Origin: Pseudomonadota bacterium
GTDB taxonomy: Bacteria > Pseudomonadota > Gammaproteobacteria > Acidiferrobacterales > Acidiferrobacteraceae
Reading direction: 5' to 3'
DNA length: 64,000 bases
Assembly (NCBI GenBank): GCA_021816625.1
Contig: JAKAXM010000004.1
Coordinates: 1 to 64,000, forward strand
Below the pieces are notes generated by a model. The model ran no database searches. It saw only the letters and a program-made list of their open reading frames with translations, and was not told the origin of the DNA. Both the position numbers and the translations under genes were made by a program. Below, piece by piece: positions 1 through 64,000 of the stretch (position 1 is its first letter; the number at the start of each line of letters is the position of its first letter).

Positions 1-125
1 TTTAGGTCTGGTGTCGCTGCTCGATACGACGCGACGACTCCAGCGTGTTCAATGAACCGCCGGATGCGGAACCGCACGTCCGGTGGTGTGGGAGGGCGAC
101 AGGGGTAACCCTGCCCCCTACCCGA
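1..125 (+). mobile_element. Group II intron, 3' end only (domains V and VI)
   Basis: Bases 54 to about 88 fold as a group II intron domain V. An 8-bp lower stem (ACCGCCGG with CCGGTGGT, one G-T wobble) is followed by the ATGCGG...CCGCACGT upper part. Bases 89-125 form a domain VI-like helix with a bulged A in the CCTACCCGAT terminus, which matches the usual bacterial intron ending (AY). The catalytic RNA 5' part and the reverse transcriptase/maturase gene would lie left of the window. Bases 1-53 are presumed domain IV/linker. The last base of the intron is probably 125, but this is inferred from the motif alone. Confidence 0.8.
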
Positions 126-443
126 TGGTGCGGCTGGCGGGCGGAAGTCCATAACCTGTTTGGGACGCAGAACGCTGAGTCTAAGGCCCGTGCTCCGCCT
201 CAGGACTTTAGGGTTTGAGCGAGCCGCCTCAAAACGCAAACGAACCGCCCCATGCGCGCGCGACCGTGCTGCCGAGCCGGTCGGCCGGGACGCAAAGGGG
301 ACTCGGTCCGCAAACTTCACAGGACCCCGGCGCGCCCGCTCATCGATCGTCCCCGGGTCCCCTGTCTCAGGGCGCCGCGCGCCGGCTCGCGACTCGTTAT
401 ATACTAAGGGCGGCCCTTATCCCCAACATAGTGAGGACGTCCC
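126..443. other. Intergenic stretch after the intron
   Basis: No convincing gene is present: the open frames here have no homology I recognise and no ribosome site. Near the end, TAAGGG-CGG-CCCTTA (405-419) is a 6-bp inverted repeat. It lies next to an AT-rich TTATATACT segment that may belong to the promoter of the gene at 444. Nothing else stands out. Confidence 0.4.
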
Positions 444-806
444 ATGCGTGCCGTCGTGATCGCGCTTCTTGGCGCCTGGCTTACCGTGCTGCCGTGCCCC
501 GGAGCTATGGCCGATTCGCTGCCGCCACCGCCGCCCGGACCAGGGACTGCCTTGGTGCCGCCGCCCGGAAGCGGTCCCATTAGCGCCCCGCCCCGGGCCC
601 CGCTACCTGCGCGCGTGCGTCTGCGTCAGTTGGAGCGCCGTGCCCACTATCTGAAGCAGCAGATCTGGCGCCTGCGGATGCGTCGGCGGCAGTTCCTGGC
701 GCAAGGCATGCCCTATCATGCCCATCATGTCCACGAACGCATGATCGCCATAGGCTGGCGCTTGCGGCGGGTGCAGGCCGCCGAACGCGCGCTCATGATC
801 CATTGA
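444..806 (+). CDS. Small secreted proline/arginine-rich protein of unknown function
   Basis: This is a 120-residue protein I cannot assign to a family. Residues 1-23 look like a signal peptide (positively charged start, hydrophobic core, cut after AMA). A proline/glycine-rich linker follows (about 25-55). The second half is rich in Arg and His and is predicted helical, with a periodic RLRQLERR / RLRRVQAAER pattern that could form an amphipathic or coiled helix. GAGGA lies 8 bases before the ATG. The next gene starts about 100 bases downstream and encodes an exported cytochrome, so both products act outside the inner membrane. Small Arg-rich periplasmic proteins of this kind are often annotated only as hypothetical. 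Confidence 0.6.
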   Translation: MRAVVIALLGAWLTVLPCPGAMADSLPPPPPGPGTALVPPPGSGPISAPPRAPLPARVRLRQLERRAHYLKQQIWRLRMRRRQFLAQGMPYHAHHVHERMIAIGWRLRRVQAAERALMIH

Positions 807-913
807 TTGATCAATATCCCCAAAGGGGTGGTTCGCATGGAGCACGCCATATGTTAGTGTTTGATAATAGACGAGCCTGATCGGACTTAACCGTGGTTGA
901 TGGGAGGTACGCA

Positions 914-1273
914 ATGAAGAGGATCATGAGGATGGCGGTCTTGGCGGCGGCATGCAGCGCGCCGGTCTTGGCGTTCGCCAACGGAAATCCGCAAACCCGT
1001 GCGGCGATGACGAGCGCGGGCTGCTTTGGTTGTCACGCCGTGAACCACAAGGTGGTGGGTCCTGCCTATAGTTGGATCGCGTACGTCTTTGCCCATAAGC
1101 CAGGCGCCGAGGTGAAGCTCGCCCACAAGATCATCTCCGGCGGCACCGGCCGTTGGAATCCGTGGACGGGCGGCATACCCATGATTCCTCATCCCCAGCT
1201 AAGTCTCGCCCAGGCCGAACAGATGGCCGCTTGGGTGCTTGCCCAGCATCCGGTCGCCCCGCCCAAGCCCTGA
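914..1273 (+). CDS. Monohaem class I cytochrome c (c5/c551-like)
   Basis: A 119-residue periplasmic electron carrier. Residues 1-22 are a signal peptide. The haem-binding motif is C37-F-G-C40-H41, and M90 in the GGIPMIP segment is the expected sixth iron ligand, as in small class I cytochromes. I chose the ATG at 914 because GGGAGG sits 7-10 bases upstream; a GTG at 893 would place the ribosome site inside the gene. Class I carriers of this size shuttle electrons between membrane complexes and terminal oxidases or reductases. The specific partner cannot be read from the neighbours. Confidence 0.88.
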   Translation: MKRIMRMAVLAAACSAPVLAFANGNPQTRAAMTSAGCFGCHAVNHKVVGPAYSWIAYVFAHKPGAEVKLAHKIISGGTGRWNPWTGGIPMIPHPQLSLAQAEQMAAWVLAQHPVAPPKP

Positions 1274-1335
1274 TGGCAGGCCTTGTCCCGGTGGCGAGGC
1301 CTATAGCGGTCTCCCCACCGGTCACCCCCTTTCAT

Positions 1336-1755
1336 TTAGTCTAGCTCCCGCCACGCCCGTATCCCGCCCGTGACCGAATAGGCCCGCTCATAACCCATAG
1401 ACCTCAAGAGCTGGGCCGCGTGGAGGCTGCGCTTGCCGGAATTACATAGGCACAGCAAGACGTTGCCCTGCTGATAGTGATGTTTGTTGATGATCGACAG
1501 GAAGATCCGGGCGTCCTTGGCGGTCGGCAGGTCGCAGTCGAGGATTTCCTGCTCTTCGGCCGTCAGGGTATGACCCAGGACCTTTTTTAGGTCGAAGAGC
1601 GGAATGGTCTCGGCGTCATCCACCCGTCCCTCCAGATCGAGTTCGAAGGGTTGGCGGACGTCGATGAGTATCGCGATCTTAAGCCTCACGATCTCCCTCG
1701 CGATCTCGGGCTTGATCTCGAGGGGTGGGTTTTCGGTCGGTGTCACGGCGGCCAT
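1336..1755 (-). CDS. Rhodanese-like domain protein
   Basis: A 139-residue single-domain rhodanese, probably cytoplasmic. The active-site loop C104-N-S-G-K-R-S110 matches the CxxGxR pattern of sulfurtransferases, and IDVRQPFE (about 31-38) is the typical CH2A-type motif. An open frame extends 70 codons upstream of the chosen start, but that part has no rhodanese similarity. The ATG at 1755 gives the expected domain length. The gene diverges from the nitrate transporter at 1986. The family moves sulfane sulfur between thiol carriers; the substrate here is unknown. Confidence 0.85.
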   Translation of the reverse strand: MAAVTPTENPPLEIKPEIAREIVRLKIAILIDVRQPFELDLEGRVDDAETIPLFDLKKVLGHTLTAEEQEILDCDLPTAKDARIFLSIINKHHYQQGNVLLCLCNSGKRSLHAAQLLRSMGYERAYSVTGGIRAWRELD

Positions 1756-1934
1756 GCAGGCGGATTCCTTCACGTACCTGATTGGGGCGTCAGTATACCC
1801 CCACGGGCCGCAGGGGGACAGTCCGGTCGTTCCCGCGCACCATAACCGCGCGCCCTGCCCCGTATCGGACCAGACAGCGCCGGCCAAGCCCCCTGTTTTC
1901 CCCGATTTGTCGCGTTTTTCGCAAGCCCGTGCCT

Positions 1935-1950
1935 GTGCACGGAAATTGCT
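1935..1950 (+). promoter_or_regulatory. Sigma-54-like promoter before the nitrate genes
   Basis: GTGCACG-GAAA-TTGCT matches the sigma-54 consensus TGGCACG-N4-TTGCW except at the first two positions; one G of the conserved GG pair is a T. The spacing is exact. Transcription would begin near 1961, about 25 bases before the transporter ATG. A GCACCA half-site resembling an NtrC site lies near 1837. Nitrate assimilation genes are classically NtrC/sigma-54 dependent, so the placement makes sense. Confidence 0.5.
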
Positions 1951-1985
1951 TATGGCCGAGAACATAACATGACGCGGGAGACAGT

Positions 1986-3377
1986 ATGTCCAGGGTTCTC
2001 GATCAACTGCAAAGTGGCGACCTCCGCTCGCTCTGCGCGAGCTTCCTTTACTTCGATACCGGTTTTACGGTCTGGCTGCTCTTTGGTCCGCTTGCGCCCT
2101 ACATAGGTCCGCAGCTCCACCTGCCGCCTGCCGCCATGGGCTTCCTGGTGGCGACCCCAGTCTTGAGTGGTGCCTTGTTGCGCGTGCCTCTCGGCCAGCT
2201 CTACCAGGCCTGGGATGGCCGCAAGATCGCCTTCATGGGGATATTCCTGTCGGCGCTCCCCCCGCTTTATCTATTGACCCAACCGTTTGCACCGTCGCTC
2301 GCCTTGCTGTCTCTGCTGGGCGTCCTCTTGGGGGTCGGGGGCGCTAGTTTTGCGGTCGCCCTGCCTATGGCAGGCAGCGGTTACGCCCCGCAAGTGCAAG
2401 GGCTTGTGCTCGGGCTCGCGGCCGCCGGCAATATCGGGGCCGTCCTGGACGGCGTGCTCTTTCCGCCGCTTGCACGTGCCTACGGATGGCCCTTGGCTAT
2501 TGCGGCCGTCCTACCCTTGCTCGCGATGGCGGCTTTGGTGATGGCCGCTTGGGGCCGTGATTACGCCCCCAAGGCCGGCTCCGTGGCTCGCGGTCTGGCC
2601 GCCTTCGCGGCGACCGCAGCCTTACTGGGTTTGCTCGTCCTTGGCATCCTAAACGGCTGGTTTGGCGTCACGGGCCATCCGGCGATCCTGCTTCTCCCTC
2701 TACTCGGCATCGGCTTTGTCGTGACCCTCTTACCGGCCGCCCAGCGCAAGGTCTTGCGTCAATTTGATAGCTGGGCGTTTTTCCTGATTTACGCCATAAC
2801 CTTCGGCGGCTTCGTCGGCATGTCGGCCTACATCGCCGTACTTTTGATAGCCCTCTACCACATCCCGAAGATCGATGCCGGCCTCCTCATGGCAGCCTTG
2901 GCCTTCACGGGGGCCACGATTCGTCCACTCGGTGGACTGCTCGCCGACCGCTTCACGGGCCCGCGGGCGTTGCGCTACGCCCTTTCCGGTATCGCCCTCG
3001 TCGATCTCCTGTTCGCCTTCGCGGCACCCGCGCGCCTGCCGGGGGTCGTAGCCCTGTTCTTGTTGTATGTCTGTTTTGGGGTCGGCAATGGCGCGGCCTT
3101 TCAGATCGTGCCTATGCGCTGGCCGGATCGCCGCGGCCTCATGACCGGTTTGATCGGAGCGGCGGGCGGCATCGGGGGCTTCTATATTCCCGTGATCCTC
3201 GGGATTGCGAAACAGCAAACCATGAGCTATCGCGGCGGATTCGCGATCTTCGCAAGCCTCGCCATTGTCGCCGCTCTCGTGGTACAGGCCCGCGCTGATG
3301 CCTGGATACGTCACGCGACTCATGTCCGGATGGCATCCGAACGCACCTCTCAGGAGATGGCGATCGAGGGTGATTAG
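1986..3377 (+). CDS. NarK/NasA-family nitrate/nitrite transporter (MFS)
   Basis: A 463-residue major facilitator protein with about twelve hydrophobic segments. Two nitrate signature loops are visible. A first glycine-rich one, AAAGNIGAV (about residue 145), is followed by GAAGGIGGFYIPV (about 395-407), which matches the G-x-x-G-A-x-G-G-x-G-G-F motif of nitrate porters. It should import nitrate across the inner membrane. GGGAG lies 7 bases before the ATG. It is the first gene of a run leading to an outer-membrane barrel, the nitrate reductase and MobA, so an assimilatory role is more likely than respiratory exchange. The sigma-54-like promoter upstream fits nitrogen control. Confidence 0.9.
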   Translation: MSRVLDQLQSGDLRSLCASFLYFDTGFTVWLLFGPLAPYIGPQLHLPPAAMGFLVATPVLSGALLRVPLGQLYQAWDGRKIAFMGIFLSALPPLYLLTQPFAPSLALLSLLGVLLGVGGASFAVALPMAGSGYAPQVQGLVLGLAAAGNIGAVLDGVLFPPLARAYGWPLAIAAVLPLLAMAALVMAAWGRDYAPKAGSVARGLAAFAATAALLGLLVLGILNGWFGVTGHPAILLLPLLGIGFVVTLLPAAQRKVLRQFDSWAFFLIYAITFGGFVGMSAYIAVLLIALYHIPKIDAGLLMAALAFTGATIRPLGGLLADRFTGPRALRYALSGIALVDLLFAFAAPARLPGVVALFLLYVCFGVGNGAAFQIVPMRWPDRRGLMTGLIGAAGGIGGFYIPVILGIAKQQTMSYRGGFAIFASLAIVAALVVQARADAWIRHATHVRMASERTSQEMAIEGD

Positions 3378-3454
3378 GGGGCCAGTGATCCCCGTAGGGG
3401 GTACAACCCAGCATTTGCGTAATATTTTTCAGTAGACAGGGGGGAGTTGGCGTT

Positions 3455-4681
3455 ATGCGTAGCGGACGTACAGTGGGTGCGGTTGCTTTGCTCATGGGCT
3501 TTTTGCGAATGGCGGCAGCCCATGATTTAGGGTACGCATTGACCCATGGAAATGTGGATTTCTCATTGCGACCTCGTTATGAGACGGTTACGCAACCAGG
3601 CAAGGATAGGGCGCAGGCGCTGACCTTGCGGACTCTGTTTGGTTATGAGACGGCATCTTACGACCGTCTGCGCGTGATGCTTCAGCTCATCAATGTGGCG
3701 AGTCTCGTGTCTCACTACAACAGCCTTTTGAATCAGGAGACGCGTTATCCTGTCATAGCGGACCCGGCCGCGACGAACGTCAATCAGGCCTATGTAAGCT
3801 TCCGCGGCCTGCCCGCCACTACGCTTCGCGCCGGCCGGCAGATCATCATCCTAAACAACGGCCGTTTCGTCGGTAATGCGGGTTTCCGCCAGAACATGCA
3901 GACCTTTGATGCCGTGAGCGCTAAGAATCAAAGCATCCGCGGCCTCACCCTCTACGGGGCCTATAGCTGGCGCCTTAAGGATATCCTCGACGCGCTCGTG
4001 CCGGTCCGGGTCGGGTTAGTCAACGTCCGCTATCAGCTGGCGCCAAAGACCGCGGTCTCGGTCTATAGCTACACCTACGAAAACCGCGCGCATACGATCA
4101 TACCGGGTGCGGCGAGCTGCGGGTTGGCCGGGGACCCTGGGGTCTGCAATAGCGAGACGGCGGGTATACGGTTCGCGGGGCAGGCGCCCGTGGCCCCGGA
4201 TCTGCGGCTTCTCTATACGGCGGATTACGCGCGCCAATGGCCCGAGGCGGGCGGCAGTCCCCTGATCGAGGCGCGTTACTATCACGCCGGGGGCGGCCTG
4301 GGATTGGGTCCGGCCTTCATCCGCGCCGACTACGCCGTGATGGGTAGCAATGCCGCCGGCACCTATGGCTTTCAGACCCCGCTTGCGACCAAGCACGCCT
4401 TCAATGGCTGGGCCGAGGTCTTTCTGGTGACCCCGCCTGCCGGCCTCAGGAGTTCCTATGTGACCGTCGGCACACGGTTTTTTGGGACCCACCTCATGGC
4501 CCGCTATTATCGGTTCGCGGCCGCGCACACGGCCTTGCGCTATGGCCATGAATACGACCTCTCGCTCCTTTATCCGGTGCGGCCAGGCCTGAGCGCCGGG
4601 GTTCAGTACGCCAACTACCGGGCCGATCATTACGCCGTGAATACCCAAGCCGGTTGGGTGTTTCTGTCTTATCACTACTGA
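3455..4681 (+). CDS. Outer-membrane beta-barrel protein of the nitrate operon
   Basis: A 408-residue exported protein. Residues 1-22 are a signal peptide ending AAA-HD. The rest alternates short aromatic beta strands with turns and closes with a strand ending in Tyr (FLSYHY), typical of outer-membrane barrels. The N-terminal part (SLRPRYE, DRLRVMLQ, AYVSFRGLP, LRAGRQIIILNN) resembles the alginate-export/OprD-like porin-type group. GGGGGAG precedes the ATG. It sits between the nitrate transporter and the reductase, with 10 bases to the latter, so it probably provides an outer-membrane route for nitrate or another anion. That substrate is inferred from context only. Confidence 0.75.
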   Translation: MRSGRTVGAVALLMGFLRMAAAHDLGYALTHGNVDFSLRPRYETVTQPGKDRAQALTLRTLFGYETASYDRLRVMLQLINVASLVSHYNSLLNQETRYPVIADPAATNVNQAYVSFRGLPATTLRAGRQIIILNNGRFVGNAGFRQNMQTFDAVSAKNQSIRGLTLYGAYSWRLKDILDALVPVRVGLVNVRYQLAPKTAVSVYSYTYENRAHTIIPGAASCGLAGDPGVCNSETAGIRFAGQAPVAPDLRLLYTADYARQWPEAGGSPLIEARYYHAGGGLGLGPAFIRADYAVMGSNAAGTYGFQTPLATKHAFNGWAEVFLVTPPAGLRSSYVTVGTRFFGTHLMARYYRFAAAHTALRYGHEYDLSLLYPVRPGLSAGVQYANYRADHYAVNTQAGWVFLSYHY

Positions 4682-4691
4682 GGGTTAGGAC

Positions 4692-7439
4692 ATGGATGAC
4701 GGGGTCGCGGCCGTGTCGATTCGTGAGGAAACCCGCTCCGTATGCCCGTATTGCGGTACCGGCTGCGGCGTCATTATCGAGCACGACGGCGAGCGGGCAC
4801 TGGCGGTGCGCGGCGACCCCACGCATCCTGCCAACTTCGGCGCGCTGTGCACCAAGGGCCGTACGCTGGCCGCCACCATGGCTTCGCATGAAGGGCGCTT
4901 GCTCAAGCCTTTGCGCCGTGCCGCACGCACGGTAGCCCCCGCTGCCGTGTCCTGGGATCAGGCGCTCTCCGAGGCGGCCGCGCGCTTTGCCCACATCATC
5001 GCCACGCATGGCCCCGAGGCCTGCGCCTTCTATGTATCGGGGCAGTTGAGTACCGAGGACTACTATGTCGTCAACAAGTTGGCCAAGGGTCTGATCGGGA
5101 CCAACCACATCGACACCAACTCGCGCCTATGCATGGCCTCGGCGGTCAGCGGATACAAGGCCAGCCTGGGCCAAGATTCCGTGCCCGGCTGCTACGAAGA
5201 CCTCGAGCTCGCCGACGTGATCTTGATCGCCGGGGCCAATCCGGCGTTTGCCCACCCCGTTCTGTTTCGGCGCATCGAGGCGGCGCGCGCCAGGGGCGGT
5301 GGTCCTTATGTCATCACCGTGGATCCGCGGCGCACCGCGACCGCCTGCGCGAGCGATCTCCATATCGCTCTGACCCCCGGTACCGACGTCGCGCTTTTCC
5401 ATGGGATCGCACATATCTTGATGCGCGACGGCCGTATCGACCGGGCCTATGTACGCGCCCACACCGAAGGCTTCGAGGCCCTGCGCGAGCGGCTCTACGA
5501 TTATCCGCCCAACCGAGTCGCGGCCCTCTGCGGGATATCGGTCGAGGACTTGGAGAGGGCAGCGGCGGTGTTCGGCGGCGCGCGTGCCGTCACCTCGTTA
5601 TGGTGTCAGGGCCTCAATCAATCGCACCGCGGCACCGACAAGAATCGCGCCCTAATCAACCTCCATTTATTGACCGGGCAGATCGGCCGGCCGGGGGCCG
5701 GTCCCTTCAGTCTCACGGGCCAGCCCAACGCCATGGGCGGCCGCGAGGTGGGCGGTATGCCGCAGCTGTTGCCGGGTCACCGTGAGGTGAGTAACGCCGC
5801 CGACCGTGAGGAGATTGCGCGACTCTGGGGCGTGCCGGCCCTCAATCCCCGGCCCGGGCTCACTGCGGTCCCCTTGTTCTCGGCGCTTGCCGAGGGGCGC
5901 GTGAAGGCCATCTGGATCGCCTGCACGAACCCCGTGGTGAGTCTGCCTGAGACAGGGCTCGTCCAGGCCGCGCTCGCGGCGGCCGACTATGTTGTCGTCC
6001 AAGAGGCCTTCTATCCGACCGAGACCACAGCCTTCGCAGACCTGCTCCTGCCGGCTGCGACCTTTGGGGAGCGCAGCGCTGTGGTCACCAATTCCGAGCG
6101 GCGCCTCAGTCTCATGGGCCAGGCGTTGCCGCCTGCCGGACAGAGCCGTCCCGATTGGCAGATCTTTCGCGATTTCGCTTGGGCCCTGGGGGTCGCCCAG
6201 GACGCCCTGGGCGGGCCCCGCCTCCCAGGTGAGTCCCATGCCGCCCGTGCACGCCGACTCTTTGCGTATGAGGCGCCCCGCGCCGTCTTCGAGGAGTACC
6301 GCGCCACCACCAAGGGCCGCGACCTCGATATCACGGGGCTCAGCTGGGAGCACCTCGCGGCCGGCGGCGGGCAGTGGCCCTACCCGGAGGGTGCGCAGGC
6401 GGGCCACAAACGCCTTTATTGTGACGGTATCTTTGCGACCCCCGATGGCCGGGCGCGGCTCGCGGCTATGCCCCACGAGCCGCTAGCCGAACCCCTATCC
6501 GCCTCCTATCCCTGGCATCTGACGACCGGTCGCCTGCGGGATCAGTGGCATACCATGAGCCGCACGGGACGAGTCGCCGGTCTTTTTGCCCATAGCCCCG
6601 AGGCCACCCTCTCCTTAAACCCGGACGACGCCGCGCGGCTTGGTCTTGCCGATGGAGACCTCGTCACGGTCACGGGCCGCCGCGGTGCCCTGACCGTGCC
6701 TGCCCATCCCGACGCCGATGTGCCGGTGGCCACCGTCTTCCTGCCCATGCACTTCGGGGCCCGTTTCAGCGCCCACGGCGCGCCGAACGTCCTGACCGAG
6801 GCCGCGGCCCGGGACCCTGTCTCGCAACAACCTGAGTTGAAACATGTGGCGGTCGCCCTCAGCAAGGCTTCCTTGCCCTGGCGGGGGCGAGTGGTCCGGC
6901 GCCTAGAGCCGGGCCTCTGGGAGGCCGCCCAGGGTTTACTCCCGGAACTGGAGTACGGGGCCTTGTATCGCCAAGAATCCCTGTTTGGTGAGGCGCTCGT
7001 GCTGCGCTTCGCGCGCGCCACGCGCCCACCCGACCTCTGGATCAAGCGATTGCATGAGATGTTTGCCTTGGATGCAGGCGAGGTCGTCGGCTATGAGGAC
7101 AGCCGCGGCATCGTAAAGCGCATACTCATCCGCGATGAACGTTTGTGGGGGATCGCCGTTTTCGGGGATGACGCCACTGGCCCCTGGCTGGGTGACCTGC
7201 TGGTGACGGGGACCGCGGTGGGCGCCTGGCGCCACCAGCTGGTGGCGCCGGTCGTGCCCCTGACGGCCATCCCAGCCCCCGGTCGGCTGATCTGCCAGTG
7301 CCGTGGCGTGTCTGAGCAGACCATACGGGACTGCCGGGAGGCAGGGGCGAAGACCGTGGCCGCGGTTGGTCAGGTGTGCGGGGCGGGTACCGAGTGCGGA
7401 TCATGCCGTCCCGAGATCGCCGCCTTGCTCTGTGCCTAG
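4692..7439 (+). CDS. nasA: Assimilatory nitrate reductase catalytic subunit with C-terminal BFD-type iron-sulfur domain
   Basis: A 915-residue cytoplasmic molybdoenzyme reducing nitrate to nitrite. C18, C21, C25 and C53 form the N-terminal [4Fe-4S] site. The central region is the molybdopterin oxidoreductase fold with the bis-MGD binding segments (for example QGLNQSHRGTDKNR and LTGQPNAMGGREVGG). A molydopterin dinucleotide-binding domain follows from about 595. The last 60 residues carry C-x-C ... C ... C-x-x-C (LICQCRG, CGSC), a [2Fe-2S] BFD-like domain found at the C-terminus of many NasA/NasC proteins. No signal peptide is present, which separates it from periplasmic NapA. The electron donor subunit and the nitrite reductase are not in this window. 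Confidence 0.93.
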   Translation: MDDGVAAVSIREETRSVCPYCGTGCGVIIEHDGERALAVRGDPTHPANFGALCTKGRTLAATMASHEGRLLKPLRRAARTVAPAAVSWDQALSEAAARFAHIIATHGPEACAFYVSGQLSTEDYYVVNKLAKGLIGTNHIDTNSRLCMASAVSGYKASLGQDSVPGCYEDLELADVILIAGANPAFAHPVLFRRIEAARARGGGPYVITVDPRRTATACASDLHIALTPGTDVALFHGIAHILMRDGRIDRAYVRAHTEGFEALRERLYDYPPNRVAALCGISVEDLERAAAVFGGARAVTSLWCQGLNQSHRGTDKNRALINLHLLTGQIGRPGAGPFSLTGQPNAMGGREVGGMPQLLPGHREVSNAADREEIARLWGVPALNPRPGLTAVPLFSALAEGRVKAIWIACTNPVVSLPETGLVQAALAAADYVVVQEAFYPTETTAFADLLLPAATFGERSAVVTNSERRLSLMGQALPPAGQSRPDWQIFRDFAWALGVAQDALGGPRLPGESHAARARRLFAYEAPRAVFEEYRATTKGRDLDITGLSWEHLAAGGGQWPYPEGAQAGHKRLYCDGIFATPDGRARLAAMPHEPLAEPLSASYPWHLTTGRLRDQWHTMSRTGRVAGLFAHSPEATLSLNPDDAARLGLADGDLVTVTGRRGALTVPAHPDADVPVATVFLPMHFGARFSAHGAPNVLTEAAARDPVSQQPELKHVAVALSKASLPWRGRVVRRLEPGLWEAAQGLLPELEYGALYRQESLFGEALVLRFARATRPPDLWIKRLHEMFALDAGEVVGYEDSRGIVKRILIRDERLWGIAVFGDDATGPWLGDLLVTGTAVGAWRHQLVAPVVPLTAIPAPGRLICQCRGVSEQTIRDCREAGAKTVAAVGQVCGAGTECGSCRPEIAALLCA

Positions 7440-7517
7440 TAGACCGCCTCACCTTGTCCCGCAGCGGGCAGTTTGCGACTATGAAGGCCGATTCCAAAGG
7501 TGGGAGGCGCGGCTTGC

Positions 7518-8120
7518 GTGACTGAGCAGGCGCTGCCGATTACAGGGCTTGTCCTCGCCGGCGGCGCCGGCCGCCGCATGGGCGGACAGGACAAGGGTTT
7601 TCTTTTGTGGGCGGGCACGCCACTGATTGCGCACGCCCTGCGGCGCCTAGCCCGGCTCCCGCAGATCCTGGTCAGCGCCAATCGTTCCCAGGATCGCTAT
7701 CGAGCGTTGGGCGTCGAGGTCGTAGGCGACGATACGCCGGGCTATCCGGGGCCGCTGGCGGGTCTACGCGCGGGCTTCCGGCAGGCCCGTGAGCCCTGGC
7801 TCCTTTCCGTGCCCGTCGATACCCCCTGCCTGCCCAGGGATCTGGTCCCGCGCCTGTGGGCCCTGCGTCAGGCCGCGGGTGTCGTCGTGGCGCGTAGTCC
7901 GGCGGGCCCTGAGCCGCTCATATGTCTCGCCGACGCCACACTCGCGGGGCGCCTCGAGGCCTATTGGCAGGCCGGCGGCCGGCGTGCCCAGGATTGGTAT
8001 GGCGATGCCCCTTGTGCCTGGCTCATGTTGACCGCCGCGGAGGTGGCCAATTGCAATACCCCGGCCGACCTGTGCGCCCCGACGGCCCTAGGGGGCGAGC
8101 CCCCCGAAGGGTATGAATGA
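7518..8120 (+). CDS. mobA: Molybdenum cofactor guanylyltransferase
   Basis: Transfers GMP from GTP to molybdopterin, giving the MGD cofactor needed by the nitrate reductase just upstream. The N-terminus has the nucleotide-binding motif LAGGAGRRMGGQDKG, followed by the conserved GPLAGL and VPVDTP segments of MobA. At about 200 residues the length is normal. Two GTG starts are possible, at 7500 and 7518. I prefer 7518 because GGGAGG (7502-7507) is then correctly spaced. The 3' end overlaps the convergent moeA gene by 33 bases. Confidence 0.9.
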   Translation: MTEQALPITGLVLAGGAGRRMGGQDKGFLLWAGTPLIAHALRRLARLPQILVSANRSQDRYRALGVEVVGDDTPGYPGPLAGLRAGFRQAREPWLLSVPVDTPCLPRDLVPRLWALRQAAGVVVARSPAGPEPLICLADATLAGRLEAYWQAGGRRAQDWYGDAPCAWLMLTAAEVANCNTPADLCAPTALGGEPPEGYE

Positions 8121-9317
8121 TACGGTATCCCCTTCGGCCACGGTCCGGCCGGCCGGGATATCGACGAGACCGTGCGCCCAGACCACTGACGACAGGACGC
8201 CGGAGCTCTGCCGCGCATGGGCCTCGGCCCACAGGCTGCCATCGGGTCTCATATCTAACCGTGCCCGGAGAAATTCGCGCCGATTGTCGGGCTTAAGCCG
8301 GGTAAAGGCGGCGCGCACCGGGTAGGTGCCCCATGGTTGCGCCGGCTCGCCTTGTAGGGCGCGCAAAAAGGGCTGCACGAAGAGCAGGAAGGTTACGAAG
8401 GCCGAGACCGGGTTTCCGGGCAGCCCCATGAAGTAACTTGCGCCGATGCGGCCGAAGGCAATCGGCTTGCCTGGCTTGATTGCCACCCTCCATAGCGACA
8501 GGCTGCCTTCCGCCTCGACCGCCGCCTTCACATGGTCTTCCTCGCCGACCGATACGCCGCCGGTCGTGACGATCACATCGGCCGTGCTTGCCGCCGCGCG
8601 CAGTGCCGTACGGGTCGCCTCCCGGTCGTCGCCCAAGTGCCCGGCGTCGCGGAGCTCGCATCCAAGCCGCGCGAGCAGCGCCTGCAACATCGGACGATTA
8701 CTGTCATAGATCTGCCCAGGCCGCAGCGCGGCGCCCCCGGCCGGGCGCAATTCATCCCCTGTCGAGAGTACGGCCACGCGCAGCCGGCGCACGACGGTGA
8801 CCCTCGTAAACCCGCAGGACGCCGCGAGACCCACGGCCGGCGGGTCAAGGCGTTGGCCGCGGCGCAAAATGACGGCGCCAGCCTCGATGTCTTCGCCTGC
8901 GCGGCGGATATGCGCGCCCGGCGTCCAGTGGGCGGGAAGCACGACCTGGTCGTCGCGTACGCCGCACTGTTCCTGGATCACGACGGTGTCAGCGCCCGAA
9001 GGTAGGGGTGCCCCCGTGAAGATCCGACAGGCCGTCCCGGGGGCCAGCACCCCCGGCGGATCACCGGCCGCGACCCGCAGACGCACCGGCAATGTCTCCA
9101 CGCCCGCGGTCACATCGGCGGCCCGAAACGCGTAGCCATCCATAGCGCTGTTATCGAAACCCGGTACGGTTACGGGGCTTTGCAAGTCTGCCCCCAAGAC
9201 CCGCCCAAGACCCTCGGCAAGCCCGGTCTGCTCGCACTCGCGCACCGGGGTCGCCTGACGGCGCATCTCCGCCAGGGCCTCTTCTAGCAACAAAAGCGGG
9301 GCGCCGCCGTGCTTCAT
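8088..9317 (-). CDS. moeA: Molybdopterin molybdenumtransferase
   Basis: A 409-residue enzyme that inserts molybdate into adenylylated molybdopterin. Recognised by VPGFDNSAMDGYAF (about 50-63), TTGGVSVGEEDHVK (about 255-268) and GLPGNPVSAF (about 300-309), all hallmark MoeA sequences, in the usual order with a C-terminal beta domain. It starts four bases inside the end of moaB (ATGA overlap), so the two are translationally coupled. It converges with mobA on the other strand. It completes Moco assembly for the nitrate reductase. Confidence 0.95.
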   Translation of the reverse strand: MKHGGAPLLLLEEALAEMRRQATPVRECEQTGLAEGLGRVLGADLQSPVTVPGFDNSAMDGYAFRAADVTAGVETLPVRLRVAAGDPPGVLAPGTACRIFTGAPLPSGADTVVIQEQCGVRDDQVVLPAHWTPGAHIRRAGEDIEAGAVILRRGQRLDPPAVGLAASCGFTRVTVVRRLRVAVLSTGDELRPAGGAALRPGQIYDSNRPMLQALLARLGCELRDAGHLGDDREATRTALRAAASTADVIVTTGGVSVGEEDHVKAAVEAEGSLSLWRVAIKPGKPIAFGRIGASYFMGLPGNPVSAFVTFLLFVQPFLRALQGEPAQPWGTYPVRAAFTRLKPDNRREFLRARLDMRPDGSLWAEAHARQSSGVLSSVVWAHGLVDIPAGRTVAEGDTVSFIPFGGLAP

Positions 9318-9832
9318 GGCGCCCCCTCTGTGAATCGGGGCAAAAGTTCAACGAAATTGCACGGTTTGTGGCGGCGGTCGAGCTGCGGTTCCAAGATCTT
9401 GGTCCAGGCCGTGCGGCAGGCGCCCGTGGAGCCTGGTAGGCAAAAGATCACCGTCCCATTCGCAAGTCCCGCGAGTGCCCGCGATTGCAGGGTCGAGGTC
9501 CCGATCTCCTCGTAGGAGACGGCCCGAAAGAGTTCCCCGAAGCCCTCCACCTCCTTGTCGAAAAGCGGTCGCAAGGCCTCGGGCGTAATGTCGCGTCCGG
9601 TGAGCCCCGTGCCGCCCGTGGTGATCACGGCCTGGATCTTCGGGTCGGCGATCCATTGGGCGACGACGGCCCGCAGGATGTAGCGGTCGTCGGCTACCAG
9701 CGCGCGGTCGCCGAGGATGTGGCCGGCTGCTGTGAGCTGGTCTACCAAGGCCTGACCCGAGGTGTCGGTCGCAAGCGTCCGCGTATCCGAGACGGTGAGC
9801 ACCGCGATAGTTATCGGTACGAATGCAGTCAT
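9314..9832 (-). CDS. moaB: Molybdenum cofactor biosynthesis protein B (MoaB/Mog family)
   Basis: A 172-residue protein of the MoaB/Mog family, which adenylylates molybdopterin before molybdate insertion. Motifs are LTVSDTR near the N-terminus, TTGGTGLTGRD (about 75-85) and LPGSTGACRTAW (about 140-151). An open frame continues 83 codons upstream but that portion is low-complexity and unlike the family. The ATG at 9832 gives the normal length. A 182-base gap separates it from modC upstream, while moeA follows with an ATGA overlap. Confidence 0.92.
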   Translation of the reverse strand: MTAFVPITIAVLTVSDTRTLATDTSGQALVDQLTAAGHILGDRALVADDRYILRAVVAQWIADPKIQAVITTGGTGLTGRDITPEALRPLFDKEVEGFGELFRAVSYEEIGTSTLQSRALAGLANGTVIFCLPGSTGACRTAWTKILEPQLDRRHKPCNFVELLPRFTEGAP

Positions 9833-10014
9833 GGTTGCCGGTTTCCTAAAAAGCGAGGGTGTTGGGGGGCCGTGGGCAGGCCTGGCCGAAGACCTCGGCC
9901 TCGCATCCCAACTTACACAAGCGCCAAGAGGCGCGCAAGTCGGAGCCGGATCTGGATCGGGTCTTTGCGTGTCCGCTGCCGATGCTGGTGCCCGGTGTCC
10001 CTGATCGAGACCCC
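9833..10014 (-). other. Leader region between the ABC ATPase gene and moaB
   Basis: A 182-base non-coding gap inside an otherwise tight minus-strand run. It contains a perfect 6-bp hairpin, GGCCGA/TCGGCC (9884-9900), followed towards moaB by a CTCGCTTTTTAGG segment. This could be an attenuator or a structured leader in front of moaB-moeA. I cannot match it to the Moco riboswitch by eye. Confidence 0.3.
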
Positions 10015-10713
10015 TCAGACCGGTAGGTCGAGGAGGGCGCGTAAACGGTCGTTGGCCGGCGCGTGGCGGAGGTCGGTCCACGAGCCTTGCTGGATCACGC
10101 GGCCCTCATCCATGGCGATTACGGTCGGGCACAGGTCTTGGAGCATGAGCGGGTCGTGATCCACGGCGATCAGGGTAAAACCCAGGCGTTCCTGCCACGT
10201 CTTCAGGGTGTTCGTCAATTCGCGCACGAGGGGCCGATCGAGTCCCGTGAAGGGTTCGTCCAAGAGCACGAGCCCCGGTTGCCGGGCAAGCGTCCGGGCG
10301 AGGGCCACGCGGCGGGCCTGGCCGCCGGACAATTGGTGCGGCCGGCTGTGCCATAGAGGGTCTAGGTGCAGGCGCTCCCGCAGCTCGCTGACCCACGGCC
10401 CGTTGGCCCCCTGGCGTTTGTCTCTCAGCGCAAACAGCACGTTGTCGGCGACCGATAGATGCGGGAATAGGGTCTCGTGTTGCGATAGGTAGCCAAGTGC
10501 GCGGCGATGGAGCGGCAGGGCGGGCGGAAACCATCGCTCGCCTTGCCATCGGATGTAGCCGCCGTCGGGAACGGCGAGCCCGGCTAGGCACGCGAGCACC
10601 GTGCTCTTACCGCTTCCCGAGGGCCCAAAGAGCGCTACCCGCGCGCGTTCTGTCGCAAGCTCTATCACGACGCGGTAGTCGCGTCGTTGCTTTTCGAGGC
10701 GGCAGTCAAGCAT
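10015..10713 (-). CDS. ABC transporter ATPase, molybdate/tungstate type
   Basis: A 232-residue ATP-binding subunit. Walker A is GPSGSGKST (about 31-39), the signature is LSGGQARRVALARTLA (about 128-143), Walker B is LVLLDEP and the switch histidine is in AVDHD. It lacks the C-terminal TOBE domain found in E. coli ModC. It overlaps the permease gene by 8 bases and is followed by Moco genes, so the likely cargo is molybdate (tungstate is possible). No substrate-binding protein gene is adjacent. Confidence 0.85.
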   Translation of the reverse strand: MLDCRLEKQRRDYRVVIELATERARVALFGPSGSGKSTVLACLAGLAVPDGGYIRWQGERWFPPALPLHRRALGYLSQHETLFPHLSVADNVLFALRDKRQGANGPWVSELRERLHLDPLWHSRPHQLSGGQARRVALARTLARQPGLVLLDEPFTGLDRPLVRELTNTLKTWQERLGFTLIAVDHDPLMLQDLCPTVIAMDEGRVIQQGSWTDLRHAPANDRLRALLDLPV

Positions 10714-11464
10714 AACCGCGAGATCGCGCGACTAGTCGCAGCAACCACGGCACGGGCAGCGCGCACAAAAGAAAGATGAGTAGCAGAGGCAAGACCGTCG
10801 GCAGCCCCTGATCCTGAAGGTCGACCCAGAGTTCGACGGGGATGCCGTGCGGGTAATAGGCGGTCACCATGATGGCGCCGAACTCGCCGAGCGCACGCAC
10901 CCAAGCGAGGCTTGCCGCGGCCCCCAGGCCCAGACGCGCGAGCGGTAAGGTAATATGCCAAAACACCTGGGCGGGCGGCGCGCCGAGCAAGGCGGCACTT
11001 TGTTCGAGCGCCTGCGGGACGGCATCGAAGGCGGCAGTCGCGCCCAGTAGGTAGTAACCCAGGCTCGCGTAGACCTGCGTCACGACAAAGGCGGTACTGC
11101 TATTGCTCGTGGGGATACCTAGGCGCAGGAGGGCTGCGCCCACCGCCGAACGGGGGCCGAATGCCAGTGCCAGCAGCAGGCCGAGGGCCAAGGGCGGCAT
11201 CAGCACCGATAGGAGCACGATCGCCTCGAAGAGTGTGCGTAGGGGCCGTGGCGCGGTGCGTAGGGAAAAGGCGAGCGGGGTGCCGACCGCGACCACGATG
11301 ACAAGCGCCACGCCGGTCAGGCCAAGCGAGGTCGCCAGGGCACCGGGGGCCCCCGCATGGGCCCAGTCCCAGCGTCCCACAGGGACAAATAGCCCCCACA
11401 GGGGATAGAGCAGGAAAAGCCCAGCCGCCGCAAGCGACAAGGCGCGCACCCCGTCCTTTGACAC
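10706..11464 (-). CDS. ABC transporter permease, molybdate (ModB) type
   Basis: A 252-residue inner-membrane permease with about five or six transmembrane segments. The cytoplasmic EAA loop is visible as EQSAALLGAPPAQVFW followed by ITLPLA (about 155-175), and RALGEFGAIMV (about 190-200) is typical of molybdate/sulfate permeases. Translation starts at a GTG with AAAGGAC upstream, 8 bases after the AIM24 stop. It pairs with the downstream ATPase. The periplasmic binding protein ModA would be expected upstream; an AIM24 gene is there instead. Confidence 0.85.
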   Translation of the reverse strand: MSKDGVRALSLAAAGLFLLYPLWGLFVPVGRWDWAHAGAPGALATSLGLTGVALVIVVAVGTPLAFSLRTAPRPLRTLFEAIVLLSVLMPPLALGLLLALAFGPRSAVGAALLRLGIPTSNSSTAFVVTQVYASLGYYLLGATAAFDAVPQALEQSAALLGAPPAQVFWHITLPLARLGLGAAASLAWVRALGEFGAIMVTAYYPHGIPVELWVDLQDQGLPTVLPLLLIFLLCALPVPWLLRLVARSRGYA

Positions 11465-11472
11465 GTCGTCCT

Positions 11473-12171
11473 TTACGCCTCCACCGCGAGTGTCGGGATG
11501 TAGAGGGATTGGATACCGACGCGCCCAGGACCGGTCATCCGGTTCCAGAAAAACGACCCCGCGCTACCAAAGAGACCGGCGCTCAGGTTCTGCGTCTGAG
11601 TCTTCATCGACACAGTCGGGTCCTTGTACAGCCACCCTCCGGGTTCGATATCGATCGACTCATGGGCATCCAGCACGACCTCGAAGACATTGCCGAAACC
11701 GTGGACCCATACAATGCCCGGGGTAGTCTCGGCTCGGAATTGATCGACGATGATGCTGTTGCCCCCGAACACCCAATTCATGATCCCTTTGATGCGTGTC
11801 ACCGAATACGACACCTGTTCGGTGGCGGCCAGATATTGGTGTTCACGCACGTCGATGGCCTGTCCGGGCTGGAGGTGTATGGGCACGATCTGGCCCGTGC
11901 CGTCGCGGCTCACGGCCACGCGCCCCGGACCATGCGCCGAGGTGAGAAGCACCGGCATGCCGCTAATGGCGCGGCGCAGCAGGCCCTTCACGGCCTTGGC
12001 ACCGATCCGTGTCGACGCGCTCTTCCACAGCAGGATGTGGTGTTCGAAGAAGACCGGGGTGTCGCTCAAAATGATCTGCAGGACGGGAACGAGCTCGCCT
12101 TCGATATGGTAGGTAACACCGGCAAAGGTCTCGTCACGGACTAGCGTTTTCTTTAAAACCGGTTCGATCAT
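11473..12171 (-). CDS. AIM24 family protein
   Basis: A 232-residue protein of the AIM24 family (TIGR00266-like), a beta-rich fold related to tubby C-terminal domains. Visible family features are the repeated beta hairpins HILLWKSAS, PGQAIDVREHQYLAAT and GIVWVHGFGNVFEVVL. No signal peptide is present. Bacterial AIM24 proteins have no settled biochemical role; the yeast namesake is mitochondrial. It is the first gene of the run leading to the ABC permease 8 bases downstream, so co-expression with molybdate-type uptake is likely. GGGAG precedes the ATG, and a perfect palindrome lies just upstream. Confidence 0.85.
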   Translation of the reverse strand: MIEPVLKKTLVRDETFAGVTYHIEGELVPVLQIILSDTPVFFEHHILLWKSASTRIGAKAVKGLLRRAISGMPVLLTSAHGPGRVAVSRDGTGQIVPIHLQPGQAIDVREHQYLAATEQVSYSVTRIKGIMNWVFGGNSIIVDQFRAETTPGIVWVHGFGNVFEVVLDAHESIDIEPGGWLYKDPTVSMKTQTQNLSAGLFGSAGSFFWNRMTGPGRVGIQSLYIPTLAVEA

Positions 12172-12183
12172 GGCGGGCTCCCT

Positions 12184-12203
12184 TATGATCTAGGGGGATC
12201 ATA
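12184..12203 (-). promoter_or_regulatory. Palindrome upstream of the AIM24-ABC operon
   Basis: TATGATC-6-GATCATA is a perfect 7-bp inverted repeat ending 13 bases before the AIM24 start codon. It includes a TATGAT that could serve as a -10 box on the minus strand. Size and position suit a repressor operator, but it does not match the ModE consensus (TATATA half-sites). A leader RNA hairpin is the alternative. Confidence 0.45.
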
Positions 12204-12241
12204 GGCCGGCCGGCCGGGCAAGGGAAGGGTGCTTGCGCCCG

Positions 12242-12275
12242 CGAAAACACCCCGGGCGCAACCGGCCGCCCGGGG
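12242..12275 (-). terminator. Rho-independent terminator after the glutathione transferase gene
   Basis: A perfect 9-bp GC stem, CCCCGGGCG / CGCCCGGGG (12250-12275, 8-base loop), is followed on the minus strand by TGTTTTCG. It lies 17 bases beyond the GST stop codon and insulates it from the AIM24 operon. Confidence 0.7.
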
Positions 12276-12291
12276 TCAAGGGCCAAGCTGC

Positions 12292-12900
12292 CTAGGCGAT
12301 AAGGCCTTCGCTCTTCAAGGCCTTCTGCACGGCGGGCCGACCCTGGATGCGGCTGCGGTATTCACCGAGACGCGGCCATGGCTTGAGGTCGACCTTCACG
12401 TAATCGGCCCACCCCAGAACCGTGAAGAGATAGGCATCGGCGGCCGTGAAGGCGGGGCCGGCGATGTAGGGGTGGCGGCCGAGCGCCTCAGAGACGTAAT
12501 CCAGGCGCCGCCCGATCATCGTCAGTTGCCGCTCCCGGGTGGCGGCATCGGCATCGGGGCGGAAGAGAGGCCCGAACTGCTTGTGGATCTCGGTTGAAAT
12601 GAATGACAGCCACTCCATTTGCCGATAACGTTCGAGGCTGCCGGGGGCGGCCATGAGCTGCCGATCCTTCTTCTGGTCACTGATGTACTGGAGTACGACC
12701 CCGACCTCGGTCAGCAGCTCGCCATTATCAAGCACGAGCGCGGGAACGTAGCCCTTGGGGTTGATATGCATATAGTCCGCGCCGTGTTCGGTCTTGTGGG
12801 TGCCGAGATCCACCCTTTCCAGGGTATGGGCGATACCGGTCTCCTCCAAGAGGATGTGGGGGGCCAGTGAGCATGCGCCCGGCGCAAAAAAGAGCTTCAT
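12292..12900 (-). CDS. Glutathione S-transferase, beta class
   Basis: A 202-residue cytoplasmic enzyme. The N-terminal thioredoxin-like domain opens MKLFFAPGACSLAPH, placing C10 at the position of the catalytic cysteine of bacterial beta-class GSTs. NPKGYVPAL (about 51-59) holds the cis-proline loop, and the helical domain follows from about 85. The ATG at 12900 has GGAGAAG 6-12 bases upstream; an upstream extension of 18 codons is not needed. It stands alone with its own terminator. Likely roles are glutathione conjugation or peroxide/xenobiotic detoxification. Confidence 0.9.
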   Translation of the reverse strand: MKLFFAPGACSLAPHILLEETGIAHTLERVDLGTHKTEHGADYMHINPKGYVPALVLDNGELLTEVGVVLQYISDQKKDRQLMAAPGSLERYRQMEWLSFISTEIHKQFGPLFRPDADAATRERQLTMIGRRLDYVSEALGRHPYIAGPAFTAADAYLFTVLGWADYVKVDLKPWPRLGEYRSRIQGRPAVQKALKSEGLIA

Positions 12901-13105
12901 GGAATCTTCTCCTATCCGTGGGGAGCGGGTATTGTCAGGCGATTCCGGGTGCAAAAGCCATACTGCTAGCCCACAAAAAGTATGGTTTCATGTGGCTTCC
13001 TCGCGTTTGTAAGCGATAGTAAAGGGGATGCCGGCCGTCTGCAATTTTTGGGTACTCTGTGCAGGGCCGGGTCTTGCGTCGGCGCATTCGGGACAGGTAA
13101 GCTAT

Positions 13106-13133
13106 TTAGCTTGCTAATAATAAGCCCATTAGC
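13106..13133 (+). promoter_or_regulatory. Repeated TTAGC/GCTAA sites before the RND efflux operon
   Basis: TTAGC-TT-GCTAA (13106-13117) is a perfect 5-bp inverted repeat, and a third TTAGC occurs near 13129, within an AT-rich patch 70-100 bases before the outer-membrane component gene. This looks like an operator or promoter core. No regulator gene is adjacent, and the binding protein is unknown. Confidence 0.3.
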
Positions 13134-13202
13134 GGATGGCCCCTCGCACGCCGATCGACCGGCGCAGGGTTCATCGGCTTGGCTTCGAGGGGTCGCACCA
13201 TC

Positions 13203-14753
13203 ATGAACGTTGATCGGCGTCGCTATCGCGCACCTAAGATCGCGCGCATCGTGTTCGGGCTTGCTGCAGCGGCGCTCGGCGGGTGTGCGATCGGCCCCCG
13301 CTTCAAGGCACCGGGACCCCCGCCCGTTACCCGTTACACGCACCGGCCGTCCCCGTCCCACACGGTCGCCGTCCACGGGGAGGCGGGCCTTGCGCAGCGC
13401 TTTCATTACGGCATCTCGCCCAAGGTGCGGTGGTGGCAGAGCTTCCGTTCCCACTCCCTCGATGCCCTGGTCGCAGCCGCCTTACGGGTCAACCCGACGC
13501 TTGCGGCCGACCGCGCCAAATTACTCCAGGCACGCGCCGTGGTGGCCGCCGACGAGGGCATCTTTTACCCGCAGGTCAATGCCGATCTGGGGGCCGTGCG
13601 GACGAAGGCGCCGAACTTCGGAGGCGGGGGTGGGCACCTGCCGAGCATCTATTCGCTGTACACGGGCGGCTTGACGGTCAGCTATTACCCCGACGTCTTT
13701 GGCGCCAACCGTTTACTGTATAACTCGGCTTCCGCGCAGGCCGACATCGCCCGCGACCAGCTACTGGCCGCGCAGCTCACCTTGATCGGTAACGTCGCGA
13801 CCAGCGCCGTGCTGGCGGCCAGTGATCGCGCCCAGATCGACGCGACCCGGCGCATCATCGCCAGCGAGTCGCGGCTTTTGAAGCTCACGGAGGTCCAGTA
13901 TCATGCCGGGGCGGTCCCCTACCTGGCCGTCGTCAATCAAGAGAGTCAGCTGGCGACCAGCAGGGCCGCTTTGCCCGCGCTCTTGCAACAACTGGCCCTC
14001 GAACGCTACACGCTCGCGACCCTGATCGGACGCTTTCCGGCGCAATGGCATCCGCTGCACCTGCAGTTGTCGAAATGGCATCTGCCCCGCAATATCCCGG
14101 TCAGTCTCCCGTCGGTGCTGGCCCGCCGCCGCCCGGACATCCGAGCGGCGACCGATGAGTTGCGTTATGCAAACGCTCAGATCGGGCTTGCCGATGCCCA
14201 GTTCTATCCGATCGTGCAGCTGACCGGCAGCATCGGCCAGGAAAGCCTTACCGTTAGCCATTTCTTCAACCCGGCCAGCACCGTTTGGAGTGTGGGGGCG
14301 AGCCTGCTTGCCCCGCTCTTCCATGGCGGGACCTTACGTGCCCAGCGCCGTGAGGCCCTCGAGCTTTATGCGGGCGCGCGCGCGACCTACGAGCAGACCG
14401 TGTTGGGCGCCTTCCAGCAGGTGGCAGGCAGCTTGCGGGCCCTGGACCACGATGCCCAATCGCTAGCCGATGAACGGGCTGCCTATGACGCCTCGCGCGA
14501 GGCCTTAAAGCTCGCCCGCGAAAGTTATCGCGCCGGTGCGATAGACTCGCTGTCCCTGCTCACGACCGAGGCGCTCTATAGCCAGTCGCGCATCGCCTAT
14601 GTCCGTGCCAAGGCCCAGCGTTACCTGGACACCGTCGGCCTTTACACGGCCTTGGGCGGTGGGCCGCTCACAGCGAGTGACGCCCGGCCCAAGTCGCGAT
14701 CCGCCCATTCCTCGTCCGTCTCGACCGTTACGTCCCAAAGGAACGCCCCATGA
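13203..14753 (+). CDS. RND efflux outer-membrane lipoprotein (NodT/OprM family)
   Basis: A roughly 516-residue TolC-fold channel. The signal ends in a lipobox, LGGC, so the mature protein is lipid-anchored. Two TolC-type repeats follow, seen in the paired segments SLDALVAAALRVNPTLAA (about residue 85) and RRRPDIRAATDELRYANAQIG (about residue 305). The ATG at 13203 is preceded by GAGGGG. A TTG 24 bases upstream is less likely. It is the first gene of a complete tripartite pump; the adaptor follows with an ATGA overlap. The pump exports drugs or other toxic compounds across both membranes. Confidence 0.93.
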   Translation: MNVDRRRYRAPKIARIVFGLAAAALGGCAIGPRFKAPGPPPVTRYTHRPSPSHTVAVHGEAGLAQRFHYGISPKVRWWQSFRSHSLDALVAAALRVNPTLAADRAKLLQARAVVAADEGIFYPQVNADLGAVRTKAPNFGGGGGHLPSIYSLYTGGLTVSYYPDVFGANRLLYNSASAQADIARDQLLAAQLTLIGNVATSAVLAASDRAQIDATRRIIASESRLLKLTEVQYHAGAVPYLAVVNQESQLATSRAALPALLQQLALERYTLATLIGRFPAQWHPLHLQLSKWHLPRNIPVSLPSVLARRRPDIRAATDELRYANAQIGLADAQFYPIVQLTGSIGQESLTVSHFFNPASTVWSVGASLLAPLFHGGTLRAQRREALELYAGARATYEQTVLGAFQQVAGSLRALDHDAQSLADERAAYDASREALKLARESYRAGAIDSLSLLTTEALYSQSRIAYVRAKAQRYLDTVGLYTALGGGPLTASDARPKSRSAHSSSVSTVTSQRNAP

Positions 14754-15841
14754 AGAAACGCATGATTCTGGTCGTCATCATTCTCGCGCTGGTCTTTGGC
14801 GGGATCTTCGGCTGGAAGGCATTCGTGAATCACAAGATCCACGAGATGATGGCCGCCCGGGGCCTGCCGATCGTGACGGTCGCGACGGCGCCCGTGAGAC
14901 GAGTAGCCTGGCGTGACCGGATTCGCAGTGTCGGGAGTCTCAGCGCCATCCAAGGCGTCACCTTGACTGCCCAGCTGCCGGGCGTCGTCACGGCCATCGA
15001 TTTTCATTCCGGGGCGCGAGTGCGCGCCGGGGCCTTGCTCGTCCAGGTCAATGACCAGCCGCAGCTGGCCCAGCTTGCCTATGACCGCGCGCAAACGAGG
15101 CTTGCCTACGCCAACCTGCGCCGCACGCGACTGCTCTACCGACAAAAGGCCGCGAGCCGCGCGCAACTCGATACCGCCGTTGCTACCTATGAGGGCGCCA
15201 GGGCCCATGTCGCAGGTGACCAAGCCGCCATTCACGAGCTCGCCTTGCGTGCCCCTTTTAGCGGCGTGCTCGGTATCCGCCAAGTGAATCTTGGCCAGTA
15301 CCTAGCCCCCGGGGCCCCGATCGTGGACCTGCAGTCGGCGCACGCCCTTTATGCCGACTTTACGGTACCGCAGGCCGAAGTCCCTCGCGTGCACGTCGGC
15401 CAGAAGGTCGAGGTAAGTGTCGATGCCTTCCCTCACCGGCGTTTTGCGGGTACCGTCCATGCCATAGATGCTGCCGTGAATACGACGACCCGTAATATCC
15501 TCGTGCAGGGGGTGGTTCCCAACCCGGGCGGCGCCTTGCGGCCGGGGATGTTTGGTCGCGTCCGCCTGATCGGCACGCAGGCCCATGAGGTCACGGTGAT
15601 ACCGGCCGTCGCGATCGCCTACAACACCTATGGGGACACCGTATTTGTCGTGCGTCACCGCACGATCAAGGGCCACCCCCACCTCATCGCCGACCAAGTC
15701 GTGGTGACTGTCGGTAGCGAACGCAAGGGCTTAGTCGCGGTGACGAGTGGGCTAAAGCCCGGCGAAACCGTCGTTACGGCAGGCCAGGTGAAGCTGCGTA
15801 ACGGAATGCCCGTTGCCATCAATAACGCACTACAGCCGTAA
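14750..15841 (+). CDS. RND efflux periplasmic adaptor subunit (HlyD/AcrA family)
   Basis: A 363-residue membrane-fusion protein. Residues 1-27 form an N-terminal membrane anchor. The barrel-sandwich lipoyl halves occur around residues 64-100 (GVVTAIDFHSGARVRAG) and 165-190 (LRAPFSGVLGIRQVNLGQYL), joined by a short alpha hairpin. Beta-barrel and membrane-proximal domains follow (GMFGRVRL, IPAVAIAY). It couples the inner-membrane pump to the outer-membrane channel. It overlaps the upstream gene by four bases and precedes the pump gene by nine. Confidence 0.94.
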   Translation: MKKRMILVVIILALVFGGIFGWKAFVNHKIHEMMAARGLPIVTVATAPVRRVAWRDRIRSVGSLSAIQGVTLTAQLPGVVTAIDFHSGARVRAGALLVQVNDQPQLAQLAYDRAQTRLAYANLRRTRLLYRQKAASRAQLDTAVATYEGARAHVAGDQAAIHELALRAPFSGVLGIRQVNLGQYLAPGAPIVDLQSAHALYADFTVPQAEVPRVHVGQKVEVSVDAFPHRRFAGTVHAIDAAVNTTTRNILVQGVVPNPGGALRPGMFGRVRLIGTQAHEVTVIPAVAIAYNTYGDTVFVVRHRTIKGHPHLIADQVVVTVGSERKGLVAVTSGLKPGETVVTAGQVKLRNGMPVAINNALQP

Positions 15842-15850
15842 GGCGCCGCC

Positions 15851-18800
15851 ATGACGTTTACCGACTTTTTCATACGCCGTCCGGTCCTCGCCACGGCCTT
15901 GAGTCTCGTGATCTTCCTGCTGGGCGTACGCGCCTATGTGGGAATGACCGTACGTCAATATCCGAAGATGACCAACACGACGGTGGTCGTGACGACGGCC
16001 TATCCCGGCGCGAGCCCGCAAACCGTGCAGGGCTTTTTGACTACGCCGCTCGAACGCGTCATCGCGACCGCTCCGGGCATCGATTACATGACCTCGAACA
16101 GTGCCGAGGGCGTGTCGACGATTACCGCGTACATGAAGCTGAACTACAGTCCCAACGCCGCCGTAGCCAACATCCAATCGAAGATTCAGCAGGTCGTCAA
16201 CAAGCTCCCGGCCGGTAGCCAGCTGCCAGTGATCAACGTGACGGTCGGCGATTCGACCGACCTTATGTATATCGCTTTTTATAGCCATCACATGACCCAG
16301 CAGCAGATCACCGACTACCTGCTGCGCGTCGTACAGCCGAGCCTCGTGTCCGTGCCGGGCGTGAGTCAGGCGCAGATCGTGCCGGCGGGGACCGGGTCGG
16401 GTAATACCTTTGCCATGCGCGTTTGGCTAAACCCGGTGAAGATGGCAGCCCTGCACGTGCAACCTGCCCAGGTCGCGGCCGCTCTGGCCGCCAACAATTA
16501 TATTTCCGCCGTGGGCCGTACCCGCAACGCCAGTATGGGAGAGGTCATTCGTGCCACCACCAGTCTGTCGACCGTGCGTGGTTTCCGTAACCTGATCATC
16601 GCGCACAACGGGGCCACCCTCGTGCGCCTTAAGGATGTGGCCCGGGTCGCCCTGGGGGCCGAGGCCTATACGACGCAGGCGTTTTTCGATGGCACGACGG
16701 CCGCCTATATCGGCATCCAGCCTACCCCATCGGCCAATTCGCTCACCGTGGCCAAAGGCGTGCGCAAGGAACTCAACCGGCTCAAAGCCTCCTTTCCTCC
16801 CGCGCTGCACGCCAAGGTTCCGTACGATGCGAGCACGTATATCACCGCAGCCCTGCACGAGATTCTGACGACCATCGGCATCACGCTCGTGGTCGTGATC
16901 TGCGTGATCCTGCTCTTTTTGGGCTCCTTGCGCGCCGCCTTGATCCCCGCGATTGCGATCCCGCTGTCGATCGTCGGTGGCGGTCTGCTCATGTGGATGA
17001 TGCACTTCACTGTCAATCTCCTGACCCTGCTCGCCATCGTGCTCGCCATCGGGCTTGTTGTTGATGATGCGATCGTCGTCGTCGAGAACATCCATAGGCA
17101 TATCGAGGAGGGGCGCAGCCCCTTGGATGCCGCCGTGCTGTCGGGCCGCGAGCTCATGACCCCGATTATCGTCATGTCGACGACGCTCGTGGCCGTGTTC
17201 GCGCCGATCGGGTTCATGGGAGGGCTCACGGGCAGCCTCTTCTCGGAGTTCGCTTTTACCTTGGTTGCGGCGGTTCTGGTATCCATGGTCGTGGCCCTGA
17301 CCCTGTCCCCCATGCTGAGCGCGCGCGTGCTACGCGCAAACCCGCCGCACGGCCTTTCGCGCTTCATAGACGAACGCTTCGAGCGCCTGCGCGTGCGTTA
17401 CGATAAGATCTTGCACGGAAGCCTCGATTACCTACCGGTCACCTGGCTATTCGCCGCGGTCATGTTCGCGAGCGTTTACTTCTTGTTTACCTCGACAAAG
17501 CAGGAATTGGCGCCCCAAGAGGATCAAGGGATCATCTTTGTCGCAGGCGTTGCGCCCCCGACCGCCACCCCGCGCTATCTGCGCACCTATGGCCTGCAGA
17601 TCATCCATGATTTCGAGAAACTAAAGGTTTACGACAAGAGTTTCATGATCACGGGTTTTTCGCCGAGCGGCGCCGGTACGAATCAGATGATGGCGGGCAT
17701 GCACCTCGTGCCGTGGAACAAGCGCTCGATCAGTACCATGGAGCTTCAGCCCATCGTGCAAAAGCAGATGGCGCGGATCGCGGGTCTCCAGCTCGCCGTG
17801 TTTCAGCGGCCTTCGCTGCCAGGTTCTGCTGGCGGCCCCCCCGTACAGTTCGTTATCCAGAGCAGTGCCAGCTATAAAAAGATCAACGAAGTGGCCAATC
17901 ACCTCATCGGTATCGCGCAGCGGAGCGGGCTTTTTGCCTACGTCGCCAAGGATCTGCGCTATGACGATCCGCAGATCATACTGCATATCCGGCGCAATAT
18001 GGCCGCCGCTCTTGGCCTCAATATGCAGACGATCGCAGATAACCTGCAGCCGCTGTTAAACGGGAATTACATCAACCGTTTCGATTTGGAGGGTCGCAGC
18101 TACGAGGTCATACCGCAGGTCCCGGATCGTTTCCGGGCCGACGCCGGTATGCTCAAGAGCTTCTATCTGCAGGCGGGCGGCCACATGGTGCCCTTGTCAA
18201 CCGTGGTCTCCCTTAAGACCGCAGTGGAGCCCCAGTTCTTGCCGCAATTCGATCAGCTAAATTCGGCCACGATCCAGGCCGTGCCCATGCCGGGCGTCAC
18301 CATGGGACAGGCCTTGTCTTATCTGCGAGTCCAGGCCCACAAGATCTTTCCGCAGGGCTTTACGATCAACTACGCAAGCGAGTCACGCCAGTTCATGCAT
18401 GCCCGCTCCGGCTTGTTGGTCACGTTCTTCCTGGCGGTGCTCTTGATCTATCTTTTGTTGGCCGCCCAGTTCGAGAGTTTTCGAGATCCACTCATCGTCA
18501 TGGTCACGGTGCCTATGTCCATCAGCGGCGCCCTGATCTTTCTGAGTCTGGGCCTTGGCACCATCAATATCTATACCGAGGTGGGCCTCATCACGCTGAT
18601 CGGGCTTATCACAAAGCAGGGCATCCTGATCGTGCAGTTTGCCAACGAGGCCCAGCGCCAGGAGGGCTTGAGCAAGCGCGCGGCCGTCGAAAAGGCCTCT
18701 TCGATCCGCCTGCGCCCGATCCTCATGACGACAGGCGCCATGGTAGTCGGCGTTTTACCGCTGTTGCTCGCGTCCGGTCCTGGCGCTGCGGCACGGTTTG

Positions 18801-18943
18801 CGCTCGGTCTTGTCATCTTCACGGGTCTTAGCTTGGGCTCGCTTTTTTCCCTGTTCGTGGTGCCGGCTATCTATATGCTGCTCGGTAAAGACCACAGCCA
18901 CGACAACGCGGGCCCGGGCAACTCACAGGCGCGCTTGCCATAA
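15851..18943 (+). CDS. RND efflux pump, hydrophobe/amphiphile type (HAE1)
   Basis: A 1030-residue proton-driven exporter, the standard length for MexB/AcrB relatives. Twelve membrane helices are split by two large periplasmic loops. The helix-4 proton relay is the double aspartate in GLVVDDAIVVVENIHRH (about 404-405), which marks HAE1 rather than metal pumps. The start (FFIRRPVLATALSLVI) is typical. Probable substrates are drugs, dyes, detergents or solvents; sequence alone does not specify. A GC hairpin follows the gene. Confidence 0.94.
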   Translation: MTFTDFFIRRPVLATALSLVIFLLGVRAYVGMTVRQYPKMTNTTVVVTTAYPGASPQTVQGFLTTPLERVIATAPGIDYMTSNSAEGVSTITAYMKLNYSPNAAVANIQSKIQQVVNKLPAGSQLPVINVTVGDSTDLMYIAFYSHHMTQQQITDYLLRVVQPSLVSVPGVSQAQIVPAGTGSGNTFAMRVWLNPVKMAALHVQPAQVAAALAANNYISAVGRTRNASMGEVIRATTSLSTVRGFRNLIIAHNGATLVRLKDVARVALGAEAYTTQAFFDGTTAAYIGIQPTPSANSLTVAKGVRKELNRLKASFPPALHAKVPYDASTYITAALHEILTTIGITLVVVICVILLFLGSLRAALIPAIAIPLSIVGGGLLMWMMHFTVNLLTLLAIVLAIGLVVDDAIVVVENIHRHIEEGRSPLDAAVLSGRELMTPIIVMSTTLVAVFAPIGFMGGLTGSLFSEFAFTLVAAVLVSMVVALTLSPMLSARVLRANPPHGLSRFIDERFERLRVRYDKILHGSLDYLPVTWLFAAVMFASVYFLFTSTKQELAPQEDQGIIFVAGVAPPTATPRYLRTYGLQIIHDFEKLKVYDKSFMITGFSPSGAGTNQMMAGMHLVPWNKRSISTMELQPIVQKQMARIAGLQLAVFQRPSLPGSAGGPPVQFVIQSSASYKKINEVANHLIGIAQRSGLFAYVAKDLRYDDPQIILHIRRNMAAALGLNMQTIADNLQPLLNGNYINRFDLEGRSYEVIPQVPDRFRADAGMLKSFYLQAGGHMVPLSTVVSLKTAVEPQFLPQFDQLNSATIQAVPMPGVTMGQALSYLRVQAHKIFPQGFTINYASESRQFMHARSGLLVTFFLAVLLIYLLLAAQFESFRDPLIVMVTVPMSISGALIFLSLGLGTINIYTEVGLITLIGLITKQGILIVQFANEAQRQEGLSKRAAVEKASSIRLRPILMTTGAMVVGVLPLLLASGPGAAARFALGLVIFTGLSLGSLFSLFVVPAIYMLLGKDHSHDNAGPGNSQARLP

Positions 18944-18948
18944 AGAGC

Positions 18949-18965
18949 GCCGCGAGGGGCGCGGC
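18949..18965 (+). terminator. GC hairpin after the RND efflux operon
   Basis: GCCGCG/CGCGGC with a 5-base loop lies six bases past the pump stop codon. No T-tract follows, so it is only a weak terminator candidate, or a 3'-end stabiliser. Confidence 0.35.
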
Positions 18966-19117
18966 TTAAGGGTCGGGGCTGTTTTACGGGTAGTTCGCTT
19001 TCGCGCTCGGCGCCTCGACCTCGGGGCGAGATCGCTGATGGGCGGTGACGGCGGGCGAGGCCGCCGACCCGGTTTATTGCGGGTCTGGGCCTCCCCTTGG
19101 GCTTGAAGCGCCCCTCG

Positions 19118-19519
19118 TCACATACCGAGGGCTTGCTGTGTCGCCTTGGTGGGACGTCCCGTCGGCTTGAGCCCGTGGGCCTTCTGGAACTTTTCCAGGG
19201 CTGTGCGCGTTTCGATGCCCATCTTGCCATCGACCGCTAGGTGCGCGTGCTCTTTGCGATTCAAGGCTGCCTGAATCGATTTGACCCAAGGGCTACCACC
19301 GTGCTTAGCCATGCTGCCTGTAGGGTGGCTCGCCTCGGTCGTTTGGGGGCCGGCGGCCATATGGGACTCGCTGGTCATGGGGTGGCTGCTTGCAGTCCCC
19401 GCCTGAGGGGATGCGTCCGAACCGCCCCCTTGGGCGAAGGCGGCCGCCGGTAACGCGCCTGCGAGCACGGCTCCCAGGATGGTCCGCTTCAGGACACGGC
19501 GAAGTGGGGATTGTGACAT
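19118..19519 (-). CDS. Exported peptidoglycan-binding domain protein
   Basis: A 133-residue protein. Residues 1-29 are a signal peptide cut after AFA. A Ser/His/Met-rich linker follows (about 30-75, with HPM, SHM and KHGG). The C-terminal 55 residues form a PG_binding_1 repeat: VKSIQAALN, VDGKMGIETRTALEKFQ and TGRPTKATQQAL are its helices and loops. It should bind the cell wall in the periplasm without enzymatic activity of its own. AGGAG lies 8 bases before the ATG. It is monocistronic between the efflux operon and nrdB. Confidence 0.85.
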   Translation of the reverse strand: MSQSPLRRVLKRTILGAVLAGALPAAAFAQGGGSDASPQAGTASSHPMTSESHMAAGPQTTEASHPTGSMAKHGGSPWVKSIQAALNRKEHAHLAVDGKMGIETRTALEKFQKAHGLKPTGRPTKATQQALGM

Positions 19520-19703
19520 GCGTTTTCTCCTTAAATGGGCCCCCGGTGGTAAGGCTTGGTGATCATGATCGGCGGGGCGCCAACCGGGGGCGTGCCATGG
19601 CCCGCGCCGCAGGACCTGAGGCTACGGCATTCTCTGCGCCCGGACATCCTCACAAAGGTCCGCTGCCTGCCGTGACCCTCGAGCCCGAAGGACGGGGTAA
19701 ACG

Positions 19704-20747
19704 CTAGTCCCAGGCAAGCCCGCCACTGCGATATTCCGTCACCCGAGTCTCGAAGAAGTTCTTTTCCTTTTTTAGATCCAGCATTTCGCTCATCCAAGGA
19801 AAGGGATTCGACGTGCTGGGTTCTGGTTCGGGCAGACCGAGCTGTTGGCAGCGGCGATTGGCGATGTAGGCGACGTATTGGTGCATCTGGCGCGCGTTCA
19901 GCCCGAGTACGCCGCGCGGCATGGTGTCCGAGGCATAGTCGCATTCGAGTGTTATGGCTGTGTGCATGAGGCTTAGGATCTCGGCCTGAAAGGCCGGCGT
20001 CCAGAGGCTGGGGTTTTCGATCTTGATCTGGTTGATGAGATCTATTCCGAAATTGCAGTGCATGGACTCATCGCGCAGGATGTACTGGTACTGCTCAGCA
20101 GTGCCTACCATCTTGTTTTGGCGGCCCAGAGCCAGGATCTGCGCGAAGCCCACGTAGAAAAAAAGTCCTTCCATCATGGCGGCGAAGACGATGAGCGAGC
20201 GCAGCAAGGCGCTGTCCGCGGCAATCGTACCCGTTGTAAACCGTGGTGCTGCCAAGATCTCGATATGGGGCAGCAAAAAGGCGTCCTTGTCGCGAATCGA
20301 GGGTATTTCGCGATAGGCATTGAATATCTCGCCTTCGTCTAGACCCAGGGATTCGACGATGTATTGGTAGGAGTGGGTGTGTATGGCCTCCTCGAACGCC
20401 TGCCGCAGAAGGTATTGACGGCATTCGGGGGCGCGAATGTGGCGGTAGGTGCCAAGGACGATATTGTTCGCCGCCAGCGAATCGGCGGTAGTAAAAAATC
20501 CGAGGTTACGTTTGACGATGCGCCGCTCGTCATCGGTAAGGCTGTGGGCCGATTTCCAAAGGGCGATATCGCGCTCCATGCTGATTTCCTGCGGCATCCA
20601 GTGGTTGGCGCAGGCATCCCGGTATTTCTGTGCGGCCCAGGGGTAACGGCCTGTGTGGCGCAGATCGAGACCGGGGGCGGCTGTCAGCAGGCTGTAGCGC
20701 CAGCTGTGGTCGGATTCATGCTCGAAAGCAGGGGTGCAAGGCGGCAT
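19704..20747 (-). CDS. nrdB: Class Ia ribonucleotide reductase beta subunit, second copy
   Basis: A 347-residue radical-generating subunit. Diiron ligands D89, E120 and H123 are present, with the EGLFFYVGF and [10 protein letters not shown] motifs supplying the remaining Glu and His ligands. The tyrosyl radical residue is Y127 in [11 protein letters not shown]. The start at 20747 has GGGAG about 9 bases upstream. It is a paralogue of the gene at 21735-22835 (same [10 protein letters not shown]-terminal tail), has a shorter and different N-terminus, and is separated from it by about 990 bases of decayed DNA. All catalytic residues are kept, so it is probably functional, perhaps as an alternative partner for NrdA. 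Confidence 0.93.
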
Positions 20748-21160
20748 ACAGAAGATCTCCCGGTACGAGAAGGCAGCGAATGTCGGGCCGTCTCCAGGGT
20801 GAATCCGGCCCATCCGCGAGCTACCCGCAGCGCTTAAAAGTCTACGGGCCTCCTCCTATTTGCCCCTTGCGCTAGGTCAAGCCGGTGGCACACTGCGGAA
20901 TCGGACCGAAACCCTATTCCTAAGCCAGAGTTGTCCTTTTTTAACCAGTCCCCGGGTTGCTCCAATCGGCCGCTTTTGGGGACGTTCTCCTGGTCGGAGG
21001 GGGCCGCCCTGCCCGCGGCATTCGATATGGAAACGGGTAGTTCGTGGCCCTGCGAAACTGCCGACAGCATGGCAACGATCATGGGCAATGCTTCTGCCTT
21101 TAAACGGCAAGGCGACCGCATTACCCTGTCAAACATGATCCCTCTGGCCCGGAGAGCGCC
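20748..21160. other. Upstream region of the second nrdB; no gene recognised
   Basis: I see no supported gene here. On the minus strand, TTGACC-16-TAGGAG (about 20850-20880) could be a weak promoter for nrdB. The rest reads as degenerate sequence leading into the toxin relic. Confidence 0.35.
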
Positions 21161-21461
21161 ATGCCCGCCACCCTTGGCGACGATTACAGGCGCGGGGGTC
21201 CGGGCACAGGTTTTCCCGCAGCACCGTTTGTTCTTCCGCTACCATGCGCCGAGCACGGTGATCGTGTTCGCGTGGCTCAATGACGAGGGCACCAAGCGCG
21301 CCTACAAGAGTTGCGACGACGCCTGCCGCGTATCCCGAAAGATGCTGGCAAGCGGCCATCCGCCAGGCGAGTGGAACCCGCTACTGCCCGACGTTCGGGC
21401 CCAGGGTCAGCGCCTGCAGCGGCTCAGCGCGGGTGTCCGCCGTAAGGCCTCGCTTCTGTGA
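21161..21461 (+). pseudogene. Frameshifted, N-terminally truncated YhaV-family toxin relic
   Basis: Two reading frames together resemble the C-terminal two thirds of YhaV, the ribonuclease toxin of PrlF-YhaV modules. The first frame reads TLGDDYRR (from about 21170). After the G-run at 21192-21196 the reading frame changes by one base and continues AQVFPQHRLFFRYH, VIVFAWLNDEGTKRAY and KMLASGHPPGEWNPLL. These match the YhaV core (LGDDYKHWFRAKFFQQYRL, VIVYAWVNDE and FRKMLxxGxPP patterns). The N-terminal half is absent, and no PrlF antitoxin is visible upstream. This is a dead remnant of a mobile stability module. Confidence 0.75.
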
Positions 21462-21734
21462 GGCACAGCGTTGGTATGGGCGGCATCCGTCTTGGGGAAG
21501 ATAAAGGCCGCCCCTTGATGACGGAAAACGTGTGCCGCGCGCGGTCACGCACCCGCCGAAGAATGCCGCTGATCAGCCCGACGCCGATGGGGGGTATTTC
21601 AGCGCGAAAGAGGTTGTCTCGCCGACCGGATTACCCCTGCATATGTTTACCGACCGGATTGGGCGGGGAGCGTAAGCGCATCCCGCATCCGCTCCTGGTC
21701 AGAGATGTGCGCTTTTCCCGCCCCAATGCTCGGC
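21462..21734. repeat. Short repeats between the toxin relic and nrdB
   Basis: CCGACCGGATT occurs twice (21622-21632 and 21650-21660). An imperfect inverted repeat pairs 21658-21680 with 21708-21727 (ATTGGGCGGGG... against ...CCCGCCCCAAT). The right arm ends 8 bases beyond the nrdB stop codon, so on the minus strand it could act as a transcription stop. It may instead be a scar of the insertion that brought the toxin. No gene is seen here. Confidence 0.5.
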
Positions 21735-22835
21735 CTAATCCCAGGACAGGGCACCGCCGGTCTGGTACTCGGTGACCCGTGTCTCGAAGAAGTTCTTCTC
21801 CTTCTTGAGATCCAGCACCTCACTCATCCACGGGAACGGGTTGGTTGCGCCCGGATACTGAACGGGCAGTCCGATCTGCTGGCACCGTCGGTTGGCAATG
21901 AACTTGAGGTAATCGTCGAACATGGCGGCATTCAACCCAAGCACGCCGCGGGGCATTGTGTCCACCGCGTAGCGGTACTCGAGATTCACCGCCTGCTTGA
22001 TGAGGTCCACGATCTCGTCCTGGAAGGTCTCGGTCCAGAGCGACGGGTTCTCGATCTTGATCTGGTTTATAAGATCGATCCCGAAGTTCAGGTGCATGGA
22101 TTCGTCGCGCAGGATGTACTGGAACTGCTCGCTTGCGCCCACCATCTTGTTACGCCGGCCAAAGGACAGCATCTGAACGAAACCGACGTAGAAGAAAATG
22201 CCTTCCATGATCACGTAGTAGCCGATCAGGTTGCGCAAAAAGCGCCGGTCGTTTTCCTCGGTTCCCGTCGCAAAGTTGGCATTCATGAGCTCGCGCGTAA
22301 ACTGGAGCTCGAACACATCCTTGTCGGATATGCACGATACCTCGCGATACATATTGAAGATCTCGCCCTGGTCGAGACCCAAGCTCTCCACGATGTGTTG
22401 GTAGGCATGCGTATGCAGGGCCTCCTCGAAGGCCTGCCGCAGTAGGTATTGTCGACACTCCGGATTCGTGATGTGCCGATAGATGGCCAGAACAAGGTTG
22501 TTGGCCACGAGCGAGTCGGCCGTCACGAAAAAGCCGAGATTGCGCTTTATGATCGTGCGTTCGTCCGGCGTAAGCCCGTTCGGGTCCTTCCACGTCGCGA
22601 TGTCACGCGACATGTTCACCTCTTGCGGCATCCAGTGATTCGCGCAGGCATCCAGGTATTTCTGCCAGGCCCATTGGTACTTGAAGGGCACAAGCTGATT
22701 GACGTCGGCCTGACAATTTATGATGCGCTTATCGTCGACCTGCACCCGCCCCGAGCCGACCTTCAGTTCTTCGAGCCCGGTGAGGCCCCCGTGGTGAGAG
22801 CCGGCCGTGGCCGGTCCATTATCAAAGTTCAGCAT
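21735..22835 (-). CDS. nrdB: Class Ia ribonucleotide reductase beta subunit, operon copy
   Basis: A 366-residue subunit that holds the diiron centre and tyrosyl radical for dNTP synthesis. D107, E138 and H141 are the first metal ligands, Y145 is the radical tyrosine ([11 protein letters not shown]), and EGIFFYVGF and [10 protein letters not shown] carry the others. It begins 17 bases after the nrdA stop with a strong GGAGGGAG site, so the two form an operon. The C-terminal tail that docks on NrdA ends GGALSWD. The usual E. coli NrdB length is 376. Confidence 0.95.
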
Positions 22836-22851
22836 GGTCTCCCTCCGTAAT

Positions 22852-25800
22852 TTACTGGCACGCCTCGCACTGCGGATCGTTGACCGCGCAGGCCTTCGGG
22901 CCCTCGGCAACCGGTCCGCGGACGGCGTTCAAGGCGCCGTCGTTGAGGGTCGATTTCTCGACGGATGTGGCCCCCAGGGTGCGTAGATAGTAGGTCGTCT
23001 TCAGACCTTTCTCCCACGCCAACATATACATATCGGACAGCTTGCGGCCCGAAGGTTCCGCCATGTAGAGGTTCAGGCTCTGCGCCTGATCGATCCATTT
23101 CTGGCGCCGCGAGGCGGCCTCGATGAGCCAGCGGGGCTCGATCTCAAAGGCCGTGGCATACAAGGCCCGTAGGTCCTCCGGCAGGCGCTCTATACCCCCC
23201 ACGCGGCCGTTGTAGTACTTGAGATCGTTGACCATGACCGGGTCCCAGAGCCCGCGTTCCTTGAGGTCGCGCACGAGGTGCTCGTTCAAGACCGTAAACT
23301 CGCCTGAGAGGTTGGACTTAACAAACAGGTTCTGATAGGTCGGCTCTATGCTTTGCGCGACGCCGGCGATATTGGAGATCGTCGCCGTGGGGGCGATTGC
23401 CAGGCAGTTGGAGTTTCGCATGCCGTAGCGGGCCACCGCTTCGCGGACGGGCGTCCAATCCATTTGCGCCGTCCGGTCCATGGCCAGATTGCCGCCCCGC
23501 GCCTCTTCCACGAAGGCGATGCTGTCGATAGGCAGTATCCCGCGGCTCCAGAGCGAGCCCTGGTAACTCGCGTAGGCGCCCCGCTCGCGGGCAAGCTCCG
23601 CCGAGGCCATGATGGCGTAATAGCTGATGGCCTCCATGGAATGGTCGGCAAACGTTACGGCGCCCTCGGAGGCGTAGGGTAGACGCAGCTTGTAGAGTGC
23701 GTCCTGGAAGCCCATGAGGCCAAGACCCACGGGCCGATGGCGCAGATTGGAGGCGCGCGCCTGGGGAACTGAGTAATAATTGATGTCGATCACATTGTCG
23801 AGCATGCGCATCGCCGTGCGTACGGTACGGCCCAATTTCTCCCGGTTCAAGCCCAGTCCGGCATCCACATGCGCCGCGAGGTTGACGGATCCCAGGTTGC
23901 AGACCGCGATCTCGCTCGGGGACGTATTGAGCGTAATCTCCGTGTTTTTGGTGATGAGGCCGTTTACGGTCCAGGCATGGGTATCTGAATCGACGCTCAG
24001 ACAGTAGGCGTCTTCGTTGGGTTGCGGCGTAAGCCCGGTGAAGGTGGCGTAACGGCGCTGGGTGGCGCTGAAGTGCGGACCCTCGCCCTGGCTTGCGGCT
24101 ACGCCGCTTATGGCGACTTGCAGCATGTTTGCCGCGAGCGCGCGCCCCTCGCCGCTGCCTATGATCAGGCGGTGCAGCGGGTGGCGCCAGTAGCTCTTCT
24201 CGATCTTCTGGATATGCGTCTCTACGCCCAGATTCGCCCAGACGATCTGCAGGTTTTCGATGAAGACGCGATCATAGGACGCGATCGTGAGGCTCTGGAT
24301 CACCCCTTGGCCGCCCTGGTAGAGGCCGCGCAGGTAGGCGAGAACCGTCTCCTTGTCGCCTTTCCATATCAGATCGGGAATCCCGAGGTGGGTATGGTCG
24401 CGGTCATCATGGGTCTCGTGCGACCAGAGTTCTTGATCGTCGTGGGCCTCTTGGGCCATCCGGGCCTTGCCGATGTAGGCGAAGCGCGCCGCCGGAAGCT
24501 CGGTCACCATGCGGTGGCGGCCGTAAGCGCTGCTGGCTGTCATGAGTCCTATTACAAAGGCGATCTCGGGGTTGTGCTGGGGCCCAAACAGCCCCTCGCG
24601 CTGCTGAGTCAGGAGCCGGTCCCCAGGCTTTAGATCCTGGGCCTCCACCCAGCCGCGGTCCATGACCCACACCTTATGATCAGGCGTTACTTTATGGCTA
24701 AAGCCCTCGGCCGTCTCTATGCGCACGATCGGGGCATTCGGCCGTGGCAACAGCATCTCCGACGCCTCGTAGATGCCGTCTAGCCCTACCACCCGGTTCC
24801 TGCCTCCCAGGGCGTACAGTTCGCCCACGGTAAGCAGCCCGCGATCGGTGACCACCCTCTGGTCGGCCGTCATGCAGCAGAGGTTGGAGCTGTGCACGAC
24901 CCCCTTGTGGCGCTGAGGGCTGCGCAGGTTGCATGGGTCTTTGAAGGTCAGCCAGGGATGCCCGGTCTCGAACAGCATCGAAAGCATTTTGCGCCAGAGA
25001 TCAAGCGCGCGGACCTTCTTGAATAGCTTCAATTCTCCGCGCGCCGCGCGTTCCTCGTGGCGCTCATAGGCGGCCCGGAATTCCGCACCGTAGACCTCGT
25101 GGAGGTCGGCTGTGTCCGAAGGCGAGAAAAGCGTCCACTCGCTGCCCGTCCGCACCCTTTCCATGAATAGATCCGGTATCCAGTTCGCCGTATTCATGTC
25201 GTGCGTGCGGCGCCGGTCATCCCCGGTGTTCTTGCGCAGCTCCAGGAACTCCTCGATATCGAGGTGCCAGGTCTCGAGGTAGGCGCAGACCGCACCCTTA
25301 CGACGGCCGCCCTGGTTCACTGCCACTGCGGTATCGTTGGCCACCTTGAGAAAGGGGATGACGCCCTGCGACTTGCCGTTCGTTCCCTTGATGCGTGCCC
25401 CGAGGGCCCGGACCCGCGACCAGTCATTGCCGAGCCCGCCCGCATACTTGGAGAGCAGGGCATTATCCTTGATCGCGCTATAGATGCCATCGAGGTCGTC
25501 GGAGACCGTGGTGAGATAGCAAGACGAGAGCTGGGATCGCAGGGTCCCGGCATTGAAAAGCGTTGGCGTCGACGACACGAAATCGAAGGTCGACAGGATC
25601 TCGTAGAATTCTATGGCCCGATCTTCCCGATCCACCTCGTTTAGGGCAAGGCCCATGGCCACACGCATCCAGAACGCCTGCGGCAGCTCGATGCGCCGCT
25701 CCTCGCGATGCAGGAAGTAGCGGTCATAGAGCGTCTGGAGACCGAGATAGCTGAACTGGAGATCACGGTCGGCCTGCAAGGCCGCCCCTAGGCGTGCACA

Positions 25801-26574
25801 GTCATATTCGGCCAGACGTGGGTCGAGAAGTTCGGCCTCGATGCCCTCGCGGATAAATCCCGCGAAATATCCCGGGTATTCGGCGCGCATTTCGGTGTGG
25901 GTCATCGCGCGTCCCAGGACCTCGCGGCGCAAGACGTCGAGCAAGAGCCGCGCCGTGACATAGGTGTAATCAGGCTCGGTCTCGACCAGGGCGCGGGCGC
26001 TCAAGATCGCCGACTGCATGACGTCGAGTTCGTTTACGCCATCGAACAGGTTACGCAGCAGGGCTTGAAACACCGTTTCGGCCGACACCTGCGGCAGTCC
26101 CGCGCAGGCCTCATCGATGACGGCGCGCAGTCGCGCCCGGTCGAGGGGCTGCGTGCGGCCGTCCGCGGTCCGGACGTTTATCGTCGGTTCCTGTGACCCC
26201 GCCTGCTCCTGGGCGCGTGCCTGCGCCCGCTGTTCCCGGTACAGGACGTAACGGCGCGCCGTCTCGTGGTGGCCGTTGCGCATCAGGGCGAGCTCGACCT
26301 GATCCTGGATGTCTTCGATATGTACAGTCCCGCCGCCGGGCATCCGGCGCGTTACCGCCGCGACCACCTGGTTTGTGAGCTCGGTCACGATCTCCCGGAC
26401 GCGCGTGGAGGCTGCGCCTGAGCTGCCCTCGGTCGCCAGGAAGGCCTTGGTCAGGGCAATCGCGATTTTGGTATGGTCAAAACGGGTTGCATGTCCGTTG
26501 CGGCGAATAACGCGCAGGCCGCCTTCGGCTGCGGTTGCGCCTGAAGAAGCCTGCGGTGACGGGGCGTTATCCAT
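22852..26574 (-). CDS. nrdA: Class Ia ribonucleotide reductase alpha subunit, intein-containing
   Basis: A 1240-residue precursor; removing the 311-residue intein leaves 929 residues. Two ATP-cone regulatory domains lie at the N-terminus (about 20-110 and 130-225). The thiyl-radical cysteine is C566 in SSNLC, immediately before the intein. After splicing it reads SSNLC-TEITLN, restoring the NLC-x-E active-site motif. The disulfide pair is in QLSSCYL and [10 protein letters not shown], and the C-terminal shuttle is CEACQ. The enzyme makes all four dNDPs. The ATG at 26574 has AGGAG about 9 bases upstream. nrdB follows 17 bases downstream. Confidence 0.95.
23944..24876 (-). mobile_element. Intein in NrdA, with degenerate LAGLIDADG endonuclease
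   Basis: A 311-residue intein (precursor residues 567-877). Block A begins CMTADQRVV (Cys1), block B has TPDHKVWV with its conserved Thr and His, and blocks F/G are [21 protein letters not shown] with the terminal Asn. The +1 residue is Thr. The penultimate residue is Lys instead of the usual His. Two LAGLIDADG-like helices can be traced, [14 protein letters not shown] (about 106-119) and [14 protein letters not shown] (about 180-193), but their catalytic Asp positions are Ser and Gln. The homing endonuclease is therefore probably dead while splicing should be under selection, because the host active site depends on it. Confidence 0.93.
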
Positions 26575-26613
26575 GAGTCAGGTCTCCTTGCGAGAAGCAA
26601 AATGCGAGCGGCC

Positions 26614-26643
26614 AGTCTACTGCAAGCCGCTTACCTGAATCAA
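26614..26643 (-). promoter_or_regulatory. Candidate sigma-70 promoter for nrdA-nrdB
   Basis: On the minus strand, TTGATT (26638-26643) and TAGACT (26614-26619) are separated by 18 bases and lie 40 bases before the nrdA start. A partial NrdR-box-like sequence, CCACTATATCGCGGTG (26675-26690), lies further upstream and matches about half of the consensus. Confidence 0.4.
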
Positions 26644-26710
26644 CAAGATGTTGGGAATTAGAAGGCGCTAATACCCACTATATCGCGGTGCCGAACTCAC
26701 CCGGGTACTA

Positions 26711-26727
26711 CCGGCGGCCCTCGCCGG
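26711..26727 (-). terminator. Hairpin after speE
   Basis: CCGGCG-5-CGCCGG lies 18 bases past the speE stop. There is no T-tract, so terminator function is uncertain. Confidence 0.3.
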
Positions 26728-26744
26728 GCGACCGGCGGCAGGGT

Positions 26745-27593
26745 CTAGAGTAGGGCCTTGAACAGAAACTCAGGGGATGCGAAGGCCGCCTCATGTATCC
26801 CGGCGTTATAGTAGCGGGTCGCAAAGGACCGTTCCCGGCAGTCGTCTTCCCGAAAGCTCGTCAGGGTCGCGTCCCTGCGCCCCAGCGTGGCGCTCCACCA
26901 GCCCGATGGGTAGGTGCACTGGGGGAAATGCACGGTCGCCACGTCCAGGAAGTCCGTGGCCCTTAAGGCCGCGTGCATGGCCTTGATGAGTTCCGTATGA
27001 AAGAGCGGCGATTCGCTCTGCCCGACCACGATGCCCTCGGGGCGTAACGCGCGATGGCAGTCGGCGTAGAAGGCCTCCCCAAAGAGGCCGGCCGCCGGGC
27101 CCACGGGATCGGTTGAGTCGACAATGATGATGTCGTAGCTGCCGGGCGCTGCGTCCTTAACCCATTGGATGCCGTCTTGAAAATACAGATGGGCGCGCGG
27201 ATCATCGTTCGCCACGCACAGCTCCGGGAAAAAGCGCTCCGCAACCCTCGTAACGCGTTCGTCGAGCTCTACCTGATCGACGTGCTCCACTTCGTCATGT
27301 TTTAGGACCTCCCGCAGGGTCCCGCAATCGCCGCCGCCGATGATGAGCACGCGACGCGGCGCCTTGTGGCTAAAAAGCGCCACATGCGCCATCATTTCGT
27401 GGTACACGAAGTTATCGCGATCGGTCACCATGACGAGCCCATCTAGGGTCATGAGTGTGCCGAAGGTCTCGGTTTCGTAGATCTCTATGCGTTGGTAAGG
27501 CGATTTTTCGTCATGCACCTTGTCTTTCAGGCGCAGTGAAAGGGCAGACCCTTGCCCGGCCCATTCCTCGGTGTACCAACCGTCCTTGCCCAT
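26745..27593 (-). CDS. speE: Spermidine synthase
   Basis: A 282-residue aminopropyltransferase that joins decarboxylated S-adenosylmethionine and putrescine. The N-terminal beta domain (WYTEEWAG start) is followed by a Rossmann fold with IIGGGDCGTLREVL (about 86-99) and the catalytic VDSTDPVGPA loop (about 158-167). The usual GGGDGG is GGGDCG here, a conservative oddity. The ATG at 27593 overlaps the arginine decarboxylase stop by one base (TGATG), so the genes are translationally coupled. Confidence 0.94.
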   Translation of the reverse strand: MGKDGWYTEEWAGQGSALSLRLKDKVHDEKSPYQRIEIYETETFGTLMTLDGLVMVTDRDNFVYHEMMAHVALFSHKAPRRVLIIGGGDCGTLREVLKHDEVEHVDQVELDERVTRVAERFFPELCVANDDPRAHLYFQDGIQWVKDAAPGSYDIIIVDSTDPVGPAAGLFGEAFYADCHRALRPEGIVVGQSESPLFHTELIKAMHAALRATDFLDVATVHFPQCTYPSGWWSATLGRRDATLTSFREDDCRERSFATRYYNAGIHEAAFASPEFLFKALL

Positions 27594-28069
27594 CACAGAT
27601 CCCAGAGGACCACGGCGGCGAAGGCCGCGCCTATCTTCTCGACACGATGATCGATCGCGACCGATTTCAGGGTTTTGACCTCCCAGCCGCGCTTACGCAT
27701 GCCTTCTTCGGCCATCCTCCGCACCACCGATTCCGCGTCTTCGCGATGCCCGTGGGCGTGATATTCCATGATGAGCCCGGGTTTCGCCGGGTCCGTAGGC
27801 CAAGCCGCCGCCACCGCCGCGCAGATCATGGAGCCCGGGATGTCGGACTCCATGGCCGCGTACGCCACCGGCACCAAGGCCCCTGGCGGAAGCACGAGCT
27901 CCGCGATGGCCACCTCGCGAGTCCCCGGGGGCACGATGGACGACATTTTGACCAGGTTCGTGTTGCCGATCCCGGCTGCCAACAAGGCACCGTCAAAGGC
28001 ATTCAAGGGCGTATAGCCCTCGCTCGAACCCGTCACGAAGGTGTGGGATGTAGGGGTCTTGATGATCAT
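27593..28069 (-). CDS. Pyruvoyl-dependent arginine decarboxylase
   Basis: A 158-residue proenzyme that cleaves itself to create a pyruvoyl cofactor, then decarboxylates arginine to agmatine. The self-cleavage site is S43-S44 in [11 protein letters not shown], matching the archaeal PvlArgDC family; MEYHAHG (about 102-108) lies in the active site. It lies between speD and speE, so agmatine would feed spermidine synthesis. Conversion of agmatine to putrescine needs an agmatinase or deiminase pathway that is not in this window. The enzyme differs from the large PLP-dependent SpeA. Confidence 0.92.
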
Positions 28070-28093
28070 GATGCGCCTGGAATAGAGAGCGGT

Positions 28094-28495
28094 TTAGCCC
28101 GCGACAAGCTTCATGGCCGGCCGTTTTTCGTCGGCCATCGACATCATATCGATCTGCCCACGATGGACTTCCATGGTCGACACGTGCCCCGCTACCAAGG
28201 CCTCGCGCAGGTGATTAAAGCCGACTTCCGCGGACACGGAATCTCCACAGGTAAAGAGGTCGACAGCGGCATAACCATACTCGGGCCAAGTATGAATGGC
28301 CAAGTGGCTTTCCGCGATGATGACCGCACCAGATACGCCGTGCGGCGAAAAGTGATGAAACGTCTCTGTGACAATAGTGGCGCCGGATTTCACGGCGGCC
28401 TCCAGCATGTGGTTCCGAATGTATGCGACGTCGTTCAACAACGCCTTATCGCATCCATAAAACTCGGCCACAATCTGATGTCCAAGTGAGCGCAT
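28094..28495 (-). CDS. speD: S-adenosylmethionine decarboxylase proenzyme, class 1B
   Basis: A 133-residue proenzyme that supplies the aminopropyl donor. Self-cleavage between E62 and S63 (AESHLAIHTWPE) produces the pyruvoyl group; S63 is the position used in small class 1B enzymes. H68 and C83 (FTCGDS) are the other processing/catalytic residues. The ATG at 28495 is chosen because GGAGGG lies 7 bases upstream; a TTG five codons earlier overlaps that site. It is the first gene of speD-argDC-speE, with a strong promoter about 165 bases upstream. Confidence 0.95.
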   Translation of the reverse strand: MRSLGHQIVAEFYGCDKALLNDVAYIRNHMLEAAVKSGATIVTETFHHFSPHGVSGAVIIAESHLAIHTWPEYGYAAVDLFTCGDSVSAEVGFNHLREALVAGHVSTMEVHRGQIDMMSMADEKRPAMKLVAG

Positions 28496-28510
28496 GGGCA
28501 AGCCCTCCAA

Positions 28511-29081
28511 TTCTGTTACCGAGGAACTCCTAGACCTTCGTCTACGGCAGTCCCGTTGAAGTAGCTCCCGTGCACACCCGGTCAGCGTTAGGCCTGAAAG
28601 CGATGGGATCGCTAACAGAGAATGGCGGCCGCCTTCGGTGCCGTGGAATCGGGCGAATCATAGGCATCTTTTTCCGCTAATGCAATTTGATTTTTCATCT
28701 GGGTGAAAAATAATTGCTTCATCCCCGCAATCGGCCGGATAACGACAGCCATTCGGCGCCCCTTACGGGGCTTGTCAAGTCGCTCCAGGACCGCTCGCGC
28801 CCAGGGCAGCCGCCGGCGGGACCTCGGTGAGGCGATCGCGCGCCCGAGGGGGCGGCGTAGGGGGCCGCGCTGCCCCTAACAAAGCGCTGCGTGTCTTTTC
28901 GATGGGGATCATGAGGCCATGGCCGCGGGTCCTGTCCCGAGTCATGCGCGCCTTACCCGTTCTAGCCGACGCCCGAGACCGCCGGATCTCGGGGTGGGCC
29001 TGCCGTCATCCATGGACTGCCATGATCGGGGCGCGACGCCCGCCTGCGTATCCCGCGGACTGAGCGGCCGCGCTCGCCCGT
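28511..29081. other. speD leader and flanking non-coding DNA
   Basis: Bases 28511-28656 are the predicted 5' leader of speD on the minus strand. Beyond the promoter lie an AT-rich patch (28678-28725) and then a GC-rich stretch with no supported gene. The small open frames at 28827-29218 show no signal sequence, ribosome site or recognisable domain. Confidence 0.4.
28657..28685 (-). promoter_or_regulatory. Sigma-70 promoter of the polyamine operon
   Basis: On the minus strand the -35 box TTGCAT (28680-28685) and -10 box TATGAT (28657-28662) are exactly 17 bases apart, with an AT-rich upstream element. Transcription would start near 28650, giving a leader of about 155 bases before speD. Confidence 0.65.
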
Positions 29082-29702
29082 TCAGTTGCCGCGCGCCTCG
29101 CGCAGAAGTATGGGACGCAGGCCGAGCCGGGTCAGTATGCCTTGGGCGTGGGGGACAGCGCCCTCGGCTAAGGGACCTAGGCGCACCCGGTAGAACGTGC
29201 CCCGCCCCGAGATGCTGACCTTTTCGATGTAGGACTCGAGGCCGCGTAGCGCGAGTTCGGCGCGCAGCCGATTGGCGTCCGCAACATCGGGGAAGGACGC
29301 GGCCTGCAAGACGAAGGCGCCCGCGATGACGTGCGCGGGCGCAGACGGCTGACCTGCCGGCGCCTTGGCCGCGGCCGCATGCGCGGGGGTCGGTGGGCGC
29401 GCGAAGCGCCGTAAACCGCCGGTGTTCCCGTGCGTTTCGGGCAGAATGGTGTAGAAATCAAACTGGGTCGCCGCCGGCAGACCGGGCGCCGGCCCATGGG
29501 GTTTGGGTGCCTTAGGAAGAGGCGGTGGCGCGTGTACCGCCGGGCGCGCAGGGGGCGCAGCGACTGCCGGCGGTTTTGGGGCATGAGTGGTGTGCCGGGC
29601 GATCAGCAGGCCCCCGCCGAGCCCCACCAGGACCGCGATGCCGGCAATGAGGTAGATGCGACCCTGGCCGGCCGCGGGGGCGTTTCGGCGGCGCGCGACC
29701 AT
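29082..29702 (-). CDS. SPOR-domain membrane protein
   Basis: A 206-residue inner-membrane protein. A short basic cytoplasmic tail precedes one transmembrane helix (about 16-34). A long Pro/Ala-rich periplasmic linker follows (about 40-115). The C-terminal SPOR domain (about 125-203) contains AGAFVLQAASFPDVADANRL and FYRVRLGPL. SPOR domains bind septal, denuded peptidoglycan. The start codon directly abuts the argS stop (TAG-ATG), and an argS-SPOR pair is common in gammaproteobacteria. A cell-division role is likely (FtsN-like), but the specific name is uncertain. Confidence 0.88.
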   Translation of the reverse strand: MVARRRNAPAAGQGRIYLIAGIAVLVGLGGGLLIARHTTHAPKPPAVAAPPARPAVHAPPPLPKAPKPHGPAPGLPAATQFDFYTILPETHGNTGGLRRFARPPTPAHAAAAKAPAGQPSAPAHVIAGAFVLQAASFPDVADANRLRAELALRGLESYIEKVSISGRGTFYRVRLGPLAEGAVPHAQGILTRLGLRPILLREARGN

Positions 29703-31436
29703 CTACATGCTCTCGGGGGCGCTTACACCCAGGATCGCGAGGCCGTTGGCCAGAACCTGACGGGCGGCGGCGATCAAGGCGAGGCGTGCGGCGCGCAGCG
29801 GCGCCTCGGCCCCGAGGAAGGTGTGGGCGTTATAGTAGGCATGAAGGTGGGCTGCGAGGTCCCGGAGGTAGTAGGCGATCTGGTGCGGTTCGCGCACCTC
29901 GGCTGCTTCTGTCAGGACATCGACAAAGCGCGCCAGAGCCTTTTGCAGCGCCCACTCCTCGGGCGCCGTGAGCCACTCGAGGTCCACGGTCGTGTAGTCG
30001 GGGACCGGCAGGCCGCGCTCAGCGAGCTGCCGGAACACGCTGCAAACCCGCGCGTGAGCGTATTGGACGTAGTACACAGGGTTGTCGTTCGACTGCGACT
30101 TCGCGAGATCCAGGTCGAAGTCCATGTGTTGTTCGCTCTTGCGCAGGACATAGAAGAACCGGGCCGCGTCATTGCCGACCTCTGCGCGCAGCTCCCGTAG
30201 CGTCACGAAATCCCCGCTGCGCGTCGACATTTGAGCGCGTACGCCGGCGCGGTAGAGGATCGCAAATTGCACGAGCAGCACCTCGAGGCGTGCGGGGTCA
30301 TGGCCGAGCGCGGCCAGCGCCCCTTTGACCCGGGGGACATAGCCGTGGTGGTCGGCTCCCCAGACGTCGATCAGGGTGTCGAAGCCGCGTTCGCATTTCT
30401 CGAGATGATAGGCGATGTCCGAGGCGAAGTAGGTGGTCACGCCGTTTTCACGCACGACGACACGATCCTTTTCGTCCCCGTAACGGGTCGCACGGAACCA
30501 CTGGGCCCCTTGATCTTCGTACAGGTCGCCGCTTGCGCGTAGTCGCTCCATGGCTCGCTCGACCGCACCACTTTGCATCAGCGTGCGCTCGGAATACCAC
30601 CGGTCGTAATGGACGCCGAAATCCGCCAGGTCGTCACGAATATCAGCAAGCATGGCCTTCAGGCCATGGCCATGGAGGGTCTCATAGTGGGCCCCCAGGG
30701 CCTCCTTGAGCCGTTCGATGCGGACATCCATGATCACATCAGCCTCTAGGCCCGGGGGAGCGACCAGGATGTCCTGGGGCGCCCGCTCAAGGCCTGCGCC
30801 TGCGACGTCGGCGAGGGTGCGCGCGATCGCGCCCACATAGGCGCCGCGATACCCGTTCTCGGGCACGTCCAACGCGTGACCGCGCACTTGCATATAGCGG
30901 ACCCAGACGCTCAGGGCCAGGATGTCCATCTGCCGGCCGGCGTCGTTGACATAATATTCACGCACGACCTCGTAGCCGGCCCAGGACAGGAGCCGCCCAA
31001 GCGAATCGCCGTAGGCGGCGCCCCGCCCGTGACCGACATGGAGCGGTCCGTTCGGGTTGGCCGATACGAACTCCAGCAGCACCTTGTGCGATCGGGGCGT
31101 CTGCCTGCCGTAATCGTTCCCCTGCGCCAGGATATCGCGCACGATTTGCTGGAAGGCGCGCGGTTTGAGAAAGAAATTGAGAAAGCCCGGTCCCGCCAAT
31201 TCGACCCGGTCGATGAGGTCCGAGCCGCCCATCGCCGCGGCGAGATCGGCGGCCACGGTCCGCGGCGGCCGGCCGGCGGCTTTGGCCGCCGCCAACGCAA
31301 AGTTCGTCGAAAAGTCACCATGTCCCTCTTGACGGGATCGCGAGATCTCGGGCTCGGGCAGGCCTGCGGGGAGGCGGCCGGCCGCGACCAGGGTCTTCAC
31401 GGCATGTTTTACGAGGTCGGCGATGGTATTTTTCAC
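29703..31436 (-). CDS. argS: Arginyl-tRNA synthetase
   Basis: A 577-residue class I synthetase charging tRNA-Arg. It begins with the N-terminal Add1 domain. The HIGH signature is HVGHGRG (about 126-132, after SANPNGPL), and the KMSKS equivalent is QMSTRSG (about 400). The C-terminal DALR anticodon-binding domain ends in QVLANGLAILG. Translation appears to start at a GTG. Length is normal. The SPOR gene follows without a gap. Sixty bases upstream is the end of the unknown conserved gene. Confidence 0.96.
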   Translation of the reverse strand: MKNTIADLVKHAVKTLVAAGRLPAGLPEPEISRSRQEGHGDFSTNFALAAAKAAGRPPRTVAADLAAAMGGSDLIDRVELAGPGFLNFFLKPRAFQQIVRDILAQGNDYGRQTPRSHKVLLEFVSANPNGPLHVGHGRGAAYGDSLGRLLSWAGYEVVREYYVNDAGRQMDILALSVWVRYMQVRGHALDVPENGYRGAYVGAIARTLADVAGAGLERAPQDILVAPPGLEADVIMDVRIERLKEALGAHYETLHGHGLKAMLADIRDDLADFGVHYDRWYSERTLMQSGAVERAMERLRASGDLYEDQGAQWFRATRYGDEKDRVVVRENGVTTYFASDIAYHLEKCERGFDTLIDVWGADHHGYVPRVKGALAALGHDPARLEVLLVQFAILYRAGVRAQMSTRSGDFVTLRELRAEVGNDAARFFYVLRKSEQHMDFDLDLAKSQSNDNPVYYVQYAHARVCSVFRQLAERGLPVPDYTTVDLEWLTAPEEWALQKALARFVDVLTEAAEVREPHQIAYYLRDLAAHLHAYYNAHTFLGAEAPLRAARLALIAAARQVLANGLAILGVSAPESM

Positions 31437-31496
31437 GTCAAAGATCTCACGACAGGGGTCGCCATCTTAGCAGAACGGGGGGCCGGTGGCGCCGCT

Positions 31497-32129
31497 TCAC
31501 GCGCGCCCCGAGGCCAACAGGAGCTCCACCTCGCGCTGTCCCGCGCGATGCATGGGACGGCCGTCTATGGGGGAGAGTGGCAGTTCGCGGATCGCCTCGG
31601 GACTCAGGACATATAGGGCGAACGGGACGTCCCCGGCTACGAAGCGAAAGACCGGGACCGGCACGATCCGGTCGTCGTTGTAGCGCAGACGCCGGTCTTC
31701 GAGGTCGAACGGGATCCTGTGACTATCGAGAAAGAGGCTCACGTCTTCTGGGGCCAATGCCGCCAGATGCAGCTGCACCTCGGGAAAGCGGCTCACGGCG
31801 CCGCTCAAAACCTCGCCTACGAGCTTCGGCGAGAAGTCCGCGAGCAAGGTCATTGCCTCCACCGCGCTTGCCCGTAAGGTGCGCAGGGTCTCCGGCCAGT
31901 CCTTTTGGAAAAGCTCCAGGTGTTGCTTCAGGGCCGCCTCGATCTCGGCGTTGCCGGGCCAATTTTTGTCTTCCGGCAGGCTCAGACGGTGTGCGGCCTT
32001 GCGTTTCGCGCTCTGATAGTCACGCACGCCTTCTTCGGCCATGATGCGTGCGGCCTCGACGACGATCTTCTGTCGCGCCAGGGCCCCCGCCCGTCCGCGG
32101 GTAGCGGCGCTGCGGGTGTGACGTCCCAT
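31497..32129 (-). CDS. Conserved protein of unknown function, HTH-like N-terminus
   Basis: A 210-residue cytoplasmic protein. I recall homologues in many proteobacteria but no assigned function. The N-terminus (KIVVEAARIMAEEGVRDYQS) looks like the first helices of a TetR-type helix-turn-helix, followed by KRKAAHRLSLPEDKNWPGN. The C-terminal half (GEVLSGAVSRFPEVQLHL, DVSLFLDSHRIPF) resembles a nucleotidyltransferase-like fold, but I cannot place the catalytic acids with confidence. The ATG at 32129 lies two bases after the PBP1A stop, indicating co-translation. Confidence 0.75.
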   Translation of the reverse strand: MGRHTRSAATRGRAGALARQKIVVEAARIMAEEGVRDYQSAKRKAAHRLSLPEDKNWPGNAEIEAALKQHLELFQKDWPETLRTLRASAVEAMTLLADFSPKLVGEVLSGAVSRFPEVQLHLAALAPEDVSLFLDSHRIPFDLEDRRLRYNDDRIVPVPVFRFVAGDVPFALYVLSPEAIRELPLSPIDGRPMHRAGQREVELLLASGRA

Positions 32130-32131
32130 GA

Positions 32132-34546
32132 TCAAAAGAGCCCGCTGCTGCGGACGTTTTGTGGGGGCAGGGGCACCGGCGGCCCGCCGGTGCCGGTTGT
32201 GGCCTTGCCCGGGACCGTTCCCTTAATAAAGTATTCACGCATGGCTTTGGGGTTGCTTGGCTGACAGATCAGGCCCGTGTCGCGATTTATGGTGGCCGTT
32301 ACGATACCCGATGGCTCGGGGAACGGGGTATCCGGCCTTCCTGCGAGCACCGCACCCATATACTGTACCCACATCGGCAAGGCGGCGTGCGCCCCAACCT
32401 CGTAATGCCCCAGGGATTTCGGTACGGGAAAGCCCATCCATGTCGTGGTCTCGAGGTAGGGGCTAAATCCTGAAAACCAGGCATTGCGCTCGTGATTGGA
32501 GGTCCCGGTCTTGCCGGCTAGATCGATGCGCTTTAGCGAGAGCGCGAGTTGCCCGGTGCCCGAGCGGATGACGCTTTGCATCATGCTTGTCATGATGAAC
32601 GCGTTCTGCGGGCTTATGGCCTGTACCGCATAGCGGGGCGTCCCGGTGACCGCCGCGGGCGTGCCGAGGGGCGGCGGGACGATCAGGGGATGGGCGCGCC
32701 AAACAGTCTTCCCGTGTTCATCCACGACTTTGCGGATAAAGTAGGGCCGGACCCGGAAGCCTCCATTGGCGAACACCGTGTAACCCCGCGCCATTTCAAG
32801 GGGCGTCAAAGTCGCGCTGCCGAGCACGAGCGACAGACTATGGGGTAGTTGCGAGGCCTTGAAGCCAAACCGCGTGGCGTAGTGGATCGCGTAGCTGATG
32901 CCAATGGCGCGCAGGATGCGGATCGACACGAGGTTGATGGATTGGGCCAAGCCCACGCGCATGCGGGTAAGGCCCCGGAAGTGCTCGGAGAAGTTGTGCG
33001 GCCGCCACAATTCGCCATGCGCGCCGCTCAAGGCCACGATCGGTGCCCCACTGAAAAGGCTGGCCGCTGTGTAGCCTTTGGCGATCGCCGCGGAGTAGAC
33101 GAAGGGTTTGAAGCTGGATCCGGGTTGCCGGTAGGCCTGGGTGACGTTGTTGAAGTTGTCCTGATAGAAATCGAAGCCGCCCACGAGGGCCGCTATCGAT
33201 CCATCGCTTGGGCGTAGCGAGACCAAGGCCGCATAGGGTTTGGGGATCTCGGCGAGCGCGAACTGCCCCCCCGCTTCGGGCTGCAAATAGATCACGTCGC
33301 CGACCTTCAGGATATCCGCGGCACGTGTAGGCGCCGGTCCTTCGGCATTGACGTTGATATAGGGAGCGGCCCAGGACAGTCCTGCCCAGCCGACATTCAC
33401 GGTGCGATGATCGAGATCGTAGGCCGCGATGGAGTGCCCATGGACTGCCACCACGACACCGGGGATCAGGCCGCCCACCGTACGGTAATGGCGCAGGTCG
33501 CGGTTCAATTGATGCGCGGAGGTCGTGGCCGCGACAGGGACCTGGGCCGTCGGCCCATAGTAGCCATGGCGGCGGTTGTAGGCCAACAGGCCGTCGCGTA
33601 CCGCGCGATCAGCTGCCACTTGCTCCCCGGCGCCCAGGGTGGTGTAGACCCGGTAACCCCCGTCGTAAGTCTTCTTTTTACCGAAATGCTTAACCATAAA
33701 TTCGCGGACCATCTCTGCGACGTAGGGCGCGCGTACACGGTAATGGATGCTGTGGGCACGGGTGGCTACGGGTGTGGCGTCGGCCTTGGCGTACTGCGCC
33801 TGCGTGATGTCGCCCAAGGCCAGCATTCGTCCCAATACATAGTGCCGCCGGGCCCGCGCATTGTGCGGATGGTCGATCGGATTGTCGGCCGATGGGGCCT
33901 GCGGCAGGCCCGCCAGCATGGCCAGTTGCGGCAGGGTGAGGTCTTTCAAGGCCCGGCCATAATAGATGTGCGCGGCGGCCTCGAACCCGTAGGCGTGGTT
34001 ACCCAGAAATATTTTGTTGAGATAAAGGGTTAGTATCTGGTTTTTACTCAGTTCGCGGGCGATTTTGAATGACAGCAGCACCTCTTTGATCTTGCGCGTG
34101 AAGGTCTTGCGCGGGCTCAGAAAATAGTTGCGGGCGACCTGCATGGTGATGGTGCTCGCGCCCTGCGCCTTGCGGCCGGTCACGATGTCGACCCAGGCCG
34201 CACGGGCTATGCCGAGGATGTCGATGCCGGGGTTCGTATAAAAGGAGCTGTCTTCGGCGGCGAGGACCGCTTGCACGAGCGTCGGCGGCACCTGCTTCAG
34301 GGTCACCGGCATACGCTCTTCGTTGCCAAATTGGGCAATGAGCTGGCCGTGGCGGGTCAGGACCTGCAACGGGGCCTTCAGGCGCTTACGTGTAATGTTG
34401 TGCACGGACGGCAAGGTGGGCGTAAGCACGAGCGCGGTCACCGCCGCTACCAGTACCCCGGCCGCGAACAGCCCAAAGAAGATCAGGAGCAAGCGAAAGG
34501 CGATCCGCCGCTTCAAGGAGGCGCCGGGTGTCGGTGAAGAGGCCAT
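32132..34546 (-). CDS. mrcA: Penicillin-binding protein 1A, bifunctional
   Basis: An 804-residue cell-wall synthase. One N-terminal transmembrane helix (about 14-42) precedes the GT51 glycosyltransferase domain with the catalytic Glu in AAEDSSFY (E98) and the GASTITMQ motif. An OB-like insert follows. The transpeptidase domain has SSFK (in PGSSFKPFVYS, serine nucleophile) and KTGTS. The ATG at 34546 is chosen because it sits just downstream of a good promoter; a 25-codon extension has no signal. It diverges from pilM, the same arrangement as ponA-pilM in Pseudomonas. Confidence 0.95.
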   Translation of the reverse strand: MASSPTPGASLKRRIAFRLLLIFFGLFAAGVLVAAVTALVLTPTLPSVHNITRKRLKAPLQVLTRHGQLIAQFGNEERMPVTLKQVPPTLVQAVLAAEDSSFYTNPGIDILGIARAAWVDIVTGRKAQGASTITMQVARNYFLSPRKTFTRKIKEVLLSFKIARELSKNQILTLYLNKIFLGNHAYGFEAAAHIYYGRALKDLTLPQLAMLAGLPQAPSADNPIDHPHNARARRHYVLGRMLALGDITQAQYAKADATPVATRAHSIHYRVRAPYVAEMVREFMVKHFGKKKTYDGGYRVYTTLGAGEQVAADRAVRDGLLAYNRRHGYYGPTAQVPVAATTSAHQLNRDLRHYRTVGGLIPGVVVAVHGHSIAAYDLDHRTVNVGWAGLSWAAPYINVNAEGPAPTRAADILKVGDVIYLQPEAGGQFALAEIPKPYAALVSLRPSDGSIAALVGGFDFYQDNFNNVTQAYRQPGSSFKPFVYSAAIAKGYTAASLFSGAPIVALSGAHGELWRPHNFSEHFRGLTRMRVGLAQSINLVSIRILRAIGISYAIHYATRFGFKASQLPHSLSLVLGSATLTPLEMARGYTVFANGGFRVRPYFIRKVVDEHGKTVWRAHPLIVPPPLGTPAAVTGTPRYAVQAISPQNAFIMTSMMQSVIRSGTGQLALSLKRIDLAGKTGTSNHERNAWFSGFSPYLETTTWMGFPVPKSLGHYEVGAHAALPMWVQYMGAVLAGRPDTPFPEPSGIVTATINRDTGLICQPSNPKAMREYFIKGTVPGKATTGTGGPPVPLPPQNVRSSGLF

Positions 34547-34573
34547 AATGTCTCGGTCAGCAGGGTGTATCCC

Positions 34574-34601
34574 AGTATAAAGGCAAACGCGGGCGCGCCA
34601 A
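34574..34601 (-). promoter_or_regulatory. Sigma-70 promoter of mrcA
   Basis: On the minus strand TTGGCG (34596-34601) and TATACT (34574-34579) are separated by 16 bases and lie 28 bases before the mrcA ATG. Confidence 0.55.
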
Positions 34602-34606
34602 AGTAT

Positions 34607-34636
34607 TTGGCATACCGCCATTCCCTGATCTATAGT
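34607..34636 (+). promoter_or_regulatory. Sigma-70 promoter of the pilMNOPQ operon
   Basis: TTGGCA (34607-34612) and TATAGT (34631-34636) are separated by 18 bases, about 60 bases before pilM. It is back to back with the mrcA promoter. Confidence 0.6.
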
Positions 34637-34696
34637 TCATTCCAGCTCAACTAAAGAGCGACCTACCGGGCATAAGTTCCGGAAAAAGGGAGGAAA

Positions 34697-35761
34697 TTGG
34701 GTCTTCTTAACCGCAAAAAACCGCCGCTCGTCGGTTTGGATATCAGCACGTCTTCGGTCAAGGTCCTGGAATTGAGCCGCGTCCAGAACCAATACCGCGT
34801 GGAGCGGTATGCCGTGGAGCCCTTGCCCCAGAACGCGATCGTGGAGCGGGCGATTGCCGATATCGAGCAGGTGAGTGCGACGGTGGAGCGGGCCATGAAG
34901 CGCTCCGGGACCAAGTCGCGGCACGTCGCCGTGTCGGTGCCGGCAAGCCAGGCGATCTGCAAGTCCATCCGGATGCCTGCGGCCTTGACGGAGGCCGAGC
35001 TTCAAAGCCAGATCGAGATGGAAGCCGAGCACTACATCCCCTACCCATTGAACGAAGTGAATCTCGATTTTCAGGTGGTGGGGCCCGCCGAGGACAATGG
35101 CAGCGAGGTCGAGGTCCTGATCGCGGCCTGCCGCAAGGAAGTCGTCGACGACTACCTAGCGGTCATCCAAACCCATGGCTACCAGCCGATCATCGTCGAT
35201 CTCGAGACCTACGCCATGGAAAATGCCTATGCGCTGATCGCCGAGCACATGGCCGGCGGCGGGATGGAGAAGACGGTCGCCATTTGCGATATCGGCGCCA
35301 CGAGCATGACCTTAAACGTCATGCACAACAACCGCTCGGCCTATAGTCGCTCTCATAGCTTCGGGGGCCGCCAGCTGACGGAGGAGATCCAGCGTCGCTA
35401 CGGACTTTCCTACGAAGAAGCGGGGCTCGCCAAAAAGCAGGGCGGATTGCCCGAGAACTACGAATCCGAGGTCTTGCGGCCGTTCCTGGAGGCCCTTTGC
35501 CAGGAAGTTATGCGGGCCCTCCAGTTCTTCTACTCGTCTAGCCCGTTCAACAAGGTCGACCTCATCTTACTGGCCGGCGGCTGCGCGCAGATACCAGGCA
35601 TCGACAAACTCTTGACCACTCGCGTAGGCACGCGCGCCGTGATCGCCAACCCGTTCGCGGGCATGACCTTGGCGTCGCGGGTGAAGCCGCAACTTTTTGC
35701 GAACGAGACCCCCTCGCTCATGGTCAGTTGCGGGCTTGCGCTGCGGAGTTTCGACCCATGA
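34697..35761 (+). CDS. pilM: Type IV pilus assembly protein PilM
   Basis: A 354-residue actin-like ATPase that forms a cytoplasmic ring and binds PilN. The FtsA/actin fold is seen in the phosphate-binding GLDISTSSVKVLEL (about 13-26), ICDIGATSMTLNV (about 198-210) and LLAGGCAQIPG (about 297-307). It starts with an unusual TTG, supported by AGGGAGG 3-9 bases upstream and no better ATG nearby. It overlaps pilN. It is the first gene of the pilus alignment complex. Confidence 0.94.
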   Translation: MGLLNRKKPPLVGLDISTSSVKVLELSRVQNQYRVERYAVEPLPQNAIVERAIADIEQVSATVERAMKRSGTKSRHVAVSVPASQAICKSIRMPAALTEAELQSQIEMEAEHYIPYPLNEVNLDFQVVGPAEDNGSEVEVLIAACRKEVVDDYLAVIQTHGYQPIIVDLETYAMENAYALIAEHMAGGGMEKTVAICDIGATSMTLNVMHNNRSAYSRSHSFGGRQLTEEIQRRYGLSYEEAGLAKKQGGLPENYESEVLRPFLEALCQEVMRALQFFYSSSPFNKVDLILLAGGCAQIPGIDKLLTTRVGTRAVIANPFAGMTLASRVKPQLFANETPSLMVSCGLALRSFDP

Positions 35762-36333
35762 TGCGCCTTAACCTTTTGCCGTGGCGCGAGCAGCGCCGCA
35801 AGGAACTCGATCAGCAGCTCCTGCGTCAGGGGGGCATCGCCTGGGTGGGCGTTCTGGTCCTGCTCTTTTACATCCATATGCAACTCGGGAGCTTTGTTTC
35901 CGATCAGCAGGCCCGCAATGCCTATCTCCAGCAGCAGATTAGTCTCATGGCCTCCAAGATTCATGAGATCGCCGTCATCAAGAAGGCACGCGCGGCCCTG
36001 CTGGCGCGCATGCACGTCATCCAGCAGCTGCAGCTCGACCGGATGTTGATCGTGCACAGCTTCAATAGCCTTGCCCGCGACGTCCCGCCCGGCGTCTATC
36101 TGACATCGCTCAGCCAGGAGGCGGAGGCCTTTACGATCTCAGGGGTGGCGCAGTCCAATGAACGGGTCTCGGAGTTCATGCGCAATCTGGCGGCGTCCCC
36201 GTGGTTCACGAACCCCGTTCTGGACGTCATAACGGTAAAGAAGGTCGGGGCGGGGCGCTTGAGCTATTTTACCTTGACGGCGCAGGGCAAGGGTATGGCG
36301 CCCCTCACGACGCCGCCTCGGGGAAGGAGATGA
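35758..36333 (+). CDS. pilN: Type IV pilus assembly protein PilN
   Basis: A 191-residue inner-membrane protein. The N-terminal MMRLNLLPWRE is the conserved PilM-binding peptide. One transmembrane helix (about 26-44) precedes a coiled-coil and a ferredoxin-like periplasmic domain that pairs with PilO. The start overlaps the pilM stop by four bases (ATGA), and pilO overlaps in the same way at the other end. Confidence 0.93.
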   Translation: MMRLNLLPWREQRRKELDQQLLRQGGIAWVGVLVLLFYIHMQLGSFVSDQQARNAYLQQQISLMASKIHEIAVIKKARAALLARMHVIQQLQLDRMLIVHSFNSLARDVPPGVYLTSLSQEAEAFTISGVAQSNERVSEFMRNLAASPWFTNPVLDVITVKKVGAGRLSYFTLTAQGKGMAPLTTPPRGRR

Positions 36334-36938
36334 CCGTGGACTTCCGACAGACGATCGAAGATCTGAAGGCCATCGATCTCAATAACCTGGCCGCTTCCCC
36401 CTATTCCGTCAAGGTCGTCGGGGTAGGGGCCTCCTGCGTGCTGTTGCTGGTGCTCGGCTATTTCTTTTTCATCCGTGGCCAGATCCAGACCTACGAGGCG
36501 CTACGGGCCCAGGAGGCGGCGCTCAAACAGCAGTTCGTGCAACAAAAGATGGAGGCGGCGCAACTGCCCGCCTACCAGCAGCAGATGAAAAAAATGAAGG
36601 TTTTGTTCGGGGGGCTTCTCCAGGAACTGCCCAATACGACCCATATGCCCGAGTTCGTGACCGAGGTGACGCAGGCCGGCAAGAGCAGTGGTTTGGAGTT
36701 CGAACTCTTTAAGCCTGAGAAAGAGGTGCCCAAGGACTTTTATGCAGAGCTGCCGATCGCGCTCACCGTCGGCGGGACCTATGCGCAACTCGGCCACTTC
36801 GTGGGAGACATTGCCGCGTTGCCGCGCATCGTTACGCTCGGCAACGTCAAGGTCGTCGAGAAAAAGGCGAACTATCTGTCGATGTCGGTCACGGCTAAAA
36901 CCTACCGCTACTTAAAACATCGGTACGTAAAGAAATGA
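36330..36938 (+). CDS. pilO: Type IV pilus assembly protein PilO
   Basis: A 202-residue inner-membrane partner of PilN. A cytoplasmic tail with the family motif DLNNLAASPYSVK (about 17-29) leads into one transmembrane helix (about 30-50). A periplasmic coiled-coil (about 53-88) and a ferredoxin-like domain follow (LPIALTVGGTYAQLGHFVGD). The ATG sits in an ATGA overlap with pilN, with GGAAGGAG upstream. The gene's end overlaps pilP by four bases. Confidence 0.93.
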   Translation: MTVDFRQTIEDLKAIDLNNLAASPYSVKVVGVGASCVLLLVLGYFFFIRGQIQTYEALRAQEAALKQQFVQQKMEAAQLPAYQQQMKKMKVLFGGLLQELPNTTHMPEFVTEVTQAGKSSGLEFELFKPEKEVPKDFYAELPIALTVGGTYAQLGHFVGDIAALPRIVTLGNVKVVEKKANYLSMSVTAKTYRYLKHRYVKK

Positions 36939-37432
36939 TGACGCGAACCTATCTCTTGGCGGCGGTATGCGCGCTCCTCGCGGGGTGTTCGGGAGACTCC
37001 GGCATGACGCGTCTGCAACAGTTCGTGGCGACGGCCGATGCCGGTTACCGGCCACCCGTAAAGCCCGTACCGAAGATCCCGGCGCCGCAGATCGTGACCT
37101 TCAATATGCATCATTTCATGGATCCGTTTGAGCCCTTTGCGATGCGCATGCCAGGGCGTGGCCCCAACCCGGATAGCCATCTTCCCAAAGGACCCCTCCA
37201 ACACTATCCGTTGGACGCCTTGCGCATGGTGGGGACGCTTTCTATCGGCCATCAGCTGTGGGCCCTGGTCACGACGCCCGATCGGTCGATACGGCGGGTC
37301 ACCGTGGGCACCTACATGGGCGAGCATTATGGGAAGATTGTGCGCATCACGCCGCACAAGATTCATCTTGTGGAAACCGTTGCAGGTCCCACTGGCTGGG
37401 TAAAGCAGCCCGTGACCTTAGACATCAAGTAA
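36935..37432 (+). CDS. pilP: Type IV pilus assembly lipoprotein PilP
   Basis: A 165-residue lipoprotein with lipobox LLAGC (Cys18) that links the PilN/PilO dimer to the PilQ secretin. The disordered proline-rich linker (about 38-55) contacts PilNO. The C-terminal beta domain (LRMVGTLSIG, WALVTTPDRSIRRVTVGTYMG) docks on PilQ. It sits in the standard pilMNOPQ order. Confidence 0.92.
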   Translation: MMTRTYLLAAVCALLAGCSGDSGMTRLQQFVATADAGYRPPVKPVPKIPAPQIVTFNMHHFMDPFEPFAMRMPGRGPNPDSHLPKGPLQHYPLDALRMVGTLSIGHQLWALVTTPDRSIRRVTVGTYMGEHYGKIVRITPHKIHLVETVAGPTGWVKQPVTLDIK

Positions 37433-37447
37433 TAGGGAGCCCTTGCC

Positions 37448-39997
37448 ATGATTAGAATAAAGCTCGCCGCCGTGGCCTTCGCGCTGATCGCGTCTGCCAC
37501 CGCCGGGGCCGCCACGCTCACGGGGCTTTCCTGGAGTACGCGGGCGGGAAGTCCGGTCCTTAAATTGGCCGTCAAGGGGGCGCGGCATGCGCGCGCCGAA
37601 TCCCGGCATCATGGCCGGCTTCTGCGTATCCACCTCCCGCACACGAAGCTCGGTGCCGCCGTCAAGGATCTCCGCGGTTCTGGTGACGTGAAGGGCGTCT
37701 ACCCCTACCTTGCCGATCATGGCAAGGGCGTGGATGTAGACGTGTTGCTCACCAAAAAAGGCCATATGCGGCTCCTTGGCGCCGCCTACGGTTACGAGGC
37801 CGTCTTCACCGGGATACAGGGCAGCGCGCAGGCGCCGGCCGTTGCGGCCGTCAAGGCGGTAAAGGCCCCAGCCCCTGTGTCCACCGGTCCGGCCGCGGGC
37901 CCGAACGTCTTGACGAAGCTTAGCTATTTCGCGTTCCCCGGTAACCGCATCGAACTCCATCTCGTGACCGCGCAACGCCCTGTTGCGCCCTCGGCCTTCG
38001 TACTTACGAAACCTGCGATGGTGGTCCTCGATCTGCCGAAGACGGTCATCCGGGCACCCCAGGACGAATTGCGGGTCGGCGCCGGTGACGTGCAGACCGT
38101 AAACGCCGTGGAGGCCAACGGCACGACACGGGTCGTGATCCGGCTCGTAAACCCGGCTACCTACCGCGCCTACGTCCGGCCGCATGCCATCGACGTCGTC
38201 ATTGCAAGTGCCAACACCACCATCGCCTCGGCCCAGATGGCGACGCCGAAGGTCACGGTCTTGCCGCCTGGTCCCGGCCATCGTCCCCGTTACCGGTTGC
38301 GGCGGATCAGCTTTCATCGCGGGCGCAATGGCGCCGGCAAGGTCCAGGTCCACCTCTCGAGTTCGAATGTCGCGGTAAGCGTGCATAACCACGGTCACCA
38401 CATCATCCTCACCTTTCACGATACCGCGGTACCGCGGGCCGAACAGCGCAAGCTCGTGGTCACGGATTTCGCGACCCCGATCGATACCATCCAGACCTTC
38501 CAGGATGGGCGTAATACGCGCATGGTCCTGCACACCTATGGCCATTACACGCAGATGGGCTTCCAGGCCCAGCGCACCTTCCTGTTGCGGGTCACGCCGG
38601 TATCGCATCGCGCCTACCGCATACTTGAACGTAAAAAGAATAAATATGCGAGCCGCAAGATATCGCTCAACTTCCAGCATATCGGCGTGCGCGCCGCTTT
38701 GCAGGTGCTGGCGAATTTCAGCGGCCTCAATTTCGTCACGAGCAACGCCGTCCATGGCAGCTTGACCCTGGAACTCCACGATGTGCCATGGAAGCAGGCC
38801 CTGCACCTGATCTTGCGCACCAAGGATCTGGGCATGGAGCGCAAGGGCAATATCATCTTGGTGGCGCCGGCGGCCCAGATGGCCAAACAGTTGCAGGCCC
38901 GCCTGAAGGCCCGCGCCCAGGCGCGCACCCTGGAGCCCTTGGAAACCGTGCTGATCCGCATGAACTACGCAAAGGCGTCGGACATCGCGGCGCTCTTGAA
39001 GTCCACGCGTACGGTGGGCAGTTCCGGGAATAGCACCATGCCGTTCAGTTCGGTCAGCTATAGCAAGCAGACGACGGAAACGACCTCGTTGTTGTCCAAG
39101 CGTGGCCAGGTGACCGTGGACAAGCGCACCAACTCCTTGATTATTCAGGACACGCCGCAGCGCGTGCGCGCCATCCGCCGCCTGATCGCCAAGCTCGACC
39201 GGCCGGTCCGGCAGGTCCTGATTGAGGCCCGCCTCGTCGAGGCGAATAACGGCTTCAATAAGAGCCTCGGGGCTCAGCTCGGGCTCAACTATGCCTACAG
39301 CACGCCCTCGACGTCGTTCACGACCTGTCCGGCTGCCCAGTGTGCGGGTTCGGGCACGGCCGGGATGCCGGCGACCACAGCCGGCACCTTGTCGAACACG
39401 AGCCTTGGCGCGTTCAACGTGAACCTGCCCTCGGTGGGTGTCGGCAGCTCGCTTCCCGCGACCTTCGCCTTGACGGTCGCAAAGCTTGCCAACAACAACC
39501 TATTGAACTTGGAGCTTTCGGCCCTGCAGGCCGAGAACAAGGGCAAGGTAATCTCGAGCCCGCGCCTCATTACGGCCAACGATCGCAAGGCCGACATCAA
39601 GCAAGGCGAAGAGCAGTTCTTCAATCTGGGCTTTGGTCAGAGCATGCTCCAGCAGGCGGTGCTCGGGCTGTCCGTTACCCCCCAGATCACCCCTGACAAT
39701 CGCATCATCATGGACGTCAAGGTCACGGACAATAGCTTTGCCAATGCCGTCCAAGGCACGCTCGATGAAAAGAGCCTGAAGACGCAGGTGCTGGTCAATA
39801 ACGGCCAGACCGTCGTGATCGGCGGTATCTACCAAAACAGCCGTTTGCGTACGGTGACTAAGGTCCCGTTCCTGGGAGACATCCCGATCCTCGGTTACCT
39901 GTTCCGCAATACCTCCGTGAACAACACCCGTTCGGAGCTGCTCATCTTCCTTACGCCGCGCATCCTCGCACCGTCGCTGTCGCTGCAATCGGGTTGA
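37448..39997 (+). CDS. pilQ: Type IV pilus secretin PilQ
   Basis: An 849-residue outer-membrane secretin through which pili emerge. Residues 1-22 are a signal peptide. AMIN domains (about 25-125 and 155-250) bind peptidoglycan. A third beta-rich region (about 280-390) is unusually His-rich (HNHGHHIIL). The N0/STN (about 400-470) and N1 domains (LIRMNYAKASDIAALL) lead into the secretin core with VISSPRLITANDRKA, VVIGGIYQ and VPFLGDIPILGYLFRN. The length is above the typical 700-odd residues because of the extended N-terminal half. Confidence 0.95.
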   Translation: MIRIKLAAVAFALIASATAGAATLTGLSWSTRAGSPVLKLAVKGARHARAESRHHGRLLRIHLPHTKLGAAVKDLRGSGDVKGVYPYLADHGKGVDVDVLLTKKGHMRLLGAAYGYEAVFTGIQGSAQAPAVAAVKAVKAPAPVSTGPAAGPNVLTKLSYFAFPGNRIELHLVTAQRPVAPSAFVLTKPAMVVLDLPKTVIRAPQDELRVGAGDVQTVNAVEANGTTRVVIRLVNPATYRAYVRPHAIDVVIASANTTIASAQMATPKVTVLPPGPGHRPRYRLRRISFHRGRNGAGKVQVHLSSSNVAVSVHNHGHHIILTFHDTAVPRAEQRKLVVTDFATPIDTIQTFQDGRNTRMVLHTYGHYTQMGFQAQRTFLLRVTPVSHRAYRILERKKNKYASRKISLNFQHIGVRAALQVLANFSGLNFVTSNAVHGSLTLELHDVPWKQALHLILRTKDLGMERKGNIILVAPAAQMAKQLQARLKARAQARTLEPLETVLIRMNYAKASDIAALLKSTRTVGSSGNSTMPFSSVSYSKQTTETTSLLSKRGQVTVDKRTNSLIIQDTPQRVRAIRRLIAKLDRPVRQVLIEARLVEANNGFNKSLGAQLGLNYAYSTPSTSFTTCPAAQCAGSGTAGMPATTAGTLSNTSLGAFNVNLPSVGVGSSLPATFALTVAKLANNNLLNLELSALQAENKGKVISSPRLITANDRKADIKQGEEQFFNLGFGQSMLQQAVLGLSVTPQITPDNRIIMDVKVTDNSFANAVQGTLDEKSLKTQVLVNNGQTVVIGGIYQNSRLRTVTKVPFLGDIPILGYLFRNTSVNNTRSELLIFLTPRILAPSLSLQSG

Positions 39998-40002
39998 TTT
40001 CT

Positions 40003-40037
40003 CGCCCTCATGCTGGCATAACGCCCGCATGAGGGCG
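40003..40037 (+). promoter_or_regulatory. Perfect 11-bp stem-loop overlapping the aroK start codon
   Basis: CGCCCTCATGC (40003-40013) and GCATGAGGGCG (40027-40037) are exact inverse complements with a 13-base loop. The aroK ATG (40029-40031) lies within the 3' arm, and no ribosome site is visible before it. It may terminate pilQ transcripts (there is no T-tract) or limit aroK translation. Confidence 0.6.
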
Positions 40038-40571
40038 GAGGATGGGCGGATTTTCCTGGTAGGTCCGATGGGTGCGGGCAAGTCGACCATCGGCCGCTGT
40101 CTCGCGGACCGTCTCGGCCGCGAGTTCTGCGACACCGACCACGAGATCGAACGTCGCACAGGGGCTAGCGTCTCGCTCATTTTTGCCGTGGAGGGCGAGG
40201 CCGGCTTCCGGCGGTGGGAGAGTCTCGTACTTCAGGATCTCGCGGAGCGCAGTCGCGTCGTGGTGGCCACCGGCGGGGGCGCCATACTCGCTCCCGCCAA
40301 CCGCGCCCTGCTCAAGGCGCATGGCAAGACCGTCTATCTGCACGCAGACGGCGCCACCTTGTGGGAGCGCGTACGCCGGGATCGCCACCGCCCCTTGCTG
40401 CAAACAGTCGATCCGCAGGCCCGCGTCGAGGCCCTGCTCCGCGAGCGTGAGCCACTTTATCGCGAGGTGGCCGATCTGATCATTGACACCGACCGTCGCT
40501 CGCCGGCCATGGCCGCGCGGCTTATTGTCTGTGGATTGAAGAGGGTGAGCCGTGTCGACCATGATGCTTGA
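40029..40571 (+). CDS. aroK: Shikimate kinase
   Basis: A 180-residue kinase phosphorylating shikimate in aromatic amino acid synthesis. Walker A is GPMGAGKST (about 13-21). The shikimate-binding DTDHEIE (about 36-42), RRWE and GGGAI (about 81-85) are present, as is the lid RRDRHRPLL. The start is set by the family's N-terminal pattern (RIFLVGPMG). The ATG has no clear ribosome site and lies in a stem, so translation may be coupled or restrained. It overlaps aroB by 20 bases. Confidence 0.94.
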   Translation: MRAEDGRIFLVGPMGAGKSTIGRCLADRLGREFCDTDHEIERRTGASVSLIFAVEGEAGFRRWESLVLQDLAERSRVVVATGGGAILAPANRALLKAHGKTVYLHADGATLWERVRRDRHRPLLQTVDPQARVEALLREREPLYREVADLIIDTDRRSPAMAARLIVCGLKRVSRVDHDA

Positions 40572-41619
40572 TCTCCCGCAGGGGGGTTATCCGATCCACA
40601 TCGGCGCCGGCCTCTTACGCGATCCGGCGCTGCTCGCGGGGACGGTGGCCGCCGGGAACGCTGCCATCGTCACCAATGAGCGGGTCGCCCCGCTCTACCT
40701 CGACCGCCTGACCGCGGCGCTTGCGCACGCGCGGGTCACGGTCATTGTCTTGCCAGACGGCGAGACCCAAAAGACCCTCGCCACCATTGATCGGATCGTG
40801 GGGGATCTGCTACGGGCCCGTTGCGACCGGGCCACCACGCTCTTTGCGCTGGGGGGTGGGGTGGTGGGCGACATCACGGGTTTTGCGGCCGCCGTCTATC
40901 AGCGGGGCGTGCCCTTCGTCCAAATACCCACCACCCTGCTTGCCCAAGTGGATTCCTCGGTGGGGGGGAAGACGGGCGTCAATCACGTCCTGGGCAAGAA
41001 TATGATCGGATGTTTTTATCAACCGCGGGCGGTCGTCATCGACACCATGACCCTTGCGACCCTGCCGGACCGTGAACTCTCCGCAGGCCTAGCCGAGGTC
41101 ATCAAGTATGGGGCGATCGGCGATGCCGCGTTTTTCGAGTGGCTCGAGGCGCACATGGATGAACTGCGCGCGCGCGACGAGGCGGCCCTCGATTATGCCA
41201 TCACGACATCCTGTCAAAACAAGGCGCGTATCGTGGGCGCCGATGAGAGAGAGGCCGGAGTGCGCGCGCTACTCAACTTTGGCCACACCTTCGGACACGC
41301 CATAGAGACCGCCGTGGGCTACGGTCACTGGCTGCACGGCGAGGCGGTCGGCGTCGGTATGCTCCAGGCCGCGCGCCTGTCCGTACGTCTCGGTTGGCTT
41401 AGCGAGGCAGACGCCGAGCGGCTCACGGCCCTTGTCGCGCGCGCGGGCTTGCCGGTCGCGCCCCCTTCCATCACCCGCGCACGTTACCTGGAGCTCATGG
41501 CCGTGGACAAAAAGGCCGCCGCGGGCCGCGTGCGCTTCGTATTGCTGAAGGCGCTCGGCACGGCCTTTATCACGGACGCTGTTCCCGCCGAGGCCTTGCA
41601 CGCGGTCTTGGAGACCTAG
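40552..41619 (+). CDS. aroB: 3-Dehydroquinate synthase
   Basis: A 355-residue NAD- and metal-dependent cyclase, second step of the shikimate pathway. NAD-binding GGGVVGDITGFAA (about 101-113) and the active-site lysines in KTGVNH and EVIKYG are present. Metal ligands include the Glu of the AEVIKYG segment and the His in NFGHTFGHAIE and GHWLHGE. Translation starts at GTG with GAGGG upstream. ATGs four and five codons later are alternatives. The last codons and the stop lie in a 14-bp tandem duplication. Confidence 0.95.
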   Translation: MSTMMLDLPQGGYPIHIGAGLLRDPALLAGTVAAGNAAIVTNERVAPLYLDRLTAALAHARVTVIVLPDGETQKTLATIDRIVGDLLRARCDRATTLFALGGGVVGDITGFAAAVYQRGVPFVQIPTTLLAQVDSSVGGKTGVNHVLGKNMIGCFYQPRAVVIDTMTLATLPDRELSAGLAEVIKYGAIGDAAFFEWLEAHMDELRARDEAALDYAITTSCQNKARIVGADEREAGVRALLNFGHTFGHAIETAVGYGHWLHGEAVGVGMLQAARLSVRLGWLSEADAERLTALVARAGLPVAPPSITRARYLELMAVDKKAAAGRVRFVLLKALGTAFITDAVPAEALHAVLET

Positions 41620-41638
41620 GCGGCGAGACCTAGGCGGC
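41611..41638 (+). repeat. 14-bp tandem duplication across the aroB stop codon
   Basis: GAGACCTAGGCGGC occurs twice in direct contact (41611-41624 and 41625-41638). The first copy contains the aroB TAG stop; the second copy is non-coding. Confidence 0.9.
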
Positions 41639-41741
41639 CGGCCACAGCCGGGCGCCAGGACCGGTTGCCCGTACGGCCACCTCGTCTGGGCTGGCTGTTT
41701 GCCTCCACCTCACCGGCGTCCGCCCCTTCGTTGAATACCTC

Positions 41742-48726
<6,985 letters not shown>

Positions 48727-49053
48727 GGGGGCCACAAGCCCGCCTTCTGAGGCGTCGCTATTTCGGTTTTTGCTGATGTACGTAACTGGTTATTAACACT
48801 TCCCGCGTCTGTCAAGCCCCCGCGAACAGCGCGCCGGCGGTCCCCGCCTACAGTCTGTAATGTCATTATAACTACATGATATACAACGCATTTATTAGGT
48901 CGCTTATTTTTTCATCAGTTTAAGGCGGAGCGAGCAATAAGGCCAAAGGCGGAGGTCCTCCCCGCGGTTTTCAACACAGTTATCCACAGAGTTTGTGGGT
49001 AACGCAGAATTGCGTTTTCCACCAGCCGCTTAGCGTAAGATCCGCAAGAGACT
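48727..49053. other. AT-rich spacer with DnaA-box-like sites before priA
   Basis: A perfect DnaA box TTATCCACA (48980-48988) lies 5 bases from an inverted near-match TTACCCACA (48994-49002, reverse strand), and TTATTAACA (48790-48798) differs at one position. Between them is the most AT-rich stretch of the window (about 48860-48925). No gene is seen. It could be a DnaA-controlled promoter for priA or an origin-like element. No dnaA, gidA or parAB gene is nearby. Confidence 0.5.
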
Positions 49054-51252
49054 TTGGAGTACCGGGGTCGCTCGGGAGGAAGGAAGCTCATCGTCGCTAT
49101 TCGTGTCAGTCTGCCGCTGCCTCTGCATCAGGGCTTCGATTATGAGTGCGACAGCGCACCGCCGGTGGGGGTGCGGGTTCGCGTGCCCTTCGGGCGGCGC
49201 ATTTTGACTGGGGTCGTGATCGAGGCCCCGGCCGTGGCGCCCCTGCCGGGGGCATTGCGCCGCGTCCTCGCCGTCATCGATGAACGCCCCCTGCTGACGC
49301 CCGACCAGTTGACCCTCCTGCGATTTGCAGCCGACTATTATCACCACCCGCTGGGTGAGGTGTTGTTCGCAGCCCTTCCGGGTGGCCTGAAGCGGGGCCG
49401 TCAGCCGGCGGCCGCGCCGCAGGCCTACCGGCTCACGGCCGCAGGGCGTGCCTTGCCCGAGGAGGCCTTCGCCCGGGCCCGGCGCAAGGGCGCGGTATGG
49501 CAAGCGATCAAGGCCGCAGGCGTCCTCACCGCAAGCGAGATCAAGGCCTTGGGCCGCGGCGCGCCGCCCGCACTGCGTGCCCTGCTCACCGCGGGTCATG
49601 CCGAGTGTTGCGAAGCGCCGCCTGTCTCGATGGTCCCGCCGACCCCGCCGGTCCGGCTGCGCCCGGAACAGGCCGCCGCCTGCGCGGCCGTGCACGCGGC
49701 AGCCGGGGTCTTCGCCCCATTTCTGTTGTTCGGGGTGACCGGCAGCGGTAAGACCGAGGTCTATCTCGAGCTCGCCGCCGAGGCCCGCGCCACGGGCGGC
49801 CAAGTGCTGGTGCTGGTGCCCGAGATCGGCCTTACACCGCAGCTTGTGAGGCGCTTCCAGGCGCGTTTCGGCGATACCGTCGGGGTCCTGCATTCGGGCT
49901 GTACGGATGCCGAGCGGGTCCGGGTATGGAGCGCTGCGGCCGCCGGCCGGCTCGGTGTCCTGGTCGGCACGCGGTCCGCCGTCTTTGCCCCCATGCAGCG
50001 TCTCGCACTCATTATCGTCGATGAGGAGCACGACGCCTCGTTCAAGCAGCAAGAGGGCTTTCGTTATCATGCCCGCGATCTCGCAGTCCTGCGCGCCCAG
50101 CGCGGCGGTCTGCCCATAGTCTTGGGTTCGGCAACCCCTTCGCTCGAAAGCTACCGCCACGCCTGCGAAGGACGCTATCGGCTGCTAAGCCTGCCCACCC
50201 GCGGTCCGGACCGCACCCTGCCGGCGGTCCGTTTCGTGGACCTTGCCCGTACACCGGCCCGCGACGGCCTCTCCGGTCCGCTTGTAGAGGCGTTGCGGAC
50301 ACGCCTCGGACGCGGTGAGCAAAGCCTGCTCTTTCTCAATCGCCGCGGCTACGCCCCGGTACTCTTCTGCCCCGAATGCCGCTGGCATGCGCCCTGTGAC
50401 CGTTGTGACGCGCGACTTACCGTGCATGCCAGCCGGGCCCGCCTGCGCTGTCATCATTGCGGTCATGAGCGACCCCTGCCTGCGGCCTGTCCCCGCTGTG
50501 GTCATGCCCGTCTGTTGCGCGTGGGCGAGGGCACCGAGCGCGTCGAACAGGCCTTGCGCGCGGCCCTTCCGGCGGCGCGGGTGGCGCGCATCGACCGCGA
50601 CACGGTGGGTAACCGCATAGCCCTCGACGAATGGTTACGTAAGGTTCATGACCGCGAGGTGGACATCCTGGTCGGAACCCAGATGCTGGCCAAGGGCCAT
50701 GATTTCCCCCACTTGACGCTTGTCGGTGTCGTGCAAGCCGATCAGGGCCTTCATGGCCGCGATTTTCGCGCCGATGAGCAGCTCTTTGCGCAGATTGTGC
50801 AGGTGGCCGGCCGCGCCGGCCGCGGGGTTCGCATGGGGGAGGTCCTGATCCAGACCTACCATCCTGAGCACCCTATCTGGGCGCCGCTTGCCCGTTTCGA
50901 CTACGCGGCTTTCGCCGATGTCGCCTTGCAGGAACGGCGTGCCACCGGCTTCCCACCCTACGCCTATTGCGCCTTACTGCGCGCCGAGGCCAAACAGGCC
51001 GACCTGCCGGCGCGCTTCCTTGAGGCGGCCAAGGAGTTGGGGCGGGACCATCCCGAGATCGTGCTGGGGAGCGTGATTCCGGCTGTTCTGGCGCGCCGGG
51101 CCGGATATTTTCGCGCCCAGCTTCTGGTCTCGAGCGAGCGCCGCGGCATTCTGCAGGCCTGGCTAAGGTCCTGGGTCCCGGCGCTGGGCGAGATACCCGG
51201 ATCCACTGCGGTCCGATGGTCGATCGACGTCGATCCCTACACGCTTTTTTGA
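49054..51252 (+). CDS. priA: Primosomal replication restart helicase PriA
   Basis: A 732-residue (or slightly shorter) 3'-5' helicase that reloads the replisome at stalled forks. The N-terminal DNA-binding domain is seen in VRVPFGRRILTGVV. Walker A is GVTGSGKTEVY (about 228-238) and the box II motif is IIVDEEHD. Two zinc sites follow (CPEC, CDRC, CHHC, CPRC). The C-terminal helicase lobe has VQVAGRAGRG. The start is unclear: TTG at 49054 keeps the frame, but the strong GGGAGGAAGGAAG at 49074-49086 points to a start near 49090, where only ATC or ATT codons are in frame. Confidence 0.94.
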   Translation: MEYRGRSGGRKLIVAIRVSLPLPLHQGFDYECDSAPPVGVRVRVPFGRRILTGVVIEAPAVAPLPGALRRVLAVIDERPLLTPDQLTLLRFAADYYHHPLGEVLFAALPGGLKRGRQPAAAPQAYRLTAAGRALPEEAFARARRKGAVWQAIKAAGVLTASEIKALGRGAPPALRALLTAGHAECCEAPPVSMVPPTPPVRLRPEQAAACAAVHAAAGVFAPFLLFGVTGSGKTEVYLELAAEARATGGQVLVLVPEIGLTPQLVRRFQARFGDTVGVLHSGCTDAERVRVWSAAAAGRLGVLVGTRSAVFAPMQRLALIIVDEEHDASFKQQEGFRYHARDLAVLRAQRGGLPIVLGSATPSLESYRHACEGRYRLLSLPTRGPDRTLPAVRFVDLARTPARDGLSGPLVEALRTRLGRGEQSLLFLNRRGYAPVLFCPECRWHAPCDRCDARLTVHASRARLRCHHCGHERPLPAACPRCGHARLLRVGEGTERVEQALRAALPAARVARIDRDTVGNRIALDEWLRKVHDREVDILVGTQMLAKGHDFPHLTLVGVVQADQGLHGRDFRADEQLFAQIVQVAGRAGRGVRMGEVLIQTYHPEHPIWAPLARFDYAAFADVALQERRATGFPPYAYCALLRAEAKQADLPARFLEAAKELGRDHPEIVLGSVIPAVLARRAGYFRAQLLVSSERRGILQAWLRSWVPALGEIPGSTAVRWSIDVDPYTLF

Positions 51253-51384
51253 TCACCACCGTACCGGATACGACCCGCGTTCTAACCACTACACGATATT
51301 TCCATACATTTAGCAACCATTGTTGACAGGAAGGGCAGACGCCATCCGGTCTTTTCCCCGCGTAAAACGTGCCCTTGCGTCGTT

Positions 51385-51413
51385 TTGACAGAAAACAAAA
51401 GCGCGTCCATAGT
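51385..51413 (+). promoter_or_regulatory. Sigma-70 promoter of the cytochrome b561 gene
   Basis: TTGACA (51385-51390) and CATAGT (51408-51413) are separated by 17 bases, with an A-rich spacer. The start codon is about 95 bases downstream. A second TTGACA occurs near 51323 without a clear -10. Confidence 0.5.
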
Positions 51414-51506
51414 GAGCCGTAACGGTTTGCCCCGTACGCCACGGCGTGGGTAGCCGTTGGCGCAGGGGCGAAGACCCTCTACACATAAGAGAATAAGGAG
51501 ATAGTT

Positions 51507-52073
51507 ATGGACGCACGGGCTTGGGATAAGGGCACGCGCATCGTGCATGCGGCGCTTGCGGTAACGGTCTTGGCAGAACTCTCGACGGGTCTTATCGTGT
51601 CACGCGCCACGCGCCCGCAGTGGCTGCTCATTCATAGCGTGCTTGGATTCCTCACGCTGCTCGTGATCCTCGTCGACTGGATGTGGACCTGGGCGCGCGG
51701 CGACCTCTCGGTATTCTTCCCCTGGAATCGCCGCGGGCTGCGCCTCGTGGTCCAGGAGACCTTCGCGCTCTTCCAGGGGAAGTTGCCCGGTTATGGTAAT
51801 CGGGTGGGTTTGTCGAGCTTTGTCCATGGCATCGGCCTGCTCGCGGTCTCGGCTATGGCAGCCACCGGTCTTCTTATGGGGATCGACATACCCGGCGGCT
51901 ATGGACTGTTTGGCCACTCCTCGGCCTATGCCTCCTTCACGGTACTGGCCACCTTGCACTTATGGTTGTCTTATTTCGTATGGGCCTACCTGGGTGGCCA
52001 CCTGTTCTTTGCGGCCCTCCAGGAACTCTTCGGCAATCGTGTGCTGCGGCATTTCTCGCTCACGCGCCGTTAG
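51507..52073 (+). CDS. Cytochrome b561-type membrane protein
   Basis: A 188-residue integral membrane protein with four hydrophobic helices. Histidines in the helices (KGTRIVHAALA, LLIHSVLGFLTL, SFVHGIGLLAV, TLHLWLSYF) are placed like the haem ligands of the bacterial cytochrome b561/Ni-Fe hydrogenase b-subunit family. It probably moves electrons between quinone and a periplasmic partner. AAGGAG lies 7 bases before the ATG. It stands alone with its own promoter and a GC hairpin after the stop (52091-52112). The partner is unknown. Confidence 0.85.
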   Translation: MDARAWDKGTRIVHAALAVTVLAELSTGLIVSRATRPQWLLIHSVLGFLTLLVILVDWMWTWARGDLSVFFPWNRRGLRLVVQETFALFQGKLPGYGNRVGLSSFVHGIGLLAVSAMAATGLLMGIDIPGGYGLFGHSSAYASFTVLATLHLWLSYFVWAYLGGHLFFAALQELFGNRVLRHFSLTRR

Positions 52074-52090
52074 CGGCGATCGGCCGGCGG

Positions 52091-52112
52091 CCGGGGCCCG
52101 GCGGAGCCCCGG
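52091..52112 (+). terminator. GC hairpin after the cytochrome b561 gene
   Basis: CCGGGGC/GCCCCGG with an 8-base loop lies 18 bases past the stop. A short GTCGTCCTTGAC follows rather than a T-run, so it is a weak terminator candidate. Confidence 0.4.
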
Positions 52113-52122
52113 GCCGTCGTCC

Positions 52123-52152
52123 TTGACAGGGCCGGTTTATGGGCGCTAGTGT
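52123..52152 (+). promoter_or_regulatory. Candidate promoter of the Cus-type operon
   Basis: TTGACA (52123-52128) and TAGTGT (52147-52152) are separated by 18 bases. The long spacer is compatible with MerR/CueR-type control, but I see no clear dyad in it. Confidence 0.35.
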
Positions 52153-52159
52153 GCGGCCC

Positions 52160-52558
52160 ATGCCTTCGTCCCGAAAACGGCCCGTCCTGTCACACCGCAC
52201 GTGGCCTGCGCCGATTCTGCTGGCCGCCTGGTTTGCCTTTATGGGGCTTTGGCCCTTACAGGCGGCCGCTTACCGCATGGGCGCGCATATGACGGCCGCC
52301 TGCCGGATGATGCCGCGCCTCATTTCCATGACGGGCCATCATGGGCGTATCCGGGGCATCGGTGCCTGTCAAAGATTGCAATGCCGGCATCATGTCGGAC
52401 CGCGCCTAACGGCCGTAGCCCCGATCCCGGCCGTTGCGGGTCGCTCGCTTGCGGTGGCACAACCCGTGATCTTGCTGGTGATTGGCCGCCACCTCGTCGT
52501 CACCCACCCCAGCCGGGGTCCACCCCCGTATCTGCGCTTCGGCCACTTTTTGATCTAA
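52160..52558 (+). CDS. Small secreted Met/His-rich protein at the head of the Cus operon
   Basis: A 132-residue protein I do not recognise. Residues 1-38 look like a signal peptide (RTWPAPILLAAWFAFMGLWPLQAAA). Right after the presumed cut the sequence is dense in Met, His and Cys: YRMGAHMTAACRMMPRLISM, then TGHHGR and CQRLQCRHH. The C-terminal part is hydrophobic and valine-rich. It ends 64 bases before the CusC-like gene, where CusF-type copper chaperones can be found, so metal binding is plausible. It has no CusF fold motif, and the ATG lacks a clear ribosome site, so the gene call is moderate. Confidence 0.5.
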   Translation: MPSSRKRPVLSHRTWPAPILLAAWFAFMGLWPLQAAAYRMGAHMTAACRMMPRLISMTGHHGRIRGIGACQRLQCRHHVGPRLTAVAPIPAVAGRSLAVAQPVILLVIGRHLVVTHPSRGPPPYLRFGHFLI

Positions 52559-52622
52559 ATCCTCCTCGGCGTCCGTTCCGTTTCTGTCTGTTGCAGAACA
52601 TCGTCCATGCCGAGGAAACGCC

Positions 52623-53981
52623 GTGTCTCACACTGTCGAATTGCATCCCCTGGATGCGCCGTATGTAGCGATCCAGCCTGTCCGTTCCCCACCCCTCTCC
52701 ACGGGCCGGGCCCGCCCCTGCGGCCGGATGGCCGTCGGCCTCGCCATGGTGCTATCGGTGTCGCTTACGGCCGGCCCTGCCTGGGCCACTACCGTCTTGA
52801 CCCTCACCGAGGCCCAGCACTTGTTGGTGCGGGACAACCCGCGTTTGCGGGCCCTGGCGGCGCAGGCCGCGGCGTTGGCGAGCCAAGCGGTCGCCGTCGC
52901 CCAGTTGCCCGATCCACGTCTGTCGGTGGGGATCGAGAACGCCCCTTTGCCGAATCTTGCGCTCCGCCAACAGCAGATGAGCATGCTTCAGTTTGGCGTG
53001 AGCCAGTCCTTCCCTCCCTGGGGCGCCCGCACGGCCCGGCGCCATCGCGCCGACTATGAGGCCCAGGCGGCGCGGGACGGGCGGCGCGAAAAGCGTGCGG
53101 AGCTCGTCTTCGTATTGCGCAAGGCCTGGCTTGCGGCTTTATCCATCCGTGCCACCCGCAACGCGGTGGCCGCGGAGAGTCAGCTCGCGCGCGCGACGCT
53201 GCGCGCGGCACAGGCGCGCTACCGCACCGGCCGTGGCGCGCAGTATGACGTATGGCGAGCGCAACTCGCAGCCGGGGCGCTGCGCAACCAGTGGGATCAT
53301 CTGAAGGCCGATGCCGCGCAGGCCCAATTTCAGATCCGTCGCCTGCTCGCAGACCCCACGTTGCCGCCGCTCGATCCGCGCTGGCCGGTCTTGCCGCTAC
53401 CGTCGCGTCGGCGCGGGCGTCTGCGACTTTCCCATCAGCCTTCGCTACGCGCGGCTCAGGCGCAGTGGCGGGCCGGGTCTGCGGGTGTCGCGCTTGCCAA
53501 GAGCGCTTATTGGCCAGCGGTTACCGTAAGCGCGGACTATGGCCAGGATTTCTTTCCGGGTAGCCCCAACTGGCTGTCCGTTGGCCTTTCCTTTAGTTTG
53601 CCGATCTTCCCCGCAGAACGTCAGGATCAAGGCGTCGATGCCGCGCGGGCGCGCCGGCTCATGGCTCAGTACCGTTACGAGGACCGATATCTCGCCCTGA
53701 AGCGGCAGTTCGACAGCGAATATGCCCTATACACCGCGCAGTCCCGGGAGCGGGCGCGCACGGACCGGGTCCTCCTGCCTGTCGCGCGGGCGGCGTTTAC
53801 CGCCACGCTCGCCGCCTATAGCGCCGGACGTGCCTCCTTGACGGCGGTTCTACGCGCGCAGCAACGCATCCTTCGCTACACCTTGCAGTCGGTGCGTTAT
53901 CGCAAGGACGCGAGCGTGGCCGCCGCCGCGCTCGATTATCTGACGACCGAACGAGTCCGGGGGCATGGCCATGACAACTAA
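52623..53981 (+). CDS. cusC: Cus-type RND outer-membrane channel (TolC family)
   Basis: A 452-residue TolC-fold protein forming the outer-membrane exit for the copper/silver pump encoded downstream. A long N-terminus precedes a signal core (about 36-55, MAVGLAMVLS...GPAWA). TolC repeats appear as EAQHLLVRDNPRLRALAAQA (about 63) and LSHQPSLRAAQAQWRAGSAG (about 273). There is no lipobox. The GTG start has GAGGAA 7 bases upstream; an ATG at codon 36 is an alternative. The symbol is by position and similarity; exact orthology is unproven. Confidence 0.82.
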   Translation: MSHTVELHPLDAPYVAIQPVRSPPLSTGRARPCGRMAVGLAMVLSVSLTAGPAWATTVLTLTEAQHLLVRDNPRLRALAAQAAALASQAVAVAQLPDPRLSVGIENAPLPNLALRQQQMSMLQFGVSQSFPPWGARTARRHRADYEAQAARDGRREKRAELVFVLRKAWLAALSIRATRNAVAAESQLARATLRAAQARYRTGRGAQYDVWRAQLAAGALRNQWDHLKADAAQAQFQIRRLLADPTLPPLDPRWPVLPLPSRRRGRLRLSHQPSLRAAQAQWRAGSAGVALAKSAYWPAVTVSADYGQDFFPGSPNWLSVGLSFSLPIFPAERQDQGVDAARARRLMAQYRYEDRYLALKRQFDSEYALYTAQSRERARTDRVLLPVARAAFTATLAAYSAGRASLTAVLRAQQRILRYTLQSVRYRKDASVAAAALDYLTTERVRGHGHDN

Positions 53982-55236
53982 AGGGACCGCAGTTTTTTTT
54001 CTCGTGGCCGGCATGGTCGCAGGCGGCGCCGTGGTTTGGTATTTCAAATCCCCGGAGACCCATCGGGATAGGGCGGCCGCCCCCGTCCTGGCGCGGCCCA
54101 AGCCCCGGATCCTGTATTGGGCGAATCCCATGAATCCCGCCATTCACGCCGATCACCCCATGAAGGACAGCATGGGTATGCGTTATACGCCGGTCTATGC
54201 GCCGGCCAGCAGCATGGCAAGCCGTGCCCCCGCGGGGCTCGCGATCGATCCCCGCTTGCGCCAGAGTCTGGGGGTGCGGTGGGTGCGGGCGCGCTACCGG
54301 GGTATGGGGCGGACCCTGCATACGGTCGGCACCGTTGCGATCGACCAAGACCGGGTCTATGCGGTGAATCCGCACTTCTCGGGCTGGGTCGAGCACCTCG
54401 CCGTGCGGGCCGTCGGCGATCCCGTGCGGCGAGGCGAGGTCCTCGCCTGGGTCTATGCCCCGGCCCTATACGCCGCCGAGCGGGAATATCTGCTCGCTCG
54501 CGAGTCGCGGGGCCTCATGGGCGGCCGGCGCATAGTGGCGGCCGCACGAGCGCGGCTACGCTTGTTAGGACTCGACGCGAACGCGATCGACGCCCTTGCC
54601 CGCCGCGGTCACGCCGCACGTGATGTCGCAGTCGTGGCCCCGGTGTCGGGCGTGGTCACGGCATTGACCACCCGCCAGGGTGGCTATCTATCGCACCGCC
54701 ATGACTTCATGGAAATCGCCAACCTCGATAGGGTCTGGTGTAATGTCGCTTTGTATAGTGCGCAGCTCCCGTGGGTGCGCGTAGGCGACCCCGTGCAGCT
54801 CACCGTGCCGGCCTATCCGGGGCGCTCGTGGACTGGGCGCGTCGGTTTCATCTATCCCACGCTGGACGCTGCCAGCCGCACGGTCACGGCGCGTCTGAGC
54901 ATCGCCACCCATGGCGGGATGTTACGCCCCGGCCTGTACGCCGACGCGACGGTCCTTACGCACCCCCGGCGCGCGCTCGCCATTCCCACAAGCGCGGTAT
55001 TGCGGGCGCACGGCGGCGACTATGTCATGCTCGCGCGTCCGCGTGGCCACTTTCTGCCCGTGCAGGTTCTCCTGGGGCCGGCCCGCGATGGCTGGGTTAC
55101 GGTCAAGCGGGGTCTGGCGGCCGGCGCCAAGGTCGTTTACGACGCCCAGTTTCTCCTTTACTCCGAGTCGCAGTTCCAATCGGTTCGGGCGCGGATGTTG
55201 CCCGCGGCGCGGCGGTCGCTGGGGGGGCGGTCATGA
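53965..55236 (+). CDS. cusB: Cus-type RND periplasmic adaptor with heavy-metal-binding domain
   Basis: A 423-residue adaptor. An N-terminal membrane anchor (about 6-26) precedes a short heavy-metal-binding motif, YWANPMNP...HPMKDSMGMRYTPVY (about 50-80), where several Met replace the usual Cys. The barrel-sandwich halves follow (VNPHFSGWVEHLAVRAVGD at about 133 and VVAPVSGVVTALTT at about 220), then beta-barrel and membrane-proximal domains. It overlaps cusC by 17 bases and cusA by four (ATGA). It should hand Cu(I)/Ag(I) to the pump. Confidence 0.88.
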   Translation: MAMTTKGTAVFFLVAGMVAGGAVVWYFKSPETHRDRAAAPVLARPKPRILYWANPMNPAIHADHPMKDSMGMRYTPVYAPASSMASRAPAGLAIDPRLRQSLGVRWVRARYRGMGRTLHTVGTVAIDQDRVYAVNPHFSGWVEHLAVRAVGDPVRRGEVLAWVYAPALYAAEREYLLARESRGLMGGRRIVAAARARLRLLGLDANAIDALARRGHAARDVAVVAPVSGVVTALTTRQGGYLSHRHDFMEIANLDRVWCNVALYSAQLPWVRVGDPVQLTVPAYPGRSWTGRVGFIYPTLDAASRTVTARLSIATHGGMLRPGLYADATVLTHPRRALAIPTSAVLRAHGGDYVMLARPRGHFLPVQVLLGPARDGWVTVKRGLAAGAKVVYDAQFLLYSESQFQSVRARMLPAARRSLGGRS

Positions 55237-58200
55237 TCAGGGCCGTCATGCGCTGGTGTATGGGCAATCCCTCCCTCGTGATGCTCGGCGCGCTCGCCTT
55301 GTTGGCGGGCGGCCTCTACGCCGTGACGCACATCCCGTTGGAGGCGCTACCGGATATCTCCCCTACGGAGGTCATCGTCAAGACACGTTTCCCCGGCCAG
55401 GCCCCGCAGGTGGTTCAGGACCAGGTCACCTACCCCCTGGAGGCGACCCTTCAGGAGGTTCCGGGGGAGATCGCCGTACGCGGCTATTCGATGTTCGGGG
55501 ACTCTTACGTTTATGTCCTGTTTCGCAGCGGCACGCGCATCTACCAGGCCCGTAACCTCGTTCTCCAATACCTAAGCCAGGCCCAATCCCAATTGCCACG
55601 CGGCATCACGCCCGCGATTGGACCCAACAGCTCGGGCGTGGATTGGATCTACGAGTACGCGCTTACCGATTCCTCGGGAACCCGTAATCTCGCGCAACTC
55701 ACCACCTTGCAGAACTGGTCGTTGAAGTATGCCTTGCAAAGTGTGCCGGGGGTTGCCCAGGTCGCGACCCTCGGCGGCATGGTGGCGGAATACCAGGTGA
55801 TCGTAAACCCGCAGAAGCTGCTCGCCTACGGGATCACCCTGGCTCAGGTCGAGACCGCGATCAAGACCGCCAACGGCGAGACCAGCGGCTCTGTGATCGA
55901 TATGGGCCAAACGGGCTACATCGTGCGAACCTCGGGTTACATTCACTCGCTTAAGGATCTCGCTCAGACGGGCGTGGCCGTCCGCGGTGGCCTGCCTATT
56001 ACCCTGGACGACGTCGCGCGCATTCAGCGCGGACCCGAGCTTGCCAATGGTCTCGCCGAATTAAACGGCAAAGGCCCGGTGGTCGGCGGGATCGTCATGA
56101 TGGACCAAGGCGGCAATGCCGATCGGGTCATTCGGCGCATCAAGCGCAAATTGCAGGCCCTGGAGACTTCGCTGCCACCCGGGGTGCATGTCGTCACGAC
56201 CTATAGTCAGGGTCCGCTCATCGCCCGCAGCGTTCAGACCCTGGCCGGTAAACTGTTAGAGGAGGTCATCGCGGTTGCGATCATCGCGCTTGTGTTCCTT
56301 TCGCGCCTACGCTCTGCGCTCGTTGCCATCGTGGCGCTCCCCTTGGGGATGTTGGCGGCCTTTTTGCTTATGTGGGCCCAAGGCATACCCGCCAATATCA
56401 TGTCCTTGGGGGGCATAGCCGTCGCTGTCGGCGTCATGATGGATGCCGTCGTGGTCATGGTCGAGAACATGCACAAGCATATGGAGCGCGCTCCCGACAC
56501 CGATCCCTGGATCGCCGCTCACGCCGCTTCGGCTGAGGTGGGTCCCGCGCTTTTTTTCTCGCTTCTCATAATAGCCCTATCATTTCTACCGATCTTTGCG
56601 CTCGGCGGGGAAGAGGGCCGGCTCTTTGCGCCCCTTGCCTTCACCAAAACCTATGCCGTCGCGGCCGCCGCCATTATCTCCATAACCATCGTGCCGGTAC
56701 TGATGGCCTGGTTCATACGCGGGCGCATACCGGCGGAACATAAAAACCCTGTGAACCGCTTTTTTTCAGCACTCTATGCGCCCCTGATTCATCTCGCCCT
56801 AAAGGCCCCGCGGCTCGTATTGGCCGCCGCCTTCGTGCTGGCCTTGACCCTGCTCTACCCCCTCCATAGGCTCGGGTCGCAGTTCATGCCGCCTCTAAAC
56901 GAAGGATCCTTGCTGTACATGCCGGTCTTTCAAAATCCGGCGGTCTCAATCGGTGAAGTCGCCCAGGTCTTGCAGCAAACGGACCGTATCCTAAAGACCT
57001 TCCCCGAGGTCAAGACGGTGTTCGGCCAGGCCGGCCGCGCCCAGACTGCCACCGATCAGGCCCCCCTTTCCATGTTTGACACGACCGTTACCTTACAGCC
57101 CCGCAGAATGTGGCCGGCGGGCCTTAGCGAGCGCCGTCTCCAAGAAGAAATGACCGCGCGCCTCGACATCCCCGGCCTATCCGTCGTATGGACGCAGCCT
57201 ATTAAGAATCGCGTCGATATGGTCACGACCGGACTCACGACACCGCTTGGCATCAAAATCGCGGGCCCAGATCTCGCGGTACTAAATCGCCTCGGCCGGC
57301 GTCTCCAGGCTGCGCTCCAGAAGGTGCCGGGGACTGCATCGGCGTATGCCTCGCGGGTCACGGGTGGCCGTTATATCGTGATCCACACCAATCGTGCGCA
57401 GGCGGCCCGTTACGGCCTCACGGTGGCGGCCGTCAACCGGTTTGTGGCGACGGCAGTGGGCGGGCAGGCGGTTACGACCGTCGTCGCCGGGCTCAAACGT
57501 TTCCCTGTCGTGGTGCGCTTTCCTCGCCGGCTGCGCCAATCGCTGTCGGCGCTCCTGGCGGGCCGGGTGGGGGCGCCCGGGGGCGCGCAGATACCGTTAG
57601 GTCAGGTGGCAAGGATTCGCATAGAAGGCGGGCCGCCGATGCTGACAAGCGACGATGGGCGTCTCAACAATTGGATCTATATCGATCTTTCCCCGGGGAC
57701 GAGCACCAGCGGCTATGTGCAAAGAGCCAAGGAGGCGATCGCCCATAGTATGGTTATGCCGCCCGGTTACACCTTGTCGTGGGTCGGCGAATACAAGGTC
57801 ATGCAGCGGGCGCAACGGCGTCTGGAGGTGGTGGTGCCGGCCGTTATTTTATTGATCGCGCTGCTCCTTTACTTTACCTTCCGACGCTGGGTAGAGGTAG
57901 GGATGATCTTAGCGACCTTGCCTCTGTCGCTCGTAGGCGGATTTTGGCTCGTGTACGCTTTGGGCTATAAGCTATCGGTTGCCGTAGCCGTGGGATTCAT
58001 CGCCCAGGCTGGGGTCGCTGCGGAGTTCGGGGTAGTTATGCTTCTCTATCTCGATCAGGCCCTCGAGCGTCACCAGATGAGCGGTGCGCTAAAGACCTGG
58101 CATGACCTGCAACGCGCGGTGATCGAGGGGACCATGCTGAGACTGCGCCCGCTCACCATGACCATGACGCTCGTCGTCGGCGGGCTCCTTCCCATCATGT

Positions 58201-58346
58201 TCAGTGACGGGGCCGGCGCGGATGTCATGAAGCGGATCGCGGCCCCTATCGTGGGCGGCATGTTCAGTACGGCCCTGCTGGCGCTGCTCGTCATACCGGC
58301 CCTCTATACGCTCTGGCAGCGGCGACGGCTGGGCCTGCGCGCCTAA
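55233..58346 (+). CDS. cusA: Heavy-metal RND pump, CusA family (HME)
   Basis: A 1037-residue inner-membrane exporter, typical for CusA/SilA. Helix 4 carries a single aspartate in GVMMDAVVVMVENMHKH, the hallmark of metal pumps rather than drug pumps. IKNRVDMVTTGLTTPLGIKI (about 650) is the periplasmic cleft segment; its DM is shared with CusA, whereas CzcA types have NM. Substrate is therefore probably Cu(I)/Ag(I), by inference. The start at 55233 follows the ATGA overlap; the open frame upstream of it is only a shadow of cusB. Confidence 0.92.
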   Translation: MIRAVMRWCMGNPSLVMLGALALLAGGLYAVTHIPLEALPDISPTEVIVKTRFPGQAPQVVQDQVTYPLEATLQEVPGEIAVRGYSMFGDSYVYVLFRSGTRIYQARNLVLQYLSQAQSQLPRGITPAIGPNSSGVDWIYEYALTDSSGTRNLAQLTTLQNWSLKYALQSVPGVAQVATLGGMVAEYQVIVNPQKLLAYGITLAQVETAIKTANGETSGSVIDMGQTGYIVRTSGYIHSLKDLAQTGVAVRGGLPITLDDVARIQRGPELANGLAELNGKGPVVGGIVMMDQGGNADRVIRRIKRKLQALETSLPPGVHVVTTYSQGPLIARSVQTLAGKLLEEVIAVAIIALVFLSRLRSALVAIVALPLGMLAAFLLMWAQGIPANIMSLGGIAVAVGVMMDAVVVMVENMHKHMERAPDTDPWIAAHAASAEVGPALFFSLLIIALSFLPIFALGGEEGRLFAPLAFTKTYAVAAAAIISITIVPVLMAWFIRGRIPAEHKNPVNRFFSALYAPLIHLALKAPRLVLAAAFVLALTLLYPLHRLGSQFMPPLNEGSLLYMPVFQNPAVSIGEVAQVLQQTDRILKTFPEVKTVFGQAGRAQTATDQAPLSMFDTTVTLQPRRMWPAGLSERRLQEEMTARLDIPGLSVVWTQPIKNRVDMVTTGLTTPLGIKIAGPDLAVLNRLGRRLQAALQKVPGTASAYASRVTGGRYIVIHTNRAQAARYGLTVAAVNRFVATAVGGQAVTTVVAGLKRFPVVVRFPRRLRQSLSALLAGRVGAPGGAQIPLGQVARIRIEGGPPMLTSDDGRLNNWIYIDLSPGTSTSGYVQRAKEAIAHSMVMPPGYTLSWVGEYKVMQRAQRRLEVVVPAVILLIALLLYFTFRRWVEVGMILATLPLSLVGGFWLVYALGYKLSVAVAVGFIAQAGVAAEFGVVMLLYLDQALERHQMSGALKTWHDLQRAVIEGTMLRLRPLTMTMTLVVGGLLPIMFSDGAGADVMKRIAAPIVGGMFSTALLALLVIPALYTLWQRRRLGLRA

Positions 58347-58461
58347 GCGGGCAGGGGATGCTGAGCCGATAGGGCGAGCGCGGCGGGCCGCCGTGTTCCG
58401 GAAGGCACGGAGCACGCGGTTCTTTGGTCGCTTAGACCGCTTACGGGTAGGAGGGTGATCC

Positions 58462-59301
58462 ATGACCGTACCACCAAGGCTTGCCGATATCGTTCAAAGG
58501 CACTATGGACGCCGCGACCTCATGGAGCGCATCGACGAGGCACTCAAGGCCGCCGGCCACGACCCCGGCATGTTGTGTTGCGAGGACCTGGCGCCGATCG
58601 ATGAGTTTCACATCCGGGGGCGCGCGGCAACCGGGGAGATTGCGCGCGCGGCCGGTTTAGGTGCAGGCCAGCATGTGCTGGACGTCGGTTGTGGTATCGG
58701 CGGTCCCGCGCGGCATTTGGCCCAGGAATTTGGATGCCGCGTCACCGGCCTCGATCTGTGCGCCGACTATTGCCGCGTGGCGGCGGCCCTGTCGACGCGC
58801 GTCGGATTATCGGGCCGCACGTATTATTGCCAGGCCAACGCAACCGATCTGCCCTTTCATGCGGCTTCCTTCGACGCCCTTTGGACTGCCCATGTCGCGA
58901 TGAATATTTCCGACAAGCGGCGGCTCTATGGGGAGTTCCGCCGGGTTCTAAAACCCCAGGGCACGCTCGTCTGCTATGATGTCTTCGCCGGCTCGGCCGG
59001 GCCGCCCCTCTTTCCCGTACCGTGGGCGCGTACCGATGCGTCGAGTTTTCTCCTCACCCCGGCAGCCTTCGCGGTTCATCTAGATGCCGCGGGATTTACC
59101 ATAACGGCTTCGTCGGAGGTAACCACCGCCGCTCAGGCCTGGGCATACTCCCTTGCACGCTCGAGCGCACCGAAAGCCGCCCCGGGCTTGGGGCTCCTTA
59201 TGGGTCCCGACCTCCCAGGGATGATCGCCAATCTCGGCTGGAACCTCGCTGAAGGCCGTGTCCGTGTCTTGTGGTTTGTGGCCCGGCCTAAAGGCCCATA
59301 A
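58462..59301 (+). CDS. SAM-dependent methyltransferase (class I)
   Basis: A 279-residue cytoplasmic methyltransferase. Motif I is VLDVGCGIGGPARHLA (about 73-88), motif II is VTGLDLC, and motif post-II includes ATDLPFHAASFDALWTAHVAMNI. This pattern is close to sarcosine/dimethylglycine and sterol-type small-molecule methyltransferases. GGAGGG lies 7 bases before the ATG. It follows cusA by 115 bases on the same strand, but there is no clear functional link. The substrate is unknown. Confidence 0.85.
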   Translation: MTVPPRLADIVQRHYGRRDLMERIDEALKAAGHDPGMLCCEDLAPIDEFHIRGRAATGEIARAAGLGAGQHVLDVGCGIGGPARHLAQEFGCRVTGLDLCADYCRVAAALSTRVGLSGRTYYCQANATDLPFHAASFDALWTAHVAMNISDKRRLYGEFRRVLKPQGTLVCYDVFAGSAGPPLFPVPWARTDASSFLLTPAAFAVHLDAAGFTITASSEVTTAAQAWAYSLARSSAPKAAPGLGLLMGPDLPGMIANLGWNLAEGRVRVLWFVARPKGP

Positions 59302-59744
59302 GCCCCGGCTGACCGCCCCGCCGGGCGTTTGCCATTCAATCGCCCGGCCCCAGTGTCCCTCATGCAAGACGTCCTCCGCTGAGACGGCTTACGCCCCTTG
59401 GCCTCGTACGCCTCGCTTTCTCGAGGCGTCCCCGTGACCGCCCCTATCTCAGGCAAAAACCGGTGGGCCGCCGAGCTTGTTGGCGCTTTGCCGCCACGCG
59501 ATTGCAAATGGTCTTGGACCCTATAAGGCGGGCAAGAGCCTAGGCGCGGCCGTATGCCCTACCATATTGGGCGACCCTGCGAAAACCCCCGCGCCCTCAG
59601 AAGGCGCGGCTCAAGTGCGCCTCTATCGCGCGTCTGATTACCTCTCCTTGCTGACAGGTTCAAGCCGGCGCCGAGACTCTAGGCCCACCGACGATCCTTG
59701 GGCATCCCGGTCCATCGCCGCCCGTTTCAGCCGCGCGTCCAGGT
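59302..59744. other. Intergenic region between convergent genes
   Basis: No supported gene. A perfect 8-bp hairpin ACGCCTCG-CTTTCT-CGAGGCGT (59408-59429) may end transcription from the methyltransferase gene. The open frame at 59477 has no recognisable domain and runs into the pump gene on the other strand. Confidence 0.4.
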
Positions 59745-62700
59745 TCAGTGGAGACGCGGGGCGCTACCCTTACGTTCCGAGAAGGTGGCGTAGGCAAAGT
59801 AGCCAAGCGGTATCACAAACAGCGTGAGGATCGTCGAGGCAAGCGTCCCAAAGATGAGAGATATCGCAAGGCCGCCGAATACCGGGTCCATTACCATGAT
59901 CGCCGTACCGAGCACAATGGCAAGCGCCGTAAGCATGATGGGCCGCAGTCGCACCATGCCGGCCTCAACGACGGCCTCTGTAAGCGAGTGACCACCGCGC
60001 CGGTAGTCCAGGATGAAGTCGATCAGTAGCAAAGAATTGCGGACCACGACCCCGGCGAGAGCTATGACACCGATCATAGAGGTCGCCGTAAAGTACTGGC
60101 CGAGCGCAAAGTGTCCTGGAAAGACGCCGATTATGGTAAGGGGGATCGAGCCCATGACGATGATCGGGATCATGAACGAACGATAGTATCCGACCAGGAT
60201 AATGTAAATGAGCAGGATCGCTACTCCGAACGCCGATCCGAGATCCCGGAACACGTTCAGGGTAAGCCGCATCTCGCCGCTCCAGCGCAGCCCGTAATGC
60301 TGGCTGCTCGGATCTTCCATGAAGTCCTGCTTGAGGTGAACGCCATCTATTTTGTGGTGCTTTAGATACTGCCACATATGGAGCACCGGGTAGACGGGGC
60401 TGCCACTGCTAAGTCCTGCCGTCACGTACTCCACATCGCGCCCATCCTTTTGGTAGATGGGTTTAGGGAGGGGGCGCCGTATGACGCGCACGATCGCTGA
60501 CAACGGGATCTCGCGGCCCTCGGGGTTCGTTACAAAGATCTTGCCAAGGTCGTTTGGTCCCACGTGGTCGGCGATCGGGACGCGAAACCGGATCGGTACG
60601 GGTTCCTTGGCGTGCGGGATGTGGACTGTGCCGTCACTTATGCCCGACAGGAATCCCTTGAGCGTCATGGCCGCGGCAGCTGCGCTCACTCCGTCGAGAG
60701 CAGCCTTGGTGCGGTCGACTTTAATAATGTACTGCACGGAGTTGTGCGGGACCGTGCTGTCGACGTCGGCGAGGTGGTGGCTATGGGCGAAGAGGCCGTA
60801 ACGAAGGTCGTTGGCAATGGCCTGGACCTTGCGGTAATGGGGGCCGAACACCTCGGCCATGACCGTCGCGCGTACCGGCGGGCCGGGGGGATGCTGGACG
60901 ATCTTGATCATGGCCCCGGTGCGCGCCGCAAGTCGGGTAATGGCCGGCCGCAACTCCTTTACGATGGCGATCGAAGATATTCCCCGTTCGCTTTTCCTTA
61001 CGAGATGGACCTGCATCTCGCCTACATTGGGGCCGCGTTTCAAGGACTCGCCGCGCAAAAGCCCGCTGAAATTTATGGCCCCCATGGCCCCCGCCGAGAG
61101 GTCATACGTCGTCACATAGCGATTCCGACGGACGATATTGCCAAGCGCTTCCATGATCCGGTCGGTATCTTCGAGGGTGCTTCCCGCGTGCGTACGCACG
61201 GTAATGTCGAAGCTGTTGTTGTTGTTGCGGGGCAGCATCTTGAAATTCACGAGCCGCAACACCGGCATCGCCAACACACTGGCGAACACGAGGATAAGGC
61301 CGAGCAGGAAGCCGCGCCGTAACCAAGGCCGCGACAACAGGGCGCGCATGATGCGCCGGTAGCCGCGCTGGAGTATGCCAGGACCCCGTTCGTGTCCACC
61401 CGCATGCCCCTTCAGCCACAAGCGCGCCGCCCAGGGCGCGACCGTGTAGGCGATGAACAGTGAGGTCAGCATTGCGATGGGGACGTTTTTGGGTATGGGG
61501 GCCATGTAGGGTCCCATCATGCCACTCACATAGAGCATAGGGAGGAAGGCGACGATGACGGAAAGGGTCGCCAGATTGGTAGGCCGCCCGATCTCGTTGA
61601 CCGCTGCGATTGCCTCGTGAACGCGGTCAGCGCCAGCTCGAGCGTAGTGCCGGAATATGTTTTCGATAACGACGATCGAGTCATCGACCAGCAGACCAAG
61701 GGACAGGATCAGCGCAAACAAAGTGATGCGATTGATCGTCTGACCATCGAAATAATCTATGGCCAGGGTAACGAAGAGGATGAGCGGTATGGTGATGGTG
61801 ACGATCGCCGCGGCCCGCCATCCCAGGAACAGCACGAGCAAAATAACGACGGTTCCGACGGCGATAAAAAGGTGCTCGATCAGGGTGTTGACCGCGCTAT
61901 TGGCGCGCTCGCCATCGTCGCGCGTCACATTGACGTGGACAGTGCGGGGGATGATCGTTGTGCGCAAGGCCTGTAAGCGGCGCAGGACATTGTCGGCCAC
62001 GGTCACGGCATTGGTGCCCGCGCGCTTGGCAATGGCTATCGTGACCTCGGGAACCTCGATATTGCGGGGCCGCCGATGGGCGTAGGCCGGGCCAAAGCCG
62101 ATGCTATGAACTGCTTTTATGCGTCCGGCGCCATCGGTCACCGTCGCCACGTCGCTCAAGTAGACCGGTCGGTGATCATAAAGACTCACCACGACGCGAC
62201 CCACGTCGCGCGCCGAGCGCAGCATGGTGCCGGCATGGATAGTGGCGCGGCGATTGTGATTGGTGAAGTGTCCAGATGGTATCTCTACGTTGGTGGCCTT
62301 CACGATCCTACGGATATCGTTGATCGTGACGTCATAGCGGCGCATGAGGCGAGGGTGCAGTACCACATTGATCTGGCGGCGTTGGCCGCCGATAAGGTAG
62401 GCGAGCGAGGTGCCGGGCGTGCGGCGGAGATGGTGCAGTACCGCCACGGCGATCGCGCGTAACTGTACGGCGCTCATGCGGGTGCTCGCGAGCGAAATGG
62501 TGACGATCGGCACCTCGTTGACATCAAGCGGCTGGATGATGGGCTGCTCGGTCCCAGGCGGCATGCGGTCCATATTGCTCATGATCTTGTTGTATAAGCG
62601 GACCAGCGAGGCGACGCGGTTTTCGCCGACCTGAAATTTGACCGTGACGACCCCCATGGAGTCCAAGGCCAATCCATAGGTGTGGTGAATCCCGCGCATG

Positions 62701-62960
62701 CCCCGCAATATGGCCTGCAGGGGATCGACGACGAGGTTTTTGACCTCGCGGGGATTAGCGCCGGGTTTCATGACGATGATGTTGGCGGCCGGCACGACGA
62801 TCTGCGGGTTTTCCGTGCGCGGGGTGAGTTTCAAGGCCAAGAGGCCCGCAAGTATGGCCACCACGATAATGAGTACCGTGATCTTGCTTTCGACGAAATA
62901 GCGCGTGAGTCGGCCCGATATGTTCAAGGGCTCTGCGGGGCGCGGATCAGGGGCTGCCAT
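59745..62960 (-). CDS. RND efflux pump, AcrB superfamily (third system)
   Basis: A 1071-residue inner-membrane exporter. Helix 4 has the double Asp in GLLVDDSIVVIENIFRHY. The N-terminal segment RTENPQIVVPAANIIVMKPG and the phrases SLVRLYNKIMSNMDRMPPG and VDPLQAILRGMRGI place it in a branch of RND permeases distinct from the HAE1 pump at 15851, typically carrying EEPQIVVP. AGAGGAC precedes the ATG. The mini-adaptor gene lies 17 bases upstream, and an outer-membrane channel gene precedes that. Substrate unknown. Confidence 0.92.
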   Translation of the reverse strand: MAAPDPRPAEPLNISGRLTRYFVESKITVLIIVVAILAGLLALKLTPRTENPQIVVPAANIIVMKPGANPREVKNLVVDPLQAILRGMRGIHHTYGLALDSMGVVTVKFQVGENRVASLVRLYNKIMSNMDRMPPGTEQPIIQPLDVNEVPIVTISLASTRMSAVQLRAIAVAVLHHLRRTPGTSLAYLIGGQRRQINVVLHPRLMRRYDVTINDIRRIVKATNVEIPSGHFTNHNRRATIHAGTMLRSARDVGRVVVSLYDHRPVYLSDVATVTDGAGRIKAVHSIGFGPAYAHRRPRNIEVPEVTIAIAKRAGTNAVTVADNVLRRLQALRTTIIPRTVHVNVTRDDGERANSAVNTLIEHLFIAVGTVVILLVLFLGWRAAAIVTITIPLILFVTLAIDYFDGQTINRITLFALILSLGLLVDDSIVVIENIFRHYARAGADRVHEAIAAVNEIGRPTNLATLSVIVAFLPMLYVSGMMGPYMAPIPKNVPIAMLTSLFIAYTVAPWAARLWLKGHAGGHERGPGILQRGYRRIMRALLSRPWLRRGFLLGLILVFASVLAMPVLRLVNFKMLPRNNNNSFDITVRTHAGSTLEDTDRIMEALGNIVRRNRYVTTYDLSAGAMGAINFSGLLRGESLKRGPNVGEMQVHLVRKSERGISSIAIVKELRPAITRLAARTGAMIKIVQHPPGPPVRATVMAEVFGPHYRKVQAIANDLRYGLFAHSHHLADVDSTVPHNSVQYIIKVDRTKAALDGVSAAAAAMTLKGFLSGISDGTVHIPHAKEPVPIRFRVPIADHVGPNDLGKIFVTNPEGREIPLSAIVRVIRRPLPKPIYQKDGRDVEYVTAGLSSGSPVYPVLHMWQYLKHHKIDGVHLKQDFMEDPSSQHYGLRWSGEMRLTLNVFRDLGSAFGVAILLIYIILVGYYRSFMIPIIVMGSIPLTIIGVFPGHFALGQYFTATSMIGVIALAGVVVRNSLLLIDFILDYRRGGHSLTEAVVEAGMVRLRPIMLTALAIVLGTAIMVMDPVFGGLAISLIFGTLASTILTLFVIPLGYFAYATFSERKGSAPRLH

Positions 62961-62977
62961 GATGTCCTCTCGTACGC

Positions 62978-63349
62978 TTAGCGGCCGGCGTGAATGGGGG
63001 TGCCGTCATAGATGCCGTTAAATGGCCCTAAGACCAAGGTCTCGTCGCCGGACAGTCCGCTCAGGATCTGCGCGCGCGCCGGGCTTAAGGCACCGAGCTT
63101 GATGAGCCGGAAGCGGGCACGACCATGGCGGCTCAGCACAAAGACGCCCGGTAGACCGGCCCGGATGACCACGGCATCGCGCGGGATGACGACGTCGCCC
63201 TCCCGGTCCCGGTCGAAGCGACGGTTAAGGGTGAGCGTCGGGCGGCTCACCACGGGCCGAACGGCCTTGGGTGCCGGTGCCGGGGGTTGGGCGTGGCAGC
63301 CGGTCACGATCAGCAAGGCCGCCGCGGGCCAGTAATGCGTGAGTCTCAT
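62978..63349 (-). CDS. Mini-adaptor lipoprotein of an RND pump (membrane-proximal domain only)
   Basis: A 123-residue lipoprotein: signal with lipobox IVTGC (Cys18), a proline-rich linker (about 22-35), then about 75 residues that match only the C-terminal membrane-proximal domain of RND adaptors (VVIPRDAVVIRAGLPGVFVL, FRLIKLGAL, GDETLVLGP). The lipoyl, alpha-hairpin and beta-barrel domains (around 230 residues in normal adaptors) are absent. The gene is exactly bounded by an ATGA overlap with the channel gene and 17 bases before the pump, so no missing part is hidden in another frame. It may be an internal deletion or a real minimal adaptor. Confidence 0.82.
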   Translation of the reverse strand: MRLTHYWPAAALLIVTGCHAQPPAPAPKAVRPVVSRPTLTLNRRFDRDREGDVVIPRDAVVIRAGLPGVFVLSRHGRARFRLIKLGALSPARAQILSGLSGDETLVLGPFNGIYDGTPIHAGR

Positions 63350-64000
63350 GAGGCGGGCCTGAGGGCGGGAAGCCTCGTGAGGGACAACTGTCCGCAGGCC
63401 GCTGCCAGGGCGGCGCGGTTGGCGGCGAGCGCGTAGAGGGCGGCCAGCCGGGCTTCACGGGCCTGTACGAGCCCCTGTTCCGAATTCAGCAAGTCGAGCA
63501 GGATGGTCCGGCCTTCCCCGTAGCGCACGCGCGTGAGCGCGACGGCGCGCCGGGCACGGCCAACAGTGGCGCGCGCAATGTCATAGCGGGTCAAGGCGTT
63601 CTGCATGTCTTCGTAGGCCTGTGTCACTTGGTAGCGGATGTGGGCGCGCAGGCCCGCGAGCCGGCCCGCGAGCGTTGCGGCTTGGGCGAGGAGCACCGCG
63701 GCGTGGTCCCGGTTGCGGCCCCCGTCGTAGAGGGACTTGCTGATGACGGCACCTACCGTCCAGGCGTTATGCCGGATCCCGGGAGTTTCACTAAACCATT
63801 GGGTCTGGGCCATCAGCCGGACCTGGACCGAGGAGCGATCACGCGCGGCCCGCGCGCGGGCATAGGCAGCCTTGATCTCGCCCTGCAAGGCCTTCACGTC
63901 GGGACGGTGGTCCAAGGCTTGCTGTACGTAATAGGAAAGGGGTCGGCGGGGAAGGGTACCCCGCGTAAACGCCAGGTGTGGTATGACGACCGTGACACCC
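63346..64000 (-). CDS. RND outer-membrane channel (TolC family), partial
   Basis: The C-terminal 218 residues of a TolC-family outer-membrane protein; the frame stays open to the window edge, so the 5' part lies beyond 64000. The visible portion starts at the second OMF repeat (QQALDHRPDVKALQGEIKAA), runs through SKSLYDGGRNRDHAAVLLAQ and ends with ALTRVRYGEGRTILLDLLNSEQGL, the usual last helices. It overlaps the mini-adaptor gene by four bases, so channel, adaptor and pump form one operon. Confidence 0.88.
   Translation of the reverse strand, partial: GVTVVIPHLAFTRGTLPRRPLSYYVQQALDHRPDVKALQGEIKAAYARARAARDRSSVQVRLMAQTQWFSETPGIRHNAWTVGAVISKSLYDGGRNRDHAAVLLAQAATLAGRLAGLRAHIRYQVTQAYEDMQNALTRYDIARATVGRARRAVALTRVRYGEGRTILLDLLNSEQGLVQAREARLAALYALAANRAALAAACGQLSLTRLPALRPAS

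Follow-up and report, generated by a model that had tools for sequence, protein, structure and literature searches.

Gene context of the leader

Within the window, by which we mean the whole stretch of 64,000 nucleotides that was analysed, a small open reading frame (hereafter the leader) lies ahead of genes for a Cus-type efflux system. The features of this locus, all on the plus strand, are the following.

52123-52152, plus strand: promoter-like site TTGACA-N18-TAGTGT, directly upstream of the leader (regular-expression scan)
52160-52558, plus strand: leader ORF, 132 aa (132 codons and a TAA stop codon at 52556-52558), with purifying selection on three of its four segments
52217-52273, plus strand: hydrophobic export segment, residues 20-38 (LLAAWFAFMGLWPLQAAAY), from the sequence, with a model helix at residues 17-48; pN/pS 0.14-0.24
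52274-52399, plus strand: putative Cys/Met/His sensor segment, residues 39-80, with C48xxMP and C70-X4-C75-x-H77 (leader alignment)
52400-52513, plus strand: variable linker, residues 81-118, near-neutral in sequence and retained in length
52514-52525, plus strand: RGPP arrest-type motif, residues 119-122 (alignment; arrest activity of RAPP/RGPP as described in the accessible part of PMC12992588)
52526-52555, plus strand: conserved tail at the C-terminus, PYLRFGHFLI here and PYLRFARLLI in the genus consensus, reaching the stop codon (alignment, selection)
52563-52572, plus strand: anti-Shine-Dalgarno arm of a predicted stem-loop, starting 5 nt past the leader stop codon (folding)
52607-52616, plus strand: 3' arm of the predicted stem, with the cusC Shine-Dalgarno sequence GAGG at 52612-52615 (folding)
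52623-53981, plus strand: cusC-like outer-membrane factor (TolC/OEP; PF02321), with a GTG start 7 nt past the Shine-Dalgarno sequence
53965-55236, plus strand: cusB-like periplasmic adaptor (PF16576; PRK09783-type CusB below cut-off)
55236-58346, plus strand: cusA-like heavy-metal RND permease (TIGR00914, 1030 bits, above cut-off)

A preliminary description of this DNA had seen the leader as the head of a Cus operon, which the gene order bears out: genes for an OEP, a CusB-type adaptor and a CusA/CzcA permease follow on the same strand, the first of them after a gap of 64 nt. The cusA-like ORF as listed starts upstream at 54771; its homologues start at 55236. Behind cusA lies a methyltransferase gene (PF08241, 58462-59301), which was not found in the fetched stretches of ten relatives, some of these stretches being too short to show it. 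The leader is preceded by a cytochrome b561-like gene (51507-52073, PF01292) that is kept at 7 of the 11 leader places in the genus, and the promoter-like site lies between the two genes. Two further RND-type efflux operons were present in the window (13179-18943, plus strand; 59745-63915, minus strand), and no tail-type leader was found upstream of the OEP gene of the former.

The promoter-like site fits initiation at or near the ATG at 52160, which predicts a nearly leaderless mRNA. Other possible in-frame starts of the leader ORF are at 52139 and 52151. The regular-expression scan also gave TTGAC-type/TA-type pairs at L033, L035, L036, L037 and L038, and TTGACG-N-TAgaAT/TAggAT-like sites were read by eye at L031, L032 and L034; a consensus promoter scan with a stricter rule found no site.

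Composition and family assignment of the leader

The hydrophobic segment and the model helix suggest an N-terminal signal in the leader. Behind it, in agreement with the preliminary description, 12 of the 40 residues downstream of the hydrophobic segment LLAAWFAFMGLWPLQAAA are Met, His or Cys, against a local background of 5.5% in seven neighbouring proteins (binomial p 9e-7). This enrichment was found in all ten aligned leaders, with 10 to 16 of 40 residues. The mature part of the leader is predicted to be disordered, with pLDDT below 50 for residues 42-119 in an AlphaFold model whose input was only ten sequences.

The absence of CusF similarity had also been stated before, and in our searches none of the 10 leaders had a match at curated cut-offs in Pfam or NCBIfam, PF11604 included. 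The sole Pfam rows for leaders (E 0.18 and 0.029) were to unrelated families, and the leader profile had no match among PDB sequences at E<=5. We therefore rejected CusF or another known metallochaperone as an identity for the leader. DUF2946 (PF11162) was likewise rejected, with 0 of 10 leaders matching at E<=10, 0 of 14 genus genomes above cut-off and no weak match at the leader places. An overlapping frame of 155 aa (52201-52668) had no Pfam match, and the selection signal sits in the leader frame; an open frame alone proves little here, since the +2 frame is itself stop-free in 3 of the 10 leaders. The antisense frame, which contains two stops, was rejected.

Conservation and selection within the genus

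Strong matches to the leader (E<=7e-7) were found at 11 places in 10 genomes among the 60 relatives searched, all of them within a genus of 14 genomes. Weak matches (E 0.007 to 1) and a G038 row (E 0.007, within a 546-aa frame) were treated as chance. When 57 genomes of the order were searched with the leader profile, the matches were the 10 genus genomes, G026 (E 4e-9) and one chance-looking row, and a profile scan of genome contigs gave 6 loci, apparently all among the genus loci already known. At class level the profile search found 1 of 369 genomes, the window's own; with at most 11 candidates scored per genome this search was insensitive.

The leader and the cusC-type OEP gene are present in the same 10 of the 14 genus genomes and absent from the same four, two of which are less than 90% complete. 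At 9 of the 11 leader places the OEP gene follows directly 3' of the leader, and at the remaining two (G001:C142 and G002:C27) a different ORF of 95 aa lies downstream with the same kind of stem. The OEP gene of G002 is at a contig edge with its upstream side out of view. Conservation next to cusCBA in relatives had been named as a check in the preliminary description; the frame was found in 10 of 14 genus genomes, with cusC directly behind it at 9 of 11 places. Its companion expectation, conservation of the metal-ligand positions, held for C48, M51, C70, C75 and H77, which are invariant in 10 of 10 leaders, whereas the other Met and His positions vary. Also invariant in the ten aligned leaders are P52, Q74, G80, R119, P121, P122, R126, L131, I132 as well as several positions within the export segment, and the last ~15 residues follow the genus consensus R[A/G]PPxYLRFxRLLI-stop.

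We computed pN/pS for two sets, 7 closer leaders and 9 distinct leaders. Values were 0.14 and 0.24, respectively, for the export segment, 0.40 and 0.48 for the Cys core, 0.89 and 0.94 for the linker, and 0.20 and 0.24 for the C-terminal 15 residues. The export segment, the Cys core and the last ~15 residues are under purifying selection, and the linker of ~40 residues is almost neutral. Since synonymous change occurs all through the leader tail, the tail is kept as protein. The distance from the last Cys to the C-terminus is 56-58 residues in 9 of 9 distinct genus leaders, despite a total length of 123-137, and that from the last Cys to RxPP is 42-44 residues in the same set. A linker drifting in sequence and fixed in length would be expected of a tether spanning ribosome tunnel and translocon, while a folded binder would need none.

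A predicted stem over the cusC Shine-Dalgarno sequence

The hairpin in the window folds with a z-score of -3.26, and none of 200 shuffles folded as well. For comparison across the order, 39 TolC match rows were reduced to 30 loci. L081 (truncated at a contig end) and L083 and L087 (no tail-type leader near the OEP gene) were dropped, which left 27, and the addition of L040, a second leader copy of G001 ahead of another gene, gave 28; its near copy L039 was left uncounted. Among these 28 loci from 10 genera, which are not mutually independent, at least 3/4 of the Shine-Dalgarno core was paired with the first 15 nt past the leader stop in the minimum free energy structure of 27, the exception being L104. 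The duplex of Shine-Dalgarno and anti-Shine-Dalgarno sequence outperformed 95% of the shuffled versions of this 15-nt stretch at 23 of 28 loci and failed this comparison at five. Such pairing was seen in 5 of 36 ordinary same-strand gene pairs with gaps of 40-75 nt, a control set for which 40 stretches, together about 0.76 Mb, were taken from the window's own genome and from G005 and ORFs were called crudely.

Own duplexes had an energy of -14.8 kcal/mol, compared to -10.4 after swaps among the 10 genera (mean loss 4.4), and the swap permutation gave p 0.0005, its floor, in all 50 one-per-genus draws. In these predicted duplexes the anti-Shine-Dalgarno and Shine-Dalgarno sequences covary between genera. 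Support for covariation comes from this between-genus comparison; within the genus no covariation support for the stem was obtained (RNAalifold term +0.15), because the Shine-Dalgarno side hardly varies. No known RNA element was matched in Rfam at E<=1 between 52000 and 52800.

Leaders across the order and on plasmids

Leaders ahead of OEP genes elsewhere in the order are divergent in sequence but share an export segment, a Cys cluster and a distance of 56-64 residues between the last Cys and the C-terminus. We compared the C-termini of 17 order leaders, a hand-chosen sample (L089, L092, L094, L097, L099, L101 and others are each missing from one of the two tables compiled), and counted from the end found Pro at -11 in 15, Arg at -7 in 12, Leu or Phe at -3 in all 17, Leu at -2 in 15 and Ile at -1 in 14. 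The mean between-genus BLOSUM62 score was +1.59 for the last 12 residues versus -0.60 for the preceding 38. Most leaders outside the genus have retained the Pro and the tail and lost the Arg of RxPP, so that an arrest of the RxPP type cannot be general. Four order leaders from outside the genus had no Pfam match above cut-off. A DNA pattern for the tail, which by design misses the window's own tail and tails of the L037/L038 type, was found in 9 of 57 genomes of the order, in true leaders throughout, and in 3 of 369 genomes of the class, each time in short unrelated frames.

Some loci deviated from this arrangement. L083 (3-416, G015) encodes a divergent related leader with CX4C that ends in NPARLLI, without PP near the end, and several hundred nt separate it from the OEP gene; it is perhaps a decaying or re-wired switch. 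At L087 a Cys-rich ORF of another type lies ahead of the OEP gene. L040 (5323-7106, G001:C142) and L039 (G002:C27, minus strand) carry a second leader that has diverged but shares the tail and the stem. The 95-aa ORF behind this leader has no known family and is followed not by cusC but by a gene for an exported protein in which AMxxMGMY motifs recur and a peptidoglycan-binding domain (PF01471) is present.

Plasmid searches returned 1 and 4 records (Acidithiobacillus caldus, Legionella, Methylophaga). On the megaplasmid of A. caldus SM-1 (L145, 3679-5034) an ISL3 element occupies the expected leader place, immediately before the nearest cusC relative found on a plasmid (tolC). No leader-like ORF was found in the two Legionella plasmids scanned (L146, L148), and in a third (L147) an annotated copper ATPase gene is directly upstream. 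Plasmid NZ_CP143310.1 of Methylophaga thalassica (L149, about 700-1100) encodes an exported-looking ORF rich in Cys, Met and His that ends in LFRPPISLITV. It lies 203 nt upstream of a cusC-like gene (tolC), is missing from the PLSDB gene table, and is probably another CutF/CopL-like leader.

Comparison with known metal-sensing leaders

CutF-like proteins were catalogued in 2023, and in the part of that study available to us their most frequent arrangement is upstream of RND OEP/CusC genes (PMC9973294). The same text describes that CutF needs a Sec signal, a Cys motif, a Pro-rich C-terminus and a stem-loop shielding the Shine-Dalgarno sequence, that copper is sensed during export with opening of this stem, and that an arrested product of CutF itself was not directly detectable (PMC9973294). 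By the rule set given there for CutF-like proteins, the leader with its 132 aa (123-137 in nine distinct genus leaders) stays below 150 aa, carries PP among its final 15 residues (here a PPP at positions 12-10 counted back from the C-terminus; all 9 distinct genus leaders have such a PP) and has its next same-strand gene at 64 nt, within the 1000 nt allowed (PMC9973294). A stem-loop that hides the Shine-Dalgarno sequence of the next gene is predicted here as well. The CXXXC motif of CutF is absent from the leader; CX4C is present in 10 of 10.

With CutF of Rhodobacter capsulatus (operon cutFOG) the leader has in common small size, export (predicted for the leader), a Cys motif, a Pro-rich C-terminus, the place at the operon head and a stem-loop over the Shine-Dalgarno sequence, again predicted for the leader (available parts of PMC9973294, PMC8456105). 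By its published features, as far as given in the accessible text, CutF has CXXXC, the end PPPRL with PP 3-5 residues before the end, and precedes a multicopper oxidase (PMC8456105), whereas the leader has CX4C and CxxMP, PP 10-12 residues before the end, a conserved tail, and precedes cusCBA. CruR of Bordetella pertussis (DUF2946), in the portion of its description at hand, senses copper via a CXXC motif 45 residues from RAPP, upon which the ribosome is released (PMC9426467). Both are exported, unstructured (the leader by prediction in both respects) heads of copper operons, and the 42-44 residues between the Cys motif and R[A/G]PP in the leader are close to the 45 of CruR. They differ in the Cys motif (CXXC versus CX4C), in the place of the proline motif (RAPP 3 residues from the end in CruR, R[A/G]PP 10 residues from the end in the leader) and in what follows, which is Rho termination across a gap of 162 bp with shut-off of the transporter in CruR versus a gap of 64 nt with a stem over the Shine-Dalgarno sequence here (PMC9426467, same portion). 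Arrest of CruR at RAPP was demonstrated in vitro, and when placed close to the C-terminal end of small exported proteins RAPP and RGPP caused robust, EF-P-resistant ribosome arrest in the tested contexts, with the third and fourth motif residues in the P and A sites, according to the accessible part of PMC12992588. R[A/G]PP close to the end of a small, probably exported protein is a feature of all ten genus leaders.

The arrest peptides SecM, ApdA and ApdP share this placement of R-[A/G]-P-P; their signal is protein export instead of metal. CopL (Xanthomonas/Stenotrophomonas) and CzcI (Cupriavidus), likened here by description, are small Cys/His-rich heads of metal-resistance operons and CutF-like according to the available part of PMC9973294, which gives CzcI as lacking the Pro motif. 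CusF has the place in the Cus operon and Met/His ligands in common with the leader, which has no similarity to it and is predicted to be disordered, in contrast to the CusF beta-barrel. Because CutF-like proteins before OEP genes have been reported (PMC9973294, same part), neither the mechanism nor the gene context proposed below is new in kind. From its sequence features the leader looks like a variant of the CutF-like kind, unusual compared to CutF and CruR in a conserved tail that reaches the stop codon; such a tail may already be present among the CutF-like clusters of that catalogue. Searches of the open-licence literature brought up no experiments on a leader of this kind ahead of cusCBA.

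Proposed function of the leader

We consider it likely that the leader is a cis-acting, co-translationally exported CutF-like peptide that adjusts cusCBA translation by sensing Cu(I)/Ag(I). It would probably be a disposable sensor that is read during its synthesis, not a metal carrier. The operon and the Cys/Met/His content point to copper or silver as ligand. The cusC Shine-Dalgarno sequence would be locked in the predicted stem, whose 5' arm starts a few nt past the leader stop. The nascent chain would then enter the translocon or periplasm with its Cys segment 56-58 residues from the last residue, and metal on this segment would alter the waiting time of the ribosome at the C-terminal RxPP or tail. 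If halted at the stop codon or close to it, the ribosome would cover the anti-Shine-Dalgarno arm and free the Shine-Dalgarno sequence, so that cusC and hence cusBA are switched on. Since the operon is an efflux pump, metal is most likely the on signal. The finished leader peptide would then probably be degraded.

The front edge of a ribosome lies ~16 nt beyond the P-site codon. With RGPP in arrest position (P-site codon 52520) it would thus reach about 52536, some 27 nt before the stem. When the A site is occupied by the stop codon (P-site codon 52553), it would be near 52569 and cover the partners of the Shine-Dalgarno core at 52564-52567. By this geometry, the conserved tail would place the ribosome over the anti-Shine-Dalgarno arm at the stop codon, not at RxPP.

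How metal would act on the ribosome can be pictured in two ways, each of which we put forward tentatively. In TnaC the ribosome is held at the stop codon for tryptophan. By analogy, the decisive arrest might occur at termination, the tail P-x-[YH]-[LI]-R-x-x-x-L-L-I holding the ribosome at the stop when the Cys segment is metal-bound; such an arrest is favoured by the retention of the tail as protein, beyond the RxPP arginine, and is a possibility that we regard with some doubt. Conversely, a metal-free ribosome might arrest at RxPP, ~27 nt before the stem, and leave the stem shut until metal frees it to reach the stop codon and open the stem by translational coupling, as in a CruR-like release. 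RxPP in 10 of 10 genus leaders, the geometry of stem and stop codon and the spacing of 42-44 residues between Cys and RxPP, near the 45 given for CruR in the available part of PMC9426467, favour such a release. It leaves unexplained, however, why conservation at the protein level extends over the 9-10 residues past PP, and why these are more widespread than the Arg of RxPP, and we hold it to be conceivable and no better than doubtful.

The preliminary description had suggested a new periplasmic copper-binding protein at the place of CusF. Export, richness in ligands and the position at the head of the Cus operon stand, while the role as a mature metal binder is probably wrong, given the arrest-type motif and tail, the neutral and length-locked linker, the predicted disorder and the stem that sequesters the Shine-Dalgarno sequence behind the stop. 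A mature periplasmic Cu(I)/Ag(I) binder that hands metal to CusBA in place of CusF would agree with the exported, ligand-rich segment conserved in 10 of 10 leaders and with the operon neighbours, and the chaperone place is vacant, as none of the 14 genus genomes yielded a CusF gene (PF11604). We nevertheless regard it as unlikely, since the strongest late constraint is on the C-terminal tail and not on a ligand site, the linker is neutral and length-locked with disorder predicted from ten sequences, the anti-Shine-Dalgarno arm is fixed at the stop codon and the PP/tail end resembles that of an arrest leader. The leader might in addition serve as a free binder in the periplasm. Attenuation or simple translational coupling, in which any ribosome at the stop opens the stem, the peptide matters little and metal control is transcriptional, would follow from the stem position by itself and suit the promoter-like site ahead of the leader, but is very unlikely in view of the invariant Cys and the purifying selection on Cys core and tail.

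Significance

The usual explanation for metal-efflux operons invokes transcription factors, among them CueR and CusRS. If the proposed leader function is true, pump production would be timed by an incomplete protein that detects metal beyond the cytoplasm, and the unannotated 'hypothetical secreted protein' before many cusC genes would become a regulatory element. In the available parts of the cited literature, experiments are tied only to the cases of CutF, CruR and CopL (PMC9973294, PMC9426467), and a cusCBA leader with a fixed geometry of stop codon and anti-Shine-Dalgarno sequence therefore offers a simple test bed. Small ORFs rich in Met, His and Cys at operon heads should not be taken as metallochaperones without caution. 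If arrest at termination is true, the leader would represent a metal-gated stop-codon switch for Cus efflux pumps that is kept across the order even where RxPP is missing.
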